A stretch of DNA of 64,000 nt from Candidatus Baltobacteraceae bacterium. Its GTDB lineage: Bacteria > Vulcanimicrobiota > Vulcanimicrobiia > Vulcanimicrobiales > Vulcanimicrobiaceae. The position numbers were made by a program, and so were the translations under genes. The notes beneath the pieces are model-generated. The model was given only the letters and a program-made list of their open reading frames with translations, made no database searches and was not told the origin of the DNA. The stretch is from the NCBI GenBank assembly GCA_036489885.1, contig DASXEW010000003.1:1178001-1242000 (forward strand). The letters are read 5' to 3'. Numbering within the stretch: the first letter of the stretch is position 1; each line of letters starts with the position of its first letter. Of this stretch, positions 1 to 64,000 are shown one piece after another.

Positions 1-2
1 AA

Positions 3-635
3 GCCATCGGTAGCGCGATCGTGGAGGCCAACAACGCCAAGATCCCGGTGTTCACCGCTGACATTGCGAGCACATCGAACGTCGGCGACGTCGTCTCGCA
101 CATTGCAAGCGACAACGTGCAGGGTGGCGAACAGGCCGGCAAATTAATTTGCGCCGGAATGGGGAGCGATCCGGGCCCCGTTGCGATCATCGACGAGCCC
201 GAAGTGACGAGCGTGCAAGATCGCGTCAGAGGCTTTAAAGAAGCGATCGCCTCAGGCTGCCCGAGCGCCAAGATCGTCGCGGACATTAGCGGCGGGGGCC
301 AACGCGATAAGGCTAGCTCTGTTATGGAAGATCTCTTACAGTCGCACAAAGATCTGCGCGCCGTTTTCGGCATCAACGATGACTCGGCGCTGGGCGCGGC
401 CAAAGCCGTTCAAGCTGCGAACCTCACCGGCAAGATCATCATCGTTGGGTTCGATGCTACGCCGGAAGCGCGCACCGCAATTCAACAGGGTGCAATGTAC
501 GGCGATGCCGTTCAACATCCGGAAGACATCGGCAAGCTGACGATCGATGCGATCCATGATTATTTCGGCGGGAAGACGCCGGAAAAACGCATCGCCGTCA
601 ACGTCGGTCAGTTCACGAAAGCGGACATCAAGTAA
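3..635 (+). CDS. Sugar ABC transporter periplasmic binding protein (3' part)
   Basis: The reading frame is open from the left edge, so the start and signal peptide lie outside the window. The visible ~210 residues match the C-terminal two thirds of the RbsB-like periplasmic binding family: a lobe with the SDNVQGG segment (contact to sugar in the family), a FGINDDSALGA segment, and a closing I-I-V-G-F-D-A-T-P region. It would deliver a sugar to the permease encoded downstream. Three bases separate it from the ATPase gene, so the three genes form one operon. The sugar cannot be told from sequence. Confidence 0.85.
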   Translation, partial: AIGSAIVEANNAKIPVFTADIASTSNVGDVVSHIASDNVQGGEQAGKLICAGMGSDPGPVAIIDEPEVTSVQDRVRGFKEAIASGCPSAKIVADISGGGQRDKASSVMEDLLQSHKDLRAVFGINDDSALGAAKAVQAANLTGKIIIVGFDATPEARTAIQQGAMYGDAVQHPEDIGKLTIDAIHDYFGGKTPEKRIAVNVGQFTKADIK

Positions 636-638
636 GTT

Positions 639-2135
639 ATGGATAGCCCGCTGCTTCGAATGCGCGGGATCGTCAAGACGTTTCCCGGCGTCAAGGCGTT
701 AAGCGGTGTCGACCTCGACGTCAGCGCCGGCGAAGTCCATGCGCTCGTTGGTGAAAACGGCGCCGGCAAATCGACCCTGATGAAGATTCTCGCCGGCGCG
801 CAACCCGCGGATTCGGGAACGATCGAAGTCGACGGTAGGGTCGTGACGATCAACGGGCCTCGCGACGCCGAGAATCTCGGCATCGGGATGATTTATCAAG
901 AATTCAATCTCGTCCCTGATCTCAATGCGATTCAAAACATCATGCTCGGACACGAGCCGGTCCGAGGAATCTTCCTCGACACGAAAGCTGCGATTCAAAT
1001 CGGTACCGAAGCGCTCGCGAAGCTCGGTGTAACGCTTCCGCTCGATCAGCCGACCCGTTTCCTTTCGGTTGCGCAGCAGCAGATGATCGAGATTTGCAAG
1101 GCGATTGCGCGCAAAGCGCGCGTCCTGGTTCTCGACGAGCCGACCGCCGCGCTGACCGAGCGCGAGATAGACAATCTCTTCAAGCTAATCCGTTCGCTCA
1201 AAGCCGGGGGCGTTTCGTTCATCTACATCTCCCACCGGCTCGAGGAGCTACCGCAGATCGTCGATCGAATCACAATCTTGCGCGACGGTCATTCCATTGA
1301 AACGGCGCCGCTTGCCGACATGCCTCGGGACAAGATGGTCAATCTGATGGTCGGCCGTACGCTCGACACGCACTTTCCGGAGCTGCCGGCTGTCCCGAGC
1401 GACGCGCCGGTCGTTCTCGAGGTCAAGGACTTGCGGAGCGGCATCGTCGCCGGTGTGAGCTTCGACGTTCATGCCGGAGAGATTATTGGTCTTGCGGGCC
1501 TGGTCGGCGCGGGACGTACGTCAATCGTGCGCGCCATCGCCGGCGCCGATGTTCCGGAGAGCGGTAGCGTGCGTGTTGACGGACAGCAGAAACGCATAGT
1601 CTCGCCCTCGAGCGGAATCCGAGCCGGTATTGCGCTCATTACCGAAGACCGAAAAGGTCAAGGGCTCGTACTCGGAATGTCCGTTCGCGAGAATACGACG
1701 CTCGCGCATCTTGAGGACTTCGTCGCACGCGATCTTCTGATCGATCGGCCGAAAGAAATCGACGTCACCACTCGGGAGGTCACGGAGCTGCGCATTCGCA
1801 CGCCTTCCACCGAGCAAATCGTTCGCAATCTCTCCGGCGGAACGCAGCAAAAAGTCGTGCTCGCAAAGTGGCTGATCGGCAAAGCCCGCGTCTTTCTCTT
1901 CGATGAACCGACGCGCGGCATCGACGTGGGCGCGAAAACAGAGATTTATGGCCTGATGATTGAATTGATGAAGCACGGGGCGGCGATCGTCATGGTCTCG
2001 AGCGAATTGCCCGAGGTTCTCGGTATGTCGCACCGCGTGTTTGTCGTTCGCGAGGGAAGATTGCAAGCCGAATTTTCGCATGACACCGCTAGCCCGGATA
2101 AGGTGATCGCGGTCGCGACCGGAGCCGCGGCCTAA
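639..2135 (+). CDS. Sugar ABC transporter ATP-binding protein, RbsA/MglA type
   Basis: 498-residue double nucleotide-binding-domain protein typical of CUT2 sugar importers. Domain 1 has Walker A GENGAGKS near residue 38 and Walker B LVLDEPTAAL near 167; its signature is the degenerate LSVAQQQ. Domain 2 has the usual weakened P-loop GLVGAGRTS near residue 287, a full LSGGTQQK signature and Walker B FLFDEPTRGID. It energises import with the permease that follows; its stop codon overlaps the permease ATG (TAATG). Length and domain order are normal for the family. Confidence 0.93.
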   Translation: MDSPLLRMRGIVKTFPGVKALSGVDLDVSAGEVHALVGENGAGKSTLMKILAGAQPADSGTIEVDGRVVTINGPRDAENLGIGMIYQEFNLVPDLNAIQNIMLGHEPVRGIFLDTKAAIQIGTEALAKLGVTLPLDQPTRFLSVAQQQMIEICKAIARKARVLVLDEPTAALTEREIDNLFKLIRSLKAGGVSFIYISHRLEELPQIVDRITILRDGHSIETAPLADMPRDKMVNLMVGRTLDTHFPELPAVPSDAPVVLEVKDLRSGIVAGVSFDVHAGEIIGLAGLVGAGRTSIVRAIAGADVPESGSVRVDGQQKRIVSPSSGIRAGIALITEDRKGQGLVLGMSVRENTTLAHLEDFVARDLLIDRPKEIDVTTREVTELRIRTPSTEQIVRNLSGGTQQKVVLAKWLIGKARVFLFDEPTRGIDVGAKTEIYGLMIELMKHGAAIVMVSSELPEVLGMSHRVFVVREGRLQAEFSHDTASPDKVIAVATGAAA

Positions 2136-3193
2136 TGGCGCAAGCAGATCTCGAAAACAAACTCGCCGCCCAAGCCGATGAGGTTCTCGCGACCCGTCGG
2201 CGCAAGACCACCCTTCGCACGATCGTGGCGCTTATCGCACTGGCGGTCGTTATCGTTATCGTCGACATCGCATCGCACGGAGATTTCCTCACCGCCGGCA
2301 ACATCACAAACGTCCTGCGACAGATCACGTACAACACTATTCTCGCCGTCGGACAAACCTTTGTCATAATCACCGCCGGCATCGATCTTTCCGTCGGTTC
2401 GCTTGTCGGTCTGGGCGGCGTCGTGTGCGCACTCTTCGCAAACGCCGTGCCGTTACCGGGACCTCTCTTGTTGATCGGGACGGTGATCGTCGCCATTGTG
2501 CTCGGCGGGTTCTGTGGTCTCGTGAGCGCGACGCCGGTCGTGCGGCTTGGTTTGCCGCCGTTTATCACAACGCTCTCGATGATGCTCATCGCGCGCGGCT
2601 TTGCGTACATTCTCTCGAACGGACGACCGGTGGCGCTTAGTGCGCACGCCTATCAGACGTTTGAAAATACCGGAATTGGCTACATTCTGAGCGGCCCGCT
2701 CTCGCTCGTGCGTCTTCCCGGAATCCCGATCGCGGTGATCTGGATGGCCGTGATCGTCATCGTCTTCGCGATCATACTTGGGCGTACGCGTTTCGGCCGT
2801 TACGTCTACGCCATTGGCGGCAATGAAGAAGCGGCGCGGCTGGCTGGCATCAAGGTTGGGACCGTCAAGACGATGGTCTACGTCATCTCGGGCGCCCTGG
2901 CTGCAATCGGGGGCCTTTTGCTGATGGCCCGCTTCAGTTCGGGCTCCCCGCAGACGGGCGTGGGCTTCGAGCTCAACGCGATCGCGGCCGTTGTCGTAGG
3001 CGGTACCAGCTTGTTCGGCGGCCGTGGTATGATTATCAATACCTTTTTCGGCGCGCTCTTCATCGGTGTCCTCAACAATGTCATGGACCTCATCGGAATC
3101 GAGTCCTACACGCAGCAGGTCGTCCTCGGCGTCGTCATCGTGAGTGCCCTCATCATCGAGGAGCTGCGCAAACGGCTCTCGGCACGGATATGA
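2135..3193 (+). CDS. Sugar ABC transporter permease, RbsC type
   Basis: 352 residues with about ten hydrophobic segments. The family motif GxxxxxxGIDLSVGS is seen as TAGIDLSVGS near residue 87, and the EAARLAGI coupling segment near 230. The start ATG overlaps the ATPase stop by one base. It forms the transmembrane channel of the sugar importer encoded by the three genes. The next gene starts within its stop codon (ATGA), so it is part of the same transcript. Confidence 0.93.
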   Translation: MAQADLENKLAAQADEVLATRRRKTTLRTIVALIALAVVIVIVDIASHGDFLTAGNITNVLRQITYNTILAVGQTFVIITAGIDLSVGSLVGLGGVVCALFANAVPLPGPLLLIGTVIVAIVLGGFCGLVSATPVVRLGLPPFITTLSMMLIARGFAYILSNGRPVALSAHAYQTFENTGIGYILSGPLSLVRLPGIPIAVIWMAVIVIVFAIILGRTRFGRYVYAIGGNEEAARLAGIKVGTVKTMVYVISGALAAIGGLLLMARFSSGSPQTGVGFELNAIAAVVVGGTSLFGGRGMIINTFFGALFIGVLNNVMDLIGIESYTQQVVLGVVIVSALIIEELRKRLSARI

Positions 3194-3627
3194 AATTGCG
3201 CACCGGCGTCATGGCCCTGCTGTTATGCCTCGCCGTGGTAGGTTCCGCGAGCGCGCAAAGTGGGCTGATGGCGCCCGGAACGCAATCGATCGTCGGCAAG
3301 TGGGGTTCGACGCTCAAAGGCTTCGATAAGGATATGCAGCCGCCGTACTACTACGAAGAGAACGTCTTACTGACGATCTCCGAAAACGGCAACATTCAAC
3401 TCGAACGCACGCGGCGCGAGCTCAAGACCAAAGCCAGCGAAACGTGGATCGGTAACGGCGTCTACACCAATCCCGTACCCGGCATTATCAAGCTGACGTT
3501 CAGCGATAACCTCGGCCAAGACGGTGCGATCTGGCACTATTTCATTTCCGGCGACACGATGATCGTCGTCGACGACGCAACCGGCATTCAGCGGAAATAC
3601 TCCCGCATCCAAACTGCGATCTACTAG
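3190..3627 (+). CDS. Small secreted protein coupled to the sugar importer
   Basis: 145 residues: an N-terminal Sec signal peptide of about 22 residues ending ASAQ, then a predicted beta-rich domain of about 110 residues (IVGKWGS, YYYEENVLLTIS, LTFSDN, GDTMIVVDDATG) that reads like a small lipocalin-type or other beta-barrel domain. The ATG overlaps the rbsC-type stop (ATGA), so it is probably co-translated with the transporter. It might act in the periplasm on the same sugar or glycoside, which is inference. I do not recognise the family. It ends 9 bases before a convergent gene. Confidence 0.75.
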   Translation: MKLRTGVMALLLCLAVVGSASAQSGLMAPGTQSIVGKWGSTLKGFDKDMQPPYYYEENVLLTISENGNIQLERTRRELKTKASETWIGNGVYTNPVPGIIKLTFSDNLGQDGAIWHYFISGDTMIVVDDATGIQRKYSRIQTAIY

Positions 3628-3636
3628 CGCTAGGCG

Positions 3637-4206
3637 CTAGAAGTCGCCGTCTTTGAGCCCGGTGTTGGTTTTCAGATTGATGAAATCTTCTTGTTTGACG
3701 AGGACATTGCCCTCGTAACGCACGCGCCGCACGGGTAAGTGATTGACGCGCGAGATGAAGAGCACGTCTTTGCTCACGTCTTTGTTAGCGGACGGATTCG
3801 CAACGAGCATTGTCACCGTATCGATCGGCACGCCGAGAACCGTGTCGGTCGTCGTTTCGCTGAGCGTCCCTTTGCCGCTCTGGTACCAGGCAAGAATCGC
3901 AGCGAACGAGGTCGATTCGAGCGTGTCGCCGCGGAGGCCCATCACACGGTTCCCCTCGCCATTCCATACGAGCTTCGCGCCCTTCCCAGGACCGACGGTG
4001 ATCTCGCTTTTCGCCGAGTGTGGTTTCTTGAACGCGTACCCGTAAGTGCGATCTTGGACCGCTGCACCGATCGTTTCGTGCGTCGTAATTTGGCACGTGT
4101 AGTCGTTGACGTTCGACCAAGCTGCCGCGAATTGGCTCAAGGCCGACGCACTGGCAGGCGCCGTACAGATAGCAGTTAGCAGCACGAGCGCAAAAACGCG
4201 CTTCAT
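3637..4206 (-). CDS. Secreted LolA-like / DUF1571-type protein
   Basis: 189 residues from the ATG that overlaps the upstream stop (ATGA). A signal peptide (MKRVFALVLL...ASA) is followed by alternating hydrophobic beta strands with the LolA-like pattern: FAAAWSNVNDYTCQI, then YAFKKPHSAKSEI, then LPVRRVRYEGNVLVKQEDFINL near the C-terminus. Such proteins sit in the periplasm or outer membrane and bind lipid-like ligands; the specific role is unknown. It is the last gene of the long minus-strand operon and faces the end of the sugar-transporter operon. Confidence 0.65.
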   Translation of the reverse strand: MKRVFALVLLTAICTAPASASALSQFAAAWSNVNDYTCQITTHETIGAAVQDRTYGYAFKKPHSAKSEITVGPGKGAKLVWNGEGNRVMGLRGDTLESTSFAAILAWYQSGKGTLSETTTDTVLGVPIDTVTMLVANPSANKDVSKDVLFISRVNHLPVRRVRYEGNVLVKQEDFINLKTNTGLKDGDF

Positions 4207-4826
4207 TCGGATGCGTCCTTTCCGTTCAGGCTTTCGGTTCGTAGCAGCGAGCCATATTGACCTTCGACGCCGATCAGGACGTCGCACTTTGCACCGTTCG
4301 CGATTTGTTCGATCGCGCGACCAAGTGGGGCGCCCATGTACTTCGCTTCCCGATACGAGCCCATCACGATGAGATTGGCCTTCTCACGTTTGGCGAGATC
4401 GAGCACAGCTTGGCTGGTCTGCCGTCCGTGAATGGTTTGGGCTCGAATGGAAACACCGTGCTTTTGCGCGATCGCTTCCGCGGCTGCCAATGTGTCGAGG
4501 GCCGCACGATCCTCGGTTTCCATCGTTGCAGTCGCCGGTAGCGTAAAGGGAACTTCGACGACGTAGGCAGCTAGAAGATCTGCGCGCTCACGACGCGCAA
4601 GGCGCGCTGCGAGCACCATCATGTGTTCGGAACGAATCTCTTGCGAGAAGACGACGATGATGCTGCCGACCATCTGGCGCAAGACTCGTTCCGCGACACG
4701 CGCAACCTGTTCGGCGCGGCTACGCGGCGCGTGCGTCATCCACCACAGCGTACCCATGATCATCAGCACGACGGAGACGGCGCAAACCGCGCCGACGGCG
4801 GTCACATGCAGGCTGGAGTCAATCAT
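4203..4826 (-). CDS. Membrane-anchored universal stress protein
   Basis: 207 residues. The chosen ATG overlaps the upstream stop (ATGA). Residues 8-30 form one transmembrane helix, followed by a basic stretch and a UspA-type domain starting IIVVFSQEIRSEHMMVLAARLARRE. The domain ends with the nucleotide-loop-like region VMGSYREAKYMGAPLGRAIE and a CDVLIG strand. Anchoring a Usp domain next to an amino-acid permease suggests it modulates or senses transport, as do other membrane-linked Usp domains. That is inference. Confidence 0.75.
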   Translation of the reverse strand: MIDSSLHVTAVGAVCAVSVVLMIMGTLWWMTHAPRSRAEQVARVAERVLRQMVGSIIVVFSQEIRSEHMMVLAARLARRERADLLAAYVVEVPFTLPATATMETEDRAALDTLAAAEAIAQKHGVSIRAQTIHGRQTSQAVLDLAKREKANLIVMGSYREAKYMGAPLGRAIEQIANGAKCDVLIGVEGQYGSLLRTESLNGKDASE

Positions 4827-5026
4827 CGTGTTCTCAGGCCGCTCACGATGCGAACGACCCCAAGACCCAACATGGCACCGGCGAGCGCGTACGCACTGAT
4901 CGCCTGCCACTCGATTCCGGCCGAATGCACGGATTTTACGAGAACAAAAATGCCGAGTGCGATGAAGATGAAGCCATTGATGAACTTCATGCGCGCGAAC
5001 GTCGAGACGCTGATTCGAGGACTCAC
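4823..5026 (-). CDS. Small two-helix membrane protein
   Basis: 67 residues from a GTG that overlaps the permease stop (GTGA). An ATG 12 codons later gives a 55-residue alternative beginning MKFINGFIFI. Two hydrophobic helices (FINGFIFIALGIFVLV and ISAYALAGAMLGLGVVRIV) are joined by a short linker. Its stop overlaps the start of the Usp gene. No family recognised. Tight coupling to the permease and Usp genes suggests a small membrane partner of one of them. Confidence 0.55.
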   Translation of the reverse strand: MSPRISVSTFARMKFINGFIFIALGIFVLVKSVHSAGIEWQAISAYALAGAMLGLGVVRIVSGLRTR

Positions 5027-6588
5027 TGCGGACCCTCGTCTTGTATCCGCTTCTCTCGCGCTTTCAATTTCCCGACGTACTCGTCCATAAGCTCGAGCTC
5101 GCCCGCCTCGCGCAGAATTGCTATCTGCGAGGCCTGCCAGTCCCTCGGCAGGGAACCGAAGAGACTGAAACCCTTGCGTTTGCGGTAGATGAAATAGAAG
5201 ATGATTCCGATGATAATCCACGCCGGCCCGGCGATGCGGCCGATGTGGTGCGTGATCAGCACGAAGACGAGGATCGAAAGGATACCGACAAGCCCCAGTG
5301 CTCCGATCAGCGGGAAATCGACCGCCTCGCCCTTGTACTTGAACGGGATGTTGAACGGAATCTTAAATGCGCGCGGCGTTAATGGATCGTTGATGCGCAA
5401 TGCCATCAGCGCGATAAAGACCAGCGTGTAACTCGCGGCAGCGCCGAACGCGTACAAATCGCCGAGGAACTCGAAGCCTCCGCTCCCTTGCAGCGCGGCG
5501 AAGATGAGTTCGACGATTGCAACGCCCGAGAAGGCGACGATCGAGACCACGGGTGTTCGGTAGCGCGGATGGACGCGCTCGAAGAGCGTCGGCAGCAAGC
5601 GGCTCTGGCTCATCGAGTATGCGATACGCGAGCTTCCGAATACGCCGGAGTTGCTCGAGATCAAGAGCAAGATCGCGCCAAGCAAAGGAACGTATACCGC
5701 CGCGAGCACGCCGAAAAGCGGAATGTTTGCCGACATGATGGCGACGGCTTTATCGGCATTTTCCGGCGTCCCTAGGAAATGCCAGAACGGCTGCCCTTCT
5801 GCACCGACGGGCGTATGCCACGGCTGCATGCCGAGCGCCAAGTTCGAGTAAGAGAGTGCGAAGATGAGGATCGTCAGGATTAGCGAGATCGACGTTCGTG
5901 GGATGATCGAGGCGGGCCGCTGCGTTTCTTCGGCGGCGTGTGAGATCGATTCCAGTCCGACGAACGATATGATCGCTAGCGAGATGCCGTTCATGAGTTG
6001 AAACGACGTCGGCCATCCGATTTGCATCGAGTGAATCAAGAGCTCCGGCCGGAAGGCGAACAAAAAGCCGAAAAAGAGGATCGACGTTTCGCTGAGCATG
6101 TCGAGGGCACTGACGACGCCTTGAAATGCCGTGCTTTCGCGCACGCCGACGATGTTGAGCACGGCGAGTGCGGCGACGACGAAGAGTACGGTTACAAAAT
6201 GCGAGATCGGATGCGAGGTGGAGCTCAGCTGCGGGATCAGCGTGCTCATATAACCGATCGACCCCCACGCGAAGAGCGCAATGTCGATCGTGAAGTCCAG
6301 CAGAACGGCCCAGCCGGCGATGAACCCGAGAAAATCTCCCAGGCCACGCATGACAAAATATTGGCCCCCGCCCGCGACGGGATAGGCTGCAGCGAGCTCC
6401 GTGTACGCGAGTCCGACGCACACGTAGACGAGACCGGCGAACAGGAAGGCGATGTTCGAGGCTCCGCCTGCGACACCGAACACCAAGCCGAGCGCAACGA
6501 AGATGTCGGCGCCGACGTCGGCATAGCCCCATGAATAAGAGCCCCACGGCGTTACCGAGCGCCGGAGCGAGGGCTGCGCGGGTTTCAT
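5023..6588 (-). CDS. APC-superfamily amino-acid permease
   Basis: 521 residues with 12 or more hydrophobic segments. N-terminal features are of the amino acid-polyamine-organocation superfamily: WGYADVGADIFVALG (helix 1), then YTELAAAYPVAGGGQYFVMRGLG, where helix 3 follows the conserved P-x-x-G-G. The ATG is one base after the kinase stop. Probable proton-coupled uptake of an amino acid or other organic cation. The last ~45 residues (KLKAREKRI region) are charged and cytoplasmic. The Usp gene two genes downstream may regulate it. Confidence 0.85.
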   Translation of the reverse strand: MKPAQPSLRRSVTPWGSYSWGYADVGADIFVALGLVFGVAGGASNIAFLFAGLVYVCVGLAYTELAAAYPVAGGGQYFVMRGLGDFLGFIAGWAVLLDFTIDIALFAWGSIGYMSTLIPQLSSTSHPISHFVTVLFVVAALAVLNIVGVRESTAFQGVVSALDMLSETSILFFGFLFAFRPELLIHSMQIGWPTSFQLMNGISLAIISFVGLESISHAAEETQRPASIIPRTSISLILTILIFALSYSNLALGMQPWHTPVGAEGQPFWHFLGTPENADKAVAIMSANIPLFGVLAAVYVPLLGAILLLISSNSGVFGSSRIAYSMSQSRLLPTLFERVHPRYRTPVVSIVAFSGVAIVELIFAALQGSGGFEFLGDLYAFGAAASYTLVFIALMALRINDPLTPRAFKIPFNIPFKYKGEAVDFPLIGALGLVGILSILVFVLITHHIGRIAGPAWIIIGIIFYFIYRKRKGFSLFGSLPRDWQASQIAILREAGELELMDEYVGKLKAREKRIQDEGPQ

Positions 6589-6589
6589 A

Positions 6590-7930
6590 TCAGCGTCCCG
6601 TTCCCACCCTAATGCGACGCAACGCGTAAAGCGTGCGTTCGCCCTGTTCGAGCTCGCTAAACAAACGTTTGCCGCGCAGAACGGGTAGTGCATCCGAGAG
6701 CGCCTTGATCGCGCTATCGACTTTGTCGTCGTCGACCTTTTCCTCGCGCGTGCACTGTTCGACGACCATTGCCGCGTAGCGGACGGCCGTGCGTCCGAAT
6801 TCGAGCTCGTTATTGACGGCTTTGAATCCGTCGAGGGCAGCGGTATAGGCTTTCGTTCCCTCGACATAGTCGTGTTTGCGCGCGGCGAGCATCGCCGTCA
6901 GTACGTGGCGCTGCGCGTCGCGCAGCATTTCGGCCGGGCGAAATGCATGCGTAAGCATCTGCTTGACCGCTTCCGGATTTCCACTGCGGTGCGCTTCGAT
7001 TGCGGTTCCGAGTACGGCCTTGAGATCACGCGGCGGCGGCGTCGGCGGCGATCCGGGAGTCGCGGGCGCCGGCGGCGGAGGTGCCGGAGCGCCGGCCGAC
7101 GTCATCGATGGCATCCGCGAGAGACTTTCCAAATCGGTGATGACGTCGGAGGCGTCGGCGTAACGATCGGTGGGATCTTTTGCGAGCAGCTTCATGATGA
7201 TGCGCTCGAGGGCCGGCGAGAGATTCGGATTCTTGTCGCGTACCGATGCCGGCGTGTCGTTCACGTGTGCGAAGATCACGGAAACCAAATCATCGGACGG
7301 GCTCTTGAACGGCACGTCGCCGGTGAAAATCTCATACATCACGCAGCCGACCGAATAGAGATCGCTGCGATGGTCGGTGACTTTGCCGAGGAATCGTTCG
7401 GGTGAAAGATAGGCGATCGTACCGACGATCTCGCCGGCTTGCGTTACGCTGCTGGCATCGCTTACGCGGCGTGAAAGCCCGAAGTCCATCACCTTGACCT
7501 CGCCGTTGTCGAGAATCATGATGTTGGCCGGCTTGATGTCGCGGTGGATCACCGACTGTTTGTGTGCGTAGTCGAGCGCTTGCAGCAGCTCGATGAAGAT
7601 CTTGATCGAGGCGTCGTACGAGATGCCCTCGGCGGAAGCTTGCTTCAGCGTGCGGCCGCGGATGAGCTCCATGATGATGTAGAGCTGATCCTGATCTTCA
7701 CCCGCGTCGTAGACACCGACGATGTTGCGATGATTGAGATGCGCCATCGATTGCGCTTCGCGCAGAAATCGCTTGCGAACGATCTCGGAGCGATCGGTCA
7801 GGATCTTCACAGCGATCTCGCGTTGCAAAACCGAGTCGGTTCCGTGATAAACATCGGCCATGCCGCCGCGCCCGATCAGCTTGTCGACTTTGTAGCGCTG
7901 CGCGATGATCGAACCGATCCGTTCGGTCAT
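6590..7930 (-). CDS. Hanks-type serine/threonine protein kinase
   Basis: 446 residues. Kinase domain at residues 13-275: glycine loop GRGGMADVYHG near 20, catalytic Lys in IAVK (K42), HRD at 129-131 with DIKPAN, DFG at 149-151, APE-type region seen as SPERFLG. A proline-rich linker (residues ~300-330) leads to a helical C-terminal region that looks TPR-like. There is no transmembrane segment or PASTA repeat, so it should be cytosolic. Start chosen by ATGA overlap with yraN. Substrates unknown; the neighbouring permease is a candidate by location only. Confidence 0.9.
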   Translation of the reverse strand: MTERIGSIIAQRYKVDKLIGRGGMADVYHGTDSVLQREIAVKILTDRSEIVRKRFLREAQSMAHLNHRNIVGVYDAGEDQDQLYIIMELIRGRTLKQASAEGISYDASIKIFIELLQALDYAHKQSVIHRDIKPANIMILDNGEVKVMDFGLSRRVSDASSVTQAGEIVGTIAYLSPERFLGKVTDHRSDLYSVGCVMYEIFTGDVPFKSPSDDLVSVIFAHVNDTPASVRDKNPNLSPALERIIMKLLAKDPTDRYADASDVITDLESLSRMPSMTSAGAPAPPPPAPATPGSPPTPPPRDLKAVLGTAIEAHRSGNPEAVKQMLTHAFRPAEMLRDAQRHVLTAMLAARKHDYVEGTKAYTAALDGFKAVNNELEFGRTAVRYAAMVVEQCTREEKVDDDKVDSAIKALSDALPVLRGKRLFSELEQGERTLYALRRIRVGTGR

Positions 7931-8265
7931 CGGAATGCGTCCCGATAATGCGCAAGACGCGTGCCGTCGGCGGCGACCACATCGAATCGCGCGTAAGCGC
8001 GCGGCGCGAAAAGCTGCATCCACTCCGCGGCGAGCTTGCGCAGCGTGCGGCGCTTGCGTGCGTCGACGGCGCCGACTGCCGAACCATAGCGGTGTGAACG
8101 GCGTGCCTTCACCTCGACGAAAACGATCGTCGCGCCGTCGCGCGCAACGACATCGATCTCGCCGCCGGGCATGCGAACGTTGCGTCCCACGATCTCGTAG
8201 CCGCGCTCGACCAATAACGCAATCGCTGCGTCTTCACCGCTGCGAGCCAGCTCCTGGGAGTTCAT
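7927..8265 (-). CDS. YraN-family (UPF0102) nuclease-fold protein
   Basis: 112 residues. The restriction-endonuclease-like core is visible as GEDAA, then GEIDVVARDG (catalytic-type Asp) and FVEVKARRS (E-x-K). Members of this family are small PD-(D/E)XK-fold proteins, often beside rnhB, with a poorly defined role in DNA processing. Start chosen where the ATG overlaps the rnhB stop (ATGA); an in-frame ATG further upstream would overlap rnhB by 76 bases and is unlikely. Confidence 0.85.
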   Translation of the reverse strand: MNSQELARSGEDAAIALLVERGYEIVGRNVRMPGGEIDVVARDGATIVFVEVKARRSHRYGSAVGAVDARKRRTLRKLAAEWMQLFAPRAYARFDVVAADGTRLAHYRDAFR

Positions 8266-8942
8266 TCTGCGAATTCGATTCCGGGCAACGTCAGCGCAGC
8301 CTGCACGCGCCACCAATTCCTTCGATGCATCGAACAAGGACCGTGAGACTTCAGCGCCTCGATATGATAAGGCGTCGCATATCCCTTATTCTCGGCGAAC
8401 CCGTATTCCGGAAAGAGCGGGTCGAGCTGCGCCAGAAGTGCGTCCCGATACACTTTCGCAATCACGGACGCCGCCGCAACGCTCGCGCATGTCGCATCGG
8501 CTTTGATCATCGGCTCTTGCTTGCCCGTCCACGAACGAATTCGTACCGCGTCCGTTATCAGGTATTCGGGAACGATCGCCAGAGCAGCAAGCGCTCGCTC
8601 CATCGCCAAGACCGATGCCCAGTAGATGTTGATCCTATCGATCTCCGCAACCGAAGCTTCCCCGATCGCCCACGCGACCACTTTGGCTTTGATCTCGTCG
8701 GCGAGATCGGCGCGGAATTCAGCCGGCACCTGTTTGGAATCGTTGAGGTGTCGCAGGCGCAGCGGCCCGTCGGTGACCACGCACGCAGCGACGACCGGAC
8801 CCGCAAGCGGTCCGCGTCCGACCTCGTCGATGCCCCCAATTAAACGAAAGCCCTGTTCGCGCAGGGTCTCTTCATAACGATGAAGCCGGTCGAGCCGACG
8901 GCGGACGCGGCTTCGAACCGCGTCGGGCTTCCGGCTCTTCAC
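8262..8942 (-). CDS. rnhB: Ribonuclease HII
   Basis: 226 residues, normal for RNase HII. It cleaves RNA in RNA-DNA hybrids, removing misincorporated ribonucleotides and primers. Catalytic acidic residues are visible in GGIDEVGRGPLAGPVVA (D39, E40), in YLITDAV, and in ASVIAKVYRD; the DSKQ and NKGYATPYHIEAL motifs are also present. The N-terminal ~30 residues are basic and probably variable. Start overlaps the rbgA stop (ATGA). Confidence 0.95.
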   Translation of the reverse strand: MKSRKPDAVRSRVRRRLDRLHRYEETLREQGFRLIGGIDEVGRGPLAGPVVAACVVTDGPLRLRHLNDSKQVPAEFRADLADEIKAKVVAWAIGEASVAEIDRINIYWASVLAMERALAALAIVPEYLITDAVRIRSWTGKQEPMIKADATCASVAAASVIAKVYRDALLAQLDPLFPEYGFAENKGYATPYHIEALKSHGPCSMHRRNWWRVQAALTLPGIEFAE

Positions 8943-9745
8943 GTACCGTCGGTAGGCGGCACGTCAAAACTCGTGCGGCCGAACTTACCTTCGTTGAAAT
9001 CCTTGATGTACGCGAGCGCTGCGTTGTGAAGCTCGAGCTCGCCGCCCGTGCGCAACATCCGACGAACGTTCGCAAAGCTTTCGAGATCCGGAACTTGCCG
9101 CGAACGGTTGTTGGTCATCCAGTCGACGAAACTGTGCACGACATTTTCCGGCGAGAATTTGTCGCGCGGAATCGCGCCGCACATCGCGAGCATCCACTGG
9201 GCTTGCATCGACTCGATCTTCGGAACGAGAATTCCAGGTGTGTCCATCATCTCGACGTTTGGTCCGACGCGAAACCATTGTGGTGCGCGCGTTACGCCGG
9301 CTTTGTCTTCGACGCGAGCGACATCGCGTCGCAGCAATCCGTTGATGACTTTCGATTTCCCTGAGTTGGGAATGCCGATGACCATCGTGCGCGCAACGCC
9401 TTTGACGCGCGCCGAGCCGAGCATCTGCGTCAAGATGAACGAAGCTTGCGTGTAGCTGTTGGGTTCACGCGCGTTGACCGAGACGGCGCGGAAGCGCTTC
9501 GTGGGATAGTAATCCAGCCACGCTTTCGTAGTCGGCGGATCGGCGAGATCGTCGCGGGTCAGGACGATTAGCCGCGGCTTACGTCCGATGATGTTTGAAA
9601 GATCTGAGTTGGAGCCGGTCACCGCAAGCCGTGCGTCGATGACCTCAATGAAAATGTCGATCAGGCTGGAGCGGCGCTCCATCTCGCGCATCGCAGCAGC
9701 CATATGGCCGGGGTACCATTGAATGACGGTCTCGCGGTCGATCAC
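8939..9745 (-). CDS. rbgA: Ribosome-biogenesis GTPase RbgA/YlqF
   Basis: 268 residues from a GTG overlapping the lepB stop (GTGA). Circularly permuted GTPase of 50S assembly: the N-terminus begins [12 protein letters not shown] as in YlqF, G4 comes first, then G1 GIPNSGKS (residues 124-131) and G3 DTPG (168-171). G4, usually NKxD, reads TRDD here (63-66), which is odd because that Asn and Lys contact guanine. The helical C-terminal domain is present. Neighbours lepB, rnhB and rplS fit the common rplS-lepB-rbgA-rnhB order. Confidence 0.9.
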
Positions 9746-10263
9746 AGCGTCCCCGCCTTGCTCGGCGGCCAGAGGCCGAGCCAAGCTTTTCCGATGATCG
9801 TCGACACCGGGACAAAGCCCCAGTCGCGCGAGTCGTCTGAATTGCTCCGGTTGTCGCCCAGGACGTAGTACGCGGCCGGGGGGACGGTCTCGGCCGGTTG
9901 GCTGCGATCGTCGCGATAGCGAACGTAGTTCTCGGCAAGCGGCTGCCCGTTGATCTGCACGAAGCCGTGCGCAATCGCGACGCGCTCACCCGGCAGTGCG
10001 ATGACGCGTTTGAGATATGCCTCGGAACCGGCATGCCGGAACGCGACGATGTCGCCACGCCGAACGGGTCCGAATCGATACGTCAGCGTGTCGATCAGAA
10101 CGAATTCTCCGGCGCCGACCTGCGGCTCCATCGAAAGACCCGAAACTTGGGGGAGGCGGAAGAAGAAGGCCACCCCGAGGAGTGCCAGCAGAGCAACTTC
10201 ACACGCAACTACGACCCCGCGACGCAGTCTCGCCAATCGAACGGACGGTTGGGAGAGCACCAT
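9742..10263 (-). CDS. lepB: Type I signal peptidase, short paralogue
   Basis: 173 residues. One N-terminal transmembrane helix (residues ~15-36) is followed by the catalytic serine in SGLSMEP (S44) and the general-base lysine in [11 protein letters not shown] (K85). The [14 protein letters not shown] box is intact. It removes signal peptides on the outer face of the inner membrane. It is one of two adjacent lepB paralogues; this one lacks the ~75-residue insertion and second helix of its neighbour. Confidence 0.92.
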
Positions 10264-10309
10264 TTGTTGTTCGCCGCCGCCGTCCGCTTTCCTTAAGCTT
10301 GCCTTAGGC

Positions 10310-11050
10310 CTAGTGCAGTATGCGGATGCGGTTGAACGGCCAAAACAAGAGGAATGCGTGTCCAGTGAAATGCGCCGGTTTTCCTTTCAGCGGCCCAGAT
10401 GCGAAATTGCCGCTGGTTTGTGCGAAGCCCCAAATGTGCGAGTCCTCTGAATTATCTCGGTTATCACCGAACATCAGATAATAGCCATCCGGGATACGGT
10501 CGGGTGCGGACCACGCGCTCTTCGGCGGAATGTTTGCGAAAGATGGATCGAGCGGTTGTCCGTCTACGTAGATTCCGTAGTTGCGCACTTCTAAATTGTA
10601 GTTCGGCTTCTGCGCCTCATACGGTTCGTTCAGTGCTTTGCCGTTGCGGTACACGATGCCGTTCTTGACGGAGAGCGTGTCGCCCGGAGCACCGACGAGT
10701 CGTTTGATGAAATCGTTGGTCGAATCGATAGGCGGTTCGAACACGACGATGTCGCTATGATGCGGTGGGAAGAAACGATATTCGAATTCGTTGACGAGCA
10801 GCACGTCGTGGATCTGCAACGTCGGTTCCATCGAGCCTGATGGAATGTAGAACGTGCGCACGACGAACGTGATCAGGAATAGCGCGACCAAACCCGCGAC
10901 GATGAACGCGTCGAGATATTCGCGCAGAACCGCGCGGACCGAGCTGCCGGACGTCGTGGTTGCGCCCACGGCGACTCCGGGACGAATGCTAATCGCGACG
11001 CGGACGACTGCGAAAATGCAGATCAGCCCGAAGAGCTGCAGCGGGGTCAC
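10310..11050 (-). CDS. lepB: Type I signal peptidase, long paralogue
   Basis: 246 residues from a GTG. Two N-terminal hydrophobic segments (residues 5-22 and 47-65), catalytic serine in [10 protein letters not shown] (S73), lysine in [11 protein letters not shown] (K116), and [14 protein letters not shown] box. The loop between the lysine and the GDNR box is longer than in the neighbour (residues ~130-185). Two full sets of catalytic residues suggest both copies are active, perhaps with different precursor sets, which fits the many secreted and lipoprotein genes nearby. Confidence 0.92.
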
Positions 11051-11056
11051 GCCGCG

Positions 11057-11428
11057 CTACTCAGCCGGAGCTTCTGACGCCTTGGCCGTCTTTCTCTCGC
11101 GGATACGCGCTGCGCGGCCAACCTTCTCCGAGAGATAATACAGCTTGCTGCGACGCACGGCGCCACGCTTGCTGACTTCAATCTTTTCGGTCCGCGGGCT
11201 GTGCAGCAAAAACGACTTCTCGACACCAACGCCGTGTGAAACGCGGCGGACCGTGAGCGATGCGTTCGAACTGCGGCCATTACGCCCAATGACGACGCCC
11301 TCGAACATCTGGGTCCGCTCTTTGCCGCCCTCAATGACCTTCGAGTACACCTTGACGGTGTCGCCCGGACGGAAGACCGGGATCGATGGTTTTTCCTGTT
11401 CTTTTTCGAGAAGACCGATGACGTTCAT
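11057..11428 (-). CDS. rplS: 50S ribosomal protein L19
   Basis: 123 residues. Family hallmarks: FRPGDTVKVYSKVIEGGKERTQMFEGVVIGR, the SFLLHSPRTEKIEV segment and KLYYLSEKVGRAARI. Located at the 30S-50S interface in the ribosome. It lies between trmD and lepB, the common order in bacteria. The last ~15 residues (TAKASEAPAE) are a small acidic extension. Confidence 0.97.
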   Translation of the reverse strand: MNVIGLLEKEQEKPSIPVFRPGDTVKVYSKVIEGGKERTQMFEGVVIGRNGRSSNASLTVRRVSHGVGVEKSFLLHSPRTEKIEVSKRGAVRRSKLYYLSEKVGRAARIRERKTAKASEAPAE

Positions 11429-11487
11429 GACGCTCTCTGCTGGCTACTGCGCAACCGCGGTATTGTAACAGAGGCGCTATATCCCGT

Positions 11488-12165
11488 CTACTCCGAATCC
11501 CCCCGCCGCTGGGCCGCCCGCCGCCGGGACTCCTCGCGCCGCCAGGCAGCGATTTTGGCGTGGTCGCCTGAGAGCAGGACCTCGGGTACTTCGACCCCCC
11601 GGAAGCGCGGCGGCCGGGTGAAGGATGGGAAGTCGAGCTCATCGCCGGTCGTAAACGATTCGCTGGCCAGGGATTCCGGGCGAATCGCCCCCTCAACCAG
11701 GCGGACGGTCGCATCGACCACGGCCAGGGCCGGGATTTCGCCGCCAGTTAAAATGAAGTCGCCGAGAGATATCTCCTCGAGCGGATAGAGGGCACGCAGC
11801 CGGTCGTCAACGCCTTCGTAGTGGCCGCAGACGACGACCAGGCGGTCGAGGCCCGCGAACCGGGCCGCATCGGCTTGCGAGAACTGCTTGCCGGATGGGG
11901 TCGTGAGGACGAGCGCGCGACGCTCCTCGGGCGGGCTCGCCGCCAGAATGGCATCCAGGGCCCGGGCGAGCGGTTCGAGGCGCAAAACCATACCGGCACC
12001 GCCGCCGTACGGTGAGTCGTCGGCCCGCTCCGTTTCGCAGAATTCGAGCACCTGGTGGGTCCGAACCGAGACGAGACCACGCTCGACTGCACGTCCGACG
12101 ATCGAAAGCCCGATGGCCGGCGCGAAGATTTCCGGGAAGAGCGTGACGACGTCGATGTTCAACAT
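11488..12165 (-). CDS. trmD: tRNA (guanine37-N1)-methyltransferase
   Basis: 225 residues, normal length. SPOUT-class enzyme that methylates G37 of tRNAs with SAM. Visible motifs: N-terminal IDVVTLFPEIF, DSPYGGGAGMVL, the trefoil-knot SAM site VVCGHYEGVDDR and ISLGDFILTGGE, and the C-terminal GDHAKIAAWRREE. It heads the minus-strand superoperon; the usual upstream neighbours rimM and rpsP are not next to it, and a divergent TPR gene begins 10 bases away. Confidence 0.97.
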   Translation of the reverse strand: MLNIDVVTLFPEIFAPAIGLSIVGRAVERGLVSVRTHQVLEFCETERADDSPYGGGAGMVLRLEPLARALDAILAASPPEERRALVLTTPSGKQFSQADAARFAGLDRLVVVCGHYEGVDDRLRALYPLEEISLGDFILTGGEIPALAVVDATVRLVEGAIRPESLASESFTTGDELDFPSFTRPPRFRGVEVPEVLLSGDHAKIAAWRREESRRRAAQRRGDSE

Positions 12166-12174
12166 CTTCGTTTC

Positions 12175-12648
12175 ATGTTCGCTTTGCGCCGAATGCTAGC
12201 CCACTTCCAACCGCCAAGGGATCCCTTCGAACGCGCGATTCTGGAGCTCGAAAAGGGCGATCCCTCGGCTGCTGTGACCGGCTTCACAGCAATGCTGCAT
12301 TCGGCGCGCGACAACGATGAGTGCGCGCGGCTCTACAACAAGCGCGGTGTCGCGCACGTACGCTTGGGCGAACGCGAGCACGCATTGCGCGATTTCTCGG
12401 AAGCACTCGCGGTTGTGCCGCGATTCGCGCCGGCGCTAGCCAATATCGGTAATTTGCTAGTCGAGGAGGGCGCGTTCGAGGACGCGATCGCGCATTACGA
12501 GGCGGCGATTCGCGCCGATGAGAGCTATGCGATCGCGCACCTCAATCTTTCGGTCGCTTACCGGAAAACCGGCCGCCGCGCTGCCGCCGTCCGTGAGCTT
12601 CGCCTGGCGCACCGCTTGGAGGGACGCGGAATCTTCCGGCGCAGATAA
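12175..12648 (+). CDS. Small TPR-repeat protein
   Basis: 157 residues with three to four tetratricopeptide repeats: RLYNKRGVAHVRLGEREHAL, then FAPALANIGNLLVEEGAF, then YAIAHLNLSVAYRKTGRRA, covering most of the protein. No signal peptide. TPR proteins are protein-protein adaptors; the partner is unknown. Start chosen at the ATG just outside the divergent trmD gene (another ATG lies 6 codons later). It is followed 7 bases later by the Clp_N-like gene, so the two may act together. Confidence 0.75.
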   Translation: MFALRRMLAHFQPPRDPFERAILELEKGDPSAAVTGFTAMLHSARDNDECARLYNKRGVAHVRLGEREHALRDFSEALAVVPRFAPALANIGNLLVEEGAFEDAIAHYEAAIRADESYAIAHLNLSVAYRKTGRRAAAVRELRLAHRLEGRGIFRRR

Positions 12649-12655
12649 GAGATCA

Positions 12656-13132
12656 ATGCCCGTCAACCAGATGGTGCTTTCGCGCGAACTCATGGCAGTT
12701 ATGCGGAAGGCGGTTATGTATGCCGTAACGGCTGAAAGTGAATTCGTTCAGCCGCCGCACATCTTGTTGGCGCTGCTTGATGACGATACGATCGGCGCTC
12801 GTTTAGGGCAATTGATCGATCGCGAAAAAGCGCAAGCCGCGCCGCCGCGCAAACGTCCGCCGGAACAGCTGCGCGATCCGGATTCGCAGCGCGCACCGTT
12901 CCCGATTTATCGGTCGCTCGTGATCCGCACGCCGGACGGTAAAGACGGCAAGTGGCTCGACCAAGATTCATACGAGATATTCTTGGAGGGCGCGCGCCGC
13001 GTGCAAGCCGGTGCGTATCTGCCGAAACATCTCGCCAAAGCGTACGTGTCCGAATCGAACCGCGATCGCGGTTTGCTTTCGATTCTCGGACACCAGCCCG
13101 CAGTCGTCGCCGAAAAAGTCTTCGCGCTCTAG
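12656..13132 (+). CDS. Clp N-terminal-domain-like protein without ATPase
   Basis: 158 residues. Residues ~8-62 (LSRELMAVMRKAVMYAV, then FVQPPHILLALLDDDTIGARL) match the first repeat of the Clp_N domain found at the front of ClpA/ClpC unfoldases. No AAA+ domain follows. The second half is charged (PPRKRPPEQLRDPDSQR, then GKDGKWLDQDSYEIF). Stand-alone Clp_N proteins resemble adaptor or ClpS-like helpers, so a role in substrate delivery to a Clp protease is plausible but inferred. Follows the TPR gene closely. Confidence 0.65.
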   Translation: MPVNQMVLSRELMAVMRKAVMYAVTAESEFVQPPHILLALLDDDTIGARLGQLIDREKAQAAPPRKRPPEQLRDPDSQRAPFPIYRSLVIRTPDGKDGKWLDQDSYEIFLEGARRVQAGAYLPKHLAKAYVSESNRDRGLLSILGHQPAVVAEKVFAL

Positions 13133-13224
13133 CGCGAAACAAATTCGCCGTTTCCGCGTACTCGCGGAATGATGGCGCTTTCGCCACAATTCTACGCGCG
13201 GGCAGGGCTTTCGCCGGCGAGATA

Positions 13225-13740
13225 TTGACGTATGTCTGTTACGCAACGATCGCGGCTCTGTTTTATGGCCTCCTTCGCCCCGTCAACCCGATACTCGCAT
13301 TGCTGTCGGCGTTCCTCATGCTTGCCCATGCCGCAATCGGCGCAGCCAGCGCCCTCGGACGATTCGCGGCGATGCTGTTAGTGAGCGGATCCGGATTTAC
13401 GGCGTTCGATCCTCAAGCGCTCCGCGCGGCGGCAACATTTGCGCTCCGGCTACACAACGACGGTCACGAGGTAGGGCTGATCTTTTTCGCTTTTCACTGC
13501 GCTGTGCTCGGCTATCTGATCTACCAATCGGCATATCTTCCCAAAGCCTTCGGAGTGCTCTTTGCGCTGGCATCGCTGTGCCTCTTGACGAGCACCGTAA
13601 CGGCTTTAGTGCTGCCGGCGGTCAACGCGGCGATCTTTCCTGCGATCGTCTTGCCCTTCTTCCTAGTCCAATTGTCTTTCGCGTTATGGCTAACGATCAT
13701 GGGCGTTAACAGTCGAAAATGGCCGGAAACTGTTAACTAA
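13225..13740 (+). CDS. DUF4386-like membrane protein, N-terminus uncertain or truncated
   Basis: About five hydrophobic helices match the C-terminal two thirds of the DUF4386 family: ALFYGLLRPVNPILALLSAF, LRLHNDGHEVGLIFFAFHCAVLGYLIYQSAYLPKAFGVLF (seen in parts), and a closing ALWLTIMG. The similarity seems to continue about 15 codons upstream of the TTG used here (ILRAG and AFAGE), but no ATG or GTG lies in frame there after the previous gene ends. The first ~70 residues usual for the family are missing, so this is a late-starting gene or a decayed one. Its stop overlaps a convergent gene by four bases. Confidence 0.45.
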   Translation: MTYVCYATIAALFYGLLRPVNPILALLSAFLMLAHAAIGAASALGRFAAMLLVSGSGFTAFDPQALRAAATFALRLHNDGHEVGLIFFAFHCAVLGYLIYQSAYLPKAFGVLFALASLCLLTSTVTALVLPAVNAAIFPAIVLPFFLVQLSFALWLTIMGVNSRKWPETVN

Positions 13741-14213
13741 GGCGTCTTTCCTATCGCGTCGACGTGCGTGATCTCTTCGAGATATTCGAAGAGTTGCGGC
13801 AACGTGATGCGCTCGAGCGCGCTGTCGCTCTGGATCTCGTTGCCCTCGTCGCCTTCGTCGCGCAGATAGCACCGTGATTCGATTCCGCCCGGCGCCTCGC
13901 TGAGGAACGAGACTGCGAAACCCTTGCCGAGCGTATCATCGTAAATGCGCATTGCGGCGGGATTCAAGATCTCGATCGAGTGCGTCGAGTTGTGCGCATC
14001 GAAGATCGTGATCGTCAGATAATCGCGATTGACGATCTCGATCGTGCCCACGACGAAGGTATTTTTCGCAGAAAAGAACTCGTGGCCGCGCTTGTTGCGG
14101 CTCGAGACTTCGTAGAACACACGGTGAGCGATGAACCGGTTCAGTATCTTACGGAGCGTAGCGATCGACGCTAACGTTTCCGTTCGGTTCCCGCGCGTGT
14201 AGATAATTTTCAC
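13737..14213 (-). CDS. Hypothetical cytosolic protein
   Basis: 158 residues from a GTG (MKIIYTRGNRTETLASI). A beta-alpha-beta pattern with charged C-terminus; segments include FFSAKNTFVVGTIEIVNRDYLTITIFDAHNS and a C-terminal FEYLEEITHVDAIG helix. No signal peptide, membrane segment or recognised motif. An upstream extension would run into the TatA gene region and is not supported. Function unknown. Confidence 0.55.
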   Translation of the reverse strand: MKIIYTRGNRTETLASIATLRKILNRFIAHRVFYEVSSRNKRGHEFFSAKNTFVVGTIEIVNRDYLTITIFDAHNSTHSIEILNPAAMRIYDDTLGKGFAVSFLSEAPGGIESRCYLRDEGDEGNEIQSDSALERITLPQLFEYLEEITHVDAIGKTP

Positions 14214-14288
14214 TGCGCTAGATCCGCCTAATCCCTCGTATGCGGACGGGTGCCGTTCGCCATCGGGCAGAAAGGGGACCTTCCAAAA

Positions 14289-14615
14289 ATGCTCTCGGCA
14301 CCTGATATTGCAATCCTCGGGGCGGTCGCGCTCCTTGTGTTCGGACCGGACCAACTGCCCAAGGTCGCGCGCAAATTCGGCTCCGTCATGCGCGACGTGC
14401 AGAATACGTCGTCGCAATTCATTCGCGAAATGGAGCGGGCTGCCGACGAGCACGATACCGCCGCCGAGCGGCCTCACCTAGAGGCCGTACCCTCGCCATA
14501 CGATCATGCGGAAACGGCCGAGGACGCGAAGGAAAGCGACGAGCCGATGCTCCCCGGGATTGAGCCCGAGGTCGTAGCCGCCCCGAAAAGAACGGCCGAA
14601 CCCGCCGAGTTTTAG
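14289..14615 (+). CDS. tatA: TatA/TatB-type twin-arginine translocase subunit
   Basis: 108 residues. A short N-terminal transmembrane helix with the family hinge is visible in PDIAILGAVALLVFGPDQLPKVARKFG (residues 4-30), followed by an amphipathic helix and a long acidic, disordered tail ending AEPAEF. TatA/B form the pore or receptor for folded Tat substrates; at least one candidate substrate (the molybdoenzyme at 38.1 kb, RRVFIG signal) is in this window. No tatC is adjacent. Start chosen at the ATG matching the family N-terminus. The stop overlaps the convergent small gene. Confidence 0.85.
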   Translation: MLSAPDIAILGAVALLVFGPDQLPKVARKFGSVMRDVQNTSSQFIREMERAADEHDTAAERPHLEAVPSPYDHAETAEDAKESDEPMLPGIEPEVVAAPKRTAEPAEF

Positions 14616-14842
14616 ATGTTCAGGTCTTGGCGAATCTGATTGAGGCGGGTCTCGATGATGCCTCGGACCTGAACCTGAATGCGCCGCTTCTGCTCGTCGG
14701 GCAGGCGCTGATAGACGAGATAACCGGCGGCGGAGACGAGTCCACCCAGTAGTCCAACGAGGACCGCCTTACCGGCGTCCGCGCTCGATTGGTCAGCCTC
14801 ATCGGCCTTGCCGTTGAATTGCTTCATAGTATCGCTGGTCAC
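14612..14842 (-). CDS. Small single-helix membrane protein
   Basis: 76 residues. The GTG start is decided by a strong AGGAGG Shine-Dalgarno five bases upstream. A polar N-terminus (~25 residues) is followed by one glycine-rich helix (AVLVGLLGGLVSAAGYLVY) and a basic amphipathic tail (QKRRIQVQVRGIIETRLNQIRQDLNI). It resembles YtxH-like small membrane proteins in layout. It lies where rpmA would be expected behind prp, but has no similarity to L27. Confidence 0.6.
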   Translation of the reverse strand: MTSDTMKQFNGKADEADQSSADAGKAVLVGLLGGLVSAAGYLVYQRLPDEQKRRIQVQVRGIIETRLNQIRQDLNI

Positions 14843-14896
14843 GCCGCCCTCCTTTGGTGTTTTGTTCTACCCGTTTGGACGGGCTACCGTTTCGTT

Positions 14897-15226
14897 TTAA
14901 GCTTCCGCGGCCGTCGTCACCCGAACGTGCTCGGGGTATTGGCGCGCGAGCTGCTCGAGCGAGACCTGGGCGGTTGCGACGATGGCAGCGACGTCGGCGC
15001 GTTCGCGCGCTGATTCCGGAATGTCAATCTCAAGCTCTCCGGAGAGACGCTTCCCGTCGAATTGCAATTTCGCGACATCTTGGAGTCCCGCATATGCGGC
15101 CTGCAGAATTGCCGAGACCGCAGCGCACACGACGTCGTTTGGAAAGGCGCCGAATTCGGCGTGCCCCGTCGCAAAAACAGAAGACAGCCGTCCTCGGCTG
15201 TCTCGCGTGAATCTGACGTCGACCAT
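14897..15226 (-). CDS. prp: Ribosomal-processing cysteine protease Prp
   Basis: 109 residues. The catalytic pair is visible at the family positions: His22 in ATGHAEFG and Cys34 in DVVCAAVSAI. In Firmicutes and relatives Prp cuts the N-terminal extension of ribosomal protein L27. The gene follows rplU by three bases, the classic rplU-prp position, but rpmA, normally next, is not in this window. The substrate gene must therefore be elsewhere or the role has changed. Confidence 0.9.
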   Translation of the reverse strand: MVDVRFTRDSRGRLSSVFATGHAEFGAFPNDVVCAAVSAILQAAYAGLQDVAKLQFDGKRLSGELEIDIPESARERADVAAIVATAQVSLEQLARQYPEHVRVTTAAEA

Positions 15227-15229
15227 CGC

Positions 15230-15541
15230 TTATGGAAGCGAGATCTTCTCGATCTTCACCTCGGCAAAACGCTGCCGGTGACCGATGAGCTTACGTACGC
15301 GCTTCTTCGGTTTGTAGCGGAAGACCAGAATTTTCTCGCCCTTGCCTTGCCGAACGACCGAGCCGGTGACCTTCGCGCCCTTGATGAGCGGGGTCCCGAC
15401 CACGATGGCATCACCGCCGGCCAGAACGACGCGGTCGAAGGTAACTCTCGAGCCCGGCTCAGCGTCGACCTGGTCGGTGCGAATGACATCGCCTTCCGCC
15501 ACTTTGATCTGCTTGCCGCCGGTTTCGATGATGGCGTACAT
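15230..15541 (-). CDS. rplU: 50S ribosomal protein L21
   Basis: 103 residues from MYAIIETGGKQIKV, the canonical L21 start. The central VTFDRVVLAGG and C-terminal VFRYKPKKRVRKLIGHRQRFAEVKI segments are typical of the 23S rRNA-binding protein. First gene of the rplU-prp pair. The 215-base stretch upstream (15542-15756) separates it from the DDAH-like gene on the same strand and probably holds its promoter; I see no clear one. Confidence 0.97.
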   Translation of the reverse strand: MYAIIETGGKQIKVAEGDVIRTDQVDAEPGSRVTFDRVVLAGGDAIVVGTPLIKGAKVTGSVVRQGKGEKILVFRYKPKKRVRKLIGHRQRFAEVKIEKISLP

Positions 15542-15756
15542 AACCGACGTACGATACCACCTCCCCGGGAGCAGCGTCAACCAGTCTGGTCAGCCCGATT
15601 TTGGCCGGCGGCTATTCTTCTTGTCGAGTTGAACGCGGGCCGCGCGCTTTCGCTCGTACAGCGAGCCTACGTGCTGGAGAGCCGCGAGATGGTGATTTAT
15701 GGCGCGAGCGGAGAGTTTGCGAACGACGGGCAGGTGCAAGCGGTGTACCTCGGGAT

Positions 15757-16542
15757 TTAGGCGGCGGCTCCGGCCGTAGCCGGTCCGTCGTCAAGACGAA
15801 GAGTGAGACGTTTCGCGCCGGCTCCATTCCGAACGAAGCCCAAGAGATCGGTCGAGAACACGCGGTAGCCTGCATCGACAAGCTGGTCGCGCAAGGCGCG
15901 CGACGCGTCGTGCATGATGAGCGCGTCGCCGACCTCGACGGTATTGCAGGCAAGGCCGAACGCGTCAGCCGTTGAGAGCTCGATCAAGTATTCCGGATCG
16001 ACGATGCGGCGCAACAAGCGCTGTGCATGCTGCGTCAGCGCGGGCATGTACGCCAGAACGTGTCCGCTGCCCAGTGGGCACAGCGCCAAATCGAGATGCG
16101 GGAACTGCGGATCCGCGAGCCCGAGCGCAACGACGCGCGCATCAAGAAGATCGCTGAGCTGCAGCGTCACCATACGGTCGGAGAGCGAACCGTAACCGAC
16201 GTACACGATCGGGCGCACGCGATCGAACAACGCGTCGGCGCTTCCGGCAAACGAGGTCTCTTGCAGAAATGTCGTTGCAAAACCGAGTCGGGCAAGCGTT
16301 CCGCGATAGACCTGACGTGAGAGACGCTTCGTATCGTTGCGCATCGTCGAGACGATTGCGAGCTCGCCGCTCACGAGCGCTGCATTTGCGGTGAAAACAA
16401 GATCCGGCGCTTGCGGCGCCGGATCGACCAGTTCGATCTGGACGTCCGCGGCGACTTGCAGCACCTCTACGAAGCGCTCCCATTGGCGCCAAGCGCCAAG
16501 AGCATTGTAGTGATGCGGCGGGCACATGAGCAATCGTGCCAT
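15757..16542 (-). CDS. DDAH/amidinotransferase-fold protein lacking the catalytic cysteine
   Basis: 261 residues of the guanidino-modifying enzyme fold. Family signs: PDLVFTANAALV (residues 47-56), SADALFDRV, the His-bearing FPHLDLALCPLG (H149), ACNTVEVGDAL near 198, and the C-terminal GAKRLTLRL. In dimethylarginine hydrolases and relatives the residue before LTLRL is the nucleophilic cysteine (GxxKCLTL); here it is Arg245. The protein may therefore be catalytically dead, use other chemistry, or carry a mutation. Transcribed divergently from the MarR gene. Confidence 0.75.
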   Translation of the reverse strand: MARLLMCPPHHYNALGAWRQWERFVEVLQVAADVQIELVDPAPQAPDLVFTANAALVSGELAIVSTMRNDTKRLSRQVYRGTLARLGFATTFLQETSFAGSADALFDRVRPIVYVGYGSLSDRMVTLQLSDLLDARVVALGLADPQFPHLDLALCPLGSGHVLAYMPALTQHAQRLLRRIVDPEYLIELSTADAFGLACNTVEVGDALIMHDASRALRDQLVDAGYRVFSTDLLGFVRNGAGAKRLTLRLDDGPATAGAAA

Positions 16543-16579
16543 GAGAATACTTTAACGCCTCCGCTATGTGCGCGACATT

Positions 16580-16612
16580 CGACAAAGGTAACGACTGTGG
16601 ATAACTTTGTCG
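16580..16612. promoter_or_regulatory. Inverted repeat around a DnaA-box-like nonamer
   Basis: Eight-base arms CGACAAAG (16580-16587) and CTTTGTCG (16605-16612) flank a 17-base centre that contains TGTGGATAA (16596-16604), the complement of the consensus DnaA box. It sits about 40 bases upstream of the DDAH-like gene, in the divergent intergenic region. It could be a regulator site for that gene. A single DnaA box does not make an origin. Confidence 0.35.
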
Positions 16613-16673
16613 GCCTCTTAGGCGAAATCAGCATACGCCGTGCGCCTTATGAATGCATAAAAGAATTGCTATG

Positions 16674-16702
16674 TTGACAATATGGGCAATTGCCCATATA
16701 AT
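16674..16702 (+). promoter_or_regulatory. Consensus promoter with palindromic operator in the spacer
   Basis: TTGACA at 16674-16679 and TATAAT at 16697-16702 are separated by exactly 17 bases, a perfect sigma-70-type promoter. The spacer is filled by a perfect palindrome TATGGGCAATTGCCCATA (16681-16698, extendable one base each side), so a dimer bound there would block RNA polymerase. The MarR regulator encoded directly downstream is the obvious ligand-responsive repressor. The predicted transcription start (~16709) is only a few bases before the ATG, suggesting a nearly leaderless mRNA. Confidence 0.85.
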
Positions 16703-16711
16703 CACGTGGCG

Positions 16712-17140
16712 ATGAAAACGGACCCCGAGTTGTGCAATTGTCTAGCTCTCCGGCAAGCGACCCGATTAGTTACGAAGATCTACGACGCCGCTCTCGCTTC
16801 CGTTGAGCTCGGAGCGAATCAGTATTCGATTCTCTCGCGATTGCAGCGCGGTGGTCCGAGCACGCTTGGCGATCTGGCGGATTCGCTCGTCATGGACCGC
16901 TCGACACTTGGGCATTTGGTGCGTCCGCTTGAGAAGCGCAGCCTCATTCGGCTCGCAGTCGGAGAACATGACCGGCGTGCTCGTTTGCTGACGCTAACGC
17001 GTTCGGGCGAATCGCTTTTGCAGAAAGCTCGACCGCTCTGGTCGTCGGCGCAACGCAAGTTCGAGGGGGCGTTTGGCGCGGATTCAGCGCAGCGTTTGCG
17101 GACGCTCTTGAGCGACGTCGTCGCGAGCGACTTCGCGTGA
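16712..17140 (+). CDS. MarR-family transcriptional regulator
   Basis: 142 residues. Winged-helix core: ANQYSILSRLQRGGPSTLGDLADSLVMDRSTLGHLVRPLEKRSLIRL, then the wing HDRRARLLTLTRSGESLL. Start set at ATG 16712; an in-frame ATG at 16682 lies inside the promoter palindrome and cannot be used. The gene is followed by the efflux transporter with GTGA overlap, the usual autoregulated MarR-efflux arrangement. It probably binds the palindrome in its own promoter and is released by a small aromatic or toxic compound. Confidence 0.9.
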   Translation: MKTDPELCNCLALRQATRLVTKIYDAALASVELGANQYSILSRLQRGGPSTLGDLADSLVMDRSTLGHLVRPLEKRSLIRLAVGEHDRRARLLTLTRSGESLLQKARPLWSSAQRKFEGAFGADSAQRLRTLLSDVVASDFA

Positions 17141-18540
17141 ACGTCAGTAAGCCGCTCGTCCTTATCTGTTCGGCTGCAACGTGTTCGCTGATCATGCTCG
17201 ACACGAACATCGTCGCCGTTGCGTTGCCAACCATCGGCCGCGAGCTGCACGCCGGTTTCGTGAGCATGCAGTGGGTGATCAGCGCATACTTGATCACGTT
17301 CGCGTCGCTGCTGTTGCCCTCCGGGACCCTCGCCGACCTTTACGGGCGCCGGCGGATGGTCATGATCGGCATCGCGCTTTTCCTTGTATCGTCGGCGACC
17401 TGCGGTCTTGCACAATCAGCGCTCGTCCTCGAGCTTTCGCGCGCGATTCAAGGCGTTGGCGCGAGTATGTTGCTGACATCGGCGCTCGCAATCATCTCCG
17501 CGACGTTTCGGGGGGCCGAGCGTGCGCGTGCATATGCATTTTGGGGAACGTCGATCGGTGCTGCGATGACGTGTGGCCCGATTCTGGGCGGCGTCATCAC
17601 GGGCTTATTCGGATGGCGCTGGGCGTTCTTAATCAATATCCCGCTTTGCGTCGTCTTTCTCGTCGCAATGCGCGCGTTCGTGCCCGAATCGCGCGATCCG
17701 GAGAAACGACGGCTCGATTTTGCCGGGGTCTTCACGCTTAGTACGAGTCTGTTCTTGTTGGTGTGGGCGCTCATCGACGGAAATCGTGAGGGCTGGGTCT
17801 CGACACAGATTCTCGGGCGTCTTTTCGCCGCGGTGCTGCTACTGATTGCCTTTGTAATACTCGAGCGTCTCCAAGCGCAGCCGATGCTCGATTTCGAACT
17901 GCTTTCCAGTCCGCGCTATGTTGGCGCCGCGTCGGCAATGTTCGGTTACGGAGCCGCGGCGCAAGTGATGATTTTCTTTCTGCCCCTGTATCTCCAGAGT
18001 TGGATGAAGTTGGCGCCGATGGCTGCGGGATTCGCAATGCTGCCATTCGCCCTTCCGCTTGTGATCGCGCCACCGCTCGCCGCTCACTTTCTCGAACGGC
18101 TCACGCACCGCAGCCGTTTAGCCATCGGACTCGGCATCGCTGCCGCGGGAGATTTCTCGATCGGCCTCGCCGCCCACGCCGGCGCACCCTATCCCATTAT
18201 GACGGTCGCGATGCTCGTCGCTGGTTTTGGAACGGGACTTTTGAATCCGGAAACGGCGCGCGCTATGCAAGCCCAAGCCTCGCCCGAGCGCGCGGGGATG
18301 GCCTCCGGTATCGGTGCCACGATTCGGTTCGTCAGTCTGGTAATCGGCGTCGCCGTGCTGGGAGCTGTTTTCCACGCCGGCTTCGCAGTCTCGGCATTTG
18401 TGGCGGTCGGGATTGCCTTGCTCGCGCTGGTGGGGACCCTTATTCTTCTTAGGCAAGAGGGATGGGTACAAGCAGAGCGTTCGAGAGAGGAATCACATGG
18501 AACGCGAAGAGCGTGGGCGCCCGCTGCACACCGAAGCTGA
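17137..18540 (+). CDS. DHA2-type (EmrB/QacA) MFS drug efflux transporter
   Basis: 467 residues with about 14 hydrophobic segments. Motif C-like and family features: LDTNIVAVALPTIGREL at the first helix, GTLADLYGRRRMVMIG (loop 2-3 motif A), and GASMLLTSALAII. The GTG start overlaps the marR stop. Expected to export drugs or toxic metabolites by proton antiport under control of the upstream MarR protein. Confidence 0.9.
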   Translation: MNVSKPLVLICSAATCSLIMLDTNIVAVALPTIGRELHAGFVSMQWVISAYLITFASLLLPSGTLADLYGRRRMVMIGIALFLVSSATCGLAQSALVLELSRAIQGVGASMLLTSALAIISATFRGAERARAYAFWGTSIGAAMTCGPILGGVITGLFGWRWAFLINIPLCVVFLVAMRAFVPESRDPEKRRLDFAGVFTLSTSLFLLVWALIDGNREGWVSTQILGRLFAAVLLLIAFVILERLQAQPMLDFELLSSPRYVGAASAMFGYGAAAQVMIFFLPLYLQSWMKLAPMAAGFAMLPFALPLVIAPPLAAHFLERLTHRSRLAIGLGIAAAGDFSIGLAAHAGAPYPIMTVAMLVAGFGTGLLNPETARAMQAQASPERAGMASGIGATIRFVSLVIGVAVLGAVFHAGFAVSAFVAVGIALLALVGTLILLRQEGWVQAERSREESHGTRRAWAPAAHRS

Positions 18541-18712
18541 CGAAGAAGATCCGCTGAGCAGCGACGAAGCCGCTGTCATGGGCGCGCAGGCTGACCGTCA
18601 TTTGCGCGATATTCCGAAAGAACGCCAAACGGTCTACGGCGATGTCGACGAAGGCTACGACAACGAAGATCAGGCCGATGCCAATCAGGCCGGCCCGGGC
18701 GAACACGTTTAG
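18497..18712 (+). CDS. Small acidic hydrophilic protein
   Basis: 71 residues beginning MEREERGRPLHTEADEEDP, very rich in Asp, Glu, Gln and Asn, with no hydrophobic core; likely disordered. A GAGAGG Shine-Dalgarno sits eight bases before the ATG. It overlaps the 3' end of the efflux gene by 44 bases in another frame. The short length leaves some doubt, but the ribosome site and independent frame support it. Function unknown; it is reminiscent of small stress-type hydrophilic proteins. Confidence 0.5.
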   Translation: MEREERGRPLHTEADEEDPLSSDEAAVMGAQADRHLRDIPKERQTVYGDVDEGYDNEDQADANQAGPGEHV

Positions 18713-18714
18713 AG

Positions 18715-19242
18715 CTACGTCGTCGTAAACGAGCCGATCGGCCCGTTTGCGCTGCAGTCCGGTCCTGAGCCTCCACCCAAATACGCATAGTACGTCGTGT
18801 GAGGTTGCAGCGCTGAAACTGCTTGCTGAGCTGGAGTAGCGGCGATGTAAATGGTGTTTGCGAGCGTGATTGCAGCCGATGGCGTTGGGACCTGCGACTG
18901 CGTTATCTGCTGGAAGTTCGAGAAGTTGTCCGACGTGGAATTGTTCGCAGCCTGCGCAACGTGGTTCTTCGTTGAAAATTCTAGGAGATAGCCCCCGGAG
19001 TTGTATGTCCCGACATTGATGTCGGCGAGCACGAAGATTTGCAAATTGTCCGGGACGCCCGTCGCGTTCGGCTCCGGATAAATCATTTGCGGCGTTATAC
19101 CGTTCGGATATGTGCATAGCGGTGTTAGGGGAGTGTACGAACCGCTGTCGTCGTCTGGCGCACCGCATCCGGCAAGCGCGATGGCAATCGAACAAAGTGA
19201 CGCTATTGCGGCGATGCGAACGGCAATCCAATATCTGCCCAC
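18715..19242 (-). CDS. Lipoprotein with Ig-like/Big-type domain
   Basis: 175 residues. A signal peptide ends in the lipobox IALAGC (Cys ~25). The mature part starts with an acidic linker, then a beta-rich domain (MIYPEPNATGVPDNLQIFVLAD, resembling bacterial Ig-like Big_5 strands) and a closing TTYYAYLGGGSGP segment. Probably surface or periplasmic, attached by lipid. Convergent with the small acidic gene, 2 bases apart. Confidence 0.65.
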   Translation of the reverse strand: MGRYWIAVRIAAIASLCSIAIALAGCGAPDDDSGSYTPLTPLCTYPNGITPQMIYPEPNATGVPDNLQIFVLADINVGTYNSGGYLLEFSTKNHVAQAANNSTSDNFSNFQQITQSQVPTPSAAITLANTIYIAATPAQQAVSALQPHTTYYAYLGGGSGPDCSANGPIGSFTTT

Positions 19243-19335
19243 GGTAGCTTCCTCTGCGCCCGGATGTCTCCGACTGCTAGGATGCTAACCGAGAAAGCTT
19301 GCGTGTGCCTTGGCACAAGCTGCGAAGAAGCTGGA

Positions 19336-19638
19336 TTAGAGCTCGACGAAGATGTCGTCGCCGGCGGTGCGGACCTTATAGGTCTGCACCGGCACGATTG
19401 CGGGCAGCGTGAGCGCTGCGCCGCTCTTCACATCGAAGAACGCGCCGTGACGCGGACACATGATCCGGTCGCCCATCAGCTCCCCTTCATCCAGCGGTCC
19501 GCCGTCATGCGTGCAGACATCTTCGATCGCGAATATCTCACCCGCGACGTTGCACAGCAGCACGCTCTGCGCATCGACGGTGACGCGCTTGGTCGTGCCG
19601 TCTGCGATTTCGCTCTTGCGAGCTACGGGCTGCGCCAT
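19336..19638 (-). CDS. Rieske [2Fe-2S] ferredoxin
   Basis: 100 residues. Cluster ligands are visible in VCTHDGGPL (C42, H44) and CPRHGAFFD (C61, H64), with the typical spacing of small NirD/BphA3-like Rieske ferredoxins. The protein carries electrons to an oxygenase or other oxidase. It is encoded 8 bases after sufB on the same strand, as seen in some suf operons where a Rieske protein accompanies cluster assembly. Confidence 0.9.
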   Translation of the reverse strand: MAQPVARKSEIADGTTKRVTVDAQSVLLCNVAGEIFAIEDVCTHDGGPLDEGELMGDRIMCPRHGAFFDVKSGAALTLPAIVPVQTYKVRTAGDDIFVEL

Positions 19639-19646
19639 CCCGGCGG

Positions 19647-21080
19647 TTAGCCTACGGCGCCTTCCATCTCGAGCTTAATCAAGCGATTCAACTCAACTGC
19701 GTATTCCATGGGCAGTTCCTTAACGAAGAAATCGAAGAAACCGTTGACGATCAACGCTGTAGCGTCGGCTTCCGAGAGCCCGCGGCTCATCGCGTAGAAG
19801 AGCTGCTCTTCGCCGATCTTCGAGACGCTGGCCTCGTGCTCGACCGTCGATTGCTGCTCGTGAATCTTCATCGTCGGCTTCGTATCGCTCGACGACTTGT
19901 CGTCCATGATCAGAGCGTCGCATTTCACACGCGTCTTCGCACCCGTCGCGCCCTCATGAATCTCGACGAGGCCGCGATAGGTCGTCTTGCCGCCGTGTGC
20001 CGAGACGGACTTGTTCGTGACGACCGACGTTGTGTTCGGGGCGGCATGGATGACTTTCGCGCCGGCATCTTGATGCTGGCCTTCGCCCGCAAACGCTGCC
20101 GAGAGAATCTCGCCGCGCGCACCTTCACCCATGAGATAGATTGCCGGATACTTCATCGTCAGGCGCGAGCCGATGTTGCCGTCGACCCATTCGACCGTTG
20201 CATTCTTGTGCGCGACCGCGCGCTTCGTGACGAGGTTGAATATGTTGCGATACCAGTTCTGAATCGTCGTGTAGCGAATGCGCGAGCCCGGCATTGCGAT
20301 CAATTCAACGACGGCCGAATGCAGCGACGACGTTGAAAACTGCGGCGCCGTGCAGCCCTCGATGTAGTGTACCTTCGAGCCTTCGTCCGCGATGATCAGC
20401 GTGCGCTCGAATTGGCCCATATTCTCGGTGTTGATCCGGAAATAGGCTTGCAGCGGCATCTTGACTTCGACGCCCGGCGGAACGTAGACGAACGAACCGC
20501 CCGACCACACCGCGCTGTTCAGCGCTGCGAACTTATTGTCGCCCGGCGGAATCACGGTCGCCATGTACTTGCGCACGATATCGGGATGCTCGCGCAGCGC
20601 CGTGTCCATGTCGCAGAAGATGACGCCGCTTTTCTCGAGATCCTCGCGGACCGAGTGGTAGACGACTTCCGACTCGTATTGTGCCGAAACGCCGGAAAGA
20701 AACTTTCGCTCAGCTTCAGGAATGCCCAAGCGATCGAAAGTGCGCTTGATGTCGTCCGGCACGTCATCCCACGACTGCTCCGTTTTCTCAGTCGACTTCA
20801 CGAAGTAGTGAATGTTGCTGAGGTCGATCTCGGAGAGTGCCTCGGTGTCCGCCCAAGCGGGCATCGGCTTAGCATGGAACAGCTCGAGCGCCTTTAAACG
20901 GAAGGCGCGCATCCAGTCCGGCTCGCCCTTCATTTCGGAGATCTTGAGAACGATCTCGGCGTTCAGGCCTTTAGCCGACTTGAAGACGTAGTTTTCCGGG
21001 TCGTGAAACCCGTACCGGTAGTCCTCGACCAGCGCTTGTGCGGTTAGCGGACTAACCTGCTCTTTAAGTTCCGTTGCCAT
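19647..21080 (-). CDS. sufB: Fe-S cluster assembly scaffold SufB
   Basis: About 477 residues from MATELKEQ; an ATG one codon upstream is possible, but a GGAG site is better spaced for this one. Family segments: [48 protein letters not shown], and the C-terminal [18 protein letters not shown]. SufB is the scaffold of the SUF machinery and normally works with SufC and SufD. Neither is encoded beside it; only the Rieske ferredoxin follows. Confidence 0.95.
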
Positions 21081-21101
21081 CATGCTCCACTCTATCAGAC
21101 C

Positions 21102-21115
21102 CACTATAGATAGTG
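21102..21115. promoter_or_regulatory. Palindrome over the putative sufB promoter
   Basis: CACTAT-AG-ATAGTG is a perfect 14-base inverted repeat about 20 bases upstream of sufB. Read on the minus strand it overlaps a TATAGT that could serve as the -10 element. Suf operons are commonly repressed by iron or Fe-S sensing regulators (IscR, SufR, RirA types), so this is a candidate site; which regulator is not known. Confidence 0.4.
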
Positions 21116-21434
21116 AAGGGTTTTCTGGAATTTCCCTCCCTTACGGAACGCTTGCCTTGCTACTGTGAGCAAAACACTTTACAGGGGGGGCACCAGGGGG
21201 TACACTACGGCTATTGGCGGGGCCGTATTTCGCTATGCGATTTCGGATCCGGCAATCTCGTAGAGGGAGGGCGCGCCCTACGCGCCATCGCGGCGAGACG
21301 CGGCAGCACGAGAAAAAGCTGCCGGCTATAGAGTTCGTCGTTAGGTCGGGGACGTGACCGTGCAGCGCACGCGCCAGCCGACGCATCTGGAGGTGGGATT
21401 TCCCCCAACCGGGATCCGAGGAGACAGGCGGTAA
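21116..21434. other. Divergent intergenic region, sufB/speD
   Basis: About 320 bases with no supportable coding frame. It contains runs of G (around 21184) and purine-rich stretches. A short imperfect hairpin (GGTGGG...CCCAACC, about 21393-21411) lies just before a GGAG-type ribosome site for speD. It must hold the speD promoter and leader; I could not assign a known riboswitch. Confidence 0.5.
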
Positions 21435-21860
21435 TTGGAAGCACTCGGGACGCACATTCTGTGCGAGCTATCGGGATGTGATCCGAACATCCTTACGGAC
21501 GTGGAAGGCATACAAGAGATTTTGAAGGCAGCCGCGCTCAAGGCGAACGCGACGGTCTTAACAACAGCTTTCCATCGTTTTGAACCCCACGGCGTCTCAG
21601 GCGTCGTCGTCATCGCAGAATCGCACTTGTCGATTCATACCTGGCCGGAAACCGGGTACGCAGCGATGGACTTTTACACATGCGGGGCTCACACGAACCC
21701 GGCGGCCGCGTGCGAGTACGCAGCAGAGATGCTGCGGGCGCGTTCGATGCGTACGACCGAGGTCAAGCGTGGGATCCAGGCCCGTAAGAACGAGTACACG
21801 CACGTCGTCACGACCGACCACGAAGAACGTCGGCTGACGCGTAAGAGGCGCACCGCCTAG
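21435..21860 (+). CDS. speD: S-adenosylmethionine decarboxylase proenzyme, class 1b
   Basis: 141 residues from a TTG preceded by GGAGACAGG. The self-cleaving site is Glu62-Ser63 in VIAESHLSIHTWPE, with His68 and Cys83 (FYTCG) at the canonical positions of the Thermotoga-type enzyme. Cleavage makes the pyruvoyl cofactor, and the enzyme supplies decarboxylated SAM for spermidine synthesis. The C-terminal ~30 residues (EERRLTRKRRTA) are a basic extension. The aminopropyltransferase gene lies 4.3 kb downstream on the same strand. Confidence 0.95.
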   Translation: MEALGTHILCELSGCDPNILTDVEGIQEILKAAALKANATVLTTAFHRFEPHGVSGVVVIAESHLSIHTWPETGYAAMDFYTCGAHTNPAAACEYAAEMLRARSMRTTEVKRGIQARKNEYTHVVTTDHEERRLTRKRRTA

Positions 21861-21887
21861 AACGGAAAATTCCGCGGATTCCGCTCC

Positions 21888-21930
21888 AAATAAATGTAGG
21901 CGCTTGGGAAACCAGGCGCCTACATTATTT
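21888..21930. terminator. Strong hairpin terminator after speD
   Basis: Arms 21888-21903 and 21916-21930 pair through GTAGGCGC/GCGCCTAC plus flanking A/T-rich pairs, giving a long stem with a 12-base loop. The A-run on one side and T-run on the other suit intrinsic termination. It closes speD and isolates it from the secreted-protein operon. Confidence 0.75.
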
Positions 21931-22064
21931 ATGAAGACTTTCTGAACTGTCGGCACTAGTAAACTCGCACCAAAAGTCGCTTACTCGCTAGGAAGCTCGC
22001 CGAACGGCGGCCAAACCAGCCGTCCACCTTGGCGTGTAGCTGAGGCGTTCGTACTGGAGGTTTC

Positions 22065-23927
22065 ATGGTGCGCTGGCCGCGTCTATCGTGGGTCTTTGTC
22101 GGCATTGTCGTAACGGCAATGCTCTCCGCGTGCGGAGGCGGCGGAACGAGTAGCGTTGGCGGCGGTGCCGTCGGAACCCAGAGTTCGACTTCATCGGGCT
22201 CCACGTCGACAACCGGGTCAACGACGCTAACGTTCTCGGCGATCTCTGGCGTGAGCTCGTCGTCGATAACGATCCCCGCGGCAAGCGGTGCGACGACGCT
22301 CAACGCAACGCTCGACACGAAGATTCCGGCCGGCGTCGCAGCGCCGTCGGCGTTGACGCTGAAACGCTCCACGCAGTCGATCGGAGGCAGCGATCTCACG
22401 GTGTACGCGGTCGTCGCGCTCACCGTGTCGGGAGCCGTTACGCTTTCCGAGTCGCCCTCGTTCTCATTCACGCTCTCGAAGGTTCCGTCCGGAACTCCGT
22501 ACATCGCGTTCTTCGATGAGAACAACGCCGCTTCGGGTTGGAGCGTTCTGCTTGGACCGGGCGAGATCACGAACCGCACGGTCACCTTTGCATCGCAGGC
22601 GCTTGTTCCGCCGCTCAGCTTCGTCTCGAACGACGTCTACTTATTTGCGCTGATTACAACGGCGAGCGCGCCGACGCCGGGCCTTGCGTATTCCGGTACG
22701 AAATCAACGAACTACACGTACAACTTCAGCTTTAACTGTGTCGACCCCGGGTGCCCCGGCAATACGCCCGCGCCTCTTCCGGCACCGACGACGCTCAGCT
22801 ACAACGTAACGACCACGGTCGGCGCCGGGAGCAACGCGTACCCCGGGACTGCACCTGCATCAGGGTTAGTCGATGAAAGCGTCTCGGAATCCGACGTTTC
22901 GACGTTGGTGACGACCAGTTACACGACCGATTCGTGGGTCGGCTTGTCGACGGCCAGCGCGCCGTACAGCGTGAATCTGTACGGAACGAAGCAGACGGAA
23001 CCGTCTTCGGACAACTTGCCGGTCACGACGACGATCTACGGCACGCCGCAGACAGTCGATCAGTTCCCGCAGTCGAGCAGCATCACGTGGACGAACGCGC
23101 CGGCTGCAAACATTGCGTACAGTTATTCCGACGGTAGCACCGGAACGCGCGTAATCGCCGCCGACGGTACGTACGTCGATACCGAAAATCTTATCGTCGG
23201 TGGTGCCGGCGGGACGATCACGACGACGGAAAACAGCGACGCGTCGGGTTCGATCGCGGGCCCGCTGTTCTCGGGCCTCGTTTCGTCGCTCGTGTTTTCT
23301 GCGCCGTCGAGTGGCCAGATCAACTTCACGGTAAACTTCACTGCGGCCGGACAGTCGGAGTTCGGTGAGCCACCTTCGATACCGTTCGGAGGGGACGCGC
23401 AGTGGTTCAATACGCCGCCGGTCTTCTACACGGAGACGGACGGCATGACGCTGAGTGCGTCGCTTCCGGCCGGCTGCACGCCGAACTCGTTTGGTTCATC
23501 GGCCACCGATGTGAACCGTACGATCAATACCCTCGATACAACGCTCGGCTTCGAGGAGACGACAATCCTCGACAGCTACGAAGTCAACGGCGTACCGATC
23601 TGCATGACCACATCTGACACGCAGAATTACGCGTACGATCAACAAGACAATCAGCCGTTTACGTTCATCTTAGGTGGCCCGCTTGGGCTTGAGGTGATCG
23701 CGACGACTGAAGCGCTCGTATTGCAAGGCTCAGCCTCGACTCAGTCCGCTGCACGAACGACCGCGTCGCTCGGGAGCGTGAGCTCGGATCGCGCAGCCGT
23801 CGCTGCAATCCAGGCGCACCAGCTGAGCTACCTCGCGCACGCACGTGCAGTGCGAAGGCACACGTATCTAACGACACTGCGCAAACAGAGCGCCCAATCA
23901 CTGCGTAGCATCAAGGGAGTTCGGTGA
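22065..23927 (+). CDS. Large Ser/Thr-rich lipoprotein
   Basis: 620 residues with a clear GGAGG ribosome site. The signal peptide ends MLSACGGGG (lipobox Cys ~23), followed by a Gly/Ser/Thr linker. The first ~130 mature residues form a beta-sandwich-like region, and the rest is low-complexity beta-rich sequence with paired cysteines (FNCVDPGCPG). The last ~60 residues are basic and helical (HARAVRRHTYL). I do not recognise the family. The next gene starts at its stop, so it may be exported together with the S53 peptidase. Confidence 0.7.
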   Translation: MVRWPRLSWVFVGIVVTAMLSACGGGGTSSVGGGAVGTQSSTSSGSTSTTGSTTLTFSAISGVSSSSITIPAASGATTLNATLDTKIPAGVAAPSALTLKRSTQSIGGSDLTVYAVVALTVSGAVTLSESPSFSFTLSKVPSGTPYIAFFDENNAASGWSVLLGPGEITNRTVTFASQALVPPLSFVSNDVYLFALITTASAPTPGLAYSGTKSTNYTYNFSFNCVDPGCPGNTPAPLPAPTTLSYNVTTTVGAGSNAYPGTAPASGLVDESVSESDVSTLVTTSYTTDSWVGLSTASAPYSVNLYGTKQTEPSSDNLPVTTTIYGTPQTVDQFPQSSSITWTNAPAANIAYSYSDGSTGTRVIAADGTYVDTENLIVGGAGGTITTTENSDASGSIAGPLFSGLVSSLVFSAPSSGQINFTVNFTAAGQSEFGEPPSIPFGGDAQWFNTPPVFYTETDGMTLSASLPAGCTPNSFGSSATDVNRTINTLDTTLGFEETTILDSYEVNGVPICMTTSDTQNYAYDQQDNQPFTFILGGPLGLEVIATTEALVLQGSASTQSAARTTASLGSVSSDRAAVAAIQAHQLSYLAHARAVRRHTYLTTLRKQSAQSLRSIKGVR

Positions 23928-26125
23928 TGATTCGCACCACGTCACGCGCGCTCGGCGCGATCCTTACCGCAGCGCTGCTCTTCGCCGGTTGCGGCGGAGG
24001 CGGCAGTCACTCATCGCTACCGGCCGGCACCGGAAATCCGAACAGCGGCAACAACGGGTCGACCGGCAACAACAATTCGACCGGCCCAACGTCGCTCGTT
24101 TACGGACAAGCATTCATCTCCAAGCTCTCCTACGTCGGACCTGTGACGAAGGCCGCCGGTATGACAATACCGGTGCTCGTGCGTCAGCAGAACGCGGCAG
24201 GGCTTATTCAATACGCAAAGAGCGCGAGCGATCCGACCTCCGGAAATTACCGGCATTGGTTGACGCCCGCGCAGATCGGCGCGCAATACGGCGCAACGGC
24301 AAACGACTATGCGAACGCAGCAACCTACCTAAAGTCGTTCGGTTTGAAAGTCGGTGGTTGGTCGCAGCGCCAAGTGCTAAGCGTCACCGGCACAACCACG
24401 CAGCTCGCCAAAGCCTTCGGAACGACGTTCGGCGTGTATAACTACGCCGGCCGGCAATACATCGCGGCGAGCTCGGCACCACATCTTCCGAGCACCGTCG
24501 CAATCGCCGCAGCTCCGCTCGTTCAGACTCCGGGCTGCGCGCGCAATGCGAAGACGACGGGATTCCAAGGGCCGTGCGCCACCGGTGCGATCCGAAGCCC
24601 ATACATCATTCAACCGAACCTCGCGAACTTCTACGGCTACGGGCCGCAGCAGATGGCGACGGGCTTCGATTACTCGGGCGCATATTCGGCCGGCTTCAAA
24701 GGCAGCGGCATCACGGTCGGCATCATCGGGACCGGCCCGATTCTCGCCGCCAACGGTAAGTCCGACGATGCGGCTGCGCTCGGGCTCTACTGGAATGCGC
24801 CGATGGCAACTATCACGCAGGTAGCGACCGTCCCGCAAGCCGCAACTGCAGCCAACGGCGGCACGGGCACCGGCGCCTCAGACAACAATCCGACGAATTT
24901 CAGTAACCCGCCGCCTGTGACGAATCCGAACTGCAATCCGGGCACGAACGTTGGTGGAACTTTTGTTCCCAACTACGCGGCGTGCAATCCTGAAGACGGC
25001 GAAGCGCAACTCGATACGCAATCGATCGCATCGCTTGCGCCGGGCTCGAATCTCTACTTCTACATGGCGTATAACTCGAACGAGTTTTGCATCGTCAACA
25101 GCGACGGTTCGACCGATCCGACGCTGCCCGTCGGTCCCACGTGTCCAACCGGTGAAACGCCATATCCACTCGAGGGTATCGATCTCAGCGACGATGAGAT
25201 TCAGCAAGCAATAGCCGACAACAAAGCGGACGCCGTTTCGATGAGCTTCGGCGGTCCGGAAAATCTCAACGAGGAGTTCGGCTACATTCAACCCAGCGGC
25301 AGCCCGCCGGGACTCGGTCAAATCGAGATGGCATCAATGGCCGCCGAAGGCGTTGCCGTCTTCGTGTCGTCCGGTGATGACGGCGCATGGGAATGCTTCG
25401 ATGATTTGGGCAATCCGCTTGGAACAGCGTGCGCGTCGTATCCGGCGTCGGATCCCAACGTCGTAGCGGTCGGCGGCGTAAACATCCCACTCGACCAAGC
25501 CGGCAATCTCACCGGTACGATCACCGCATGGGCCGACAACACGACGACCGGGGGCAACGGAACGTTCGGAAACAACGTCGGCTCCGGCGGCGGTGTTTCG
25601 GCGGTGTTCACTGCACCGTCGTGGCAGGCCTCAGCGCTCAGTGCGTCCATGCGTCTGATCCCCGATTGGTCGCTTGACGCTGATCCGCTGACAGGTCCGG
25701 CGATCTTCATCAACGTTGATTACGGTGGCGGTCCCGAGGCAATCGGCGGCACCAGCGCGTCCGCGCCGGCGTCGGCCGCACTGTGGGCGCTCGTCCTGCA
25801 GGCTTGCAAAGCCAGCGCGACGTGCAACACGGGCGGCACAACCGGTTACCGTCTCGGGAATCCGGCGCCGCTGATCTACGCGATCTACGCGAACAACAAC
25901 TCGCTCAGCGGTGCGTACACGGCCAGCGGCTTTACGCCGAAGCTCGATTACGCGCACGTCTTCTACGACGTAACCTACGGCGACAATCAGGCGGCCCCGG
26001 TACCGGGCCCCGCGCAAACGCCAATCGGATACAATTCCGGACCTGGTTACGATCAAGTAACGGGCGTCGGCGCGCCGTTCGCAGGTCATCTCATTCAGGC
26101 GGTAACGGGAACAACGGTGCCGTAG
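23927..26125 (+). CDS. S53-family (sedolisin-type) secreted serine-carboxyl peptidase
   Basis: 732 residues. Lipobox LLFAGC (C22), linker, then a Pro-kumamolisin activation domain (HWLTPAQIGAQYG..., ~residues 85-195). The catalytic domain shows Glu and Asp in DGEAQLDTQS (~357-362), the oxyanion Asp in SSGDDGAW (~484) and the serine in GGTSASAPASAA (~610). Such enzymes are acid-active endopeptidases. An in-frame GTG three bases upstream is an alternative start. The stop of the previous lipoprotein gene overlaps this start. Confidence 0.92.
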   Translation: MIRTTSRALGAILTAALLFAGCGGGGSHSSLPAGTGNPNSGNNGSTGNNNSTGPTSLVYGQAFISKLSYVGPVTKAAGMTIPVLVRQQNAAGLIQYAKSASDPTSGNYRHWLTPAQIGAQYGATANDYANAATYLKSFGLKVGGWSQRQVLSVTGTTTQLAKAFGTTFGVYNYAGRQYIAASSAPHLPSTVAIAAAPLVQTPGCARNAKTTGFQGPCATGAIRSPYIIQPNLANFYGYGPQQMATGFDYSGAYSAGFKGSGITVGIIGTGPILAANGKSDDAAALGLYWNAPMATITQVATVPQAATAANGGTGTGASDNNPTNFSNPPPVTNPNCNPGTNVGGTFVPNYAACNPEDGEAQLDTQSIASLAPGSNLYFYMAYNSNEFCIVNSDGSTDPTLPVGPTCPTGETPYPLEGIDLSDDEIQQAIADNKADAVSMSFGGPENLNEEFGYIQPSGSPPGLGQIEMASMAAEGVAVFVSSGDDGAWECFDDLGNPLGTACASYPASDPNVVAVGGVNIPLDQAGNLTGTITAWADNTTTGGNGTFGNNVGSGGGVSAVFTAPSWQASALSASMRLIPDWSLDADPLTGPAIFINVDYGGGPEAIGGTSASAPASAALWALVLQACKASATCNTGGTTGYRLGNPAPLIYAIYANNNSLSGAYTASGFTPKLDYAHVFYDVTYGDNQAAPVPGPAQTPIGYNSGPGYDQVTGVGAPFAGHLIQAVTGTTVP

Positions 26126-26134
26126 CTTCGGCGC

Positions 26135-27022
26135 ATGCCGAAAACCGAACACTGGCAGTGGTACGTCGAGGAATTCTCTCCGACGGAGATGCATCATCAC
26201 GCCCTCGAAGAGACGTATTATTCCGGTCGCACCAAGTTCCAATCGGTCGCTGTCGTGCGCAGTGCAACGTTCGGTAAGATGCTCATCCTCGACGGCGACA
26301 CGCAAAGCTCACAGGGCGACGAGCGGATCTATCACGAGACGCTCGTCCACCCTGCGCTTGCAGCAGCACAGGATCGTAGCCGGGTCCTGATTCTCGGTGG
26401 CGGCGAAGGCGCGACGCTGCGCGAAGTGCTGCGCTGCTCCGAGGTGCAGACGTGCACCATGGTCGACATCGACGGCGAGGTCGTCGATCTCTCCAAACGG
26501 TATCTCGCCGAATGGGGCGCGGATGCGTGGAACGATAAGCGCTCGAACGTGATCATCGGCGATGCGCTCAAATTCTTGCGCGAGAGTAAGGAGAAGTTCG
26601 GCGTCGTCATCTCCGATCTGACGGAGCCTCTGCCCGACTCGCCTTCGAATCCGCTCTTTAACGCCAACGTGTTTCGTGACATCAAGGCGCGTCTGGTCGA
26701 CGGCGGTGTCTACGTGCTGCAAGCCAGCACCGCAGCCTTCCACAACATTGCGCTTCACGCCAAGATGGCGCGAACGCTACGCAAGTTCTTCAAGCACGTT
26801 CGCTCGTTCTCGACGCACGTTCCGGCCTTTGACACCGAGTGGGCATTTCTGGCGTGCAGCGACGAGGTCGACCTTGCCAGGCTCGATTCGGGACTCATCG
26901 ACGCGTACGTCGCCAAGCTCGCGGGCTACAACACGTTCTACGATGCGGAGACGCACCGGCGACTCTTCTCGTTGCCGATCTTCGTTCGGCGTGCACTCGC
27001 GGAAGAAGGCGACGTCTTTTAG
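26135..27022 (+). CDS. speE: Aminopropyltransferase (spermidine/thermospermine synthase family)
   Basis: 295 residues. SAM-type fold with ILGGGEGATLREVL (~residue 86) and VDIDGEVVDLS. The polyamine-site loop is ILDGDTQSSQGDERIYHETLVHPAL, and the acidic motif is DLTEP instead of the DSTDP of strict spermidine synthases. These variants, together with the C-terminal FSTHVPAFDTEW, resemble thermophile-type and ACL5-type enzymes, so the product could be spermidine or thermospermine. Co-transcribed with gcvT (TAGTG overlap). Confidence 0.88.
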   Translation: MPKTEHWQWYVEEFSPTEMHHHALEETYYSGRTKFQSVAVVRSATFGKMLILDGDTQSSQGDERIYHETLVHPALAAAQDRSRVLILGGGEGATLREVLRCSEVQTCTMVDIDGEVVDLSKRYLAEWGADAWNDKRSNVIIGDALKFLRESKEKFGVVISDLTEPLPDSPSNPLFNANVFRDIKARLVDGGVYVLQASTAAFHNIALHAKMARTLRKFFKHVRSFSTHVPAFDTEWAFLACSDEVDLARLDSGLIDAYVAKLAGYNTFYDAETHRRLFSLPIFVRRALAEEGDVF

Positions 27023-28119
27023 TGGCGACGATCAACCTGCGGCGGACGCCGCTGTACGATGCTCATGTAGCGCTTCAAGCGCGGATGGTCGGATTCGGCG
27101 GTTTCGAAATGCCGGTGCAGTATGCGGGCGTGCTGCGCGAACACGATGCCGTGCGGCATCGCGCGGGCCTGTTCGATCTCTCGCACATGGGCCAGTACGT
27201 CTTGCGAGGTGCGGAGATCGGCGAATGGGCGGATCAGCTCACCGTCAATGATGTCGCGAACATGCGGCCTTGGCAGGCTCGCTACAATCTCTTCTGCAGC
27301 GAGAGCGGCGGCGTGCACGACGACGTTATCTTCTACCGTCAAGAAGATGACGAGTGGCTGCTGGTCGTCAACGCCGGCAACGCGCGCAAGATGTGGGGAA
27401 TCTTGCAAGCCCGCCGTCGCAACGGCATCAGGCTCGAAAATAATCATGGAACGCACGCGCTGATCGCGATTCAAGGCCCGCGCTCCGCCGAGATCGTTGA
27501 GCGTCTCGTCTCGCCCGCGGATCGCGAAAGCATCGTCGCGATGCGGTATTACGTTTGCGCGCGAACGGTCGTTGCGGGAATACCGGCGCTGATGGCACGC
27601 ACCGGATATACCGGCGAAGACGGTTTCGAGATGTTCGTTCCGAACGACGACGCCGTCGCGTTGTGGGATGCGCTTTTGGAAGCCGGCGTAACGCATGGCC
27701 TCGAGCCCTGCGGACTCGGAGCGCGCGACGTGCTGCGGCTCGAAGCCGGGATGCCGCTCTACGGTCACGAGCTCGAAGAAGACATTACCCCCTTGCAAGC
27801 CGGCCTTTCGTGGGCAGTGAAATTCGGCAAGCCGTCGTTCGAAGGCAAGGTGGCGCTCGAAGCCCAGCGCGTTGCGGACGACTATCCGCGCATCGTCGGT
27901 TTTACGCTCGAGGGCCGTGCGCCGCAGCCGCGCATGGGGTACCGCGTCTTAGCAAACAATATCGATGTCGGCGAGGTGCGCAGCGGTGCGGTCGGCATCG
28001 GCACGGCGCTCGTCGACGTATCCGTCGCAAAACCCGGCTCCCAGCTCGAGATCGAGATTCGCGACCGGCGCTGGCCCGCAACCGTCGTCAAACTTCCCTT
28101 TTACAAACGTTCGAAATAG
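27022..28119 (+). CDS. gcvT: Glycine cleavage system T protein (aminomethyltransferase)
   Basis: 365 residues from a GTG overlapping the speE stop by one base. Features: [45 protein letters not shown], and [23 protein letters not shown]-type folate-site segments. It transfers the methylene of the lipoyl-bound aminomethyl group to tetrahydrofolate and releases ammonia. gcvH follows 8 bases later. Confidence 0.95.
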
Positions 28120-28127
28120 GAGAGAAA

Positions 28128-28508
28128 GTGGCGAGTCCCGCGGATTTTCTGTACAGCAAGGAACACGAGTGGCTCAAGCTCGACGGCGGCGTCGCTACCA
28201 TCGGCATCACCGACTACGCGCAGAGCTCGCTCGGCGACATCGTTTACGTCGAGCTCCCGAAGGTCGGCGCGCAAGTCGAACAGTTCGGCAACATCGGCGT
28301 GGTTGAATCGGTGAAGGCGGTCTCCGATCTGTTCACGCCGATCGGCGGCGAAGTCACCGAAGTGAATGCCGCAATCGAGAGTGATCCCGCGCTCGTCAAT
28401 CGCGAGCCGTTCGCCGGCGGGTGGCTTTTTAAATTGAAAGTCTCCGATCCGTCGACAAAGTCGGCGTTGATGTCAGCCGCCGACTACGACAAGCTCACGG
28501 AAGCCTAG
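28128..28508 (+). CDS. gcvH: Glycine cleavage system H protein
   Basis: 126 residues from a GTG with an AGGAG site. The lipoylation lysine is K63 in VVESVKAVSDLFTP. It shuttles the aminomethyl moiety between P, T and L proteins. Length is normal. Its stop (TAG) overlaps the stop of the convergent binding-protein gene by four bases (CTAG). Confidence 0.97.
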   Translation: MASPADFLYSKEHEWLKLDGGVATIGITDYAQSSLGDIVYVELPKVGAQVEQFGNIGVVESVKAVSDLFTPIGGEVTEVNAAIESDPALVNREPFAGGWLFKLKVSDPSTKSALMSAADYDKLTEA

Positions 28509-29773
28509 ACTTTCTTGGGCGTGTAGCCGTCGCGGTTCGGGATCTGCTGTGAATTGAAGGCCGCGGTTGCTGCAGCAGAATCGGAGGCATCGCACGCGCC
28601 GGCTGCGTCGAGGCCGTGGACCGTTGCCACGATCTCGAACATGAAGTCGGCTTTTTCGCGCGCTTTACTGCCGAGCACGACACCGGTATACATATCCTGC
28701 ACGCATTGGTGATCGCAAGCGCGCCACCAAGCCGTCCCGGAGCGATATGCGTTGAAGCGATGATCGGCAAAGGCAGCCACGAGCGCATCGGCTTTGGTCG
28801 AACCGGCCGCGTGCATCCGTTCCGCAAGCTGCATCATGCATACGTACGGGAAGTAATAGCGCGACGAGGGAGAGTCACCGGTCGCCGCTTTTAATTTCGC
28901 AGCGATGGCGCGTGCCGAGTCGGAAACCGAGGGCGCCCAATTGACCGCGAACGACGAGCCGGCTAGTTCGTCGATGGGGACGGCCTTCCAGTAATAATCT
29001 TCCATCGATCCGGTGACGCCGCCCAGTTTCATTTTCTTGTGCAGGCCGAAATCGACGAATTGCTTGCACGTCTTTGCGCCGTCGAAGCCACCCAGGCAGA
29101 GTGCAAGCACGTCAGCGTCGGAGTTGCGTACTTTCGTAAGCGTTGCCGAGTAGTCGTTCGTACCGAGCGGAAGAAGATCCGAGCCGACCTCAGTGCCGCC
29201 CGCGGCCTTGAGCCGTGCCGACAAACGTGCGTAGCAATCTTTGCCGTATGCGAAATCGTTGACGACGAAGTACCATTTCTTGCCCTGTGCCAGCAATCGG
29301 TTTGCAACGGCGCGCACCTGCATCTCGACGTTCGGGGCGAAGCGATAGAGAACGCGCTGCGCCTTTTCACCGGTGATGCTCGTATCTTGAGGCCCGATCG
29401 CGAGTGTGAAGATACCGGCTTGTTCTGCAAGCGGTCCGATTGCGAGCGTCACGGCTGAAGACGTTCCGGTCATGAGAACGTCGATGTTCTCTTGGGTGAA
29501 CAACCGTCGCGCTTCGTTGACGCCCGTTGCGGGCTTTGAGGCGTCGTCGGCTGGCACAAGCTCGTAATGAACGCCACCACGCCGGTTGAGCTCGTCGACT
29601 GCTACCTGAATGCCTTTGCGCTGGTGTTGCCCGATATCCGCGAGCGGACCGCTGAACGAATCGATATAGCCGATTTTCACCGTCGCGCTTTGCGCGCGAA
29701 TCCTGGCGGGGACCGAAAAGGCGCTCGCGGCGGCTGCACCGCCCGCGATAAATGAAGCCCGTTTCGTAGCCAT
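28505..29773 (-). CDS. Branched-chain amino acid-type ABC substrate-binding protein
   Basis: 422 residues from an ATG with a GAGGAG site. A Lys-Arg N-terminus and hydrophobic signal (RASFIAGGAAAASAFS) precede a type I periplasmic-binding fold: VKIGYIDSFSGPLADIGQHQRKG, the DDASKPATGVNEARRLF segment, and a FVVNDFAYGKD hinge. LivK/AmiC-like; ligand unknown. No permease or ATPase genes adjoin it, so it is an orphan binding protein. It sits antisense between gcvH and the lipoprotein gene. Confidence 0.85.
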   Translation of the reverse strand: MATKRASFIAGGAAAASAFSVPARIRAQSATVKIGYIDSFSGPLADIGQHQRKGIQVAVDELNRRGGVHYELVPADDASKPATGVNEARRLFTQENIDVLMTGTSSAVTLAIGPLAEQAGIFTLAIGPQDTSITGEKAQRVLYRFAPNVEMQVRAVANRLLAQGKKWYFVVNDFAYGKDCYARLSARLKAAGGTEVGSDLLPLGTNDYSATLTKVRNSDADVLALCLGGFDGAKTCKQFVDFGLHKKMKLGGVTGSMEDYYWKAVPIDELAGSSFAVNWAPSVSDSARAIAAKLKAATGDSPSSRYYFPYVCMMQLAERMHAAGSTKADALVAAFADHRFNAYRSGTAWWRACDHQCVQDMYTGVVLGSKAREKADFMFEIVATVHGLDAAGACDASDSAAATAAFNSQQIPNRDGYTPKKV

Positions 29774-29904
29774 GGGGACTCCTCTCTCAAACGGCACTAT
29801 CGCCCCTCGACTGGTTAGCGGTGCGAGCGCTTCGTCAACAAACACTTTACGTCCGCTTGCCGGAACTACCGGGAGGCAGTGGCTCGTGTTCCTAACCTAC
29901 GAGC

Positions 29905-31614
29905 GTGCGACGCGCGCTTATTATGGCGGCTGCTTCTCTTTTATTTTCCGGCTGCGGAGGCGGTGGTGGTGCAGGCGCGGGAAGCGTGCTACCAGCCGCT
30001 GGTCCGCTTGCTACAACAGCACCGAGCACAACAAGCGTAACGCTCAACATTCCCGCCGATCCGAACGGTGGAATGATTGCCGGCATCTCCGATGCGCTCA
30101 TCGTCGGCGGCATAAACTCGAACGTCGCGCCCGTGTCGATTACAGTCGGATTGAATTCGACGGCGACGACCGCGAGCGTTGGACATCATCGCGGTCCTTC
30201 GACTACGCGCTCTTCGAGCGCTACGCTCAGGATGACACAAGTGGCGGCAACGACACAAGTGTGGCAAGATGGGCCGAGCAATTCGGATATGCTGCGTGCG
30301 GTGCTTGCGACGCTGCAACGCAGCGAGACGTCGGCAACCAGCGGCGCGCGCCGCAGCGTGCAGAGCCTACCGACGGCCGTCGGCTCGCAAACGCAGATCT
30401 GGGTGCAGAACTTTGTGCCCGGCGTGGCTGGAACGACGTTCGAACAAGTCCCCGCAACGCTCGCGATTCAGACCGCGCACGCCAGCGTCTGGGTTCAGAA
30501 CTCGCTCGATCTGCTAACGAATACGTCCGCGCTCAGCACGATCGCCTCGAACATCGAGAACGCGATGGCGAGCGACAACGCCCACTTCGGCACGTCGACC
30601 TGGGACGGCAGTGCCGCGTCGCTCAGCAAACAATACGGAACCTGCGACGCAAACGGCAATCGCAATGGCGGAAGCTCGCCCGAGTTCATCGTCCCGACCG
30701 ATCCACACGTCAACTTCGTGTATGTCGATCCCAGCGAGATCAGCGTCGGCGGCTACATGGACGCCGACAGCCTGCTGCCCGAAGATGTCATCCGCTGCAC
30801 GCAAGCCAACAACGGCACATATCATTCGAATGAATCGCCGACGATCGTTCTCGCATACTATGGCGACTCGCGTGGTATGAACTACGTGCTCGATGAAGAT
30901 TCGATCGTTCACCCCGCGCACGAGTACCAGCATCTCATCAACATCGTTCACCACGCGATCTTGCAGTCGACGCCCGCGTATGAGGATGCGCTCCTCAACG
31001 AAGGTCTTTCGATGATGGCGCAAGATTTCGCGATCGCCGCGGCCACCAGCGGCGTCGAGCCGCTCGACGGCGAGAACCTGTATCGCTCGTCCGCCTATCT
31101 TGCCGCGACGCAGAACTACAGCGTCGCGGGATTCGCCGGCTTGCAATCCCCGGGCAATACGCTTTTCAACTGTTCGATCTGTTACGGCCCTGCATGGCTT
31201 TTTGAGCGTTATCTCTACGATCGATTCGGCGGCGATGCATACGTGCACGCGATGGAGGCCGGGTCGTCGACGAGCTGGGGCGAGCTTGGTTCCGTGACCG
31301 GAGCGAATCCGCAGCAACTGCTTCACGATTTTGCGCTCGCGGTCGGTTCGAGCAATACGCCGGCGGCCGTCGCCCCGTATCAATTCGCCAGCCTCAACCT
31401 ACACGCGACGTACACCGATCAGCTCGGCAACGTCTACGCGCTCACCGGCCCCGCACCGCTCGCGTCGCTTACGTCAGGATCGTCGCAAAGCTACAACGTG
31501 TTGCTCGGCGCATATGTGTATTTTGCCTTACCGGGAAGTGCGAGCAGCGCAAGCGCATCCTTGAACGAGGCAGCCAGCAGCTTCGATCTCAACGGAGCAG
31601 TAATAGCCTACTAG
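29905..31614 (+). CDS. Lipoprotein with HEYQH zinc-peptidase-like motif
   Basis: 569 residues from a GTG. Lipobox LLFSGC followed by a glycine-rich linker. A central segment PAHEYQHLINIVHH followed by an LNEGLSMMAQD Glu about 25 residues later matches the HExxH...E zinc site of hyicolysin-like (M30-type) peptidases. A later YGPAWLFERYLYDRFGGDAY helix region is also typical. Residues ~95-112 are encoded by a dispersed hairpin repeat and look inserted. Substrate unknown. Confidence 0.7.
   Translation: MRRALIMAAASLLFSGCGGGGGAGAGSVLPAAGPLATTAPSTTSVTLNIPADPNGGMIAGISDALIVGGINSNVAPVSITVGLNSTATTASVGHHRGPSTTRSSSATLRMTQVAATTQVWQDGPSNSDMLRAVLATLQRSETSATSGARRSVQSLPTAVGSQTQIWVQNFVPGVAGTTFEQVPATLAIQTAHASVWVQNSLDLLTNTSALSTIASNIENAMASDNAHFGTSTWDGSAASLSKQYGTCDANGNRNGGSSPEFIVPTDPHVNFVYVDPSEISVGGYMDADSLLPEDVIRCTQANNGTYHSNESPTIVLAYYGDSRGMNYVLDEDSIVHPAHEYQHLINIVHHAILQSTPAYEDALLNEGLSMMAQDFAIAAATSGVEPLDGENLYRSSAYLAATQNYSVAGFAGLQSPGNTLFNCSICYGPAWLFERYLYDRFGGDAYVHAMEAGSSTSWGELGSVTGANPQQLLHDFALAVGSSNTPAAVAPYQFASLNLHATYTDQLGNVYALTGPAPLASLTSGSSQSYNVLLGAYVYFALPGSASSASASLNEAASSFDLNGAVIAY
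30190..30237 (-). repeat. Dispersed hairpin repeat, copy B (inside a gene)
   Basis: On the minus strand it reads TGTCATCCTGAGCGTAGC, then a hairpin GCGCTC-GAA-GAGCGC, then GTAGTCGAAGGACCGCG. It matches copy A at 38.0 kb in opposite orientation. This copy lies in frame inside the HEYQH lipoprotein gene and encodes part of its low-complexity linker. Similar GTCATCC-GAGCGTAGC elements are common in bacterial genomes as small palindromic repeats. Confidence 0.75.
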
Positions 31615-31634
31615 ACCCCCGAAATTGCGGTAAC

Positions 31635-32999
31635 GTGAGCTACACCCCGCACACGCCTTCGGATATACGAGCGATGCTCGAGGCGGTCGGCGCAAAAGAT
31701 CTCGCGGAGCTGGTAAAAGTCCCCGACGACGTCGCGCTTCGCGCGAAACTCGAGCTCTCGCCGGCGCTTTCCGAGAGCGAGATTGCATGCAAATTCACGG
31801 CGCTTGCAGCACGCAACGACGCGCCGAACTATGCGAGCTTCCTCGGAGCCGGCGTCTACCGTCATTATGTGCCGCCCGTCATCGGGGCGCTCGCGATGCG
31901 CGGCGAGTTTCTGACCGCGTATACGCCGTACCAAGCCGAAGTCTCGCAAGGCTACTTGCAAGCCATCTACGAGTGGCAGACCTATATCTGTCTGCTGACC
32001 GGAATGGATCTGGCGAACGCATCGGTCTACGACGGCGCTACCGCGCTTGCGGAAGGCGCGATCATGGCCGTCAATGCAACGGGCCGGCAAGCGTTGCTCG
32101 TTTCCAAAGCCGTTCACCCGAATTATCGTGCCGTGCTGGGGACGTATTGCGATGGCCTTGAAGTCGAAATCGACGAGCTCGAGTATCTTCCGAGCGGAAC
32201 GACCGATTTCACGAATCTGAACGACAAGCTAGCCGGCGGCAAATATGCCGCCGTTATCGTGCAGTCGCCCAACTTCTTCGGCGCGATCGATACGTTCCCG
32301 AAGAATACTGCGGATGCGGTCAAGATCGGCGTCGTCGCGGAACCGCTTTCGCTCGCCGTCCTCTCTACGCCGCGCGACTGGGGCGCCGACATCTGCGTGG
32401 GCGAAGCGCAATCATTCGGCATCGCCGCGGCGTACGGCGGACCGCACGTCGGCTTCATCGCGTGTACAAAAGAACACATGCGGCGCATCCCCGGACGGCT
32501 CGTCGGCCGCACGGTCGACAACGCGGGCCGCAACGCGTACGTGCTGACGCTGCAGGCGCGCGAACAGCACATCCGGCGCGAGCGTGCCACCTCGAACATT
32601 TGCACGAATCAAGCCCACTGCGCGCTGATTGCAACGATCTATCTCGCCGCAATGGGCGCGACCGGTTTGCGAGACTGCGCACTCGAGAATCTTCGGCTTG
32701 CGCAGGCGACGCGCAAAGCGATGCTCGACGTACCCGATGTCACTGCGCGCTTCTCGGGTGCGACGTTCAACGAGTTCGTCATCCGCGTCCCGGGCAGCGC
32801 CGCCGAAACGCTCGAGGCGTTACGGCGTAAGCGCGTTTTGGGCGGCCTTGATCTCGGACGCTTCTATCCCGAGCTCGACGACTGCATTCTCACGACCGCA
32901 ACCGAGCTCACGACGCAAGCTGACATCGATGCATTGCAGGCTGGTCTGCGCAGCGTTGTCCCAACCTTGAGAAAGAAAGAGCTTGCCGCAGCTCGCTGA
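31635..32999 (+). CDS. gcvPA: Glycine dehydrogenase (decarboxylating) subunit 1
   Basis: 454 residues from a GTG. N-terminal half of the split P protein: SYTPHTPSDIRAMLEAVG, then FLGAGVYRHYVPPVI, YTPYQAEVSQGYLQAIYEWQ, GMDLANASVYDGATALAE and REQHIRRERATSNICTNQ. With subunit 2 it decarboxylates glycine and loads the aminomethyl group on GcvH. It overlaps gcvPB by 17 bases. Separated from gcvT-gcvH by about 3.1 kb of unrelated genes. Confidence 0.95.
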   Translation: MSYTPHTPSDIRAMLEAVGAKDLAELVKVPDDVALRAKLELSPALSESEIACKFTALAARNDAPNYASFLGAGVYRHYVPPVIGALAMRGEFLTAYTPYQAEVSQGYLQAIYEWQTYICLLTGMDLANASVYDGATALAEGAIMAVNATGRQALLVSKAVHPNYRAVLGTYCDGLEVEIDELEYLPSGTTDFTNLNDKLAGGKYAAVIVQSPNFFGAIDTFPKNTADAVKIGVVAEPLSLAVLSTPRDWGADICVGEAQSFGIAAAYGGPHVGFIACTKEHMRRIPGRLVGRTVDNAGRNAYVLTLQAREQHIRRERATSNICTNQAHCALIATIYLAAMGATGLRDCALENLRLAQATRKAMLDVPDVTARFSGATFNEFVIRVPGSAAETLEALRRKRVLGGLDLGRFYPELDDCILTTATELTTQADIDALQAGLRSVVPTLRKKELAAAR

Positions 33000-34455
33000 T
33001 GCGCTCGACGCGCCCCTGATCTTCGAGCAAGGCCAATCCGGCCGCGCGAACCCGTACGTTCCGCATCACGCGGAAAATGCGGACGCATACTTGCCCCGCG
33101 AAGTCTTGCGTTGCGAACTCCCGCTACCCGACAACACCGAACTCGACGTCGTGCGCCACTTCACGCGGCTCTCGCAGCGCACGTTCGGCATCGACATCGG
33201 CTTCTATCCGCTCGGGTCGTGCACGATGAAGTACAACCCGCGCATCAACGACGCGATGGCGAACCTGCCGGGTCTGCGCGATCTGCACCCGTTTGCGCCC
33301 GACGAGCTGGCGCAAGGCGCGCTCGCCGTCATGTGGGAGCTCGAACGCAGCTTGAGCTCGTTATTCGGAATGGCCGCGTTCTCGCTCAATCCTGCGGCCG
33401 GCGCGCACGGTGAACTGGCTGCGCTGTTGATCTCGAAGGCCTATTTTCGCAAACGTGGCGAGCGCGAACGCACGACGGTGATCGTCCCCGACACCGCGCA
33501 CGGCACGAATCCGGCCTCGGCTGCAATGGTCGGTTACAAAGTCGTCTCGCTCGAATCGGACAAGCGGGGGCGCGTCGATCCGGAAACGTTGCGCAAGGTC
33601 GTCGGATCCGATACGGCCGTGTGCATGATGACGAATCCGAACACGCTCGGTCTGTTCGAAGATCGTATCAAAGAGATTGCCGAGATCGTGCACGCTGCGG
33701 GCGGCCTCATGTACTACGACGGCGCCAACGCCAATGCGCTGATGGGGAACGCGCGCCCGGGCGACATGGGCTTCGATCTCATGCATCTCAACCTGCACAA
33801 GACGTTCTCGATTCCACACGGCGGCGGCGGTGCGGGTGCGGGTCCGCTGGGTGTCGCCAAGCACCTCGTCGATTTCTTGCCGACGCCGGTCGTGCGCGAG
33901 CGCGACGGCGTCTTCGCGCTCGACTTCGACGTGCCGTCGACGATCGGTCCGATGCGCTCGTTCTGGTCGAACTTCGCGCACATGGTCCGGGCGCTCGCGT
34001 ACGTCAACGCGAACGGCGCCGAAGGGTTGACGCGCGTCTCGCAGCTGGCCGTCCTGAATGCGAACTACATTCGTGCCAAGATCCGCGACGTGATCGAGAC
34101 GCCGTACGATGAGCCGTGCAGGCACGAGTTCGTCGCCAGCGCGCAGACGCTCAAGCGTGAAACCGGCGTGCGCGCACTCGACATCGCAAAAGCATTGCTC
34201 GATCGCGGCTACATGGCGCCGACGATTTATTTTCCTCTGCTCGTTCCCGAGTGTTTGATGATCGAGCCGACGGAAACCGAATCAAAAGAAACGTTGGATG
34301 AATTCATCGCCGTATTTCGCGACATCATCGCGCAAGCGCATGCAAATCCGCAAGAAATACTTGCTGCTCCGCAACACACCGTTGTTGGCCGCGTTGATGA
34401 AACGAAAGCAGCGCGCGAACCGAACCTTCGTTGGAGCGATGGTAGCGTAGCTTAG
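32983..34455 (+). CDS. gcvPB: Glycine dehydrogenase (decarboxylating) subunit 2
   Basis: 490 residues from a TTG inside the end of gcvPA. The PLP lysine is K273 in LNLHKTFSIPHGGGG, and the AHGTNPASA loop and MTNPNTLGLFE segment are present. It forms the active P protein with GcvPA. Downstream, 7-base arms AGCAACC/GGTTGCT (34476-34504) can form a hairpin, without a clear U-run. Confidence 0.95.
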   Translation: MPQLADALDAPLIFEQGQSGRANPYVPHHAENADAYLPREVLRCELPLPDNTELDVVRHFTRLSQRTFGIDIGFYPLGSCTMKYNPRINDAMANLPGLRDLHPFAPDELAQGALAVMWELERSLSSLFGMAAFSLNPAAGAHGELAALLISKAYFRKRGERERTTVIVPDTAHGTNPASAAMVGYKVVSLESDKRGRVDPETLRKVVGSDTAVCMMTNPNTLGLFEDRIKEIAEIVHAAGGLMYYDGANANALMGNARPGDMGFDLMHLNLHKTFSIPHGGGGAGAGPLGVAKHLVDFLPTPVVRERDGVFALDFDVPSTIGPMRSFWSNFAHMVRALAYVNANGAEGLTRVSQLAVLNANYIRAKIRDVIETPYDEPCRHEFVASAQTLKRETGVRALDIAKALLDRGYMAPTIYFPLLVPECLMIEPTETESKETLDEFIAVFRDIIAQAHANPQEILAAPQHTVVGRVDETKAAREPNLRWSDGSVA

Positions 34456-34515
34456 AGAGGCAAGCGAGCAAGTCAAGCAACCGAAATTTTGAAAAAAGGT
34501 TGCTCCTCGACCTGT

Positions 34516-34542
34516 TGCTTCTTGGTCCCGGTTGCTACAATA
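34516..34542 (+). promoter_or_regulatory. Candidate promoter before the Nudix-scpAB operon
   Basis: TTGCTT (34516-34521) and TACAAT (34537-34542) with a short 15-base spacer; shifting the -35 gives GTTGCT at 16. A leader of about 60 bases with a GGAGC/GCTCC hairpin precedes the Nudix ATG. Moderate match only. Confidence 0.35.
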
Positions 34543-34610
34543 GATGCAACCGGCGGAGCTCGCGAGGGCTCCGCTTTCGCACCCTTCGACGGGAAATAAG
34601 AACTCCGATC

Positions 34611-35099
34611 ATGCGCATTAAGTATGAGGTCTCGGCCGGTGGTTTGATGCTCCGGCGAAGAGGCGGAACGATCGATGCATTGCTCATCGGTCGTGGACAT
34701 CCGCGCATTTGGTCATTGCCTAAAGGGCACGTCGAAGCGCGCGAGACGCACGAGCAAGCCGCCATCCGCGAAGTGCGTGAAGAGACCGGCTGCTGGGGCG
34801 AGGTCCTTGGCAAGCTCTCGGATATCTCGTACTGGTTTTACATGAACCGCAGCAAGCACAAGAAGTCCGTTCACTTCTTTTTGATGCGCTATCTCTCGGG
34901 CGACACGATGAATCACGACCATGAGGTCGACGACGCAGCGTGGTTTGAGGTCCGGGCGGCGAAGAAAGCGCTCAAGTACGTCAACGAGAAGCGCCTGATC
35001 GACCTGGGAATGGAATACCTTGAAGCCCATCCCGACGCGATCGGCGACCGTGAAGACGTCGAGTACGTGAATCCGGCGAGGGAAAGCCCCGCGAGTTGA
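34611..35099 (+). CDS. Nudix hydrolase
   Basis: 162 residues. The Nudix box is seen as GHVEARETHEQAAIREVREETG (read in two parts: GHVEARETHEQAA and REVREETG), fitting Gx5Ex7REUxEExG. It begins YEVSAGGLMLRRRGG, like the diadenosine-polyphosphate (AP4A/MutT-like) subgroup. It cleaves a nucleoside diphosphate linked to another moiety. Start chosen at the ATG outside the leader. First gene of the scpA-scpB operon (TTGA overlap with scpA). Confidence 0.88.
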   Translation: MRIKYEVSAGGLMLRRRGGTIDALLIGRGHPRIWSLPKGHVEARETHEQAAIREVREETGCWGEVLGKLSDISYWFYMNRSKHKKSVHFFLMRYLSGDTMNHDHEVDDAAWFEVRAAKKALKYVNEKRLIDLGMEYLEAHPDAIGDREDVEYVNPARESPAS

Positions 35100-35848
35100 G
35101 TGTTATCCCGGCGCAAGAACGCGCTTGCGTAGTCAGCTTCCAAAACGTCTTTGACGGCCCGCTCGATCTCTTGTTGACGCTCGTCAAAGAACAAGAGCTC
35201 GACATCGCGACCGTTCCTTTGGCAATTGTCGCCGATCAGTACTTCGCGTACGTCTCGGGGATGGAAGAGCTGGACATCGAGCTGGTCGCCGAGTACCTCG
35301 TTATCGCCGCGACGCTCGTCTTTCTCAAGTCGCGCTCGCTCTTGCCGCCGATCCCGACAGAATTCGTCACCGACGGCGACGAGTCACCCGAGATGCTTGA
35401 AGAGCGTCTGCGTCAGCGGCTCATCACGTACTCGAAGTATCGCGAAGCCGGCGACGAGCTGCGGCGCTTTCTCGCCGAAGCGCAAGGCCACTACTATCGC
35501 GACGGTGGCGATTCGACGAGCGAGCTGCGCCAGCGCTATGCCATCGTCCCCGACAAGCTCGGTCTCGCGCTGATGGCGGCGCTGCGTTCGGCCAAGGACG
35601 ACAAACGCACGATCGTGCGCGATCGCTTCACGGTCGCCGAGCAGATGCAACACGTGCTCGCGACGATACGCCGCGACGGCACGGCGATGTTTTCGAAGCT
35701 GGTTACGGAACTCGACCGCTCCGGGATCATCGTAACGTTCTTGGCTGTGCTCGAACTCATTCGGCGCGGCCGCCTCGGGTACGACCAGCCCGAAAGTTTC
35801 GCGGACATTCGACTCTTCACGATCGCTTCCGTACCGGCGGTTACCTAG
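35096..35848 (+). CDS. scpA: Segregation and condensation protein A (kleisin)
   Basis: 250 residues from a TTG overlapping the Nudix stop. Typical N-terminus FQNVFDGPLDLLLTLVKEQELDIATVPLAIVADQY, a central AEYLVIAATLVFLKSRSLLP helix, and a C-terminal winged helix (VTFLAVLELIRRGRLGYDQPE). ScpA bridges Smc heads with ScpB in chromosome condensation. Confidence 0.95.
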   Translation: MSVIPAQERACVVSFQNVFDGPLDLLLTLVKEQELDIATVPLAIVADQYFAYVSGMEELDIELVAEYLVIAATLVFLKSRSLLPPIPTEFVTDGDESPEMLEERLRQRLITYSKYREAGDELRRFLAEAQGHYYRDGGDSTSELRQRYAIVPDKLGLALMAALRSAKDDKRTIVRDRFTVAEQMQHVLATIRRDGTAMFSKLVTELDRSGIIVTFLAVLELIRRGRLGYDQPESFADIRLFTIASVPAVT

Positions 35849-36436
35849 ATGCAAACTGAACTCATTGAAACCGGCGAGCTGCGCCGGCAAATCGAAGCCC
35901 TCTTATTCGTCGCGTCCGAAGCGCTCTCGATCAAGAAGATCGCGCACTTATGCGAAGCGGAAGAGATGGATGTAACGACGGCGCTTGCGGAGATCGAAGG
36001 CGATTACGCCGAGCGCGGAATCGTCGTGCGGAAAATTGCAGGCGGCTATCGTTTCGCAACCGCACCCTCGACGCGTCAAGTCGTTGAGACATATTTGCTG
36101 CCGCCGAAAACGACGCTCTCGCCTGCGGCGCTCGAGTCGCTTGCTATCGTTGCCTACAACGAACACCTCGAAGGCATGCCGACGACCAAAGCCGACATCG
36201 AGTCGGTTCGCGGCGTCAGCGCCGACTCGGTTGTGCAGACGTTGATTGAACGCGGCTTCATTGAGGAAAGCGGGCGCAAAGAAGTGCCTGGTCGCCCGAT
36301 TCTTTACAAAACCACGCCTGAGTTCTTGGAGGCCTTTGGCCTCCTTTCGCTGGACGAGTTACCGAAGATCGATTTTGGGTCCCAGGTACCGGAGCTCTCT
36401 CTTCCGATACGCAGTCCCGAACCTTCGCCAACATAG
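35849..36436 (+). CDS. scpB: Segregation and condensation protein B
   Basis: 195 residues. Two winged-helix domains: RQIEALLFVASEALSIKKIAHLCE, then LSPAALESLAIVAYNEHLEGMPTTKADIESVRGVSADSVVQTLIERGFIEESGRKEVPGRPILY (seen in parts), the latter with the invariant PGRP. Starts directly after the scpA stop. A C-terminal tail of ~35 residues is Pro/Ser rich. Confidence 0.95.
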   Translation: MQTELIETGELRRQIEALLFVASEALSIKKIAHLCEAEEMDVTTALAEIEGDYAERGIVVRKIAGGYRFATAPSTRQVVETYLLPPKTTLSPAALESLAIVAYNEHLEGMPTTKADIESVRGVSADSVVQTLIERGFIEESGRKEVPGRPILYKTTPEFLEAFGLLSLDELPKIDFGSQVPELSLPIRSPEPSPT

Positions 36437-36442
36437 CTGCGC

Positions 36443-37177
36443 ATGATCGAAACCAACAATCCGTTCGACCAGCTAGCGGCTGAGTACGATGTGTACCGCA
36501 GCGGGTATTCGCGTGCGCTTTTCGACATTCTCGAAGAATACGGATTCAAGCCCGGGCTCAACGTGCTCGACATTGCGTGCGGCACAGGCCTTGCGTCGGA
36601 GTCGTTGGCAAAACGCGGTCTGAAGATTACGGGCCTCGATAATTCGGAAGCGATGCTCGAGAAGGCGCGCATTCGTTTGAAGGATGCCGGGCTCGTTCTG
36701 GGCGACGCAGAAAAACTTCCGTTTCCGGACCGCAGCTTCGATGCAATCGTCTGCGCGCAAGCGATCCACTGGATGGATCAATCCAAAGCGCTTGCTGAGA
36801 TGACGCGCGTTACGGCAGCGGGTGGACGCGTCGCGATTTGGGTGAAGAAGATGGTAAGCGACGAGACGCTGCTCACATTGCGCGAAGATGCGGCGCGCGC
36901 GGTCGGCGTCGAACCGCCGGAAGACATCATGGCCAAGGGTTTTCGTGCTTTCTATCAGCACCCGTTCAAGCAGCGTCATCTGCGCGTCATTCCGTACGTC
37001 ATCATGACCGACATCGACAAGTGGCTCGGCTACGAGCGCACACGCGCGCGCAAGAGTCATTACGGCGCGAAATTCGACCGCTATCTGGAAGCGCTCGAAA
37101 AGACGATGCGCGAGATGGCGGACGGTAAACCGTTTCAGGTTCGCTACTCGCAGTTTCTGTACGTCGGCGAGGTTTGA
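36443..37177 (+). CDS. Class I SAM-dependent methyltransferase
   Basis: 244 residues. Motif I VLDIACGTGLASESL near residue 35, acidic motif GLDNSEAML, and post-motif LPFPDRSFDAIVCAQAIHWM, as in UbiE/BioC-like (Methyltransf_11) enzymes. The WM after the AIH segment resembles trans-aconitate-type enzymes. Substrate unknown. The stop overlaps the nfo start (TTGA). Confidence 0.85.
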   Translation: MIETNNPFDQLAAEYDVYRSGYSRALFDILEEYGFKPGLNVLDIACGTGLASESLAKRGLKITGLDNSEAMLEKARIRLKDAGLVLGDAEKLPFPDRSFDAIVCAQAIHWMDQSKALAEMTRVTAAGGRVAIWVKKMVSDETLLTLREDAARAVGVEPPEDIMAKGFRAFYQHPFKQRHLRVIPYVIMTDIDKWLGYERTRARKSHYGAKFDRYLEALEKTMREMADGKPFQVRYSQFLYVGEV

Positions 37178-38031
37178 GGCTCGGCTTTCACGTCGGCGTC
37201 TCGCGTGGATACGCCGAGACGGTCGCGTACGCAAAGCGCGTCGGTTGCACGGCGCTGCAGTTCTTCAGCGGGAACCCGAAGACGTACCGCGTCGCGCCGA
37301 TCGACACGCCGGCGCTCGAATGCTTCATCGAGCTGCGCCGCGAGAACGATCTCACGCCGGCGGTCATCCACACGTCGTATCTGATCAATCTCGCAAGCGA
37401 AGATGCGAATGCCGCTAAGAACTCGCTGCGCTTGCTCGAGAACGATCTGGCCTTCGCGGCTGTGGGCGAGGTGGCGTACGTCAACACGCATCTCGGCTCG
37501 TACGGCGAGGGCGACCGCAAAGCCGGATTCATGCGCGTCTGCAAAGCGCTCGAGAAAGCGCTTGCCGGCATTAAGCCCGGCGTGATGCTCGTGCTGGAGA
37601 ACTCTGCGGGAGCCGGGCAGCTCTGCGGCGGGACGCTCGAAGAGCTCGGTGAGTTCGTGCGCACGCTCGATCATCCGCAGCTCGGAGTCTGTTTGGATAC
37701 GGCGCATTCTTGGGCGGCTGGCTACGCCATCAACACCAAGGACGGCGTCGACCAGTTTTTCGCGCAAGCCGACAGCGAGATCGGCATGGACCGGATACCG
37801 ATGTTCCACTTCAACGATACGCAAATTCCGCTGGGCGGTCATCGCGACCGGCATTGGCACATCGGCGAAGGAAACATCGGGTTCGACGGCTTTCGCGCGC
37901 TGCTCATGCATCCCGAAGTTCGTGAGAAGACGGCGATTCTCGAAACACCGGGCGAAGAAGCCGATGACGCGCGCAACATGCAAACGATCCAAGCCATCCT
38001 CAAAGGCGCCACTCTGTCATCCCGAGCGTAG
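37174..38031 (+). CDS. nfo: Endonuclease IV
   Basis: 285 residues from a TTG overlapping the previous stop. AP endonuclease TIM barrel: LGFHVGVSRGY, CTALQFFSGNPKTY, VIHTSYLINLAS, YVNTHLGSYGEG, LENSAGAG, GVCLDTAHSWAAGY, FHFNDTQIPLGGHRDRHWHIGEGNIG and ILETPG carry the zinc ligands. It nicks DNA at abasic sites in base-excision repair. The last four residues (SSRA) and the stop codon come from a dispersed repeat. Confidence 0.95.
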   Translation: MRLGFHVGVSRGYAETVAYAKRVGCTALQFFSGNPKTYRVAPIDTPALECFIELRRENDLTPAVIHTSYLINLASEDANAAKNSLRLLENDLAFAAVGEVAYVNTHLGSYGEGDRKAGFMRVCKALEKALAGIKPGVMLVLENSAGAGQLCGGTLEELGEFVRTLDHPQLGVCLDTAHSWAAGYAINTKDGVDQFFAQADSEIGMDRIPMFHFNDTQIPLGGHRDRHWHIGEGNIGFDGFRALLMHPEVREKTAILETPGEEADDARNMQTIQAILKGATLSSRA

Positions 38032-38060
38032 CGCCGAAGGCGCGTAGTCGAGGGACCGCG
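38015..38060 (+). repeat. Dispersed hairpin repeat, copy A (end of nfo)
   Basis: Reads TGTCATCCCGAGCGTA, then a hairpin GCGCC-GAA-GGCGC, then GTAGTCGAGGGACCGCG. It is nearly identical to copy B at 30.2 kb. The stem differs in length but stays complementary around the same GAA loop. The repeat supplies the nfo stop codon (TAG within GAGCGTAG). Confidence 0.75.
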
Positions 38061-38083
38061 ACAATCGCCGCGAAGTGCGCGGC

Positions 38084-39406
38084 ATGTTGAATCGGCGAGT
38101 TTTTATCGGCGCGACGGCGTCTGCAATCGCGGTCACGGGCGCGCCCGCGTTTTCCTTAGAAGAAAAACTAACGATCGGTATGGGCGGCATCGGACCGAGC
38201 CGGTTCCATCCATCGTTCGTCAAAGACGTCGGCTTACTGACCGATCTCAACAGTACGAATCAAGGCGCTCCGTACTGGAACCTTGACACGTACATCACTC
38301 CGGTCTCGGAATTCTATATTCGTAACGCGTTTCCAACGCCGCGTCCCGAGCTCGACAAGCGTGTCGATCCGCGCTTCTGGAAATTGAAGATTCACGGCGA
38401 CGCCGTCGAGCGCGAGATGACGATCTCGTACGAAGATCTGCTGAAGATGCCGTCACGTTCGATGATGTCCGTGATGCAATGCACCGGCAACGGTCGCACG
38501 CTGTTCTGGGAACAGGAAGACATGCTCAGCGATCCCACCAAGGTGACCGGCAACGGCTGGGGACTTGGTGGCGTCGGAATGGGCGAGTGGGAATACGTAC
38601 CGATGAGCTACATTCTCGATCTCGTCGGACTCAAGCCGAATGCCAAAGCGTGTTTGTTTTGGTCCGGCGTCGACGGCAAGACGCCGAATACAGAATCCGA
38701 CACCGGCAGGCCGATTCCGATAAGCGAGCTGCACGATCGTCCGAACGAGATCGGTCTCGCGTTCAAGCTCAACGGCATGCCGTTGCCGGCCGATCACGGA
38801 GCACCCGTGCGCGCGTTTGTGCCCGGATGGTGTGGTGGTGCGTCGACAAAATGGCTCACTGAGATCAAAATTGCGTCGCACGATTTTTGGGTGCGCCTGA
38901 ATACGACGGATCACACGCTGATTGGCCCCGATTATCCGCCGCCCGTTGCCGCGCCAAACGATGAATTCCGGTTCATCCGGCCGGATCAATTGCTCGGACA
39001 GCCCGTCACGTGGCAGATGGGGCGCTCGTTACTCGTCCTCCCGCTTACGCTGCGCAAATCGCCGGACATCCCCGAAAACTATCCGCTCGCGCGCGGTGAG
39101 CGGCCCGTGATGAAAGCCGGGCCGCAAACATTGCGCGGCTACGCATGGGCGCCGAACGCAGGCGTGCGGCAAGTCGACGTCCGCATCAACGGCGGCAGTT
39201 GGCAATCGACACGCCTCACCGACGTGCAGCCGAACCGCTATAGTTGGACGCGTTTCGAGTTTGCGTTCAATCCGGCGCCCGGCGACTATGTCATCGAAAC
39301 GCGCACCACGGATCGCAAAGGAAACATGCAGCCGGCGAGCGTGCCGTTCAACAAGGGCGGCTACAATTTCTTCGCGATCCCGAAGTTCGATATTCGTTTT
39401 ACCTGA
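38084..39406 (+). CDS. Tat-exported sulfite oxidase-family molybdoenzyme
   Basis: 440 residues from ATG 38084; a GTG 9 bases upstream is possible. The twin-arginine signal NRRVFIGATASAIAV is followed by a molybdopterin domain with the Mo-ligating cysteine in SVMQCTGNGR, then a C-terminal Ig-like Mo-co dimerisation domain (TLRGYAWAPNAGVRQVDVRINGGSW, in parts). It resembles SoxC/sulfite dehydrogenase and related oxidoreductases; the true substrate is uncertain. No cytochrome partner gene adjoins. Followed three bases later by the formamidase gene. Confidence 0.85.
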   Translation: MLNRRVFIGATASAIAVTGAPAFSLEEKLTIGMGGIGPSRFHPSFVKDVGLLTDLNSTNQGAPYWNLDTYITPVSEFYIRNAFPTPRPELDKRVDPRFWKLKIHGDAVEREMTISYEDLLKMPSRSMMSVMQCTGNGRTLFWEQEDMLSDPTKVTGNGWGLGGVGMGEWEYVPMSYILDLVGLKPNAKACLFWSGVDGKTPNTESDTGRPIPISELHDRPNEIGLAFKLNGMPLPADHGAPVRAFVPGWCGGASTKWLTEIKIASHDFWVRLNTTDHTLIGPDYPPPVAAPNDEFRFIRPDQLLGQPVTWQMGRSLLVLPLTLRKSPDIPENYPLARGERPVMKAGPQTLRGYAWAPNAGVRQVDVRINGGSWQSTRLTDVQPNRYSWTRFEFAFNPAPGDYVIETRTTDRKGNMQPASVPFNKGGYNFFAIPKFDIRFT

Positions 39407-39409
39407 CCC

Positions 39410-40489
39410 ATGCGCATATCGATCAACCGCGACTTACCGCTCGGAGAAGAACCGAACAAAGGCCACAATCGCTGGCATCCGGATATTCCGGCGATCGCAA
39501 CGGTGCAGCCGGGCGACAGCATCGCGATCGAGACGCGCGACGCGCTGAACGGTCAAGTCAAGCCCGGCATGACCGGCGCCGACATCGAGCACTTCGCGGT
39601 GAACGTTGCGCACCCGCTCACGGGTCCGCTGCATATCGACGGCGCGAAGCCCGGCGATCTGCTTGCGGTGCACATTGAGAAGATCGAGCCGCAACCGCGC
39701 GGTTACACGAGCTTCCGCGGACCGGATTTCGGATTCTTGCGCGACGTCTTCAACTACAAGTATCTCGTGCACTGGGAAATCGAAGGCACGTTCGCGCGTT
39801 CGCCGCAAATTCCGGGCGTCGCGATTCCCGGCGCAGCGTTCATGGGCGTGATGGGTGTGGCGCCGTCGCACGAATTGATGAAGACGATCGTCGCGCGCGA
39901 AGCCGAGCTTGCCGCGAAAGGCCACCTCGTTGGGCTGCCCGATAAGCGCGGCGCCGTTCCTGCAACGGAACCGCTCGCGAGCACGGCGCTGCGCACCGTT
40001 CCTCCGCGTGAGCACGGCGGGAATTTCGACATCAAGCAGCTCGTCGCCGGGACGACGCTCTTTCTGCCGGTGTTCGTCGATGGCGCAAACTTTTCGACCG
40101 GTGATGCGCACTTTGCACAAGGTGACGGCGAGTCGTGCGGTACGGCGGTTGAAATGGCAGCCACGCTGCATGCACGCTTCGAAATCCTCAGCGGTGAAGC
40201 CGCACGCCGCAACCAGACCGAACCCTCATACGCGGGGATGTATGCGCACGACGCGGCGCGCGCCAACGGCAAGCACTACTACGCGACGACCGGATCGGCG
40301 GAAACGATGGAGCTCGCTGCGCGAAAAGCCTTGCTTTCCATGATCGATTACATCGTCGACGCTCGCGTCTACACGCGCGATCAAGCCTATTGCATCTGCA
40401 GCGTTGCCGTCGATTTGCATCTCAGCCAGATCGTCGACATGCCGAACTACACGGTCTCTGCCTTCTTGCCGTTCGAGATCTTCGAGTAG
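39410..40489 (+). CDS. Acetamidase/formamidase family amidohydrolase
   Basis: 359 residues. Family signature GDAHFAQGDGESCGTAVEM (~residue 230), with GADIEHFAVNVAHPLTGPLHIDGAKPGD and PGAAFMGVMGVAP segments. FmdA/AmdA enzymes hydrolyse formamide or acetamide to ammonia and the acid. The stop overlaps the start of the next frame (TAGTG), so it was co-transcribed with the DUF3052-like gene. Confidence 0.9.
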   Translation: MRISINRDLPLGEEPNKGHNRWHPDIPAIATVQPGDSIAIETRDALNGQVKPGMTGADIEHFAVNVAHPLTGPLHIDGAKPGDLLAVHIEKIEPQPRGYTSFRGPDFGFLRDVFNYKYLVHWEIEGTFARSPQIPGVAIPGAAFMGVMGVAPSHELMKTIVAREAELAAKGHLVGLPDKRGAVPATEPLASTALRTVPPREHGGNFDIKQLVAGTTLFLPVFVDGANFSTGDAHFAQGDGESCGTAVEMAATLHARFEILSGEAARRNQTEPSYAGMYAHDAARANGKHYYATTGSAETMELAARKALLSMIDYIVDARVYTRDQAYCICSVAVDLHLSQIVDMPNYTVSAFLPFEIFE

Positions 40490-40917
40490 TGGCGGGCTAC
40501 TCCGGGACGCCGCTTCCGAAGAAGCTTGGCATAAAGCCTGGCTAGCGGATCGCATTACCGGCAGTCGACAAAGACGTCCGCGCCGTGCTTACCGGCGCGA
40601 TTGCCGATTGCACGTGCGCGAAAACGAAGCCGCTCGATTTCGTCTTGTTGTTCTCGGACTCGCGCAAGAAACTTCCGAAAGATTTCGCAGTCTGGGCGAA
40701 ATTGCTGACGCCGGCGGGAATGTTGTGGGTCGCGTGGCCCAAGAAGACTTCGGGCGTTGCGACCGACCTCAACGAGCAGGTCGTCCGTGACGTCGGACTC
40801 GCGGCCGGTCTCGTCGACGTGAAAGTTTGCGCGATCAGCGAAATCTGGAGCGGGCTTAAGTTCGTGCGGCGACTGAAAGACCGCGGAGCATCTGTCGTGC
40901 AAAAATTCCGGGAATGA
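40489..40917 (+). pseudogene. DUF3052-like gene interrupted by an in-frame amber codon
   Basis: From GTG 40489 the frame reads MAGYSGTPLPKKLGIKPG, then TAG at 40543-40545. It continues in the same frame RIALPAVDKDVRAV and LTGAIADCTCAKTK to 40917, ending SVVQKFRE. The parts before and after the stop together match a full DUF3052-type protein (~142 residues; AGYSGTPLxKKLGIKPG start, central FVLLF..., then VAWPKKTSGV). A single CAG-to-TAG change would explain it. A GTG at 40585 could restart translation but would lose the conserved N-terminus. Overlaps the convergent MFS gene by 62 bases. Confidence 0.75.
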
Positions 40918-42067
40918 TGCCGACCGCGACGATCACCGCCAAAACATTCCACGCATATGCAAATCCATCGCGATCGACGAGCGCACCGAAGAACGGCGGG
41001 ATGAATGCGCCGACCAGATAGATCACGGTAAGCGAAGCGCCGAGCGCGCTTCCTGCGTGCCGGTAGCCGCCGATCTCGGCTTGCGCTGCGGCCCAAAGAC
41101 CGTTCCAAGCCGCGGCCGAGAATCCGAGCGCGCCGGCTAAGATAAAGATGACGACGGCGGAGTCTGGACCGGAGTGCGCGAGCCGCCACAGCACGCCCAG
41201 CGTCATCGCAGAAATTATGAGCATCGGAATGATGCGATCGCCTCCAAAGACGTGGTCGCTCACGGAACCCCACACGAGCCTTCCGACGATCGCGCCGATT
41301 TGGAAGATCGCCATGGCTTCGATCGCAACTGTCAGCGGCGCGTGTTTCTGCGTGATCAGTGCGATCGCGAGAAATCCAACCGCCGTGTATTGAACCGAAA
41401 CCAAAGAAGCGCACAGCAAATTCAAACAAATGCTGCTGGGACTCGTTGCAACCGCTACGAGACCACGCACCACTTCGCGAAAGCGAATGCGTTCTTGGCC
41501 GGCGTTCTCAATCGGACTCGAATAACCGCGGATGCCGACTACGGAGACGACGATGCAAATGATCCCCGAAACCGCGAGAGCGGCTTGATATCCGAAGCGG
41601 TATCCGACCGCCGGTAAGAGCAGAGAGCCGACGACTCCGCCAAGCGGAACGCCGGTTTGCCGGATTCCCATTGCAAATCCGCGATCGCGCGTGAACCATT
41701 GCAAGATCGCGCGTCCACCGGACGGCGCCGACGTCGCGTATGCCATCCCGAACAGCGCGAGCCATACGACCAGCCATATCAAGTTCGCAACGCACGCCGC
41801 GCCGAGCAGCGTGACGCCCATTGCGATGCCGCTCCACAACAGCACTTTGCGTTCGCCGAAATAGTCGACGGCGACGCCTGCGACGGCCGCGAACGCGGCG
41901 GCACCAATTGAAATTGCGGCGACGACCCAACCGAGATGCTGGTGATCCAAGTTCAGGCTGCGGCCGATCAGTGGTTGAATTGCGCCAATGCCTTGCTGCA
42001 AGAGCGAGGCCGACGTCTGCAAGATGACCGTGATCGTCAGGATGACGTAGCGCGCCGGCACCTTCAC
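40856..42067 (-). CDS. MFS transporter, OxlT/monocarboxylate-like
   Basis: 403 residues from a GTG (MKVPARYVILTITVILQ). Twelve hydrophobic segments; DYFGERKVLLWSG is the helix 2-3 motif, and GMAYATSAPSGGRAILQWF with RGFAMGIRQTGVPLGG matches the oxalate/formate antiporter and monocarboxylate group. Expected to carry small carboxylates. It is divergent from the first mutase gene, and the shared palindromic operator lies between them, so it may belong to the same regulon. Confidence 0.85.
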   Translation of the reverse strand: MKVPARYVILTITVILQTSASLLQQGIGAIQPLIGRSLNLDHQHLGWVVAAISIGAAAFAAVAGVAVDYFGERKVLLWSGIAMGVTLLGAACVANLIWLVVWLALFGMAYATSAPSGGRAILQWFTRDRGFAMGIRQTGVPLGGVVGSLLLPAVGYRFGYQAALAVSGIICIVVSVVGIRGYSSPIENAGQERIRFREVVRGLVAVATSPSSICLNLLCASLVSVQYTAVGFLAIALITQKHAPLTVAIEAMAIFQIGAIVGRLVWGSVSDHVFGGDRIIPMLIISAMTLGVLWRLAHSGPDSAVVIFILAGALGFSAAAWNGLWAAAQAEIGGYRHAGSALGASLTVIYLVGAFIPPFFGALVDRDGFAYAWNVLAVIVAVGIIPGIFARQMLRGLSVAART

Positions 42068-42097
42068 TGTGCAGCCACTCTGCCACCGAAACAGGGC

Positions 42098-42147
42098 TTG
42101 CGCAACGACAAATGCTTTGCTAGGATTCGTCAGGACGCATGACGAAT
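42098..42147 (+). promoter_or_regulatory. Promoter and regulon operator, copy 1
   Basis: Candidate promoter TTGCGC (42098-42103), 17-base spacer, TAGGAT (42121-42126). An inverted repeat ATTCGTCA (42125-42132), 7 bases, TGACGAAT (42140-42147) overlaps the -10 element and start site, a repressor position. Two further copies with the same arm length and spacing lie at 57.1 and 62.1 kb. It serves the first mutase operon and possibly the divergent MFS gene. The MarR-type protein encoded at 44.1 kb is a candidate ligand. Confidence 0.7.
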
Positions 42148-42178
42148 GCGCTCGCCCGCTGCTGTGTGAGGGGAAACT

Positions 42179-43657
42179 ATGCAGACAGCTTACGCCGTCC
42201 GCTTCAAACGCTGGGACTGGGATTACTTTCTGCGCGAGCGCAAGACGGTGCTCGAGCTGTGGCCGACCGGAGCCGAGATTGCGTCGGAAGACGCGCTCAA
42301 GCGCGCCCTCGAGTACCACAAGCAGCAGCCGTGGTACAAGTTCGCATCACTGCGCAACGCCAAGGCCGAGGAAGAAGAGCGTATCCAGATCACGCCGCAA
42401 GTCGGCCACGCGCTCGTCGACCACACGATCAAGCACATCCAGTGCTCGGAAGACCTTAAGCCCGATCGTTGGTACGTGCTCACGGATACATACAGCCGCA
42501 AGAACTTGTTCGATAAGGCGCAGGACGCGGTCGAGCGCTCGAAGCGCGACGGCTTCTCGTACCTGAACGGCTATCCGCCCGCGATCCACGGCGTGGCCGG
42601 TGCGCGTGCCATCAACGAGTCGACGAAAGCAGCGGTCGGCACCGACAACAACGACGAGGACGCGCGCTTCAATTGGGAGATTTTGCTGGCCGGCGGCTTT
42701 ACGTGGGGGACGATCAAGAGCGTCGAGCAGCTGCTCCAGCATTCGCGCGACTATCCGATCGACAAGATGATCCACAACCAGCAATACATGGACCGGCTCT
42801 CCGCATTCTTCACCGAGAACGGCGTGCCGATCTTACGCCGCGCATCGGCGAATCTGCCCGGTTGGGATTCGCTCGGATTCAAGGTGCTGGTCTCGCTGAT
42901 CGAAGTGCTGCTCGCCGCCGAACAAGGCCTCAAATATATCGACCTCAGCCTCGGCATCGGAATGAATCTCGTGCAGGACGTGGCTGCGATTCAATCGCTC
43001 AAGAAACTGGCGCGCGAATATCTCGACAAAGCCGGACACCAGGACGTCAAGATTTATTCGTGGACCTACTTCTTTTTGGGCGATTGGCCGCTGGTTCGCG
43101 GCCAGATGAACGCGCAGCTCGCGATGAACGCAACCGTTTCGGCACTCGGCGGATGCAACGGCATGTTCATCAAGTCGCCGGATGAATCGACGACGACGCC
43201 GACCGGAGCCGGCTTCCGCGAAGCAGTCGAGCTGTGCGGACAAATCGCGCGGCTGGTTGCGGGACAGCGCTTGCCGGACGGCGACGACGTTAAGCTGGAG
43301 CGCGAGATGCTCGAGCTCGAAGTCCGCACCTCACTCGATGCGCTGCTGAATATGGGCGACGGCGATCTTGCGCTCGGTTCGTGTTATGGAATCGAGAGCG
43401 GCGTGCTCGACACGATGTTCTCGCCGTATCGCAAGCTGCGCGGCAAGGTGAAGGTCGTGCGCGACAACCGCGGTGCGCTGCGCTACTTGGATCACGGCGA
43501 CATTCCGTTGCCGCAGCCGGTTATCGACTACCATCGCTCGCGCATCGCGGAGCGCTCGAAGAAAGAAGGCAAGGACGCCGATCTCAGCTGGGTCATTCGT
43601 GAAGCAACGTGGGCGTCGCGACCGCTCGCAGAAGAAGCCGCGGAACGGAGTTATTAG
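42179..43657 (+). CDS. Glutamate mutase E-like catalytic subunit, divergent copy 1
   Basis: 492 residues, GAGGGG ribosome site. Aligns almost without gaps to methylaspartate mutase epsilon (WPTG near 29, DTYSRKN, YLNGYP, QQYMDRL, LGIGMNLVQDVAAIQSL, then LGDWP). Compared with Clostridium cochlearium GlmE as I recall it, Arg100 is kept (R107), but Arg66 is Gln74, Arg149 is Asp156, Glu171 is Thr178, and Tyr177/Tyr181 are Gln/His. The amino-acid-binding site is therefore lost while the B12-facing TIM barrel remains. Probably a B12 carbon-skeleton mutase, or derived enzyme, for another substrate. Followed 2 bases later by its S subunit. Confidence 0.85.
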   Translation: MQTAYAVRFKRWDWDYFLRERKTVLELWPTGAEIASEDALKRALEYHKQQPWYKFASLRNAKAEEEERIQITPQVGHALVDHTIKHIQCSEDLKPDRWYVLTDTYSRKNLFDKAQDAVERSKRDGFSYLNGYPPAIHGVAGARAINESTKAAVGTDNNDEDARFNWEILLAGGFTWGTIKSVEQLLQHSRDYPIDKMIHNQQYMDRLSAFFTENGVPILRRASANLPGWDSLGFKVLVSLIEVLLAAEQGLKYIDLSLGIGMNLVQDVAAIQSLKKLAREYLDKAGHQDVKIYSWTYFFLGDWPLVRGQMNAQLAMNATVSALGGCNGMFIKSPDESTTTPTGAGFREAVELCGQIARLVAGQRLPDGDDVKLEREMLELEVRTSLDALLNMGDGDLALGSCYGIESGVLDTMFSPYRKLRGKVKVVRDNRGALRYLDHGDIPLPQPVIDYHRSRIAERSKKEGKDADLSWVIREATWASRPLAEEAAERSY

Positions 43658-43659
43658 AA

Positions 43660-44079
43660 ATGGAATCGCGTCCTCGCGTCGTGCTCGGAACGATCGGACA
43701 CGACGCACACATCGTCGGCAGTTCCGTGTTGCGGTACGCGCTCGAAGGAGCCGGTCTTGAACCGGTCTTTCTCGGCGCGCTCGTGCAGCCGCAAGAATTC
43801 ATCGATGCAGCCAAAGAAACGGCGGCGTCCGCGATCTGGGTTTCCTCGCTCTACGGAATGGGCCGCATCGATTGCGAAGGCTTTCGCGAGAAGTGCATCG
43901 AGGCCGGCATGGACGACATCATCCTTTATATAGGCGGGATTCTCGTGACCGACCCCGAGCAGTGGGAGGAAACCGAAAAGCTTTTCAAATCGTTCGGCTT
44001 TAACCGCGTCTACCCGCCTCAAACAAAACCCGAGACCGCGCTCGCCGATCTGCGTAACGATCTCGGAATTCGGGCGTGA
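43660..44079 (+). CDS. Glutamate mutase S-like B12-binding subunit, copy 1
   Basis: 139 residues. Rossmann-like cobalamin domain with the base-off ligand motif D-A-H-I-V-G (D15, H17, G20), SSLYGMGRIDCEGFREKC and the GGILV loop. It matches GlmS over its whole length, so adenosylcobalamin binding is expected. It pairs with the E-like subunit encoded just upstream. The next gene begins at its stop (GTGA). Confidence 0.92.
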   Translation: MESRPRVVLGTIGHDAHIVGSSVLRYALEGAGLEPVFLGALVQPQEFIDAAKETAASAIWVSSLYGMGRIDCEGFREKCIEAGMDDIILYIGGILVTDPEQWEETEKLFKSFGFNRVYPPQTKPETALADLRNDLGIRA

Positions 44080-44558
44080 TCGCAACCCGCAAATCCGTCG
44101 AAGCCGAGCGGACGGCCGCACTTGAAGCCGAACGCGCCGGAAATATTCGTCAAGCCCTGCTGGGTGCGTCCCGGGCGCTCAACCGTCTCGTCGTTGCAGC
44201 GCTCCAAAAGCGCGGACACAAGAAATTCCGCTCGACGCACCTCGGCCTTACGTCGAATATCGATTTGCACGGTACGCGGCTGAACGTTCTCGCGGCGCGC
44301 GCCAACATGACGAAACAGGCCATGTGGGAGCTTGCGAATGATCTCGAAAAATGCGGCTACGTCAAGCGTCGCATCGACGAAAACGATCGTCGTAACCGGA
44401 TCATCGCATTCACCGATGCCGGATGGAAGCTGAAGATGGACAACATCGAGGTCTTTCGCGAGATCGAATCCGAGCTGCAGAGCAAGGTCGGTAGAACGCC
44501 ATACGAGGCGCTGCGCGGGACGCTGCGCGCGATCGCAGCTTTAGGAGAAGAGGAATGA
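44076..44558 (+). CDS. MarR-type winged-helix regulator of the locus
   Basis: 160 residues from a GTG overlapping the previous stop. After a charged helical N-terminus, the wHTH core is LHGTRLNVLAARANMTKQAMWELANDLEKCGYVKRRIDENDRRNRIIAFTDAGWKL (seen in parts). Its place inside the operon makes it the likely regulator of the ATTCGTCA-N7-TGACRAAT sites, though binding is not shown. The stop overlaps the ATG of the binding-protein gene. Confidence 0.8.
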   Translation: MIATRKSVEAERTAALEAERAGNIRQALLGASRALNRLVVAALQKRGHKKFRSTHLGLTSNIDLHGTRLNVLAARANMTKQAMWELANDLEKCGYVKRRIDENDRRNRIIAFTDAGWKLKMDNIEVFREIESELQSKVGRTPYEALRGTLRAIAALGEEE

Positions 44559-45532
44559 AGGCGTTGAAAGTCTCTTGCGTCCTCGCATGTCTGGCTCTGA
44601 TACTTGCGCTGCATCCGGCGCGGCCGCTAGCAGCCGAGACAGCTCCCGCGCACGTCGCGATTGCATATCAGCCCGGCCTCGGTTATGCGCCGCTGCTGAT
44701 CATCAAGCAGAACAAATGGATCGAGAAAGATTTTCCCGGCACAACGGTTGAGTGGCGCGAGCTCTCGAATGGCGCAACGATCCGCGACGGCATCATCTCC
44801 AACACGCTCCAAGTCGGAGTCGTCGGCACTGCGCCGTGGATCGTGGGTTGGGCGCGTGGCGTGCCGTGGAAGCTTCTCGCTTGCGCATCGAACATGGACA
44901 TGTGGCTCAACGTGATGGACCCGAACATCAAGAGCCTCAAAGATCTCAAAGCCGGCGACCAAATCGCGCTGCCTGCGCCGGATTCGATTCAAGCCTTTGC
45001 GCTACGCAAAGGTGCGCAAGAGATTCTCGGCAACGCGCACGCGCTCGATACCAACATGGTGGCGATGGCGCATCCGCTGGGATTGCAAGCGCTCGTCTCC
45101 CATCAAGTCGTGGGACACTTGACCGCGCCTCCGTTTGAGTACGAAGAGATCGACCGGGGCGCGCACACGATTTTCAACACGCACGACGTCATGGGCGACA
45201 CCTGCTTCACGGCCGTTACGATGCCGACGGCATTCGCAAGTCAGTATCCGGCGTTCACGGCGAAACTGCTCGGATACATGCAGCAGGCCGACAAGATGCT
45301 GAAATCGAGTCCGGCCGACGCCGCGAAATACATCGCGGACGCCGAGAGCAAGCCGGATCTTGCGGCGCAGTACAGAGCCTGGCTCGGACGTCCCGGCATC
45401 GCTTACACCGTTACGCCCAGTGGTTTCTTGAAGTATGCGACGTTCATGAAGCAGATCGGAAGCATCGACAAGGTTCCATCCGATATCAAGGAACTCGAGT
45501 TTCCCGCTCTTGCGCCGCTCGGCGGGAGCTGA
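44555..45532 (+). CDS. Taurine/nitrate/thiamine-type (NMT1/SsuA) ABC binding protein
   Basis: 325 residues with a Sec signal (ending PLAAETA). Type II periplasmic-binding fold: VAIAYQPGLGYAPLLIIKQNKWIEKDFPG, then GATIRDGIISNTLQVGVVGTAPWIVGWARG, as in TauA/SsuA-like proteins. Ligand unknown; could be a sulfonate, carboxylate or precursor compound. No permease or ATPase is adjacent, but a SsuC/TauC-type permease gene lies at the right edge of the window. ATGA overlap with the regulator gene. Confidence 0.85.
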   Translation: MKALKVSCVLACLALILALHPARPLAAETAPAHVAIAYQPGLGYAPLLIIKQNKWIEKDFPGTTVEWRELSNGATIRDGIISNTLQVGVVGTAPWIVGWARGVPWKLLACASNMDMWLNVMDPNIKSLKDLKAGDQIALPAPDSIQAFALRKGAQEILGNAHALDTNMVAMAHPLGLQALVSHQVVGHLTAPPFEYEEIDRGAHTIFNTHDVMGDTCFTAVTMPTAFASQYPAFTAKLLGYMQQADKMLKSSPADAAKYIADAESKPDLAAQYRAWLGRPGIAYTVTPSGFLKYATFMKQIGSIDKVPSDIKELEFPALAPLGGS

Positions 45533-45545
45533 TAGGAGAAGCACA

Positions 45546-46943
45546 ATGGCAGTCGCGACATCACAGAAGCATGCGGTGACCAACCCCTCGACGCTCGAGC
45601 ACGTCGGTGAAGTCGAGTTTTCGTCGGTCGGCGACGTCGCGCGCAAAGTCGTTCGTGCGAACGAAGCGTTTGCGAAATGGCGCAGCACGCCGTTCACCGA
45701 GCGCGCAGCTATCCTGCGCAAGACGGCGGAGTCGCTGCGCAAGTTCAAATCCGAAATCGCCGCGACGCTGACGCGCGAACAAGGCAAGCCGGTCAAGGAA
45801 GCCGCGATCGAAGTCGAGCGCACCGCGGACACCTTCGATCTCTATGCCGGCGACGACATGGGTGCGCTTGTCGACTCGGTTGAGCTGCCCGGCAAAACCG
45901 CGCGCGTCGTGCGCCGTCCGCTGGGCGCGTGCGCCGCAATCGTGCCGTGGAATTTTCCACTGACGCTGATGGCGAACAAGCTCGTTCCCGCGCTTGCGAC
46001 CGGCAACACGGTTGTCGTCAAGCCTGCGCCGACAACGCCGCTCGCAGCGCAGCGCTGCATCGAACTGCTGTATGAAGCCGGATTGCCCGAAGGCGTGGTC
46101 GAGATCGTCATCGGTGGCGCCGACGTCGGCGCGGCGTTGATCGAGCATCCATTGATTCGCAAAGTTTCGTTCACGGGCTCGACCACGACCGGCAAAGCGA
46201 TCATGGCGCTGGCGGCCAAAGGCCTCAAGCGTCTCACGCTCGAGCTGGGCGGCAACGACGCGATGATTGTCTGTGAAGACGCCGACATCGTCGGTGCGGC
46301 GCGTGCGGCCGCGGTCGGCCGATTCTTCAACGCCGGTCAAGCCTGCATCGCAACGAAGCGCATCTACGTTCATCGCTCGAAATACGACGAGTTCGTCGAG
46401 CGTGTCAGCGAGCGCGCCGCGAAGCTTCCCGTCGGCGACGGCTTCGATTCGAACGTGCGCATGGGACCGCTGCATTCGCAACCGCAGCGCGAAAGCGTCG
46501 AAGGTTTCGTGCGCGACGCGCTCGAGCACGGCGCAAAGGCCACATCGGGCGGCAAGCGCTCCGATAAAGGCAAAGGCTACTTCTTCGAGCCGACCGTGCT
46601 CGTGGGCGTTCGCGACGACGCGCGTCTCATTCGCGAGGAATGCTTCGGCCCGGTGCTTCCGGTGATGGCGTTCGATTCGATCGACGAGGCCTTCGCGCGC
46701 GCGAATGCGACCGTGTTCGGTCTGGGCTCATCGATCTGGACGAACGATGCTGCCTTGCAAGAGCGCGCGGTGCGCGAACTGGACGCAGGCTACACGTGGA
46801 TCAACGACATCGCGACGGACTACGACCGGTTGCCGTTCGGCGGCGTAAAGGAGAGCGGTTTTGGTAAAGAACGTGGCACCGAAGTTCTCAATGAATACCT
46901 CGAGCTCAAATCCGTCGTCGCAGGGGCGGCCGGACATGGCTGA
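45546..46943 (+). CDS. NAD(P)-dependent aldehyde dehydrogenase
   Basis: 465 residues from an ATG with an AGGAG site. Motifs: VPWNFPLTL, cofactor site FTGSTTTGKAIM, general-base Glu in LELGGNDAM, nucleophile Cys in NAGQACIA, and CFGPVLPVM. Closest in type to succinate-semialdehyde and related dehydrogenases. It would oxidise an aldehyde of the pathway to an acid. It overlaps the ComA-like gene by 8 bases. Confidence 0.92.
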   Translation: MAVATSQKHAVTNPSTLEHVGEVEFSSVGDVARKVVRANEAFAKWRSTPFTERAAILRKTAESLRKFKSEIAATLTREQGKPVKEAAIEVERTADTFDLYAGDDMGALVDSVELPGKTARVVRRPLGACAAIVPWNFPLTLMANKLVPALATGNTVVVKPAPTTPLAAQRCIELLYEAGLPEGVVEIVIGGADVGAALIEHPLIRKVSFTGSTTTGKAIMALAAKGLKRLTLELGGNDAMIVCEDADIVGAARAAAVGRFFNAGQACIATKRIYVHRSKYDEFVERVSERAAKLPVGDGFDSNVRMGPLHSQPQRESVEGFVRDALEHGAKATSGGKRSDKGKGYFFEPTVLVGVRDDARLIREECFGPVLPVMAFDSIDEAFARANATVFGLGSSIWTNDAALQERAVRELDAGYTWINDIATDYDRLPFGGVKESGFGKERGTEVLNEYLELKSVVAGAAGHG

Positions 46944-47751
46944 TCCCGCCTTCGGCTTCCTGAAAATCGGCCGTTATTCTTCGCAAAAGCCGCGCACGAC
47001 GGCGATGACGATCTGCATCGACGGCATGGACAGCGGCTTCATCTCGAACGCGCAGGTCACGTCGCTCGGTGATTTCGTAGCACCCTACATCGACTACGCG
47101 AAGCTGGGCTGGATGATCCCGCGCCTGACCTCGAAGAAGATGCTGGTCGAGAAGATCGCCGCATATCACGCGCAAAACATTCGCGTCTTCTTCGGCGGCA
47201 TGGCGATGGAAGTCGCGCTGATCCAGGGCAAAGCCGCCGAATACGTCGAGGCCTGCGCCGAGTACGGCGCCGACGCGATGGAAATCTCGGCCAGCGCCTC
47301 GTTCATCTCGGCGCGCGTTGCCGACGAATCGATTCGCCGCGCGAAATCTGCGGGACTCAAGGCCTTTCTCGAAATCGGCCGCAAAGGCGAAAACGCTGCG
47401 AATCCGACCGTCGACGACGTACGGCGGCAATTGGACAGAATGCTCGTGGCCGGCGGCGACGGACTCATCATCGAATCGGAACGCCTTGAATCAATGCATC
47501 ACGGCGGAACGCTCGAGGGTTTTCTCGAGGGTTGCGGTGATCTCGATCTGGCCAAGCTGATCTTCGAGCTGCCGTACGGCTTGCCGTTTCCGCAGCTGCA
47601 GCCGATTGCAACCCGGCTCTTCTCGGTGCTGGGCGGCGAGATCAACGTCGCGAACGTCGAGTTCGCGCACGTCATGGGGATCGCAACGATTCGAACCGGC
47701 ACGTGCTTCGGCGATCTCTTCGGCCTCGTTCCAACGGAGGTCACAGCGTGA
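46936..47751 (+). CDS. Phosphosulfolactate synthase (ComA)-like TIM-barrel protein
   Basis: 271 residues. ComA family marks: an N-terminal KPRTTAMTICIDGM, YIDYAKLGWMIPRLTSKKMLVEKIAAYHAQNIRVFFGG, ECAEYGADAMEIS-type strand and a C-terminal NVANVEFAHVMGIATIR (seen in parts). ComA joins sulfite to phosphoenolpyruvate in coenzyme M synthesis, but relatives in plants and bacteria (HSA32-like) have other or unknown roles. In this locus it may do a C-S or C-C bond reaction on the pathway acid. GTGA overlap with the next gene. Confidence 0.75.
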   Translation: MADPAFGFLKIGRYSSQKPRTTAMTICIDGMDSGFISNAQVTSLGDFVAPYIDYAKLGWMIPRLTSKKMLVEKIAAYHAQNIRVFFGGMAMEVALIQGKAAEYVEACAEYGADAMEISASASFISARVADESIRRAKSAGLKAFLEIGRKGENAANPTVDDVRRQLDRMLVAGGDGLIIESERLESMHHGGTLEGFLEGCGDLDLAKLIFELPYGLPFPQLQPIATRLFSVLGGEINVANVEFAHVMGIATIRTGTCFGDLFGLVPTEVTA

Positions 47752-48095
47752 CCGAGACGCTCGAATCCGGACGGCATTTACGCATCGGCGTCCTTGCCTT
47801 TTGGCTTTCGCGCGTCGCGGCCATCGCGTTGCTCGTACTGCTCCCGCTCAAGCTGTACTCGGGCTGGGTGCGCATCGGAAAAGTTCCCGGGCCACCGGGA
47901 CTGGCCGCACTGCATTCGGACGCAGTGCTCGATACGTTGCTCTTGCTCGCGCTCTTGACGCACGCGGCGCTTGGCGTTCGCGTGCTGTTGCTCGAGTTCG
48001 GCCTGAGCAAGAACGGCGACCGGCTCTTTTCGACCGTTGCCGTCTGCGCGGTCGTTTTGTTTGCGGCCGCGATTTACATAACGATCGCAGGTTAG
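47748..48095 (+). CDS. Fumarate reductase/succinate dehydrogenase-type membrane anchor
   Basis: 115 residues with three hydrophobic helices (FWLSRVAAIALLVLLPLKLYSG, LDTLLLLALLTHAALGVRVLLLEF, VAVCAVVLFAAAIYI). His in LLTHAALGVRVLL has the position of a heme b ligand in SdhC/FrdC proteins. It would anchor the FrdA/FrdB-like subunits encoded next and pass electrons to quinone. GTG start overlaps the ComA-like stop. Confidence 0.75.
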   Translation: MTETLESGRHLRIGVLAFWLSRVAAIALLVLLPLKLYSGWVRIGKVPGPPGLAALHSDAVLDTLLLLALLTHAALGVRVLLLEFGLSKNGDRLFSTVAVCAVVLFAAAIYITIAG

Positions 48096-48096
48096 C

Positions 48097-48762
48097 ATGG
48101 CGCACGCACGCATCGATCGGTTCGAAGCCGGACGGCGCTGGACGCAAGACTACGAGCTCGAGCTGCCTCCTCAAAGCACCGTCCTCGATTTGCTCTTCGA
48201 GATCCAGCAGCGCCTGGATCAAACGCTCTCGTTTCGCTATTCGTGCCGCAACTGGATGTGCGGAAGCTGCGGTATGCTCGTGAACGGCCGCGAGCAGCTT
48301 GCCTGCCGCACGCGTCTGGCCGATCTTGATGCGCCCGCCGTGCAGATCGCGCCGCTGCGCAATCTTCCGGTCGTCAAAGATCTGATCGTGGATCTCGCGC
48401 CGTTCTTCGAGAAGTGGAACGCGGTCGGCGTCGCCTTCCCGGATCAAAGCCAGAAGCCGATTGCGAATCCCCAGAAGACGCAGCAAACGATCGATGCGCA
48501 TTCCGACTGCATTACGTGCGGCTTGTGCTACTCCGCGTGCGACGTGCTCAGTCACGCCTCCGATTTTCTCGGTCCCGCCGCGCTCAACCGCGCATATACA
48601 CTGCAGCTCGATGCGCGCGACGTCGCGCACCAGAAGCGCGGCGCGACGATTGCTGCCGACGGCGGCGTCTTCCGCTGTCACTCGATGGGACAGTGCACGA
48701 ACGTTTGTCCCAAAGGCCTCGATCCGCTCGCCGCGATTGCGGCGCTCAAGCGAGGCGCGTGA
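48097..48762 (+). CDS. Fumarate reductase/succinate dehydrogenase-type iron-sulfur subunit
   Basis: 221 residues. The [2Fe-2S] ligands are in YSCRNWMCGSCGMLVN plus a later Cys (QLACRT); the [4Fe-4S]/[3Fe-4S] ligands are in CITCGLCYSAC and CHSMGQCTNVCPKGLDP. The usual CP after the first ferredoxin motif is CD here. It carries electrons between the flavoprotein and the membrane anchor. Stop and next start overlap (TGATG). Confidence 0.92.
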   Translation: MAHARIDRFEAGRRWTQDYELELPPQSTVLDLLFEIQQRLDQTLSFRYSCRNWMCGSCGMLVNGREQLACRTRLADLDAPAVQIAPLRNLPVVKDLIVDLAPFFEKWNAVGVAFPDQSQKPIANPQKTQQTIDAHSDCITCGLCYSACDVLSHASDFLGPAALNRAYTLQLDARDVAHQKRGATIAADGGVFRCHSMGQCTNVCPKGLDPLAAIAALKRGA

Positions 48763-50432
48763 TGGAAGAGCTCGAGACCGACATTCTCGTTCTCGGCAGC
48801 GGCGGCGCCGGCCTGATGGCCGCGCTCTACGCGCTGGATACGAATCCGAAGCTGAACGTCACGCTCGCGACCAAAGGCCTTTTCGGGAAGAGCGGCTGCA
48901 CGCGCATGGTCCAAGGCGGCTACAACGTCGTCCTCAGTCCGAACGATTCGACCGAGCGGCACTTTCAAGATACGATGCTTGGCGGACATTGGCTCAACAA
49001 TCACATCTTGGCGCGCACGCTGGTCGAAGATGCGCCGGTCGTCGTCCACGAGATGTGGGAAAAGGCCGGCGTGCGTTTCGCGCGCGACAAAGACGGCAAT
49101 CTGCACCAGAAAGGTCTGGCCGGACAAACCTTCGATCGCACGGTGCATCACGGCGATCTCACCGGCATCGAGATCGTCTCGCGCCTCTCGGAACAAGTCC
49201 GCGCGCGCGGAACGCGAATTCTCGAAGAGTGCCGTGCCGTCGATCTGCTCGTGGAAGACGGCGAAGTCTTCGGCGCCGTGCTTTTGCCGGCGCGCACCGG
49301 CGAGTTCATTGCCGTTCGCGCCAAGATCACGGTGCTTGCAACCGGCGGCTCGGCGCCGATCTTCAGTGTCTCGTCGGCCTCGCTCGAAAAGTGCGGCGAC
49401 GGCTACGCGCTTGCGTACCGCGCAGGCGCGACCTTGATGGACATGGAGATGAGCCAGTTTCATCCGACCGGACTGGTTGCACCCGGTTCGCGCTTCAACG
49501 GCAGCGTCATCGCTGAAGAGCTGCGCGCTGCCGGCGGCCATCTCTATAACTCCGAGAACGAACGCTTCATGGGCAAGTACAATCCGCGTTTTGAAAAAGC
49601 GACGCGCGACGAAGTCTCGCGTGGATGCTATTTCGAAATTGCGGCCGGACGCGGAACACCGAACGGCGGCGTGTGGCTCGACGTTTCGCATCTGGGTGCA
49701 AAAGCGGTCGAAGAGCTTTTCCCCGGCATGCTCGAGCGCTGCTTTTTGATCGGGCGTGATTTGCGTAAGGAGCCGATCGAAGTTTGCCCGACCTCGCACT
49801 TCGAGATGGGCGGCGTGCGCATCGATCGCGATTGTCATTCGGATTTGCCGGGCTTGCTCGTCGCGGGCGAAGACTCGGGCGGCGTTCACGGCGCAAACCG
49901 GCTGGGTGGAAACGGCGTTGCCGATTCAACCGTGTACGGCCGGCGCGCAGGTTTGCGCGCGGCGAATACCGCCCTGGAACGCCGCATGAAGAAGGTCGAT
50001 CCGTCGCGTTCAATTTCGGCGGCGCTTTCGCCATGGGAACGCACCGGCGGCGAGCAGCCGCAGGCGCTGCACGCCGAGTTTCGCGACGTGATGTGGACGA
50101 AGGTCGGCGTGGTTCGTGATGCCACGGCAATGAGCGAGGCAATCGACGCATTGCAAGCGTTGCAACAACGGATCGACCATGTATCAGTGACGGGTTCGCG
50201 TGCATACAATCTGACGTGGCAATCCGCGCTCGACGTCCGCAACGCCGTGACCGTCGGTCAAATGGTGGCCCAGTGTGCGCTCATCCGGCAAGAAAGCCGG
50301 GGCGCGCACTACCGGAGCGATTTTTCGAGTGAAGACCCGTCGTGGACGAAGAATCTCACGGTGCGGCTTGAAAGCGGTCAGATGCGTTTTGGCGAGCAAG
50401 AAGTCGTTCGGGAGCCGGCAGCCGCGCGATGA
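48762..50432 (+). CDS. Fumarate reductase/succinate dehydrogenase-type flavoprotein
   Basis: 556 residues. FAD dinucleotide motif LGSGGAGL (residues 11-18), MEMSQFHPTGL, HFEMGGV and GANRLGGNG are present, with an Arg-rich ATRDEVSRG segment at the active site. Where SdhA/FrdA carry the covalent-FAD His (SHT), this has Cys46 (SGCT), so FAD is probably non-covalent. It is expected to oxidise a succinate-like, possibly alkyl-substituted, dicarboxylate or reduce the matching enoate. Part of the FrdCBA-like operon. Confidence 0.9.
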   Translation: MEELETDILVLGSGGAGLMAALYALDTNPKLNVTLATKGLFGKSGCTRMVQGGYNVVLSPNDSTERHFQDTMLGGHWLNNHILARTLVEDAPVVVHEMWEKAGVRFARDKDGNLHQKGLAGQTFDRTVHHGDLTGIEIVSRLSEQVRARGTRILEECRAVDLLVEDGEVFGAVLLPARTGEFIAVRAKITVLATGGSAPIFSVSSASLEKCGDGYALAYRAGATLMDMEMSQFHPTGLVAPGSRFNGSVIAEELRAAGGHLYNSENERFMGKYNPRFEKATRDEVSRGCYFEIAAGRGTPNGGVWLDVSHLGAKAVEELFPGMLERCFLIGRDLRKEPIEVCPTSHFEMGGVRIDRDCHSDLPGLLVAGEDSGGVHGANRLGGNGVADSTVYGRRAGLRAANTALERRMKKVDPSRSISAALSPWERTGGEQPQALHAEFRDVMWTKVGVVRDATAMSEAIDALQALQQRIDHVSVTGSRAYNLTWQSALDVRNAVTVGQMVAQCALIRQESRGAHYRSDFSSEDPSWTKNLTVRLESGQMRFGEQEVVREPAAAR

Positions 50433-51949
50433 ACCGCGCTGCGGGCGTCTCGCCGCTTAGCGGCGTCCGCTATTGGGCGCGTCTCGACCCGTCGCGCGAG
50501 GCGATCGTCGACGGCGGCGTGCGGCTAACATACGCGGACCTGCTCGCGCGAGTTGACGCGACCGCTGCGTACTTTCAATCACGCGGCGCGCGACGCGGAA
50601 GCATCATCGGGATGTCGCTCCGCAACACGCTCGATGCGCTCGTCATTCCGCTCGCGGCAGCCGCGCTCGGCGCGCAAATCTCGCCGGTCAACTTCCGGCT
50701 GAAGGCGCGCGAGCTCGGCAACATCGCTGCGCACCTGAACGCAACGGTCTTCGTGTACGGCGACGACCTTGCCGATGAGATGCAGCGCGCAAACCTGAAC
50801 ACGAAGCCCGCGTTCGTTGCGCACGCCGACTTCGAGGTTGAGCTGCAGGCGTTCGAAGGCAAGCGCGCGGGCGACGGCTTTGCGACGCCCGCCGATGCCT
50901 TCACGCTGATGTGGACGTCAGGGACGCGCGGTCTGCCGAAGCCGTGCCGCGGCTCGCTCGCTGCGCGCATGAATTGGATCGCAACCTTTCCGTTTGTGTA
51001 CGGCGTGCGTCCGCACGACAACTATCTGGCCGTGATGCCGGTCGTGCACTCTGCCGGGATGACGTTTGCGCTCGCCTATCTGAACTTCGGCGGCACGGTG
51101 TTTCTGTGCGCGCATTTCGATGCGTGCGAGACCTGGCGCCTGATTCGCGAGGAGAAGATCGACGCGGGCATGTTCGTGCCGTCGATGCTGCAGATGTTGA
51201 TCGAGGAGGATCCGTCTCCCGAAACTCCGGTGCCCGAAACGTTCCGCACGATGATCACGGCAGGTTCGCGCATCCGTCCCGCACTGCACGCGCAAGTCCT
51301 CGAGCGTTTTCCGAACCGGCTTTTCACGTATTACGGCTCGACCGAAAGTCCGAGCATGACCGTCTTACGTCCGCACGAGCAAGCCGCGTATCCCGAGTCG
51401 GTCGGCCGTCCGTATTTCGGCGTCGAGCTGCAAGTGCGCAATCCCCGCATGCTGCCGGATTATCCCGTGCGCGTCGGCGACATCGTTGCGCGCAATCCGT
51501 ATGCGATGGATTCGTACGCCGTCGAAGGCGTCCCGATCCCGGTTTCGCGCGACGGCTGGATCGAAACCGGCGACATCGGCTATTTCAACGAGGACGGACT
51601 CTTGCACGTGTTCGGACGTGCAGCCGACGTCATCATCAGCGGCGGTCTCAACATCAGCTTGCCTGAAGTCGAGCGCGTCATCGCTGCGCACCCACTAGTG
51701 AAAGAGGTGGCCGTCGTCGGCATCGAGGACGAACGCTGGGGCGAGCTGCCCGCAGCCGCGATCGTCCCGATCGACGCGCGCGATGCCAACCGCATCATCG
51801 AAGCCATCGATGCCCATTGCCGCAGCGAGCTGGCAGGCTACAAGCGCCCGCGACACATCATCACGCTCGCGGAGCTGCCGCGCACGGCCTCAGGCAAAGC
51901 TTCGGTTTCCGAGATTCGCACGCTAATCGCCGTACGGGTGCAAGCATGA
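50429..51949 (+). CDS. AMP-forming acyl-CoA ligase
   Basis: 506 residues. Phosphate loop MWTSGTRGLPKPCRG, YYGSTESPS (A5), WIETGDIGYFNEDG (A7), FGRAADVIISGGLNISLPEVE (A8) and the catalytic Lys in PRTASGKAS (A10). It activates a carboxylic acid to its CoA thioester. The substrate is likely the pathway acid or a product of it. ATGA overlaps on both sides place it firmly in the operon. Confidence 0.92.
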   Translation: MNRAAGVSPLSGVRYWARLDPSREAIVDGGVRLTYADLLARVDATAAYFQSRGARRGSIIGMSLRNTLDALVIPLAAAALGAQISPVNFRLKARELGNIAAHLNATVFVYGDDLADEMQRANLNTKPAFVAHADFEVELQAFEGKRAGDGFATPADAFTLMWTSGTRGLPKPCRGSLAARMNWIATFPFVYGVRPHDNYLAVMPVVHSAGMTFALAYLNFGGTVFLCAHFDACETWRLIREEKIDAGMFVPSMLQMLIEEDPSPETPVPETFRTMITAGSRIRPALHAQVLERFPNRLFTYYGSTESPSMTVLRPHEQAAYPESVGRPYFGVELQVRNPRMLPDYPVRVGDIVARNPYAMDSYAVEGVPIPVSRDGWIETGDIGYFNEDGLLHVFGRAADVIISGGLNISLPEVERVIAAHPLVKEVAVVGIEDERWGELPAAAIVPIDARDANRIIEAIDAHCRSELAGYKRPRHIITLAELPRTASGKASVSEIRTLIAVRVQA

Positions 51950-52680
51950 GCGAGCACGTCACGTACGCAACGCGCGAAAAAACTGCAATTCTCACCCTGA
52001 ACCGCGCGGACAAGATGAATGCGCTCACGCCGGAGATGCGCGGCGCGCTGCTCGAGTATCTTGCGCAAGCCGAGACCGATGCAAATGTCGCGGCGATCAT
52101 CTTGCGTGCCGAGGGCGAGCGCGCGTTTTGCGCCGGCGCAGACTTGAGCGAGCTGAAAACGCGCACCTGGAAAACGGAGATGAGCGACGCCGCCAAGCTG
52201 CGGCGCGCATTGCCGCGCACGCTCGAAGAGATGGGCAAGCCCGTCATTGCAGCACTGCACGGTTACGTTCTCGGCGCGGGCCTCGAGGTTGCGATGGCGT
52301 GCACGATTCGTGTCGCGGCCGATACGGCGACCTTCGGCTTACCGGAGCTCAAGCACGGCGTCGTCCCGGGCAGCGGCGGCACGCAGCGCTTGCCGCGTCT
52401 CGTCGGAATGAGCTTTGCGATGGACATGATGCTCACGGGACGCTCGCTCGACGCGCAAACCGCGCTCAGCGTCGGGCTCGTGAGCCGGGTCGTACCCGCC
52501 GCGCGATTGCTCGATGAAGCGCACGCGGTTGCCGAAACGATTGCGAAGCTCGATCCGTTTGCGGTGAAAGCCGCCAAAGCCGCGACGCTGCGTTCGTTCC
52601 GCCGCGACCTCGACTCCGATATCGAAGAAGAACGCCGCTGGTTCGCGCTTTGTCTCGTGGAGAAAGAGTCGCAGAAGTGA
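51946..52680 (+). CDS. Enoyl-CoA hydratase/isomerase (crotonase family)
   Basis: 244 residues. Oxyanion loop AFCAGADLSEL, and both hydratase glutamates appear to be kept: GYVLGAGLEVAMAC and FGLPELKHGVVPGSGGTQRLPRLVG. This supports true hydration of an enoyl-CoA rather than only isomerisation. It probably acts after the ligase on an unsaturated acyl-CoA. ATGA overlap with the ligase and GTGA with the next gene. Confidence 0.92.
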   Translation: MSEHVTYATREKTAILTLNRADKMNALTPEMRGALLEYLAQAETDANVAAIILRAEGERAFCAGADLSELKTRTWKTEMSDAAKLRRALPRTLEEMGKPVIAALHGYVLGAGLEVAMACTIRVAADTATFGLPELKHGVVPGSGGTQRLPRLVGMSFAMDMMLTGRSLDAQTALSVGLVSRVVPAARLLDEAHAVAETIAKLDPFAVKAAKAATLRSFRRDLDSDIEEERRWFALCLVEKESQK

Positions 52681-53759
52681 TCGCGGTCGATCGGATCGAG
52701 CAACTCCGGGCGTGGCGTCTCTCGTTGCCGCTCACGCGGCCCTATCATCTCTCGCTCGGTGCGATCGAGGCGTTCGATACGATTCTCATCGAAGCGAGCG
52801 ACGGACGCCACTCAGGAGTTGGGGAAGCGACGTATCTCACCGGGTACACCGACGAAACGGTCGACGCGGCTTGGGAAAGCGTCAAAGAATTATCTGCGCT
52901 CGTCGCCGGCAAGACCGCTACTGCAGCGCGCGCCCGTCTGGGAGATCTGCTTTCGAGCGCACCGTTCACGGTGACGGCGTTCGTTACGGCGCTCGACATG
53001 CTCGAAGAGAAGCCGCTCCTGCGCGTGGACGAGCTCACGCGCGTGCCGCTGCTCACGCTGCTCCAAGCCGAGACCGGCGCCGAGATCGAAACGGAGATCG
53101 CGGCTGCGATCGAGCGCGGCTTTTCAACCCTGAAAATCAAAGTTGGTTTCGACGCCGATGTGGATCTGGGCCGCGTCGCGACGATTCAGCGCATCAATCG
53201 TGGACGCTGCGCATTGCGTCTCGACGCCAATCAAGGTTATACGCGCGAGGATGCGATTCGGTTTTCCACGTCGCTCGATCCCGATGCGATCGAGCTTTTC
53301 GAACAGCCCTGCGATAAAAGCGATTGGGACTCTGCCGTCGCGGTTGCGCGCGTTTCGAACGTCCCGATGATGCTCGACGAATCGATCTACGGTGCTGCCG
53401 ACATCGAACGCGTCGCGCAGCTCGATGCGGCGCGCTACGTCAAGCTCAAGCTCATGAAAGCCGGCTCGGTCGACACCTTAGCGCGCGATCTCGCGAAGAT
53501 ACGCGCGCTGGGTATGGAGCCCGTGCTCGGCAACGGTGTTGCCTGCGACGTGAGCAACTGGATGGAAGCCTGCGTCGCGCGCGGCCTCGTAACGAACGCT
53601 TTGGAATCGAACGGATTCCTCAAACCTCGCCGTTCGTATTTGAAAACGCCGCTACTGTTCGAGCGCGGTGCGATCGTCTTGGAACCGAACTGGACACCCC
53701 AGCTCGACATGGATGCCGTTCAAGCGCAAGTCCAGGCACATACGGAATGCCGGGCCTAG
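52677..53759 (+). CDS. Enolase-superfamily enzyme (MLE/dipeptide-epimerase-like)
   Basis: 360 residues from a GTG overlapping the hydratase stop. Capping domain, then barrel with LKIKVGF (K-x-K), metal ligands in [17 protein letters not shown] and MLDES, and the opposite base in KLKLMKAG. This is the muconate-lactonising subgroup, near dipeptide epimerases and o-succinylbenzoate synthase, not the methylaspartate ammonia-lyase group that partners glutamate mutase in the classical pathway. Possible reactions are racemisation, cycloisomerisation or dehydration. Confidence 0.85.
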
Positions 53760-54178
53760 GCCGCACGCTCGTCACCGGAGTTATCGGATCCGACACGCAC
53801 ATCGTCGGGAATCGCATTCTCACGATGGCGCTCGAGGAGGCCGGCTATAAAGTCGTCTCGCTCGGTGCGTTGACGCCGGCCGGGGAATTCATCGCAGCGG
53901 CGGTCGAGACGAATGCCGACGCAATCCTCGTCAGCTCGCTCTACGGTCAGGGAGAGCTCGATTGCCGCGGCTTTCGCGAATTGTGCATCGAAGCCGGATT
54001 GCAAGATATCCTCATCTACGTCGGCGGAAATCTCGTGGTCGGCAAGCAGCCGTGGGAAGAAGTCGAGCAACGTTTTCTCGCAATGGGCTTCGATCGCGCG
54101 TTCCCGCCCGGCACGCGAACCGAAGACGTCGTTGCGATTCTTGCACAAGATTTCACCGCACGGGAAAAAGTCGGATGA
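53747..54178 (+). CDS. Glutamate mutase S-like B12-binding subunit, copy 2
   Basis: 143 residues. Very close to the canonical Glm[16 protein letters not shown] carries the D-x-H-x-x-G ligand (D16, H18, G21), followed by [33 protein letters not shown] and FPPGT. Binds adenosylcobalamin. The ATG overlaps the end of the enolase-type gene by 13 bases. Followed by the L-like and second E-like genes, the usual S-L-E order. Confidence 0.93.
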
Positions 54179-55581
54179 ACGCGCACGCTGCTCTCTTGAT
54201 CGATTTCGGCAGCACGTACACGAAGCTGCGCGCCGTCGATCTCGACGAGGCTCGCCTGATCGGAACCGGTCAAGGTCCCTCGACCGTGCGCACCGACATT
54301 CGCATCGGAATGCGCGCGGCGCTGAGCGACCTCGAGGCAAAGCTGGGCGCACTTCCGCGCTTTCGCTACCGCCTTGCGTCGAGCAGTGCGGCGGGCGGCT
54401 TGCGTATGGTGACGATCGGTCTCGTCCGCGAGCTGACCGTCGAAGCCGCGCGCCAAGCCGCGCTCGGCGCCGGCGCAAAGCTGGTCGGAACGTTCACCAA
54501 CAAGCTCACGCGCAGCGACGTCGAGGCGATTGACGCGCTTGCGCCCGACATCATTCTTCTCGCCGGCGGAACCGACGGCGGGAACACCGAGGTCGTCGTC
54601 CACAACGCGAAGATGCTGGCGCAGATCAAGACCGATGCGCCGATCGTCTACGCCGGTAATCGTGTCGCAGCCGACGATGCGCGCGAGCTTCTCGCCGGGC
54701 GCAGCTTGACGGTCGCCGACAACGTGATGCCCGAGCTCGGGAAGCTTGCATCGGAATCGGCGCGCGATGCGATTCGCCAAATTTTCATTGCGCGCATCGT
54801 GCACGCCAAGGGAATCGATCGCGCGCAAGAGATGTTCGACGACGTTTTGATGCCGACGCCCGCCGCCGTCATGGAAGGCGCGCGATTGCTCGCAGACGGC
54901 GCCGGCGGCGAACCGGGACTCGGCGAGCTGCTCGTCGTCGATCCCGGCGGCGCGACGACCGACGTTCACTCGATTGCAAGTGGCGAATCGAGCAGCGGCG
55001 CGATTCAGAAAGGCATGCCCGAGCCGCGCATCAAGCGCACCGTCGAAGGCGATCTCGGCATGCGTCACACTGCGGCCTCAGTCGTTGAAGCAGCGGGCGT
55101 CGAGCGGATTGCGCAGCAGGCAAACATTTCCGTTGCCGGCGTCGGCGCAATGCTCGAGCGCATCGCCGAGAACGTCGAGATGATTCCGCAAACGCCGGCG
55201 GAGCATGCCTTCGACCGCGCGTTACTTGCAACGGCGATTGAAATTGCGGTACGGCGGCACGCAGGAACGGTTGAGACCGTGTACACCACGATGGGACCTG
55301 CGACGGTTCAGTACGGCAAGGATCTCACACGTATCGAGTTCGTCGTTGCGACCGGCGGAGCGCCGATCCATCTCGGCGATCACGATGCGCTGCTCGAAGC
55401 CATGCGTTCGGCGCCTTCGGATCCACGCTCGCTGCGTCCGCGCGCACCGCATCTGTACCTTGACCGCGACTACATCTTATACGCGATCGGTTTGCTCGCC
55501 AGCGTCGATCCGCAAACGGCGCTACGCCTTGCGCGGCGTTCGATCACGCCGGCCGATCGCGCGAAAGAAGTCGCGCAGTGA
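54175..55581 (+). CDS. Glutamate mutase L-like reactivating factor
   Basis: 468 residues of the ASKHA (actin-like ATPase) fold: [17 protein letters not shown] (phosphate 1), [30 protein letters not shown] (phosphate 2), VVATGGAP (adenosine). GlmL/MutL proteins act as chaperones exchanging damaged cobalamin in glutamate mutase. There is only one L gene for the two E/S pairs. ATGA and GTGA overlaps with its neighbours. Confidence 0.9.
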
Positions 55582-57059
55582 GCACCGTCGCGCAAACACT
55601 GCTCTCGCAAGAACGGATCGCGGACGACGTGTTCGCCGCGATGCGGCGCGAAAATCTCGCGCGCTGGCCGACCGGCGCGGGCGTCGATATCGACGAGGCA
55701 GTCGCGTACCACAAGGGCATGCCCGACCACCGGCGCTTGGCCGGCGTTTTGCGGCGCGCCGACGCGGAGAAGCGAACCCTAACTCAGCCGCGCGGCGGTT
55801 TCGGTACCTTCGAGCTGCAGAAGAACCTCATGCAGATGCTCGATCGCGAGGGGCTCGCCGATATCGTCCCGACGACGACCGACAGCTATACGCGCAACGA
55901 ACATTTTGAACAGGCCCAAGAAGGCGTCAACGAATCCGAACGGCTCGGACGTTCGATGCTCAACGGCTATCCGATGGTGAACTACGGCGTGCCGACCACG
56001 CGCAAGCTGATCGAAGCCATCGAAAAACCGGCCGTCATGCTGACCGGGACGTCGATGCCAAAACTCACCGGCGAGATCGGATTTGCTGCAGGCTACAACG
56101 GCTACCTCGGCTCCGGAATCGCGTACACGGTTTCGTACACGAAAGAGCTTTCCGTTGAGCAAGGCATTCGCAATTATCAGTATCTCGACCGCCTCGCGGC
56201 CGAATATCTCGCGCACGGCGTCGAGATCCACCGCCGCCAGCCCGGATTTTTGACGGGAACGAACATCCCGCCGTCGATTGCGATCGTCGTTTGTATTCTC
56301 GACATGCTGCTCGCGATGGCGCAGGGCGTTCGCAACTACGGCCTCGAGCTCGGGCAGACGCTGCATCTCATTCAAGATGCGGCGGCACTCGCGACCTGTC
56401 GCGAGCTGTGCGAGGAATATGCGCGCAAAGCCGGCCACGCGGACACGTTCACGCCAGTAACATCGTTGCATTGGATGGGCGCGTGGCCGCACGATGAAGC
56501 GCAAGCTGCCGCAATCGTCTCGTACGGCGGAACGCTGGCTGCGATCGGCGGCGCGGTCAGCGTGACGACCAAGAGCGTCCACGAAGCCTTCGGGATTCCA
56601 ACGCCGGAAGCAAACTGCGAGGCTTTGCGGATGACGCGCATGGCGATCTATCTCGCGCGCAAGATCCGGCTCGAGGGGCTTCCCGAATACGAGTTCGAAC
56701 GCGACCTGATTCGGCGCGAGGTGCGGCCGATCGTCGATCGGGTGCTCGAGCTAGGCGAAGGCGACGTCGCCAGTGGAACCGTTCGCGCGCTCGAGGCGGG
56801 GGTTCTCGACATCCCCTGGTCCCCGAACCGGTTCGTTCGCAGTCGCGTCATGCCGGCGCGTGACGTCGACGGCTACTTGCGTATTCTGGATGCCGCGGCG
56901 ATGCCGTTTCCGAAAGACGTGCTCGCGGTGCACGAAGAGCGTCTGCGAAAACGTGCCGAGGCCGAGCACGTCGCATATGGACGCGACCTCGCGGTGTCGA
57001 GCGTCTACGAGCTCAGCGAGCCGATCGCGAAACTGCTTCCGTCCGAACGTAATCGTTAA
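55578..57059 (+). CDS. Glutamate mutase E-like catalytic subunit, copy 2
   Basis: 493 residues from a GTG overlapping the L stop. Full-length match to methylaspartate mutase epsilon (RWPTG, TQPRGGF, DSYTRNEHFEQA, SMLNGYPMVNYG, LHWMGAWPHDEAQA, GVLDIPWSPNR). Relative to C. cochlearium GlmE as recalled, Arg66 (R72), Arg100 (R106), Tyr177 and Tyr181 are kept, but Arg149 is Leu155 and Glu171, which holds the substrate amino group, is Leu177. Suggests a mutase for a substrate without the amino group. A bare dicarboxylate is possible; unproven. Confidence 0.88.
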   Translation: MSTVAQTLLSQERIADDVFAAMRRENLARWPTGAGVDIDEAVAYHKGMPDHRRLAGVLRRADAEKRTLTQPRGGFGTFELQKNLMQMLDREGLADIVPTTTDSYTRNEHFEQAQEGVNESERLGRSMLNGYPMVNYGVPTTRKLIEAIEKPAVMLTGTSMPKLTGEIGFAAGYNGYLGSGIAYTVSYTKELSVEQGIRNYQYLDRLAAEYLAHGVEIHRRQPGFLTGTNIPPSIAIVVCILDMLLAMAQGVRNYGLELGQTLHLIQDAAALATCRELCEEYARKAGHADTFTPVTSLHWMGAWPHDEAQAAAIVSYGGTLAAIGGAVSVTTKSVHEAFGIPTPEANCEALRMTRMAIYLARKIRLEGLPEYEFERDLIRREVRPIVDRVLELGEGDVASGTVRALEAGVLDIPWSPNRFVRSRVMPARDVDGYLRILDAAAMPFPKDVLAVHEERLRKRAEAEHVAYGRDLAVSSVYELSEPIAKLLPSERNR

Positions 57060-57095
57060 GAAAACGTTTGCGATGCGTTCGGCAGGAAAAGCGCG

Positions 57096-57118
57096 ATTCG
57101 TCATGGAGCATGACAAAT
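57096..57118. promoter_or_regulatory. Regulon operator, copy 2, before tctB
   Basis: ATTCGTCA (57096-57103), 7 bases, TGACAAAT (57111-57118). Same arms and spacing as the site at 42.1 kb. It touches the assigned tctB ATG, so the true start of tctB may be slightly later or the site acts on initiation. The flanking bases (GATTCGTCATGG and AAATGCTGC) are also shared with copy 3. Confidence 0.65.
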
Positions 57119-57650
57119 GCTGCTGAGGGGTAGACTGCAGCGGTCGGCAGCCTATGCAGTGATCTTATGCTGCGCCGCCTATTTGTATTTTCTCGCGCAG
57201 CGTTTTCAGTTCGAGCTAGTGCCAGGGCGCGTCGGTCCCGACGCGTGGCCGAAGATCGTACTCGGCCTGCTGCTCGTGACGTGCGTCTGGCAGCTGGGAA
57301 GAATACTGATCGTCGGCGCCGCGCCGGCAGCCTCGGCTGACGATGAGCTTCCGCTCTCGGATGGCGGGGGCGATTACACGCACCTCGCGTTGCTTGCCAT
57401 CGGCGTGACGGTCGTCTACGCGTACGTTCTGCCGGCTCTCGGATTTTTCGTTGCGACGGTGCTCTACATGGGCGCCATCGCCTACGTTAGCCGCTTTCGT
57501 CAAGTGGTGCCGCTTCTTGCAACGAGCATCATCGCGCCGCTCGTGCTGATGTTCGTCTTCATGAAGATCGTTTACGTCGCGCTGCCGCTCGGTGCCGGCC
57601 CGTTCAAAGCGCTCACGCTCGCGCTGCTCAAGATGCTCGGAGTGCACTGA
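57117..57650 (+). CDS. tctB: Tripartite tricarboxylate transporter, small membrane subunit TctB
   Basis: 177 residues with four hydrophobic helices (AAYAVILCCAAYLYFLAQRF, WPKIVLGLLLVTCVWQLG, LALLAIGVTVVYAYVLPALGFF, and a pair near the end). The GPDAWPKIVLG segment is typical of TctB. It forms the membrane complex with TctA. The assigned ATG lies in the operator palindrome; a GTG 12 codons later is less likely because it would shorten helix 1. Confidence 0.8.
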   Translation: MLLRGRLQRSAAYAVILCCAAYLYFLAQRFQFELVPGRVGPDAWPKIVLGLLLVTCVWQLGRILIVGAAPAASADDELPLSDGGGDYTHLALLAIGVTVVYAYVLPALGFFVATVLYMGAIAYVSRFRQVVPLLATSIIAPLVLMFVFMKIVYVALPLGAGPFKALTLALLKMLGVH

Positions 57651-57656
57651 GCTCGC

Positions 57657-59183
57657 ATGGACGTGCTCAACAGTCTCGGCTCCGGCCTCCTGCATGTCTT
57701 CTCGCTCGGAGACTTTTCGATGTTGTTGCTCGGTCTCTTGATCGGGATGGCCGTCTCGATTATGCCGGGCTTGGGTCTCGTCATGGGCGTGGTGTTGGCG
57801 CTGCCGTTTACGTACCGCATGCCGATCGAGCCGGCGATCATCTTGCTGACGGCGATCTACGTTTCCGGAACGTACGCCGGATGCTTCACCGCGATCTTGT
57901 ACCGGATTCCCGGCGAACCGATGGACGTTCCGCTGCTGTGGGACGGCTACAGCATGACGCAGCGCGGGGAAGCTGCAAAGGCTCTTGGTTGGGCGCTCGT
58001 CGCCGCACTCACCGGCGGTCTGATCTCATCAGCGGTGATGGTTGCGCTCGCGGTACCGTTTAGCAACGCGGCGCTCAAATTCGGACCGCCCGAATATTTT
58101 GCGGCAGTGTTCTTCGGATTTACATCGATCGCTGCGCTGGCCGGAAAATCGTTCGTCAATGCCTTCATCAGCTTGCTGATTGGACTCTGGATCGCAACGA
58201 TCGGCGTCGATCAGACGTACAGTGCGCAGCGCTTCACGTTCGGCATGCCGGTTCTGATGGGCGGTTTGCCGTACGTCGTGATCCTGGTCGGCATGTACGG
58301 TCTCGGCGAGCTCATCAGCCGCGTCGGCCGGGGTCTTCCGAAGATCGAAAAACCGCCGGACGACGTCGCCGTCGGTACGTCGTTCCCGTCGCTGCGTGAA
58401 ATGTGGTCGATCCGCTCGACCTTCATTCGCAGCAGCATCTTGGGCACGATTCTCGGGATCGTTCCGGGCGCCGGCGCGACCATCACGTCGTTCATCTCGT
58501 ACGGCATAGAAAAGCAGTACGGCAAGCGCCGCGATCAGTTGGGCAAGGGCGTCCCCGAAGGGATCGTTGCACCCCAGATCGGTTCGACTGCATCGGTTGC
58601 CGGTCACATGATCCCACTCTTGACGCTGGGATTACCCGGCAGCGGTGCGACGGCGGTCATCCTCGGCGCGTTCTTACTGCATGGCGTGCAGCCGGGACCG
58701 CTGCTCTTCACGCAGCCCGATTCGAAGATCGTCGTCTACTCTATCCTCGCCTCGTTGTTCGTCGGCGTCATCGGCATGTGCGTGATGGGCTTCGTCTGGA
58801 TCAAAGTGGTCGTCAAGGTGCTCAAGATACCGCAGCCGCTCTTGGTCGCGATTGTCATGGTCTTTTGCATCGTCGGCGCTTATGCGGATCGCAACAGCAT
58901 GAACGACGTCTGGATCATCGTCGTCTTCGGCGTTCTCGGTTTTCTTTTCGAACGATTTCGGTTTCCAATCGCACCGATGGTGTTGGGCGTCATCCTCGGT
59001 CCGCTCGCAGAGAGCTCGTTCATCCAAACCATGGTGAGCTACAACAATGACTGGACGATTTTTCTGCGGCACCCGATCAGCGGGACGCTGATCGGACTCT
59101 CGATCGTCGCACTCGCCTACCCGCTGGTGCGCGAAATTCTGGGGCGCAAACCTAAACCTATTTTGCTGGGAGGGGAATCATGA
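57657..59183 (+). CDS. tctA: Tripartite tricarboxylate transporter, large membrane subunit TctA
   Basis: 508 residues with about 11-12 hydrophobic segments. Family motifs: GLGLVMGVVLALPFTYRM at the first loop and GIVPGAGATITSFISYGIEKQYG in the second half. It moves a carboxylic acid across the membrane by secondary transport, receiving it from a TctC protein. The ligand is likely a dicarboxylate or related acid of this pathway. Next gene starts at its stop (ATGA). Confidence 0.92.
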   Translation: MDVLNSLGSGLLHVFSLGDFSMLLLGLLIGMAVSIMPGLGLVMGVVLALPFTYRMPIEPAIILLTAIYVSGTYAGCFTAILYRIPGEPMDVPLLWDGYSMTQRGEAAKALGWALVAALTGGLISSAVMVALAVPFSNAALKFGPPEYFAAVFFGFTSIAALAGKSFVNAFISLLIGLWIATIGVDQTYSAQRFTFGMPVLMGGLPYVVILVGMYGLGELISRVGRGLPKIEKPPDDVAVGTSFPSLREMWSIRSTFIRSSILGTILGIVPGAGATITSFISYGIEKQYGKRRDQLGKGVPEGIVAPQIGSTASVAGHMIPLLTLGLPGSGATAVILGAFLLHGVQPGPLLFTQPDSKIVVYSILASLFVGVIGMCVMGFVWIKVVVKVLKIPQPLLVAIVMVFCIVGAYADRNSMNDVWIIVVFGVLGFLFERFRFPIAPMVLGVILGPLAESSFIQTMVSYNNDWTIFLRHPISGTLIGLSIVALAYPLVREILGRKPKPILLGGES

Positions 59184-60148
59184 AACGAACCACATTCACC
59201 GCGAGCATGCTCGGTGCGCTCGGCGCAGCGACGGTCGCTACGCCGCAGTTGGCGCGTGCAGAAGATGCGTATCCAAGCCGTCCGATCACGTTGATTGTTC
59301 CATGGGGGCCGGGCGGCGGCTCCGATCAAGTCGGACGCGCGGTTGCCAAGAATCTCCAAGACGTTCTGAAAGGGACCTCGATCCCCGTCATCAACGTCCC
59401 CGGCGCCGACGGTAACGACGGGATGGTCAGGTTGGCCGGCGGCGACGCCGACGGCTACACCATGGTCATTTTTATCGCGGACACGTTCGTCGGCAACATA
59501 ACCGCGAAGACGCCGCCGGCTTGGCACTTGAGCGACATCACACCGCTCGCGATGATGAACACCATGCCGTTTGCATATTATCTTTCGAAGGACAGCCCAT
59601 ACAAGGATTGGGCCTCATTCGAGAAAGCCGCGAAGACTACGCAGATGCGCGTCGCCATCACCGGGTACGGAAGCGCGGAGGATATTGGAACCAAGTACTT
59701 TGCCAATAAGGGCGGCTTGAAACTTACACAGGTCGCATTTGCGAAACCGGGCGAACGCTATGCGGCGCTGCTCGGAAACCAGGTCGAAGTCATGTGCGAT
59801 CCGATCGGCAATGTGAGTCATTATGTCGAATCCGGTCAGATGAAGCCAATTTGCGTCTGGGCCGAAAAACGTCTTGGGGTCGTCCCTTACTGCCCGACGG
59901 CGCACGAAGTCGGCTACAAGGTCGTCCTGGAAGAATGGCGCACCATCGCCGTCAAGGCGGGCACCGATCCGAAGAACGTGGCGTTTCTCGATCGCGCTTT
60001 AGCAAGCGCGTACAAAACCGCGGACTTCCAAGCGTTCTTGAAGTCGTCGTGGTCCGATCCCGACAGCTATGTTGCGGCGAAAGACCTGCCAGCGTTCTTT
60101 GCTGCGCGACGCAAGGACGTCGACACACTCATCGCAGCGACACACTGA
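59180..60148 (+). CDS. TctC-type periplasmic solute-binding protein, copy 1
   Basis: 322 residues. Sec or Tat-like signal (KRTTFTASMLGALG), then the Bug/TctC core: YPSRPITLIVPWGPGGGSDQVGRAVAKNLQ and FAKPGERYAALLGNQVEV. The binding partner of TctAB. Strongly similar to the second copy encoded on the other strand at 61.1 kb. The last 20 bases overlap the convergent pdxA. Confidence 0.9.
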   Translation: MKRTTFTASMLGALGAATVATPQLARAEDAYPSRPITLIVPWGPGGGSDQVGRAVAKNLQDVLKGTSIPVINVPGADGNDGMVRLAGGDADGYTMVIFIADTFVGNITAKTPPAWHLSDITPLAMMNTMPFAYYLSKDSPYKDWASFEKAAKTTQMRVAITGYGSAEDIGTKYFANKGGLKLTQVAFAKPGERYAALLGNQVEVMCDPIGNVSHYVESGQMKPICVWAEKRLGVVPYCPTAHEVGYKVVLEEWRTIAVKAGTDPKNVAFLDRALASAYKTADFQAFLKSSWSDPDSYVAAKDLPAFFAARRKDVDTLIAATH

Positions 60149-61097
60149 CCTTCGAGCCGCCGGCAAGGCGGCAAGCGATCTGGAACGTCTGCTTCACGCC
60201 GAGCGACTGCGCGATGCCTCGACCGGCGATGTCGTAGGCCGTTCCGTGACCGGGAGTCACGACGGGGAATGGGAGACCGCCCATGAGGGCGACTCCCTTC
60301 CCAAACCCAAGGAGCTTCATCGCAATTCCGCCTTGATCGTGATACATCGTCACGACCCCGTCGTACGAATGCGCCTGCGCACGTACAAACACAGAATCAG
60401 GCGGGAACGGACCGTCTACGTCAATGCCGAGTTGGCGGGCGTCGGCGATCGCCGGAGCAATGCTCTTGATTTCTTCGTCGCCGTAGAGGCCGCCGTCACC
60501 GGCGTGCGGATTCAATCCGGCTACCGCGATTTTCGGCTTCGTCTTTTTCGCGGGGGCAATGGTCCGATCGAGGAGTTGGATCGATTGCAGCACATTTTCT
60601 TTGGTGATCAGGTCAGGCACGTCACGAATCGAAGCGTGACCTGTGATGCGCGACATCCACATCGGTTCGAGAACGTAGATCCAGTTCGTATAGCCTTTGA
60701 AATCCAGTTGGGCGCAGAAAAACTCCAGATCGTCGTTTTCGCGTAGGCCGCCCAGATGCATCGCCTCTTTGTTTACCGGTGCGTAGAGAATTGCGTCGAT
60801 CTCGCCGCGCTGCGCGGCTTGAATCATTTGCTTCCAGGTGTCAAGGACTTCAGAACCGGCAGTTGAGCTTACGCGTGCCTCACCGGCGCCTTCGGAAGGC
60901 CGCGATTTTGAAACGAATCGGGAAACCGCGGCTTTTGAAACGTTTGCGACCCGCTGTCCGAATTCGAGTACGGCGGGATCTCCGAACAAGACGATCTTCC
61001 CAATCCGATCGAGGTCGGGTTCTGCGAGAAAACGTGCCGTGATTTCGGGACCGATTCCATGTCGATCTCCCATCATCACGCCGATCGTCGGGGTCAT
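60129..61097 (-). CDS. pdxA: PdxA-family (4-hydroxythreonine-4-phosphate dehydrogenase-like) enzyme
   Basis: 322 residues. Family signs: MMGDRHGIGPEI (usual GDPAGIGPE), PVNKEAMHLGG, RITGHASIRDVPDLI, GLNPHAGDGGLYGDEE and YHDQGGIAMKLLGFGKG, with the metal histidines. PdxA uses NAD to oxidatively decarboxylate a beta-hydroxy acid phosphate; relatives in catabolic loci act on 4-phospho-threonate/erythronate or phthalate-type intermediates. No kinase gene adjoins. It probably serves this pathway rather than B6 synthesis. It overlaps the tctC2 stop (TAATG). Confidence 0.88.
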   Translation of the reverse strand: MTPTIGVMMGDRHGIGPEITARFLAEPDLDRIGKIVLFGDPAVLEFGQRVANVSKAAVSRFVSKSRPSEGAGEARVSSTAGSEVLDTWKQMIQAAQRGEIDAILYAPVNKEAMHLGGLRENDDLEFFCAQLDFKGYTNWIYVLEPMWMSRITGHASIRDVPDLITKENVLQSIQLLDRTIAPAKKTKPKIAVAGLNPHAGDGGLYGDEEIKSIAPAIADARQLGIDVDGPFPPDSVFVRAQAHSYDGVVTMYHDQGGIAMKLLGFGKGVALMGGLPFPVVTPGHGTAYDIAGRGIAQSLGVKQTFQIACRLAGGSKVSVSLR

Positions 61098-62056
61098 TAC
61101 GCTCCCTCAATTTCTTGTATCTGCTGCTGCGATCTCCGGTAGAAGGCCGGGACATCTTTTGCAGACACGTAGCTGTCTTTGGCAGACCAGGTGTAATCCA
61201 TAAATTGCTGATAGTCAGCCGATTTATAGACGCGAGCAAACGCGTCGGATAAGAACGCAACGATGCGCGGGTCCGTCCCCGCCTTTACCACGAAGGAGCG
61301 CCAGAACAATGGTGCCACCTTGTAGCCGGCCTCGATCGCGGTCGGTACGCCCGGCATCTGGGGAACTCTCTTCGTGTCGAACACCATCACCGGCCGCATC
61401 TGTCCGCCCTCGATGTAGCGGCGAAGGTTGCCGTCGGGCTCGGTCATCAGATCGACCTGATTTCCCAGGAGCGCCGCGTAGCGTTCTCCGGGTTTCGCAA
61501 ACGGAATCACCGTAAGTTTCACGCCCCTGCGGGCCAAGAATTTCGTGAGCAGATCTTCACAGCTGCCGAACCCGTCGATCGCGATTTTGATCTGCGTCGT
61601 TTTGGAGGCTTTCTCGAGATCCGCCCACGACTTGTACGGGCCGGTCGACGATACGAAATACGTGTACGGCTGACGATTCATCACCGCCAGCGGCGTGATG
61701 TCGCTCATATGCCACGCGGCCGAAGTCTTCGACGTCATGTTGCCGACGAACGTGTCCACGATGAACACGGCCATCGTGTAGCCGTCGGCGTCGCTGCCGA
61801 CGAGCTTAACCATGCCGTCGTTACCGTCGGCGCCGGGCACGTTGATGACTGGGACCGACGTCCCTTTCAGGACGTCTTGCAGAGATTTAGCGACGGCACG
61901 TCCGACCTGATCGGAGCCGCCGCCGGGTCCCCACGGAACGATCAGCGTGATCGGACGGCTTGGAAATTCATCTGCTGCGCGTGCAATTCGGGGCGCGGCT
62001 ACGGAAGCTGCGCCGAGCGCGCCGAGCATGCTTGTCGCGAACGAGGTTCGGTTCAT
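61097..62056 (-). CDS. TctC-type periplasmic solute-binding protein, copy 2
   Basis: 319 residues from an ATG with a GAGGA site. Nearly identical over the N-terminal third to copy 1 (SMLGALGAA, then FPSRPITLIVPWGPGGGSDQ, and VINVPGADGNDGMVKL), and more diverged afterwards. It likely shares TctAB with copy 1 but binds a different acid. Operator copy 3 lies in its leader. It forms a two-gene operon with pdxA. Confidence 0.9.
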   Translation of the reverse strand: MNRTSFATSMLGALGAASVAAPRIARAADEFPSRPITLIVPWGPGGGSDQVGRAVAKSLQDVLKGTSVPVINVPGADGNDGMVKLVGSDADGYTMAVFIVDTFVGNMTSKTSAAWHMSDITPLAVMNRQPYTYFVSSTGPYKSWADLEKASKTTQIKIAIDGFGSCEDLLTKFLARRGVKLTVIPFAKPGERYAALLGNQVDLMTEPDGNLRRYIEGGQMRPVMVFDTKRVPQMPGVPTAIEAGYKVAPLFWRSFVVKAGTDPRIVAFLSDAFARVYKSADYQQFMDYTWSAKDSYVSAKDVPAFYRRSQQQIQEIEGA

Positions 62057-62086
62057 AGGTCCTCGCAGTTCTGCCGGTAGGGCAGC

Positions 62087-62109
62087 ATTTGTCAAGTTCC
62101 ATGACGAAT
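62087..62109. promoter_or_regulatory. Regulon operator, copy 3, before tctC2-pdxA
   Basis: On the minus strand ATTCGTCA (62109-62102), 7 bases, TGACAAAT (62094-62087). Same arms and spacing as copies 1 and 2, with flanks shared mostly with copy 2. It sits about 30 bases before the tctC2 ATG. The 128 bases between it and the end of the next gene (62110-62237) hold no supportable gene. Confidence 0.65.
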
Positions 62110-62237
62110 CTTTCTTCCGTGGTACCACGACGAGCACTTGCCGAAGAACGCAAGCGCTCGCGCTCGACGCCGTGGTTCCAGCGCTTATCTCAAAACGCGT
62201 GGTTCGATAAGGGATTCGCGCGGGCGCTATACGCGCG

Positions 62238-63389
62238 TTACTCTTGACCTCGCGGCACGATCGTATCTAAGTAATCCGTCCGGCCGGCTGCAATCAATTG
62301 TTGCTGTGCAGATCGCAAGAGCTTTCCGGCCTCCGTCTGCTGGAAAAACCACGATTCCGTCGCGCGCGCTTCCGGCACATGATCGGCGAGCGCGAGCGCG
62401 GCCTCTTCGTAATACGCGCGGACGTCGAGCGCGGCGCGATGCGGCTCGCTCGGCAGCCCCGCATCGTCAGGTGACGTGCCGGCCGCGATCTTTAAGAAGG
62501 CTTCGAGCAGCGCCGGGATCGTTTCGACGCCGCCGGTTATCCCAACCGACGTGCGTCCGCTGCGCTTGAGCTGACGTTCGTATGCGGAGCGCAGCGCGCG
62601 CGCTTCGTCGATTACCGAAGACGTCGCTCCATTGAATGACGGCGGCAGCGTGCACGTCATCGGCGTGTCGGTGGCGTCTGCGATGCGCTCGGGAAAATCT
62701 TCGAGGATCGGACCCTCTGTGCTCGCGAGCAATCCGAAGGCTGCCATGATAACGCTGCGCTGAAACGCTGCATCGTTTGGTTTTCCGAGCGGACGCCCGA
62801 ACGGAAATTCGCAGTACAATGCGCGCGGCGGTTTGATGCGCTCCGTGTGACCGCGCACGGACGAAAGCTGAACGGTCGCGAGCCCTTGTTGTTCGAGCAC
62901 GTGTGCGAGCGCACCACCTGTGCGCGTGCACATCGGTCAAGCTCCGGTCAGTAGCACCACGCTTACGCCGTCGTCGCGCAGCAGCTTGGCGGCTGCGGGT
63001 CCGGTGTCCAGACGAATCGTCGAGAGCGTATCGTGCAGAGCGCCCATGAATGAAAGATGCCGTGGCGCGACGCCGCCGATGATGCCTTCGGCCGCAAGCT
63101 CTTCGAGGCGGTCGATCGGATAGAGCACGTTGATGTCGCTCGTAAAGCCGGTGCGATCGAAGTTGAGACTCCAATGCGCCATGCGGAAGGCGCGCTGGGC
63201 GCGCGGGAGTACGCGAAATGTTTCCTCGCCTTGATTCCAATCCGCGTGACCGTCGCCGACGAGCGCGCCGGTCGTCACGATCGCTACCGTCGCTTGCGAT
63301 AGCCGCGGCGGTACGGTGAACGCGGTCGTCGCAAATTCGAGGACGGGCATCTGTGCGGCGTTTGCGCGCGTTTGCGCGTCAGAGTTCAT
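62238..63389 (-). CDS. Selenoprotein of the GrdB/PrdB reductase family (UGA = Sec)
   Basis: One gene of 383 residues if the in-frame TGA at 62939-62937 is read as selenocysteine (residue 151). Upstream part: PVLEFATTAFTVPPRLSQATVAIVTTGALVG, then DTGPAAAKLLRDDGVSVVLLTGA; then U-P-M-C, then TRTGGALAHVLEQQGLATVQLSSV and PRALYCEFPFGRPLGKPND (seen in parts). This is the layout of selenoprotein B of glycine/betaine/D-proline reductases, with the redox motif U-x-x-C. Neither piece alone is complete. A SECIS-like hairpin follows the UGA. It starts 2 bases after the permease stop. Confidence 0.8.
62909..62925 (-). promoter_or_regulatory. SECIS-like hairpin after the UGA
   Basis: Transcribed sequence GCGCAC-AGGUG-GUGCGC forms a perfect 6-bp stem with a 5-base loop. 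It begins 12 bases after the UGA, so the loop starts at base 18. The E. coli fdhF SECIS presents AGGU at the same distance. This is the element that bacterial SelB needs to insert selenocysteine. Confidence 0.65.
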
Positions 63390-63391
63390 GT

Positions 63392-64000
63392 TCAGCGAGC
63401 TTCCCGCCACCACGGCAGCGCCCAACGCATGAGGAGCAGCAAGACCTGATCGAACGCTAGGCCGAGAAAGCCGATCGTGACCATGCACGTAATAATGATG
63501 TCGGTGCGCAGAAAGTTGCGCGAGTCCCACATCAGAAATCCGAGGCCGGTTCGTGCCCCGGTGATCTCGGCGGCGACCAGCGCCATCCACCCGATGCCGA
63601 AGCCGACGCGCAGGCCGGTGAAAATCTGCGGCAGTGCGGCATTCCACGCGACGCGAAACAGAATTGCGCTTTCGTTGGCGCCGAGGCTGCGCGCCGCGCG
63701 AATCATCTGAAGATCGACGGAACGAATTCCCGCGATCGTGTTGATCAGGACCGGAAAGAACACCGCGAGAAAGATAATGAACTCATTTTCCGTATTGCCG
63801 ACGCCGAACCATAAGATGCCGAGCGGAATCCATGCCAGCGGCGGCATCGGCCGCAGCATCTCGGTCAAAGGAATCATCTGATTGTAGAAGCTGCGCCACC
63901 AACCCATCGCCATGCCAAGCGGAATCGCGGTTAGCGCTGCGGCTATGAATGCGACCATCTCGCGCTCGAAGCTCGCCCACGCCTGAATTCCGAGCTCGCC
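63392..64000 (-). CDS. SsuC/TauC-type ABC transporter permease (5' end off window)
   Basis: At least 202 residues; the frame is open to the right edge. BPD_transp_1 permease with the coupling segment ARSLGANESAILFRVAWNAALPQI (EAA loop) and several hydrophobic helices, followed by GARTGLGFLMWDSRNFLRTDII as in nitrate/sulfonate/taurine permeases. It may partner the NMT1/SsuA-type binding protein at 44.6 kb or another encoded outside. The selenoprotein gene follows 2 bases after its stop, linking the two. Confidence 0.88.
   Translation of the reverse strand, partial: GELGIQAWASFEREMVAFIAAALTAIPLGMAMGWWRSFYNQMIPLTEMLRPMPPLAWIPLGILWFGVGNTENEFIIFLAVFFPVLINTIAGIRSVDLQMIRAARSLGANESAILFRVAWNAALPQIFTGLRVGFGIGWMALVAAEITGARTGLGFLMWDSRNFLRTDIIITCMVTIGFLGLAFDQVLLLLMRWALPWWREAR

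Follow-up and report, generated by a model that had tools for sequence, protein, structure and literature searches.

Phosphosulfolactate synthase (ComA) adds sulfite to phosphoenolpyruvate (PEP) in the coenzyme M (CoM) synthesis of methanogens, and its structure was reportedly described by Wise et al. in 2003. Bacterial CoM clusters use a member of the ArgH-like lyase family, according to PMC11507031, and HSA32 is treated together with phosphosulfolactate synthase in PMC3162933. Here, we analyzed a PF02679 gene in a 64,000-nucleotide stretch of a Candidatus Baltobacteraceae bacterium genome, referred to as the window. The family itself is already known, and the new part appears to be a catabolic, non-CoM clade with its own set of partners. 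We found no earlier report of a catabolic non-CoM PF02679 clade with such partners in open-licence PMC papers.

The gene lies at 46936..47751 on the plus strand, starts with ATG, and encodes a non-canonical ComA-like TIM-barrel enzyme of 271 amino acids with no internal stop. The product matches the Pfam model PF02679 (ComA) with 135 bits and an E value of 3.2e-39 (gathering cut-off 25.2), and this is the sole PF02679 match in its own 3.48 Mb genome. On TIGR03849, the NCBIfam equivalog for phosphosulfolactate synthase, it scores 109.9 bits where the cut-off is 280. An AlphaFold2 model built from a 38-row alignment (pLDDT 90.4, pTM 0.89) has 1qwg as its top VIA-align match (Z 29.8, rmsd 2.0 Å over 243 residues), followed by 9cm1 and 1u83, and the first structure outside the family appears at Z 14.9. 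The predicted structure shows the ComA fold, and the Pfam score and the fold together place the protein in the PF02679 superfamily. By these measures it is a family member but, strictly speaking, not a phosphosulfolactate synthase. The other fold matches of the model, dehydroquinase and pyruvate carboxylase among them, are general TIM-barrel matches.

The surrounding genes all lie on the plus strand. Beginning at 42179, the order is a divergent glutamate-mutase E-like subunit (MutE1, 42179..43657; TIGR01503 291 bits, cut-off 390), the B12-binding mutase subunit S (MutS, 43660..44079; TIGR01501 143.6 bits, cut-off 135.8), a MarR-type regulator (44076..44558), an SsuA/NMT1-type substrate-binding protein (44555..45532; PF13379 46 bits, and 85 bits on the SsuA family model TIGR01728, cut-off 163.5), and an aldehyde dehydrogenase (ALDH, 45510..46943; PF00171 548 bits, with an ATG start that may be 45546). 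The ComA-like gene follows; its start overlaps the ALDH stop at 46943 by 8 bases, and its end overlaps by 4 bases the GTG of an SdhC-like membrane anchor (47748..48095; PF01127 27.8 bits when scanned on the longer ORF 47703-48095). Then come an FrdB-like iron-sulfur subunit (48097..48762), an FrdA-like flavoprotein (48762..50432), an AMP-forming acid:CoA ligase (50429..51949), an enoyl-CoA hydratase/isomerase (ECH, 51946..52680, start estimated from the beginning of the domain match), and an enolase-superfamily (MR_MLE) protein that by Pfam is not methylaspartate ammonia-lyase (52650..53759). After a gap of up to ~430 bases, the series continues with the mutase accessory protein GlmL (54190..55581, start estimated from the domain; 570.8 bits, cut-off 475), a second glutamate-mutase E subunit (MutE, 55578..57059; TIGR01503 437.8 bits, cut-off 390), and the tripartite tricarboxylate transporter TctB, TctA, and TctC (57117..60148). 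Apart from MutE1, which falls below, the glutamate mutase components (MutS, GlmL, and the second MutE) exceed the NCBIfam equivalog cut-offs. The initial annotation had described a ComA-family protein in a B12/CoA catabolic operon, embedded with overlaps between an aldehyde dehydrogenase and a Frd-like complex and next to a taurine/sulfonate-type binding protein, and these scores and overlaps bear that description out.

The operon is accessory and was probably acquired, since MutE exceeds the Pfam cut-off in 2 of 60 genomes searched, the window's own included, and no other close ComA-like relative exists among 149 genomes of the phylum (five match at all, counting the window's own, and the other four weakly, at 27–34%). 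Base composition around the operon stays at 59–63% GC throughout and gives no strong signal. Near the operon, though not contiguous with it, lies a gene for a sulfite-oxidase-family molybdopterin protein (38075..39406, plus strand), which scores 136 bits on both SorT and SoxC, far below the cut-offs of 420 and more. This gene has matches in 4 of 60 genomes at 1e-20, its own included, with the others at 31–33% and none close, and its link to the operon is uncertain. Searches of the operon for TauE/SafE, SuyAB-type, and sulfate exporter genes were negative; it also lacks fumarase genes, and we saw no methylaspartate ammonia-lyase within the window. No MmgE/PrpD gene stands beside the ComA-like gene; there are seven matches elsewhere in the genome.

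We compared the protein with 42 canonical rows, drawn from methanogens, Bacillota, Bacteroidota, Actinomycetota, XcbB1, Legionella, and a few others, which share 34 invariant columns. The window protein and its relative from an Actinomycetota MAG both keep 20 of these and both change 12, and 2 more are changed in the window protein only. In M. jannaschii numbering, the kept columns are D40, K43, K60, G74, G75, E79, E103, S105, E133, G135, K137, G161, E168, E205, P207, G220, N227, R240, and two N-terminal columns. The changed ones are T48, T76, G107, R170, E171, G173, G177, A206, Q212, L243, R244, and T247. The R170/E171 swap may reflect an indel of one residue, and the positions of the C-terminal columns (R244/T247) differ between alignments. 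The comparison is one of conservation alone and assigns a catalytic role to no residue. In this alignment, the protein retains the ComA core of acidic residues and lysines and has lost other ComA-invariant residues. ComB (PF04029) gave no match in the genome; the control search recovered it from 7 of 14 named genomes. For the bacterial CoM enzyme XcbC, the best score in the genome is 150.3 bits against a cut-off of 575, and XcbC, XcbD, and XcbE have no match within the window. The initial annotation had noted that com genes were missing around the locus, which holds for comB, and had proposed a role other than the CoM reaction, which is probably right given the equivalog score, the 12 changed columns, and the absence of ComB.

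A search of genome contigs with the window protein alone returned no relative, and one with a two-row alignment returned the Actinomycetota MAG protein. This is the only close relative found, at 53–55% identity; a search of viral sequences gave no match. The MAG protein is the one close relative among 396 Actinomycetota genomes, 36 of which have any match, and among 24 genomes of the MAG's class, 9 of which have any match. The locus is present twice on the MAG contig as an inverted copy, counted here once, and the gene is frameshifted in the assembly, so its frames were joined for the tree. In a 44-row tree, the two proteins form a 100/100 pair within a 97/94 clade of 17 rows, along with two Natrinema halophilum proteins, Paracoccus, Bradyrhizobium, Arthrobacter, Chelativorans, a genome of the window's own family (G023), and eight HSA32-like rows. 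A quick 69-row tree put the pair next to Natrinema with a support of 90, and a careful 41-row tree put it beside the HSA32-like rows, unstarred. AU tests on the 41-row tree gave p 0.056 for joining the methanogens, p 0.137 for methanogens plus lactobacilli, and p 0.234 for XcbB1. The pair thus appears to belong, with 97/94 support, to a clade of PF02679 proteins outside CoM synthesis, the HSA32-like group among them, where the support emerged only once intermediate sequences were added and the placement differed between the three trees. The phylogeny that the initial annotation called for, against archaeal and bacterial ComA, supports a position outside the methanogen clade in the 44-row tree, with AU tests on 41 rows that do not firmly reject one inside. 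The outcome it named as contrary, methanogen ComA placement together with com genes elsewhere in the genome, is not seen in the tree or in the search for ComB.

We call one group HSA32-like by a motif of the plant protein, in a set of non-plant sequences; the label is our assumption. It forms its own 100/100 clade in the 44-row tree, with the window and MAG proteins outside. Lys60 and Lys137 are missing in all 12 HSA32-like rows and are both kept in the window protein, which by these features is not itself HSA32-like. We then surveyed the neighbors, within 8 kb and at E values up to 1e-12, of ComA-like loci with useful flanks, covering 121 ComA-like genes; a palindromic duplicate (L016) was left out, some loci end at contig edges, and loci were picked by similarity to ComA-like proteins and not to PrpD. 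MmgE/PrpD was found at 15 of 15 HSA32-like loci (one a partial match of 70 bits, three the source of query proteins, and several close relatives of one another), at both Paracoccus/Bradyrhizobium loci, and at 0 of 91 canonical loci. No PrpD was found near either Natrinema copy or near the Arthrobacter, G023, and Chelativorans genes, and the PrpD gene of the Actinomycetota MAG, part of a divergent operon, is slightly more than 8 kb away. Open-licence PMC papers gave no report linking MmgE with phosphosulfolactate. If plant HSA32 belongs to this group, the link with MmgE/PrpD would be a lead on the chemistry of a family known from plant heat memory. The idea that the window protein is of the HSA32 type, raised by the initial annotation, stands in that the two share the larger clade and falls in that the protein is not a member of the group.

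The neighbors of the larger clade often include enzymes that make or consume α,β-unsaturated di- or tricarboxylates (PrpD, TcuA, Frd, acyl-CoA dehydrogenase), as well as transporters of the carboxylate or sulfonate type. The Natrinema protein matched 37 plasmid records, and we read the surroundings in twelve of them, including Natrinema halophilum, Legionella, Arthrobacter, and Xanthobacter. On Paracoccus versutus pTAV3, the ComA-like gene, TcuA, an SsuA-type ABC system, TctABC, and PrpD stand together. The Actinomycetota MAG cluster combines an SsuA-type ABC system, ComA, CoA ligase, ALDH, CoA transferase, acyl-CoA dehydrogenase, and PrpD. Between window and MAG, the binding protein is 43.5% identical, the CoA ligase 48%, the ALDH 54%, and the ECH 47%, where the highest values among 72,556 plasmid records are 33%, 35%, 51% (Thermus), and 47%, respectively. 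ALDH and ECH are hardly above this background, and we rejected them as co-conserved; by these identities, the binding protein and the CoA ligase are therefore the only neighbors conserved with the MAG above it. The MAG locus showed no Frd, and the mutase lies outside the shared core, since MutE has no match in the MAG genome. The MAG also carries an ArgH-like lyase that shares 46% identity with its counterpart in a haloarchaeal sulfonate cluster; as both pass the argH cut-off, the resemblance may be no more than that expected between ArgH proteins.

Part of the evidence for sulfite comes from relatives of the window FrdA, which is 46–54% identical to a plasmid subfamily well apart from SdhA, FrdA, and NadB (at most 37% in a spread listing). 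We took nine of the twelve best records, seven annotated and two unannotated. At least one of TauE/SafE, soxC, and a putative sulfate exporter occurs in six of the nine neighborhoods, compared with 0 of 2 controls at 35–37%. The positives are Haloarcula, Natribaculum, two Methylobacterium, M. nodulans, and NT-25, and the two Methylobacterium loci are near-duplicates with near-identical gene orders. Sulfite or sulfate genes were not found in Sulfitobacter S190 (by annotation) or in Cupriavidus P-10 and R. jostii (by tblastn). Four of the six positives carry a UxaA-family pair, presumably SuyAB-type, whose large subunit has a weak NCBIfam match to galactarate dehydratase. The Haloarcula cluster adds an Ldh-family protein that best matches L-sulfolactate dehydrogenase (340 bits, cut-off 500), and fumarase genes occur in 7 of the 9 neighborhoods. 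Within the ComA-like clade, a Natrinema member adjoins an ALDH gene; TauE/SafE lies at a distance of ~2 kb, and both a sulfite oxidase and a sulfate exporter are found within ~12 kb. The suggestion that the window enzyme acts on sulfite receives indirect support from the FrdA subfamily and from this Natrinema ComA-ALDH cluster. PMC12421959 describes a co-induced cluster in a Paracoccus growing on sulfofucose, with fumarate and tartrate metabolism genes and a TauE homologue.

We propose, with a probability of roughly 0.5, that the window protein is a catabolic, carboxylate-activating enzyme that acts on a small di- or tricarboxylate by conjugate addition or by elimination; both substrate and direction are inferred. 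The neighbors suggest unsaturated or sulfonated acids rather than coenzyme synthesis. As in ComA, the carboxylate would be activated through an enolate-type intermediate, and a bond would be made or broken at the β carbon. This chemistry follows from the addition of sulfite to PEP by ComA and from the α,β-unsaturated carboxylates that clade neighbors make or use, as such acids are Michael acceptors or products of β-elimination. The substrate could be interconverted by FrdABC and the B12 mutase and then passed by the ligase to CoA, with the ComA-like step feeding, or fed by, FrdABC. In a degradative direction, elimination would be the likeliest step, and the enzyme would possibly run the C-S chemistry of ComA backwards. 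We know of no clade member with an established substrate or activity. Several findings speak against this reading: the operon lacks detectable sulfite-disposal genes and has a sulfite-oxidase-like gene that is distant in sequence and separate, the binding protein does not reach the cut-off for SsuA, sulfite genes are missing from three of the nine FrdA neighborhoods, and the clade gained support only with intermediates added, the 41-row tree leaving the placement open.

In the version we consider the single most likely, though still tentative, the substrate is an imported sulfonated acid and the group that leaves is sulfite; release of sulfite would make the enzyme a C-S lyase of a type that we did not find in open-licence PMC literature. 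It is nearly as likely that sulfur has no role and that the protein works as a lyase or hydratase, with C-O or C-C chemistry, on a branched or tricarboxylic acid that is not sulfonated. The PrpD, PrpF, TcuA, and Tct neighbors in the clade point to citrate-like acids, the glutamate mutase, CoA ligase, and hydratase of the operon need no sulfur, and HSA32-like members have lost two ComA lysines; the sulfite genes near the FrdA subfamily and in the Natrinema cluster argue against it, as does the presence of SsuA-type binding proteins in all three of the window, the MAG, and Paracoccus. A more elaborate and improbable form of the sulfite version makes the operon a sulfonate counterpart of the methylaspartate pathway. 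Rearrangement of a linear sulfonated C5 dicarboxylate by MutE1/MutS would yield a methyl-sulfosuccinate, from which the ComA-like enzyme would remove sulfite by reverse Michael addition, as methylaspartate ammonia-lyase removes ammonia. A mesaconate-type acid would then pass to FrdABC, the CoA ligase, and the hydratase. If true, this would provide both a new C-S lyase class and a new substrate for a B12 mutase.

A horizontally acquired true phosphosulfolactate synthase, serving a sulfonated metabolite or CoM, is unlikely, if slightly less so than that pathway. Membership of PF02679, the fold, AU tests that are not firmly against joining methanogen ComA or XcbB1, and the ArgH-like lyase near the Actinomycetota relative, from a family that bacterial CoM clusters also use, fit such an enzyme. 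The equivalog score (110 against 280), the 12 changed ComA columns, the lack of ComB in the genome, an XcbC score below cut-off, and a window with no match to XcbC/D/E do not, and the lyase itself, above the argH cut-off, is far below that for XcbC. Least probable of all, we think, is an HSA32-type enzyme working with an unlinked PrpD protein; the common larger clade and the seven MmgE/PrpD matches elsewhere in the genome would allow it, but the window protein is outside the 100/100 group, keeps the lysines absent from 12 of 12 members, and has no adjacent PrpD. For annotation, the catabolic reading matters because non-CoM PF02679 proteins are routinely labeled phosphosulfolactate synthase, and many such labels are probably wrong. 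The clade neighborhoods give PF02679 proteins testable partners.

Compared with ComA of M. jannaschii (1QWG) and B. subtilis YitD (1U83), the window protein shares the family, the fold (Z 29.8 and 26.2), and the acidic/lysine core. However, it is 26–31% identical, differs at the 12 invariant columns, has a longer FELPYG-FPQL loop, and stands in a catabolic setting with no CoM genes seen. XcbB1 from the CoM synthesis of Xanthobacter Py2 is likewise a bacterial PF02679 member in a multi-gene pathway, but at 25% identity it retains nearly all of the listed ComA residues, and its partners XcbC/D/E are missing in the window. The HSA32-like proteins share the larger clade and are not CoM-linked either, whereas they lack Lys60/Lys137 and sit beside MmgE/PrpD, neither of which is true of the window protein. 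Like a glutamate mutase (methylaspartate) operon, the locus has a MutS, a GlmL, and one MutE above curated cut-offs, but it adds a second, divergent MutE and has ComA-like and MR_MLE genes instead. On Paracoccus versutus pTAV3, TcuA replaces FrdABC, PrpD replaces the B12 mutase, and the ComA-like protein is of another subclade. In both places, however, a flavin carboxylate dehydrogenase comes immediately after the ComA-like gene and is accompanied by SsuA-type ABC and Tct transporters, and the gene content of the Paracoccus cluster is strikingly like the ComA, Frd, SsuA-type protein, and TctABC of the window.

The catabolic island extends beyond the end of the window, since a second NMT1-type ABC transporter with a TauC/SaoP-like permease lies there and is followed by further genes (window 63392-64000 and beyond; positions 1392-13663 of L113, the DNA running past the window end). 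These encode an HMGL-like/carboxylase protein, a biotin carboxylase, a thiolase-like protein, and an NDP-forming CoA ligase.

A GRDB-like frame on the minus strand (window 62238-63647) is interrupted by a single in-frame TGA. Its upstream part matches GRDB (PF07355) at 28 bits, and the sequence around the TGA reads LLTGA-TGA-PMCTRTGG. Because the genome carries a tRNA-Sec (74.8 bits against a cut-off of 47), the product is probably a selenoprotein with a U-x-x-C motif. In a different genome of the same order, a frame matching glutamate mutase E at 584 bits (L130, G039:C136:430-1746) contains one TGA.

A plasmid of Legionella lytica (L007) encodes a long protein of ~970 residues (5856-9484) with an adenylating-enzyme-like start, as judged by eye, and a PF02679-type domain at its end. 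A ComB gene comes after it, and these genes possibly belong to a sulfonolipid-type pathway. The Natrinema halophilum plasmid (L141, 176000-191000) carries a candidate organosulfur cluster with genes for a ComA-like protein, ALDH, two LLM oxidoreductases, TauE/SafE, CoA transferase, MaoC, acyl-CoA dehydrogenase, and sulfite oxidase.

Another very divergent PF02679 group, with a TSPFDPGY motif, occurs in Actinomycetota genomes (L102, L103, L106, and L121). It retains R170 and both ComA lysines, Lys60 and Lys137 (M. jannaschii numbering); marker neighbours sought at three of its loci were not found.

An MmgE/PrpD gene adjoins the HSA32-like PF02679 gene, within 8 kb, at all 15 loci counted (L011, L013, L014, and L147-L158), which span several phyla. 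The same two lysines, kept in ComA, are absent from 12 of 12 HSA32-like rows in the alignment. Together, this adjacency and lysine loss provide a lead to the reaction of the HSA32-like group.

Follow-up and report, generated by a model that had tools for sequence, protein, structure and literature searches.

A complete long-form PrdB-like selenoprotein gene lies on the minus strand at positions 62238–63389 of the window (the whole 64,000-nucleotide stretch analysed). Its 383-residue product is, judging from the sequence and its relatives, almost certainly a single selenoprotein in which the UGA at codon 151 is read as selenocysteine. This conclusion is supported by the selenocysteine machinery of the host, by the presence of Sec or Cys at the site in relatives, and by a covarying SECIS hairpin behind the UGA, in agreement with the original prediction of a selenoprotein hidden by an in-frame UGA.

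Gene structure and the in-frame UGA

Translation of the minus-strand frame from 63389 to 62238 gives one gene of 383 codons with a sole internal TGA, codon 151 (62937–62939, minus strand). The surrounding residues read LLTGA-U-PMCTRTGG, so that the two halves proposed to be joined by TGA do share a frame and the right half supplies the second residue of a UxxC redox motif, Cys154 (62928–62930, minus strand). This Cys is invariant in two alignments, one of which includes annotated PrdB. The assignment of codon 151 as the U of U-P-M-C rests on the distribution of Sec, Cys and Ala among the homologs in our tree, and on alignment with U151 of the annotated PrdB proteins of Enterococcus raffinosus and Peptoclostridium acidaminophilum. 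The UGA is thus found where PrdB places its selenocysteine, as had been proposed.

Standard ORF calling splits the frame into two pieces, as expected by the original prediction. These two frames, together with an ATG at codon 153 right behind the UGA, are what could be cited for a pseudogene, a sequencing error or two separate short proteins divided by a normal stop. We consider this extremely improbable, since TGA occurs at the same codon in independent genomes at 35–52% identity, and in those genomes the sequence flanking the TGA is conserved on both sides along with the hairpin.

Selenocysteine machinery

The host genome (3.48 Mb, 96% complete) encodes adjoining SelA (E 8.8e-130) and SelB (E 7.8e-87) proteins as well as SelD (E 3.0e-112). 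It also contains a tRNA-Sec with anticodon UCA (74.8 bits, confirmed by ARAGORN), and the complete set of selA, selB, selC and selD is therefore present. The host SelD gene (G000:C3:303143-304069) has an in-frame UGA of its own in the motif SGUASKV, which brings the genome to at least two predicted selenoproteins. SelA was present in eight of nine genomes holding relatives of the gene; it was not found in the draft genome G098, which has a UGA homolog.

A genome-wide code change that gives UGA another amino acid, or simple readthrough, would also leave the frame open, as it stays open whatever the TGA means. Yet TGA is the stop codon of the coupled permease itself, the genome has tRNA-Sec, SelB and the SECIS hairpin, and relatives substitute Cys rather than Trp at the site. 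We regard such a change as scarcely credible compared with selenocysteine insertion.

The SECIS hairpin

The 6-bp stem with loop AGGUG that had been proposed behind the UGA is present at 62909–62925 (minus strand; GCGCAC-AGGUG-GUGCGC, 5-nt loop), identified as a SECIS apical hairpin by folding and comparative pairing. The stem begins 12 nt and the loop 17 nt after the UGA. The folding energy of the lone window hairpin is unexceptional (z -0.94, with 34 of 200 shuffles as good) and was set aside as evidence; the case for a SECIS element rests instead on comparative pairing, covariation and a null of synonymous recodings. Among 20 long-form sequences, 95.8% of the stem cells are paired, with changes on both sides in 21 cells, and the covariation score is 0.459; shuffles gave 0.222, and slid partners did not exceed 0.222.

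When 46 distinct long-form genes were considered, 97.8% of stem positions were paired, and the first or second loop base was G in 97.8% of the sequences. The null, in which the protein was kept and codons were drawn from the same genes, gave 55.0% pairing with a maximum of 62.7% over 500 recodings. In two genes with Ala at the site the hairpin is only 50% paired. Pairing far above the recoding null and its decay in the Ala genes indicate that the hairpin is conserved in its own right as long as the gene has its UGA.

The site in relatives

Matches to the gene were found in 17 of 98 genomes (the host and its relatives), most of them with one TGA. Nearly all relatives of the host lack the gene, and only one (L025) has a full-length homolog, at 36% identity. 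A scan of GTDB contigs gave seven relatives, from Acidimicrobiia, other Actinomycetota, Chloroflexi, a deltaproteobacterium, an alphaproteobacterium and Pseudomonadales, and all seven have TGA at the aligned codon. Full-length relatives in other phyla thus retain the UGA at identities of up to 52%.

Two further samples were drawn around the Chloroflexi relative (400 genomes) and the Acidimicrobiaceae relative (395 genomes). Every full-length match in the former has TGA, as do 58 of the 60 matches in the latter, where the long-form profile matched strongly in 57 of the 395 genomes of that class. No match to the gene was found in phages. The gene clusters in the tree with genes from the Acidimicrobiia and Chloroflexota samples and this, together with its near-absence from relatives of the host, suggests horizontal transfer, as far as can be read from sequence comparison.

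Across the 85 tree rows that remain when the two annotated PrdBs of the same tree are left out, site 151 is UGA in 75, Cys in 8 and Ala in 2. The alignment suggested as a check on the prediction thus shows Sec or Cys in 83 of the 85 rows. A codon-level reading gives TGA or TGC at the site, save for the two genomes with Ala. The natural Cys versions occur in short forms, and no Cys was found at the site within the long-form clade. In the two full-length homologs with Ala in place of Sec (L138 in G844 and L139 in G808) the SECIS hairpin is gone and the remaining protein is kept, so Sec is dispensable for some members. For the clade as a whole, the near-perfect conservation of the SECIS element and the retention of UGA imply that selenium matters for its function.

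Two other arrangements were observed among the relatives. One contig (G639:C27, locus L101) carries three long-form copies within about 5 kb, and at four loci (L026, L029, L032 and L033) short PrdB-like selenoprotein genes adjoin a peroxiredoxin-like gene whose peroxidatic position is encoded by UGA (FTPVUTSQ).

Relationship to PrdB and GrdB

The best named family for the protein is PrdB (E 2.2e-30). Its score against the PrdB model (TIGR04483) is 105.8 bits, about a third of the equivalog cut-off of 300. The half bearing the UxxC scores 26.1 bits against the Pfam family GRDB (PF07355; cut-off 22), and the N-terminal half aligns to the last 140 positions of this model, above the Pfam cut-off. 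Against TIGR01918 the protein reaches 41 bits, below that model's own cut-off of 65, with matches only to profile positions 206–385. All nine of nine long-form members matched the PrdB, GrdB, GrdF and GrdH models.

With PrdB the window protein shares a core domain, Sec at the aligned position and the UxxC motif, which reads UGTCHR in PrdB and UPMCTR here. It differs from annotated PrdB in the alignments by about 150 additional residues at the C-terminus. The likeness to GrdB, GrdF and GrdH lies in the match of the N-terminal half to PF07355; unlike these, the window protein has no counterpart to the first 200 profile positions of GrdB and lacks the second Cys of the GrdB motif UxxCxxC (UPMCTRT). 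In a maximum-likelihood tree the long forms make up one clade (support 99/94) with members from Acidimicrobiia, Chloroflexota and Pseudomonadota, and annotated PrdB falls outside it. The one row scored as short within this clade (L051) is a gene that ends at a contig edge.

In proline and glycine reductase a pyruvoyl subunit, PrdA or GrdE, activates the amine, and the characterised enzymes depend on it. The pyruvoyl family (PF09338, PrdA/GrdE) had no match in the 96% complete host genome or in 97 relatives. This absence carries weight because the PF09338 model recognises PrdA and, in a different phylum, detects the family in 6 of 148 genomes.

Could the protein still be PrdB, the Sec subunit of a D-proline reductase, or else the GrdB of a glycine-type enzyme, paired with a pyruvoyl subunit? 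PrdB is its best named family, and its Sec and Cys align with those of annotated PrdB. Against this stand the score far below the equivalog cut-off, the position of annotated PrdB elsewhere in the tree and without the C-terminal domain, and the missing PF09338 partner, the canonical operon being prdC-prdA-prdB-prdD. We judge such a subunit role to be very improbable. The low PrdB score, the added C-terminus, the separate clade and the lack of PF09338 instead indicate a member of the PrdB/GrdB superfamily that is neither PrdB nor GrdB. The earlier GrdB/PrdB label thus holds at the superfamily level, and it does not hold for either of the two named proteins.

Proteins of this superfamily with the same motif have been seen before beyond the classic Stickland fermenters. 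From the Sargasso Sea, 42 selenoprotein sequences described as proline reductase PrdB have been known since 2005 (PMC1088965), and the Global Ocean Sampling data gave 235 PrdB-type sequences with UxxC, assigned to pfam07355 (PMC2398784). As far as the descriptions in these two papers go, they draw no distinction for a long form with a C-terminal domain. Homologs from Roseomonas and Haematobacter are already annotated as 'glycine/sarcosine/betaine reductase selenoprotein B family protein'. A description of the long form did not turn up in the literature searched on selenoproteins of Eremiobacterota, SAR202 or Acidimicrobiia, of which our coverage was partial. Within the family of proline/glycine-reductase selenoproteins, the long-form clade is a widespread branch that is apparently uncharacterised.

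Structure prediction

An AlphaFold2 model of the core and the C-terminal domain was obtained with a pLDDT of 85 and a pTM of 0.87. In the model, residues 28–240 or thereabouts form the PrdB/GrdB-like alpha/beta core. The UxxC motif begins the helix 152–167 right behind the strand 144–148, a location that would be the expected place of a reactive selenolate/thiol pair. The C-terminal part, residues 233–383 (62241–62693, minus strand), is modelled as a helical bundle and is the region absent from annotated PrdB in the alignments.

A fold search of the PDB with the full model gave no match at E ≤ 0.001, and a sequence search of the PDB gave no credible relative. Matches to the fold of the core (best Z 8.2) and of the C-terminal domain alone (best Z 4.0) were not interpretable and were discarded.

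Genomic neighborhood

Directly upstream, and extending past the window, lies an ABC transporter permease that is TauC/SsuC/SaoP-like by profile matches (63392–64000, minus strand). The selenoprotein gene starts 2 nt past the permease stop codon (63394–63392), which makes translational coupling probable. The operon of the permease continues beyond the window, where its ATPase and SsuA-family binding protein are encoded; a gene for a short-chain dehydrogenase (SDR) likewise precedes the permease there. Downstream, on the same strand as the selenoprotein gene, a TctC-type solute-binding protein gene (61097–62137, minus strand) is possibly part of the same transcript and is not linked to it by function. 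A methylaspartate mutase E gene (55578–57059, plus strand) is located about 5 kb away. The mutase locus is thus close by, as had been noted, and since it is on the opposite strand it does not belong to the same operon.

The NCBIfam families SaoA and SaoP are transporter families named alongside a selenoprotein SaoL. Of the coupled ABC genes at L011:5393-6949, the ATPase has SaoA as its best match (248.6 of 360 bits) and the permease has SaoP as its second-best (156.9 of 295 bits). Both remain under the equivalog cut-offs for an SAO transporter.

The ABC, SDR, PdxA, TctC and mutase genes are not found together again in the surroundings of 24 relatives. Clustering of the neighbors at 43 loci likewise gave no constant neighbor, only broad families in a minority of loci; several of the large clusters were antisense frames over the gene itself. 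The conserved neighborhood was therefore dropped as a clue to function. The predicted coupling to a sulfonate-type ABC permease is real in this genome and is not conserved in relatives, so the link to the transporter may be local.

The neighbors of the relatives include SDR, enoyl-CoA hydratase (named by eye from sequence), luciferase-like and dehalogenase genes. A haloalkane-dehalogenase-like hydrolase adjoins one of the closest relatives (L090, 52% identity), and another (L092) lies between two type II haloacid dehalogenases that score above cut-off. These neighbors, and the general nature of UxxC as a redox motif, would fit a selenoprotein of this same type that serves in detoxification (reductive dehalogenation, or peroxide or disulfide reduction) and not in substrate catabolism. 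However, the dehalogenase neighbors occur at single loci, two in all, the genes scanned next to the window gene included no dehalogenase, and no neighbor family is constant. A role in detoxification is therefore somewhat unlikely, if well within consideration.

Proposed mechanism and implications

On the comparative evidence, the ribosome would read UGA151 as Sec through SelB and the hairpin directly behind it. The Sec151 selenolate may then attack a small substrate at an electrophilic bond. Cys154 would resolve the intermediate by forming a Se-S bond, and re-reduction of the enzyme could come from a donor of the thioredoxin type, which is our guess. Since the genome yielded no PrdA or GrdE, the reaction would have to proceed without the pyruvoyl subunit, and the C-terminal helical domain may assume part of its role. 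We give this mechanism of a stand-alone selenolate reductase built on Sec151 and Cys154 an even chance. In the host the substrate might be delivered by the coupled Tau/Ssu-type ABC importer, a suggestion that we hold at slightly less than even; among the local genes the importer gives the best clue to the substrate.

A broader reading, which we put forward tentatively and with a little less confidence still, is that the long-form clade is a separate family of Sec reductases with the PrdB/GrdB fold, in which a C-terminal helical domain of their own replaces PrdA/GrdE and makes a pyruvoyl partner unneeded. The gene illustrates how ordinary stop-codon annotation can mask a complete enzyme, in the present genome and in many others. 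The missing pyruvoyl partner in this genome raises the testable question of what a selenolate of the GrdB/PrdB type reduces when there is no pyruvoyl cofactor. If the reading of a separate family is true, selenium-dependent reductive chemistry would reach beyond amino-acid fermentation, into Acidimicrobiia, Chloroflexota and related bacteria.
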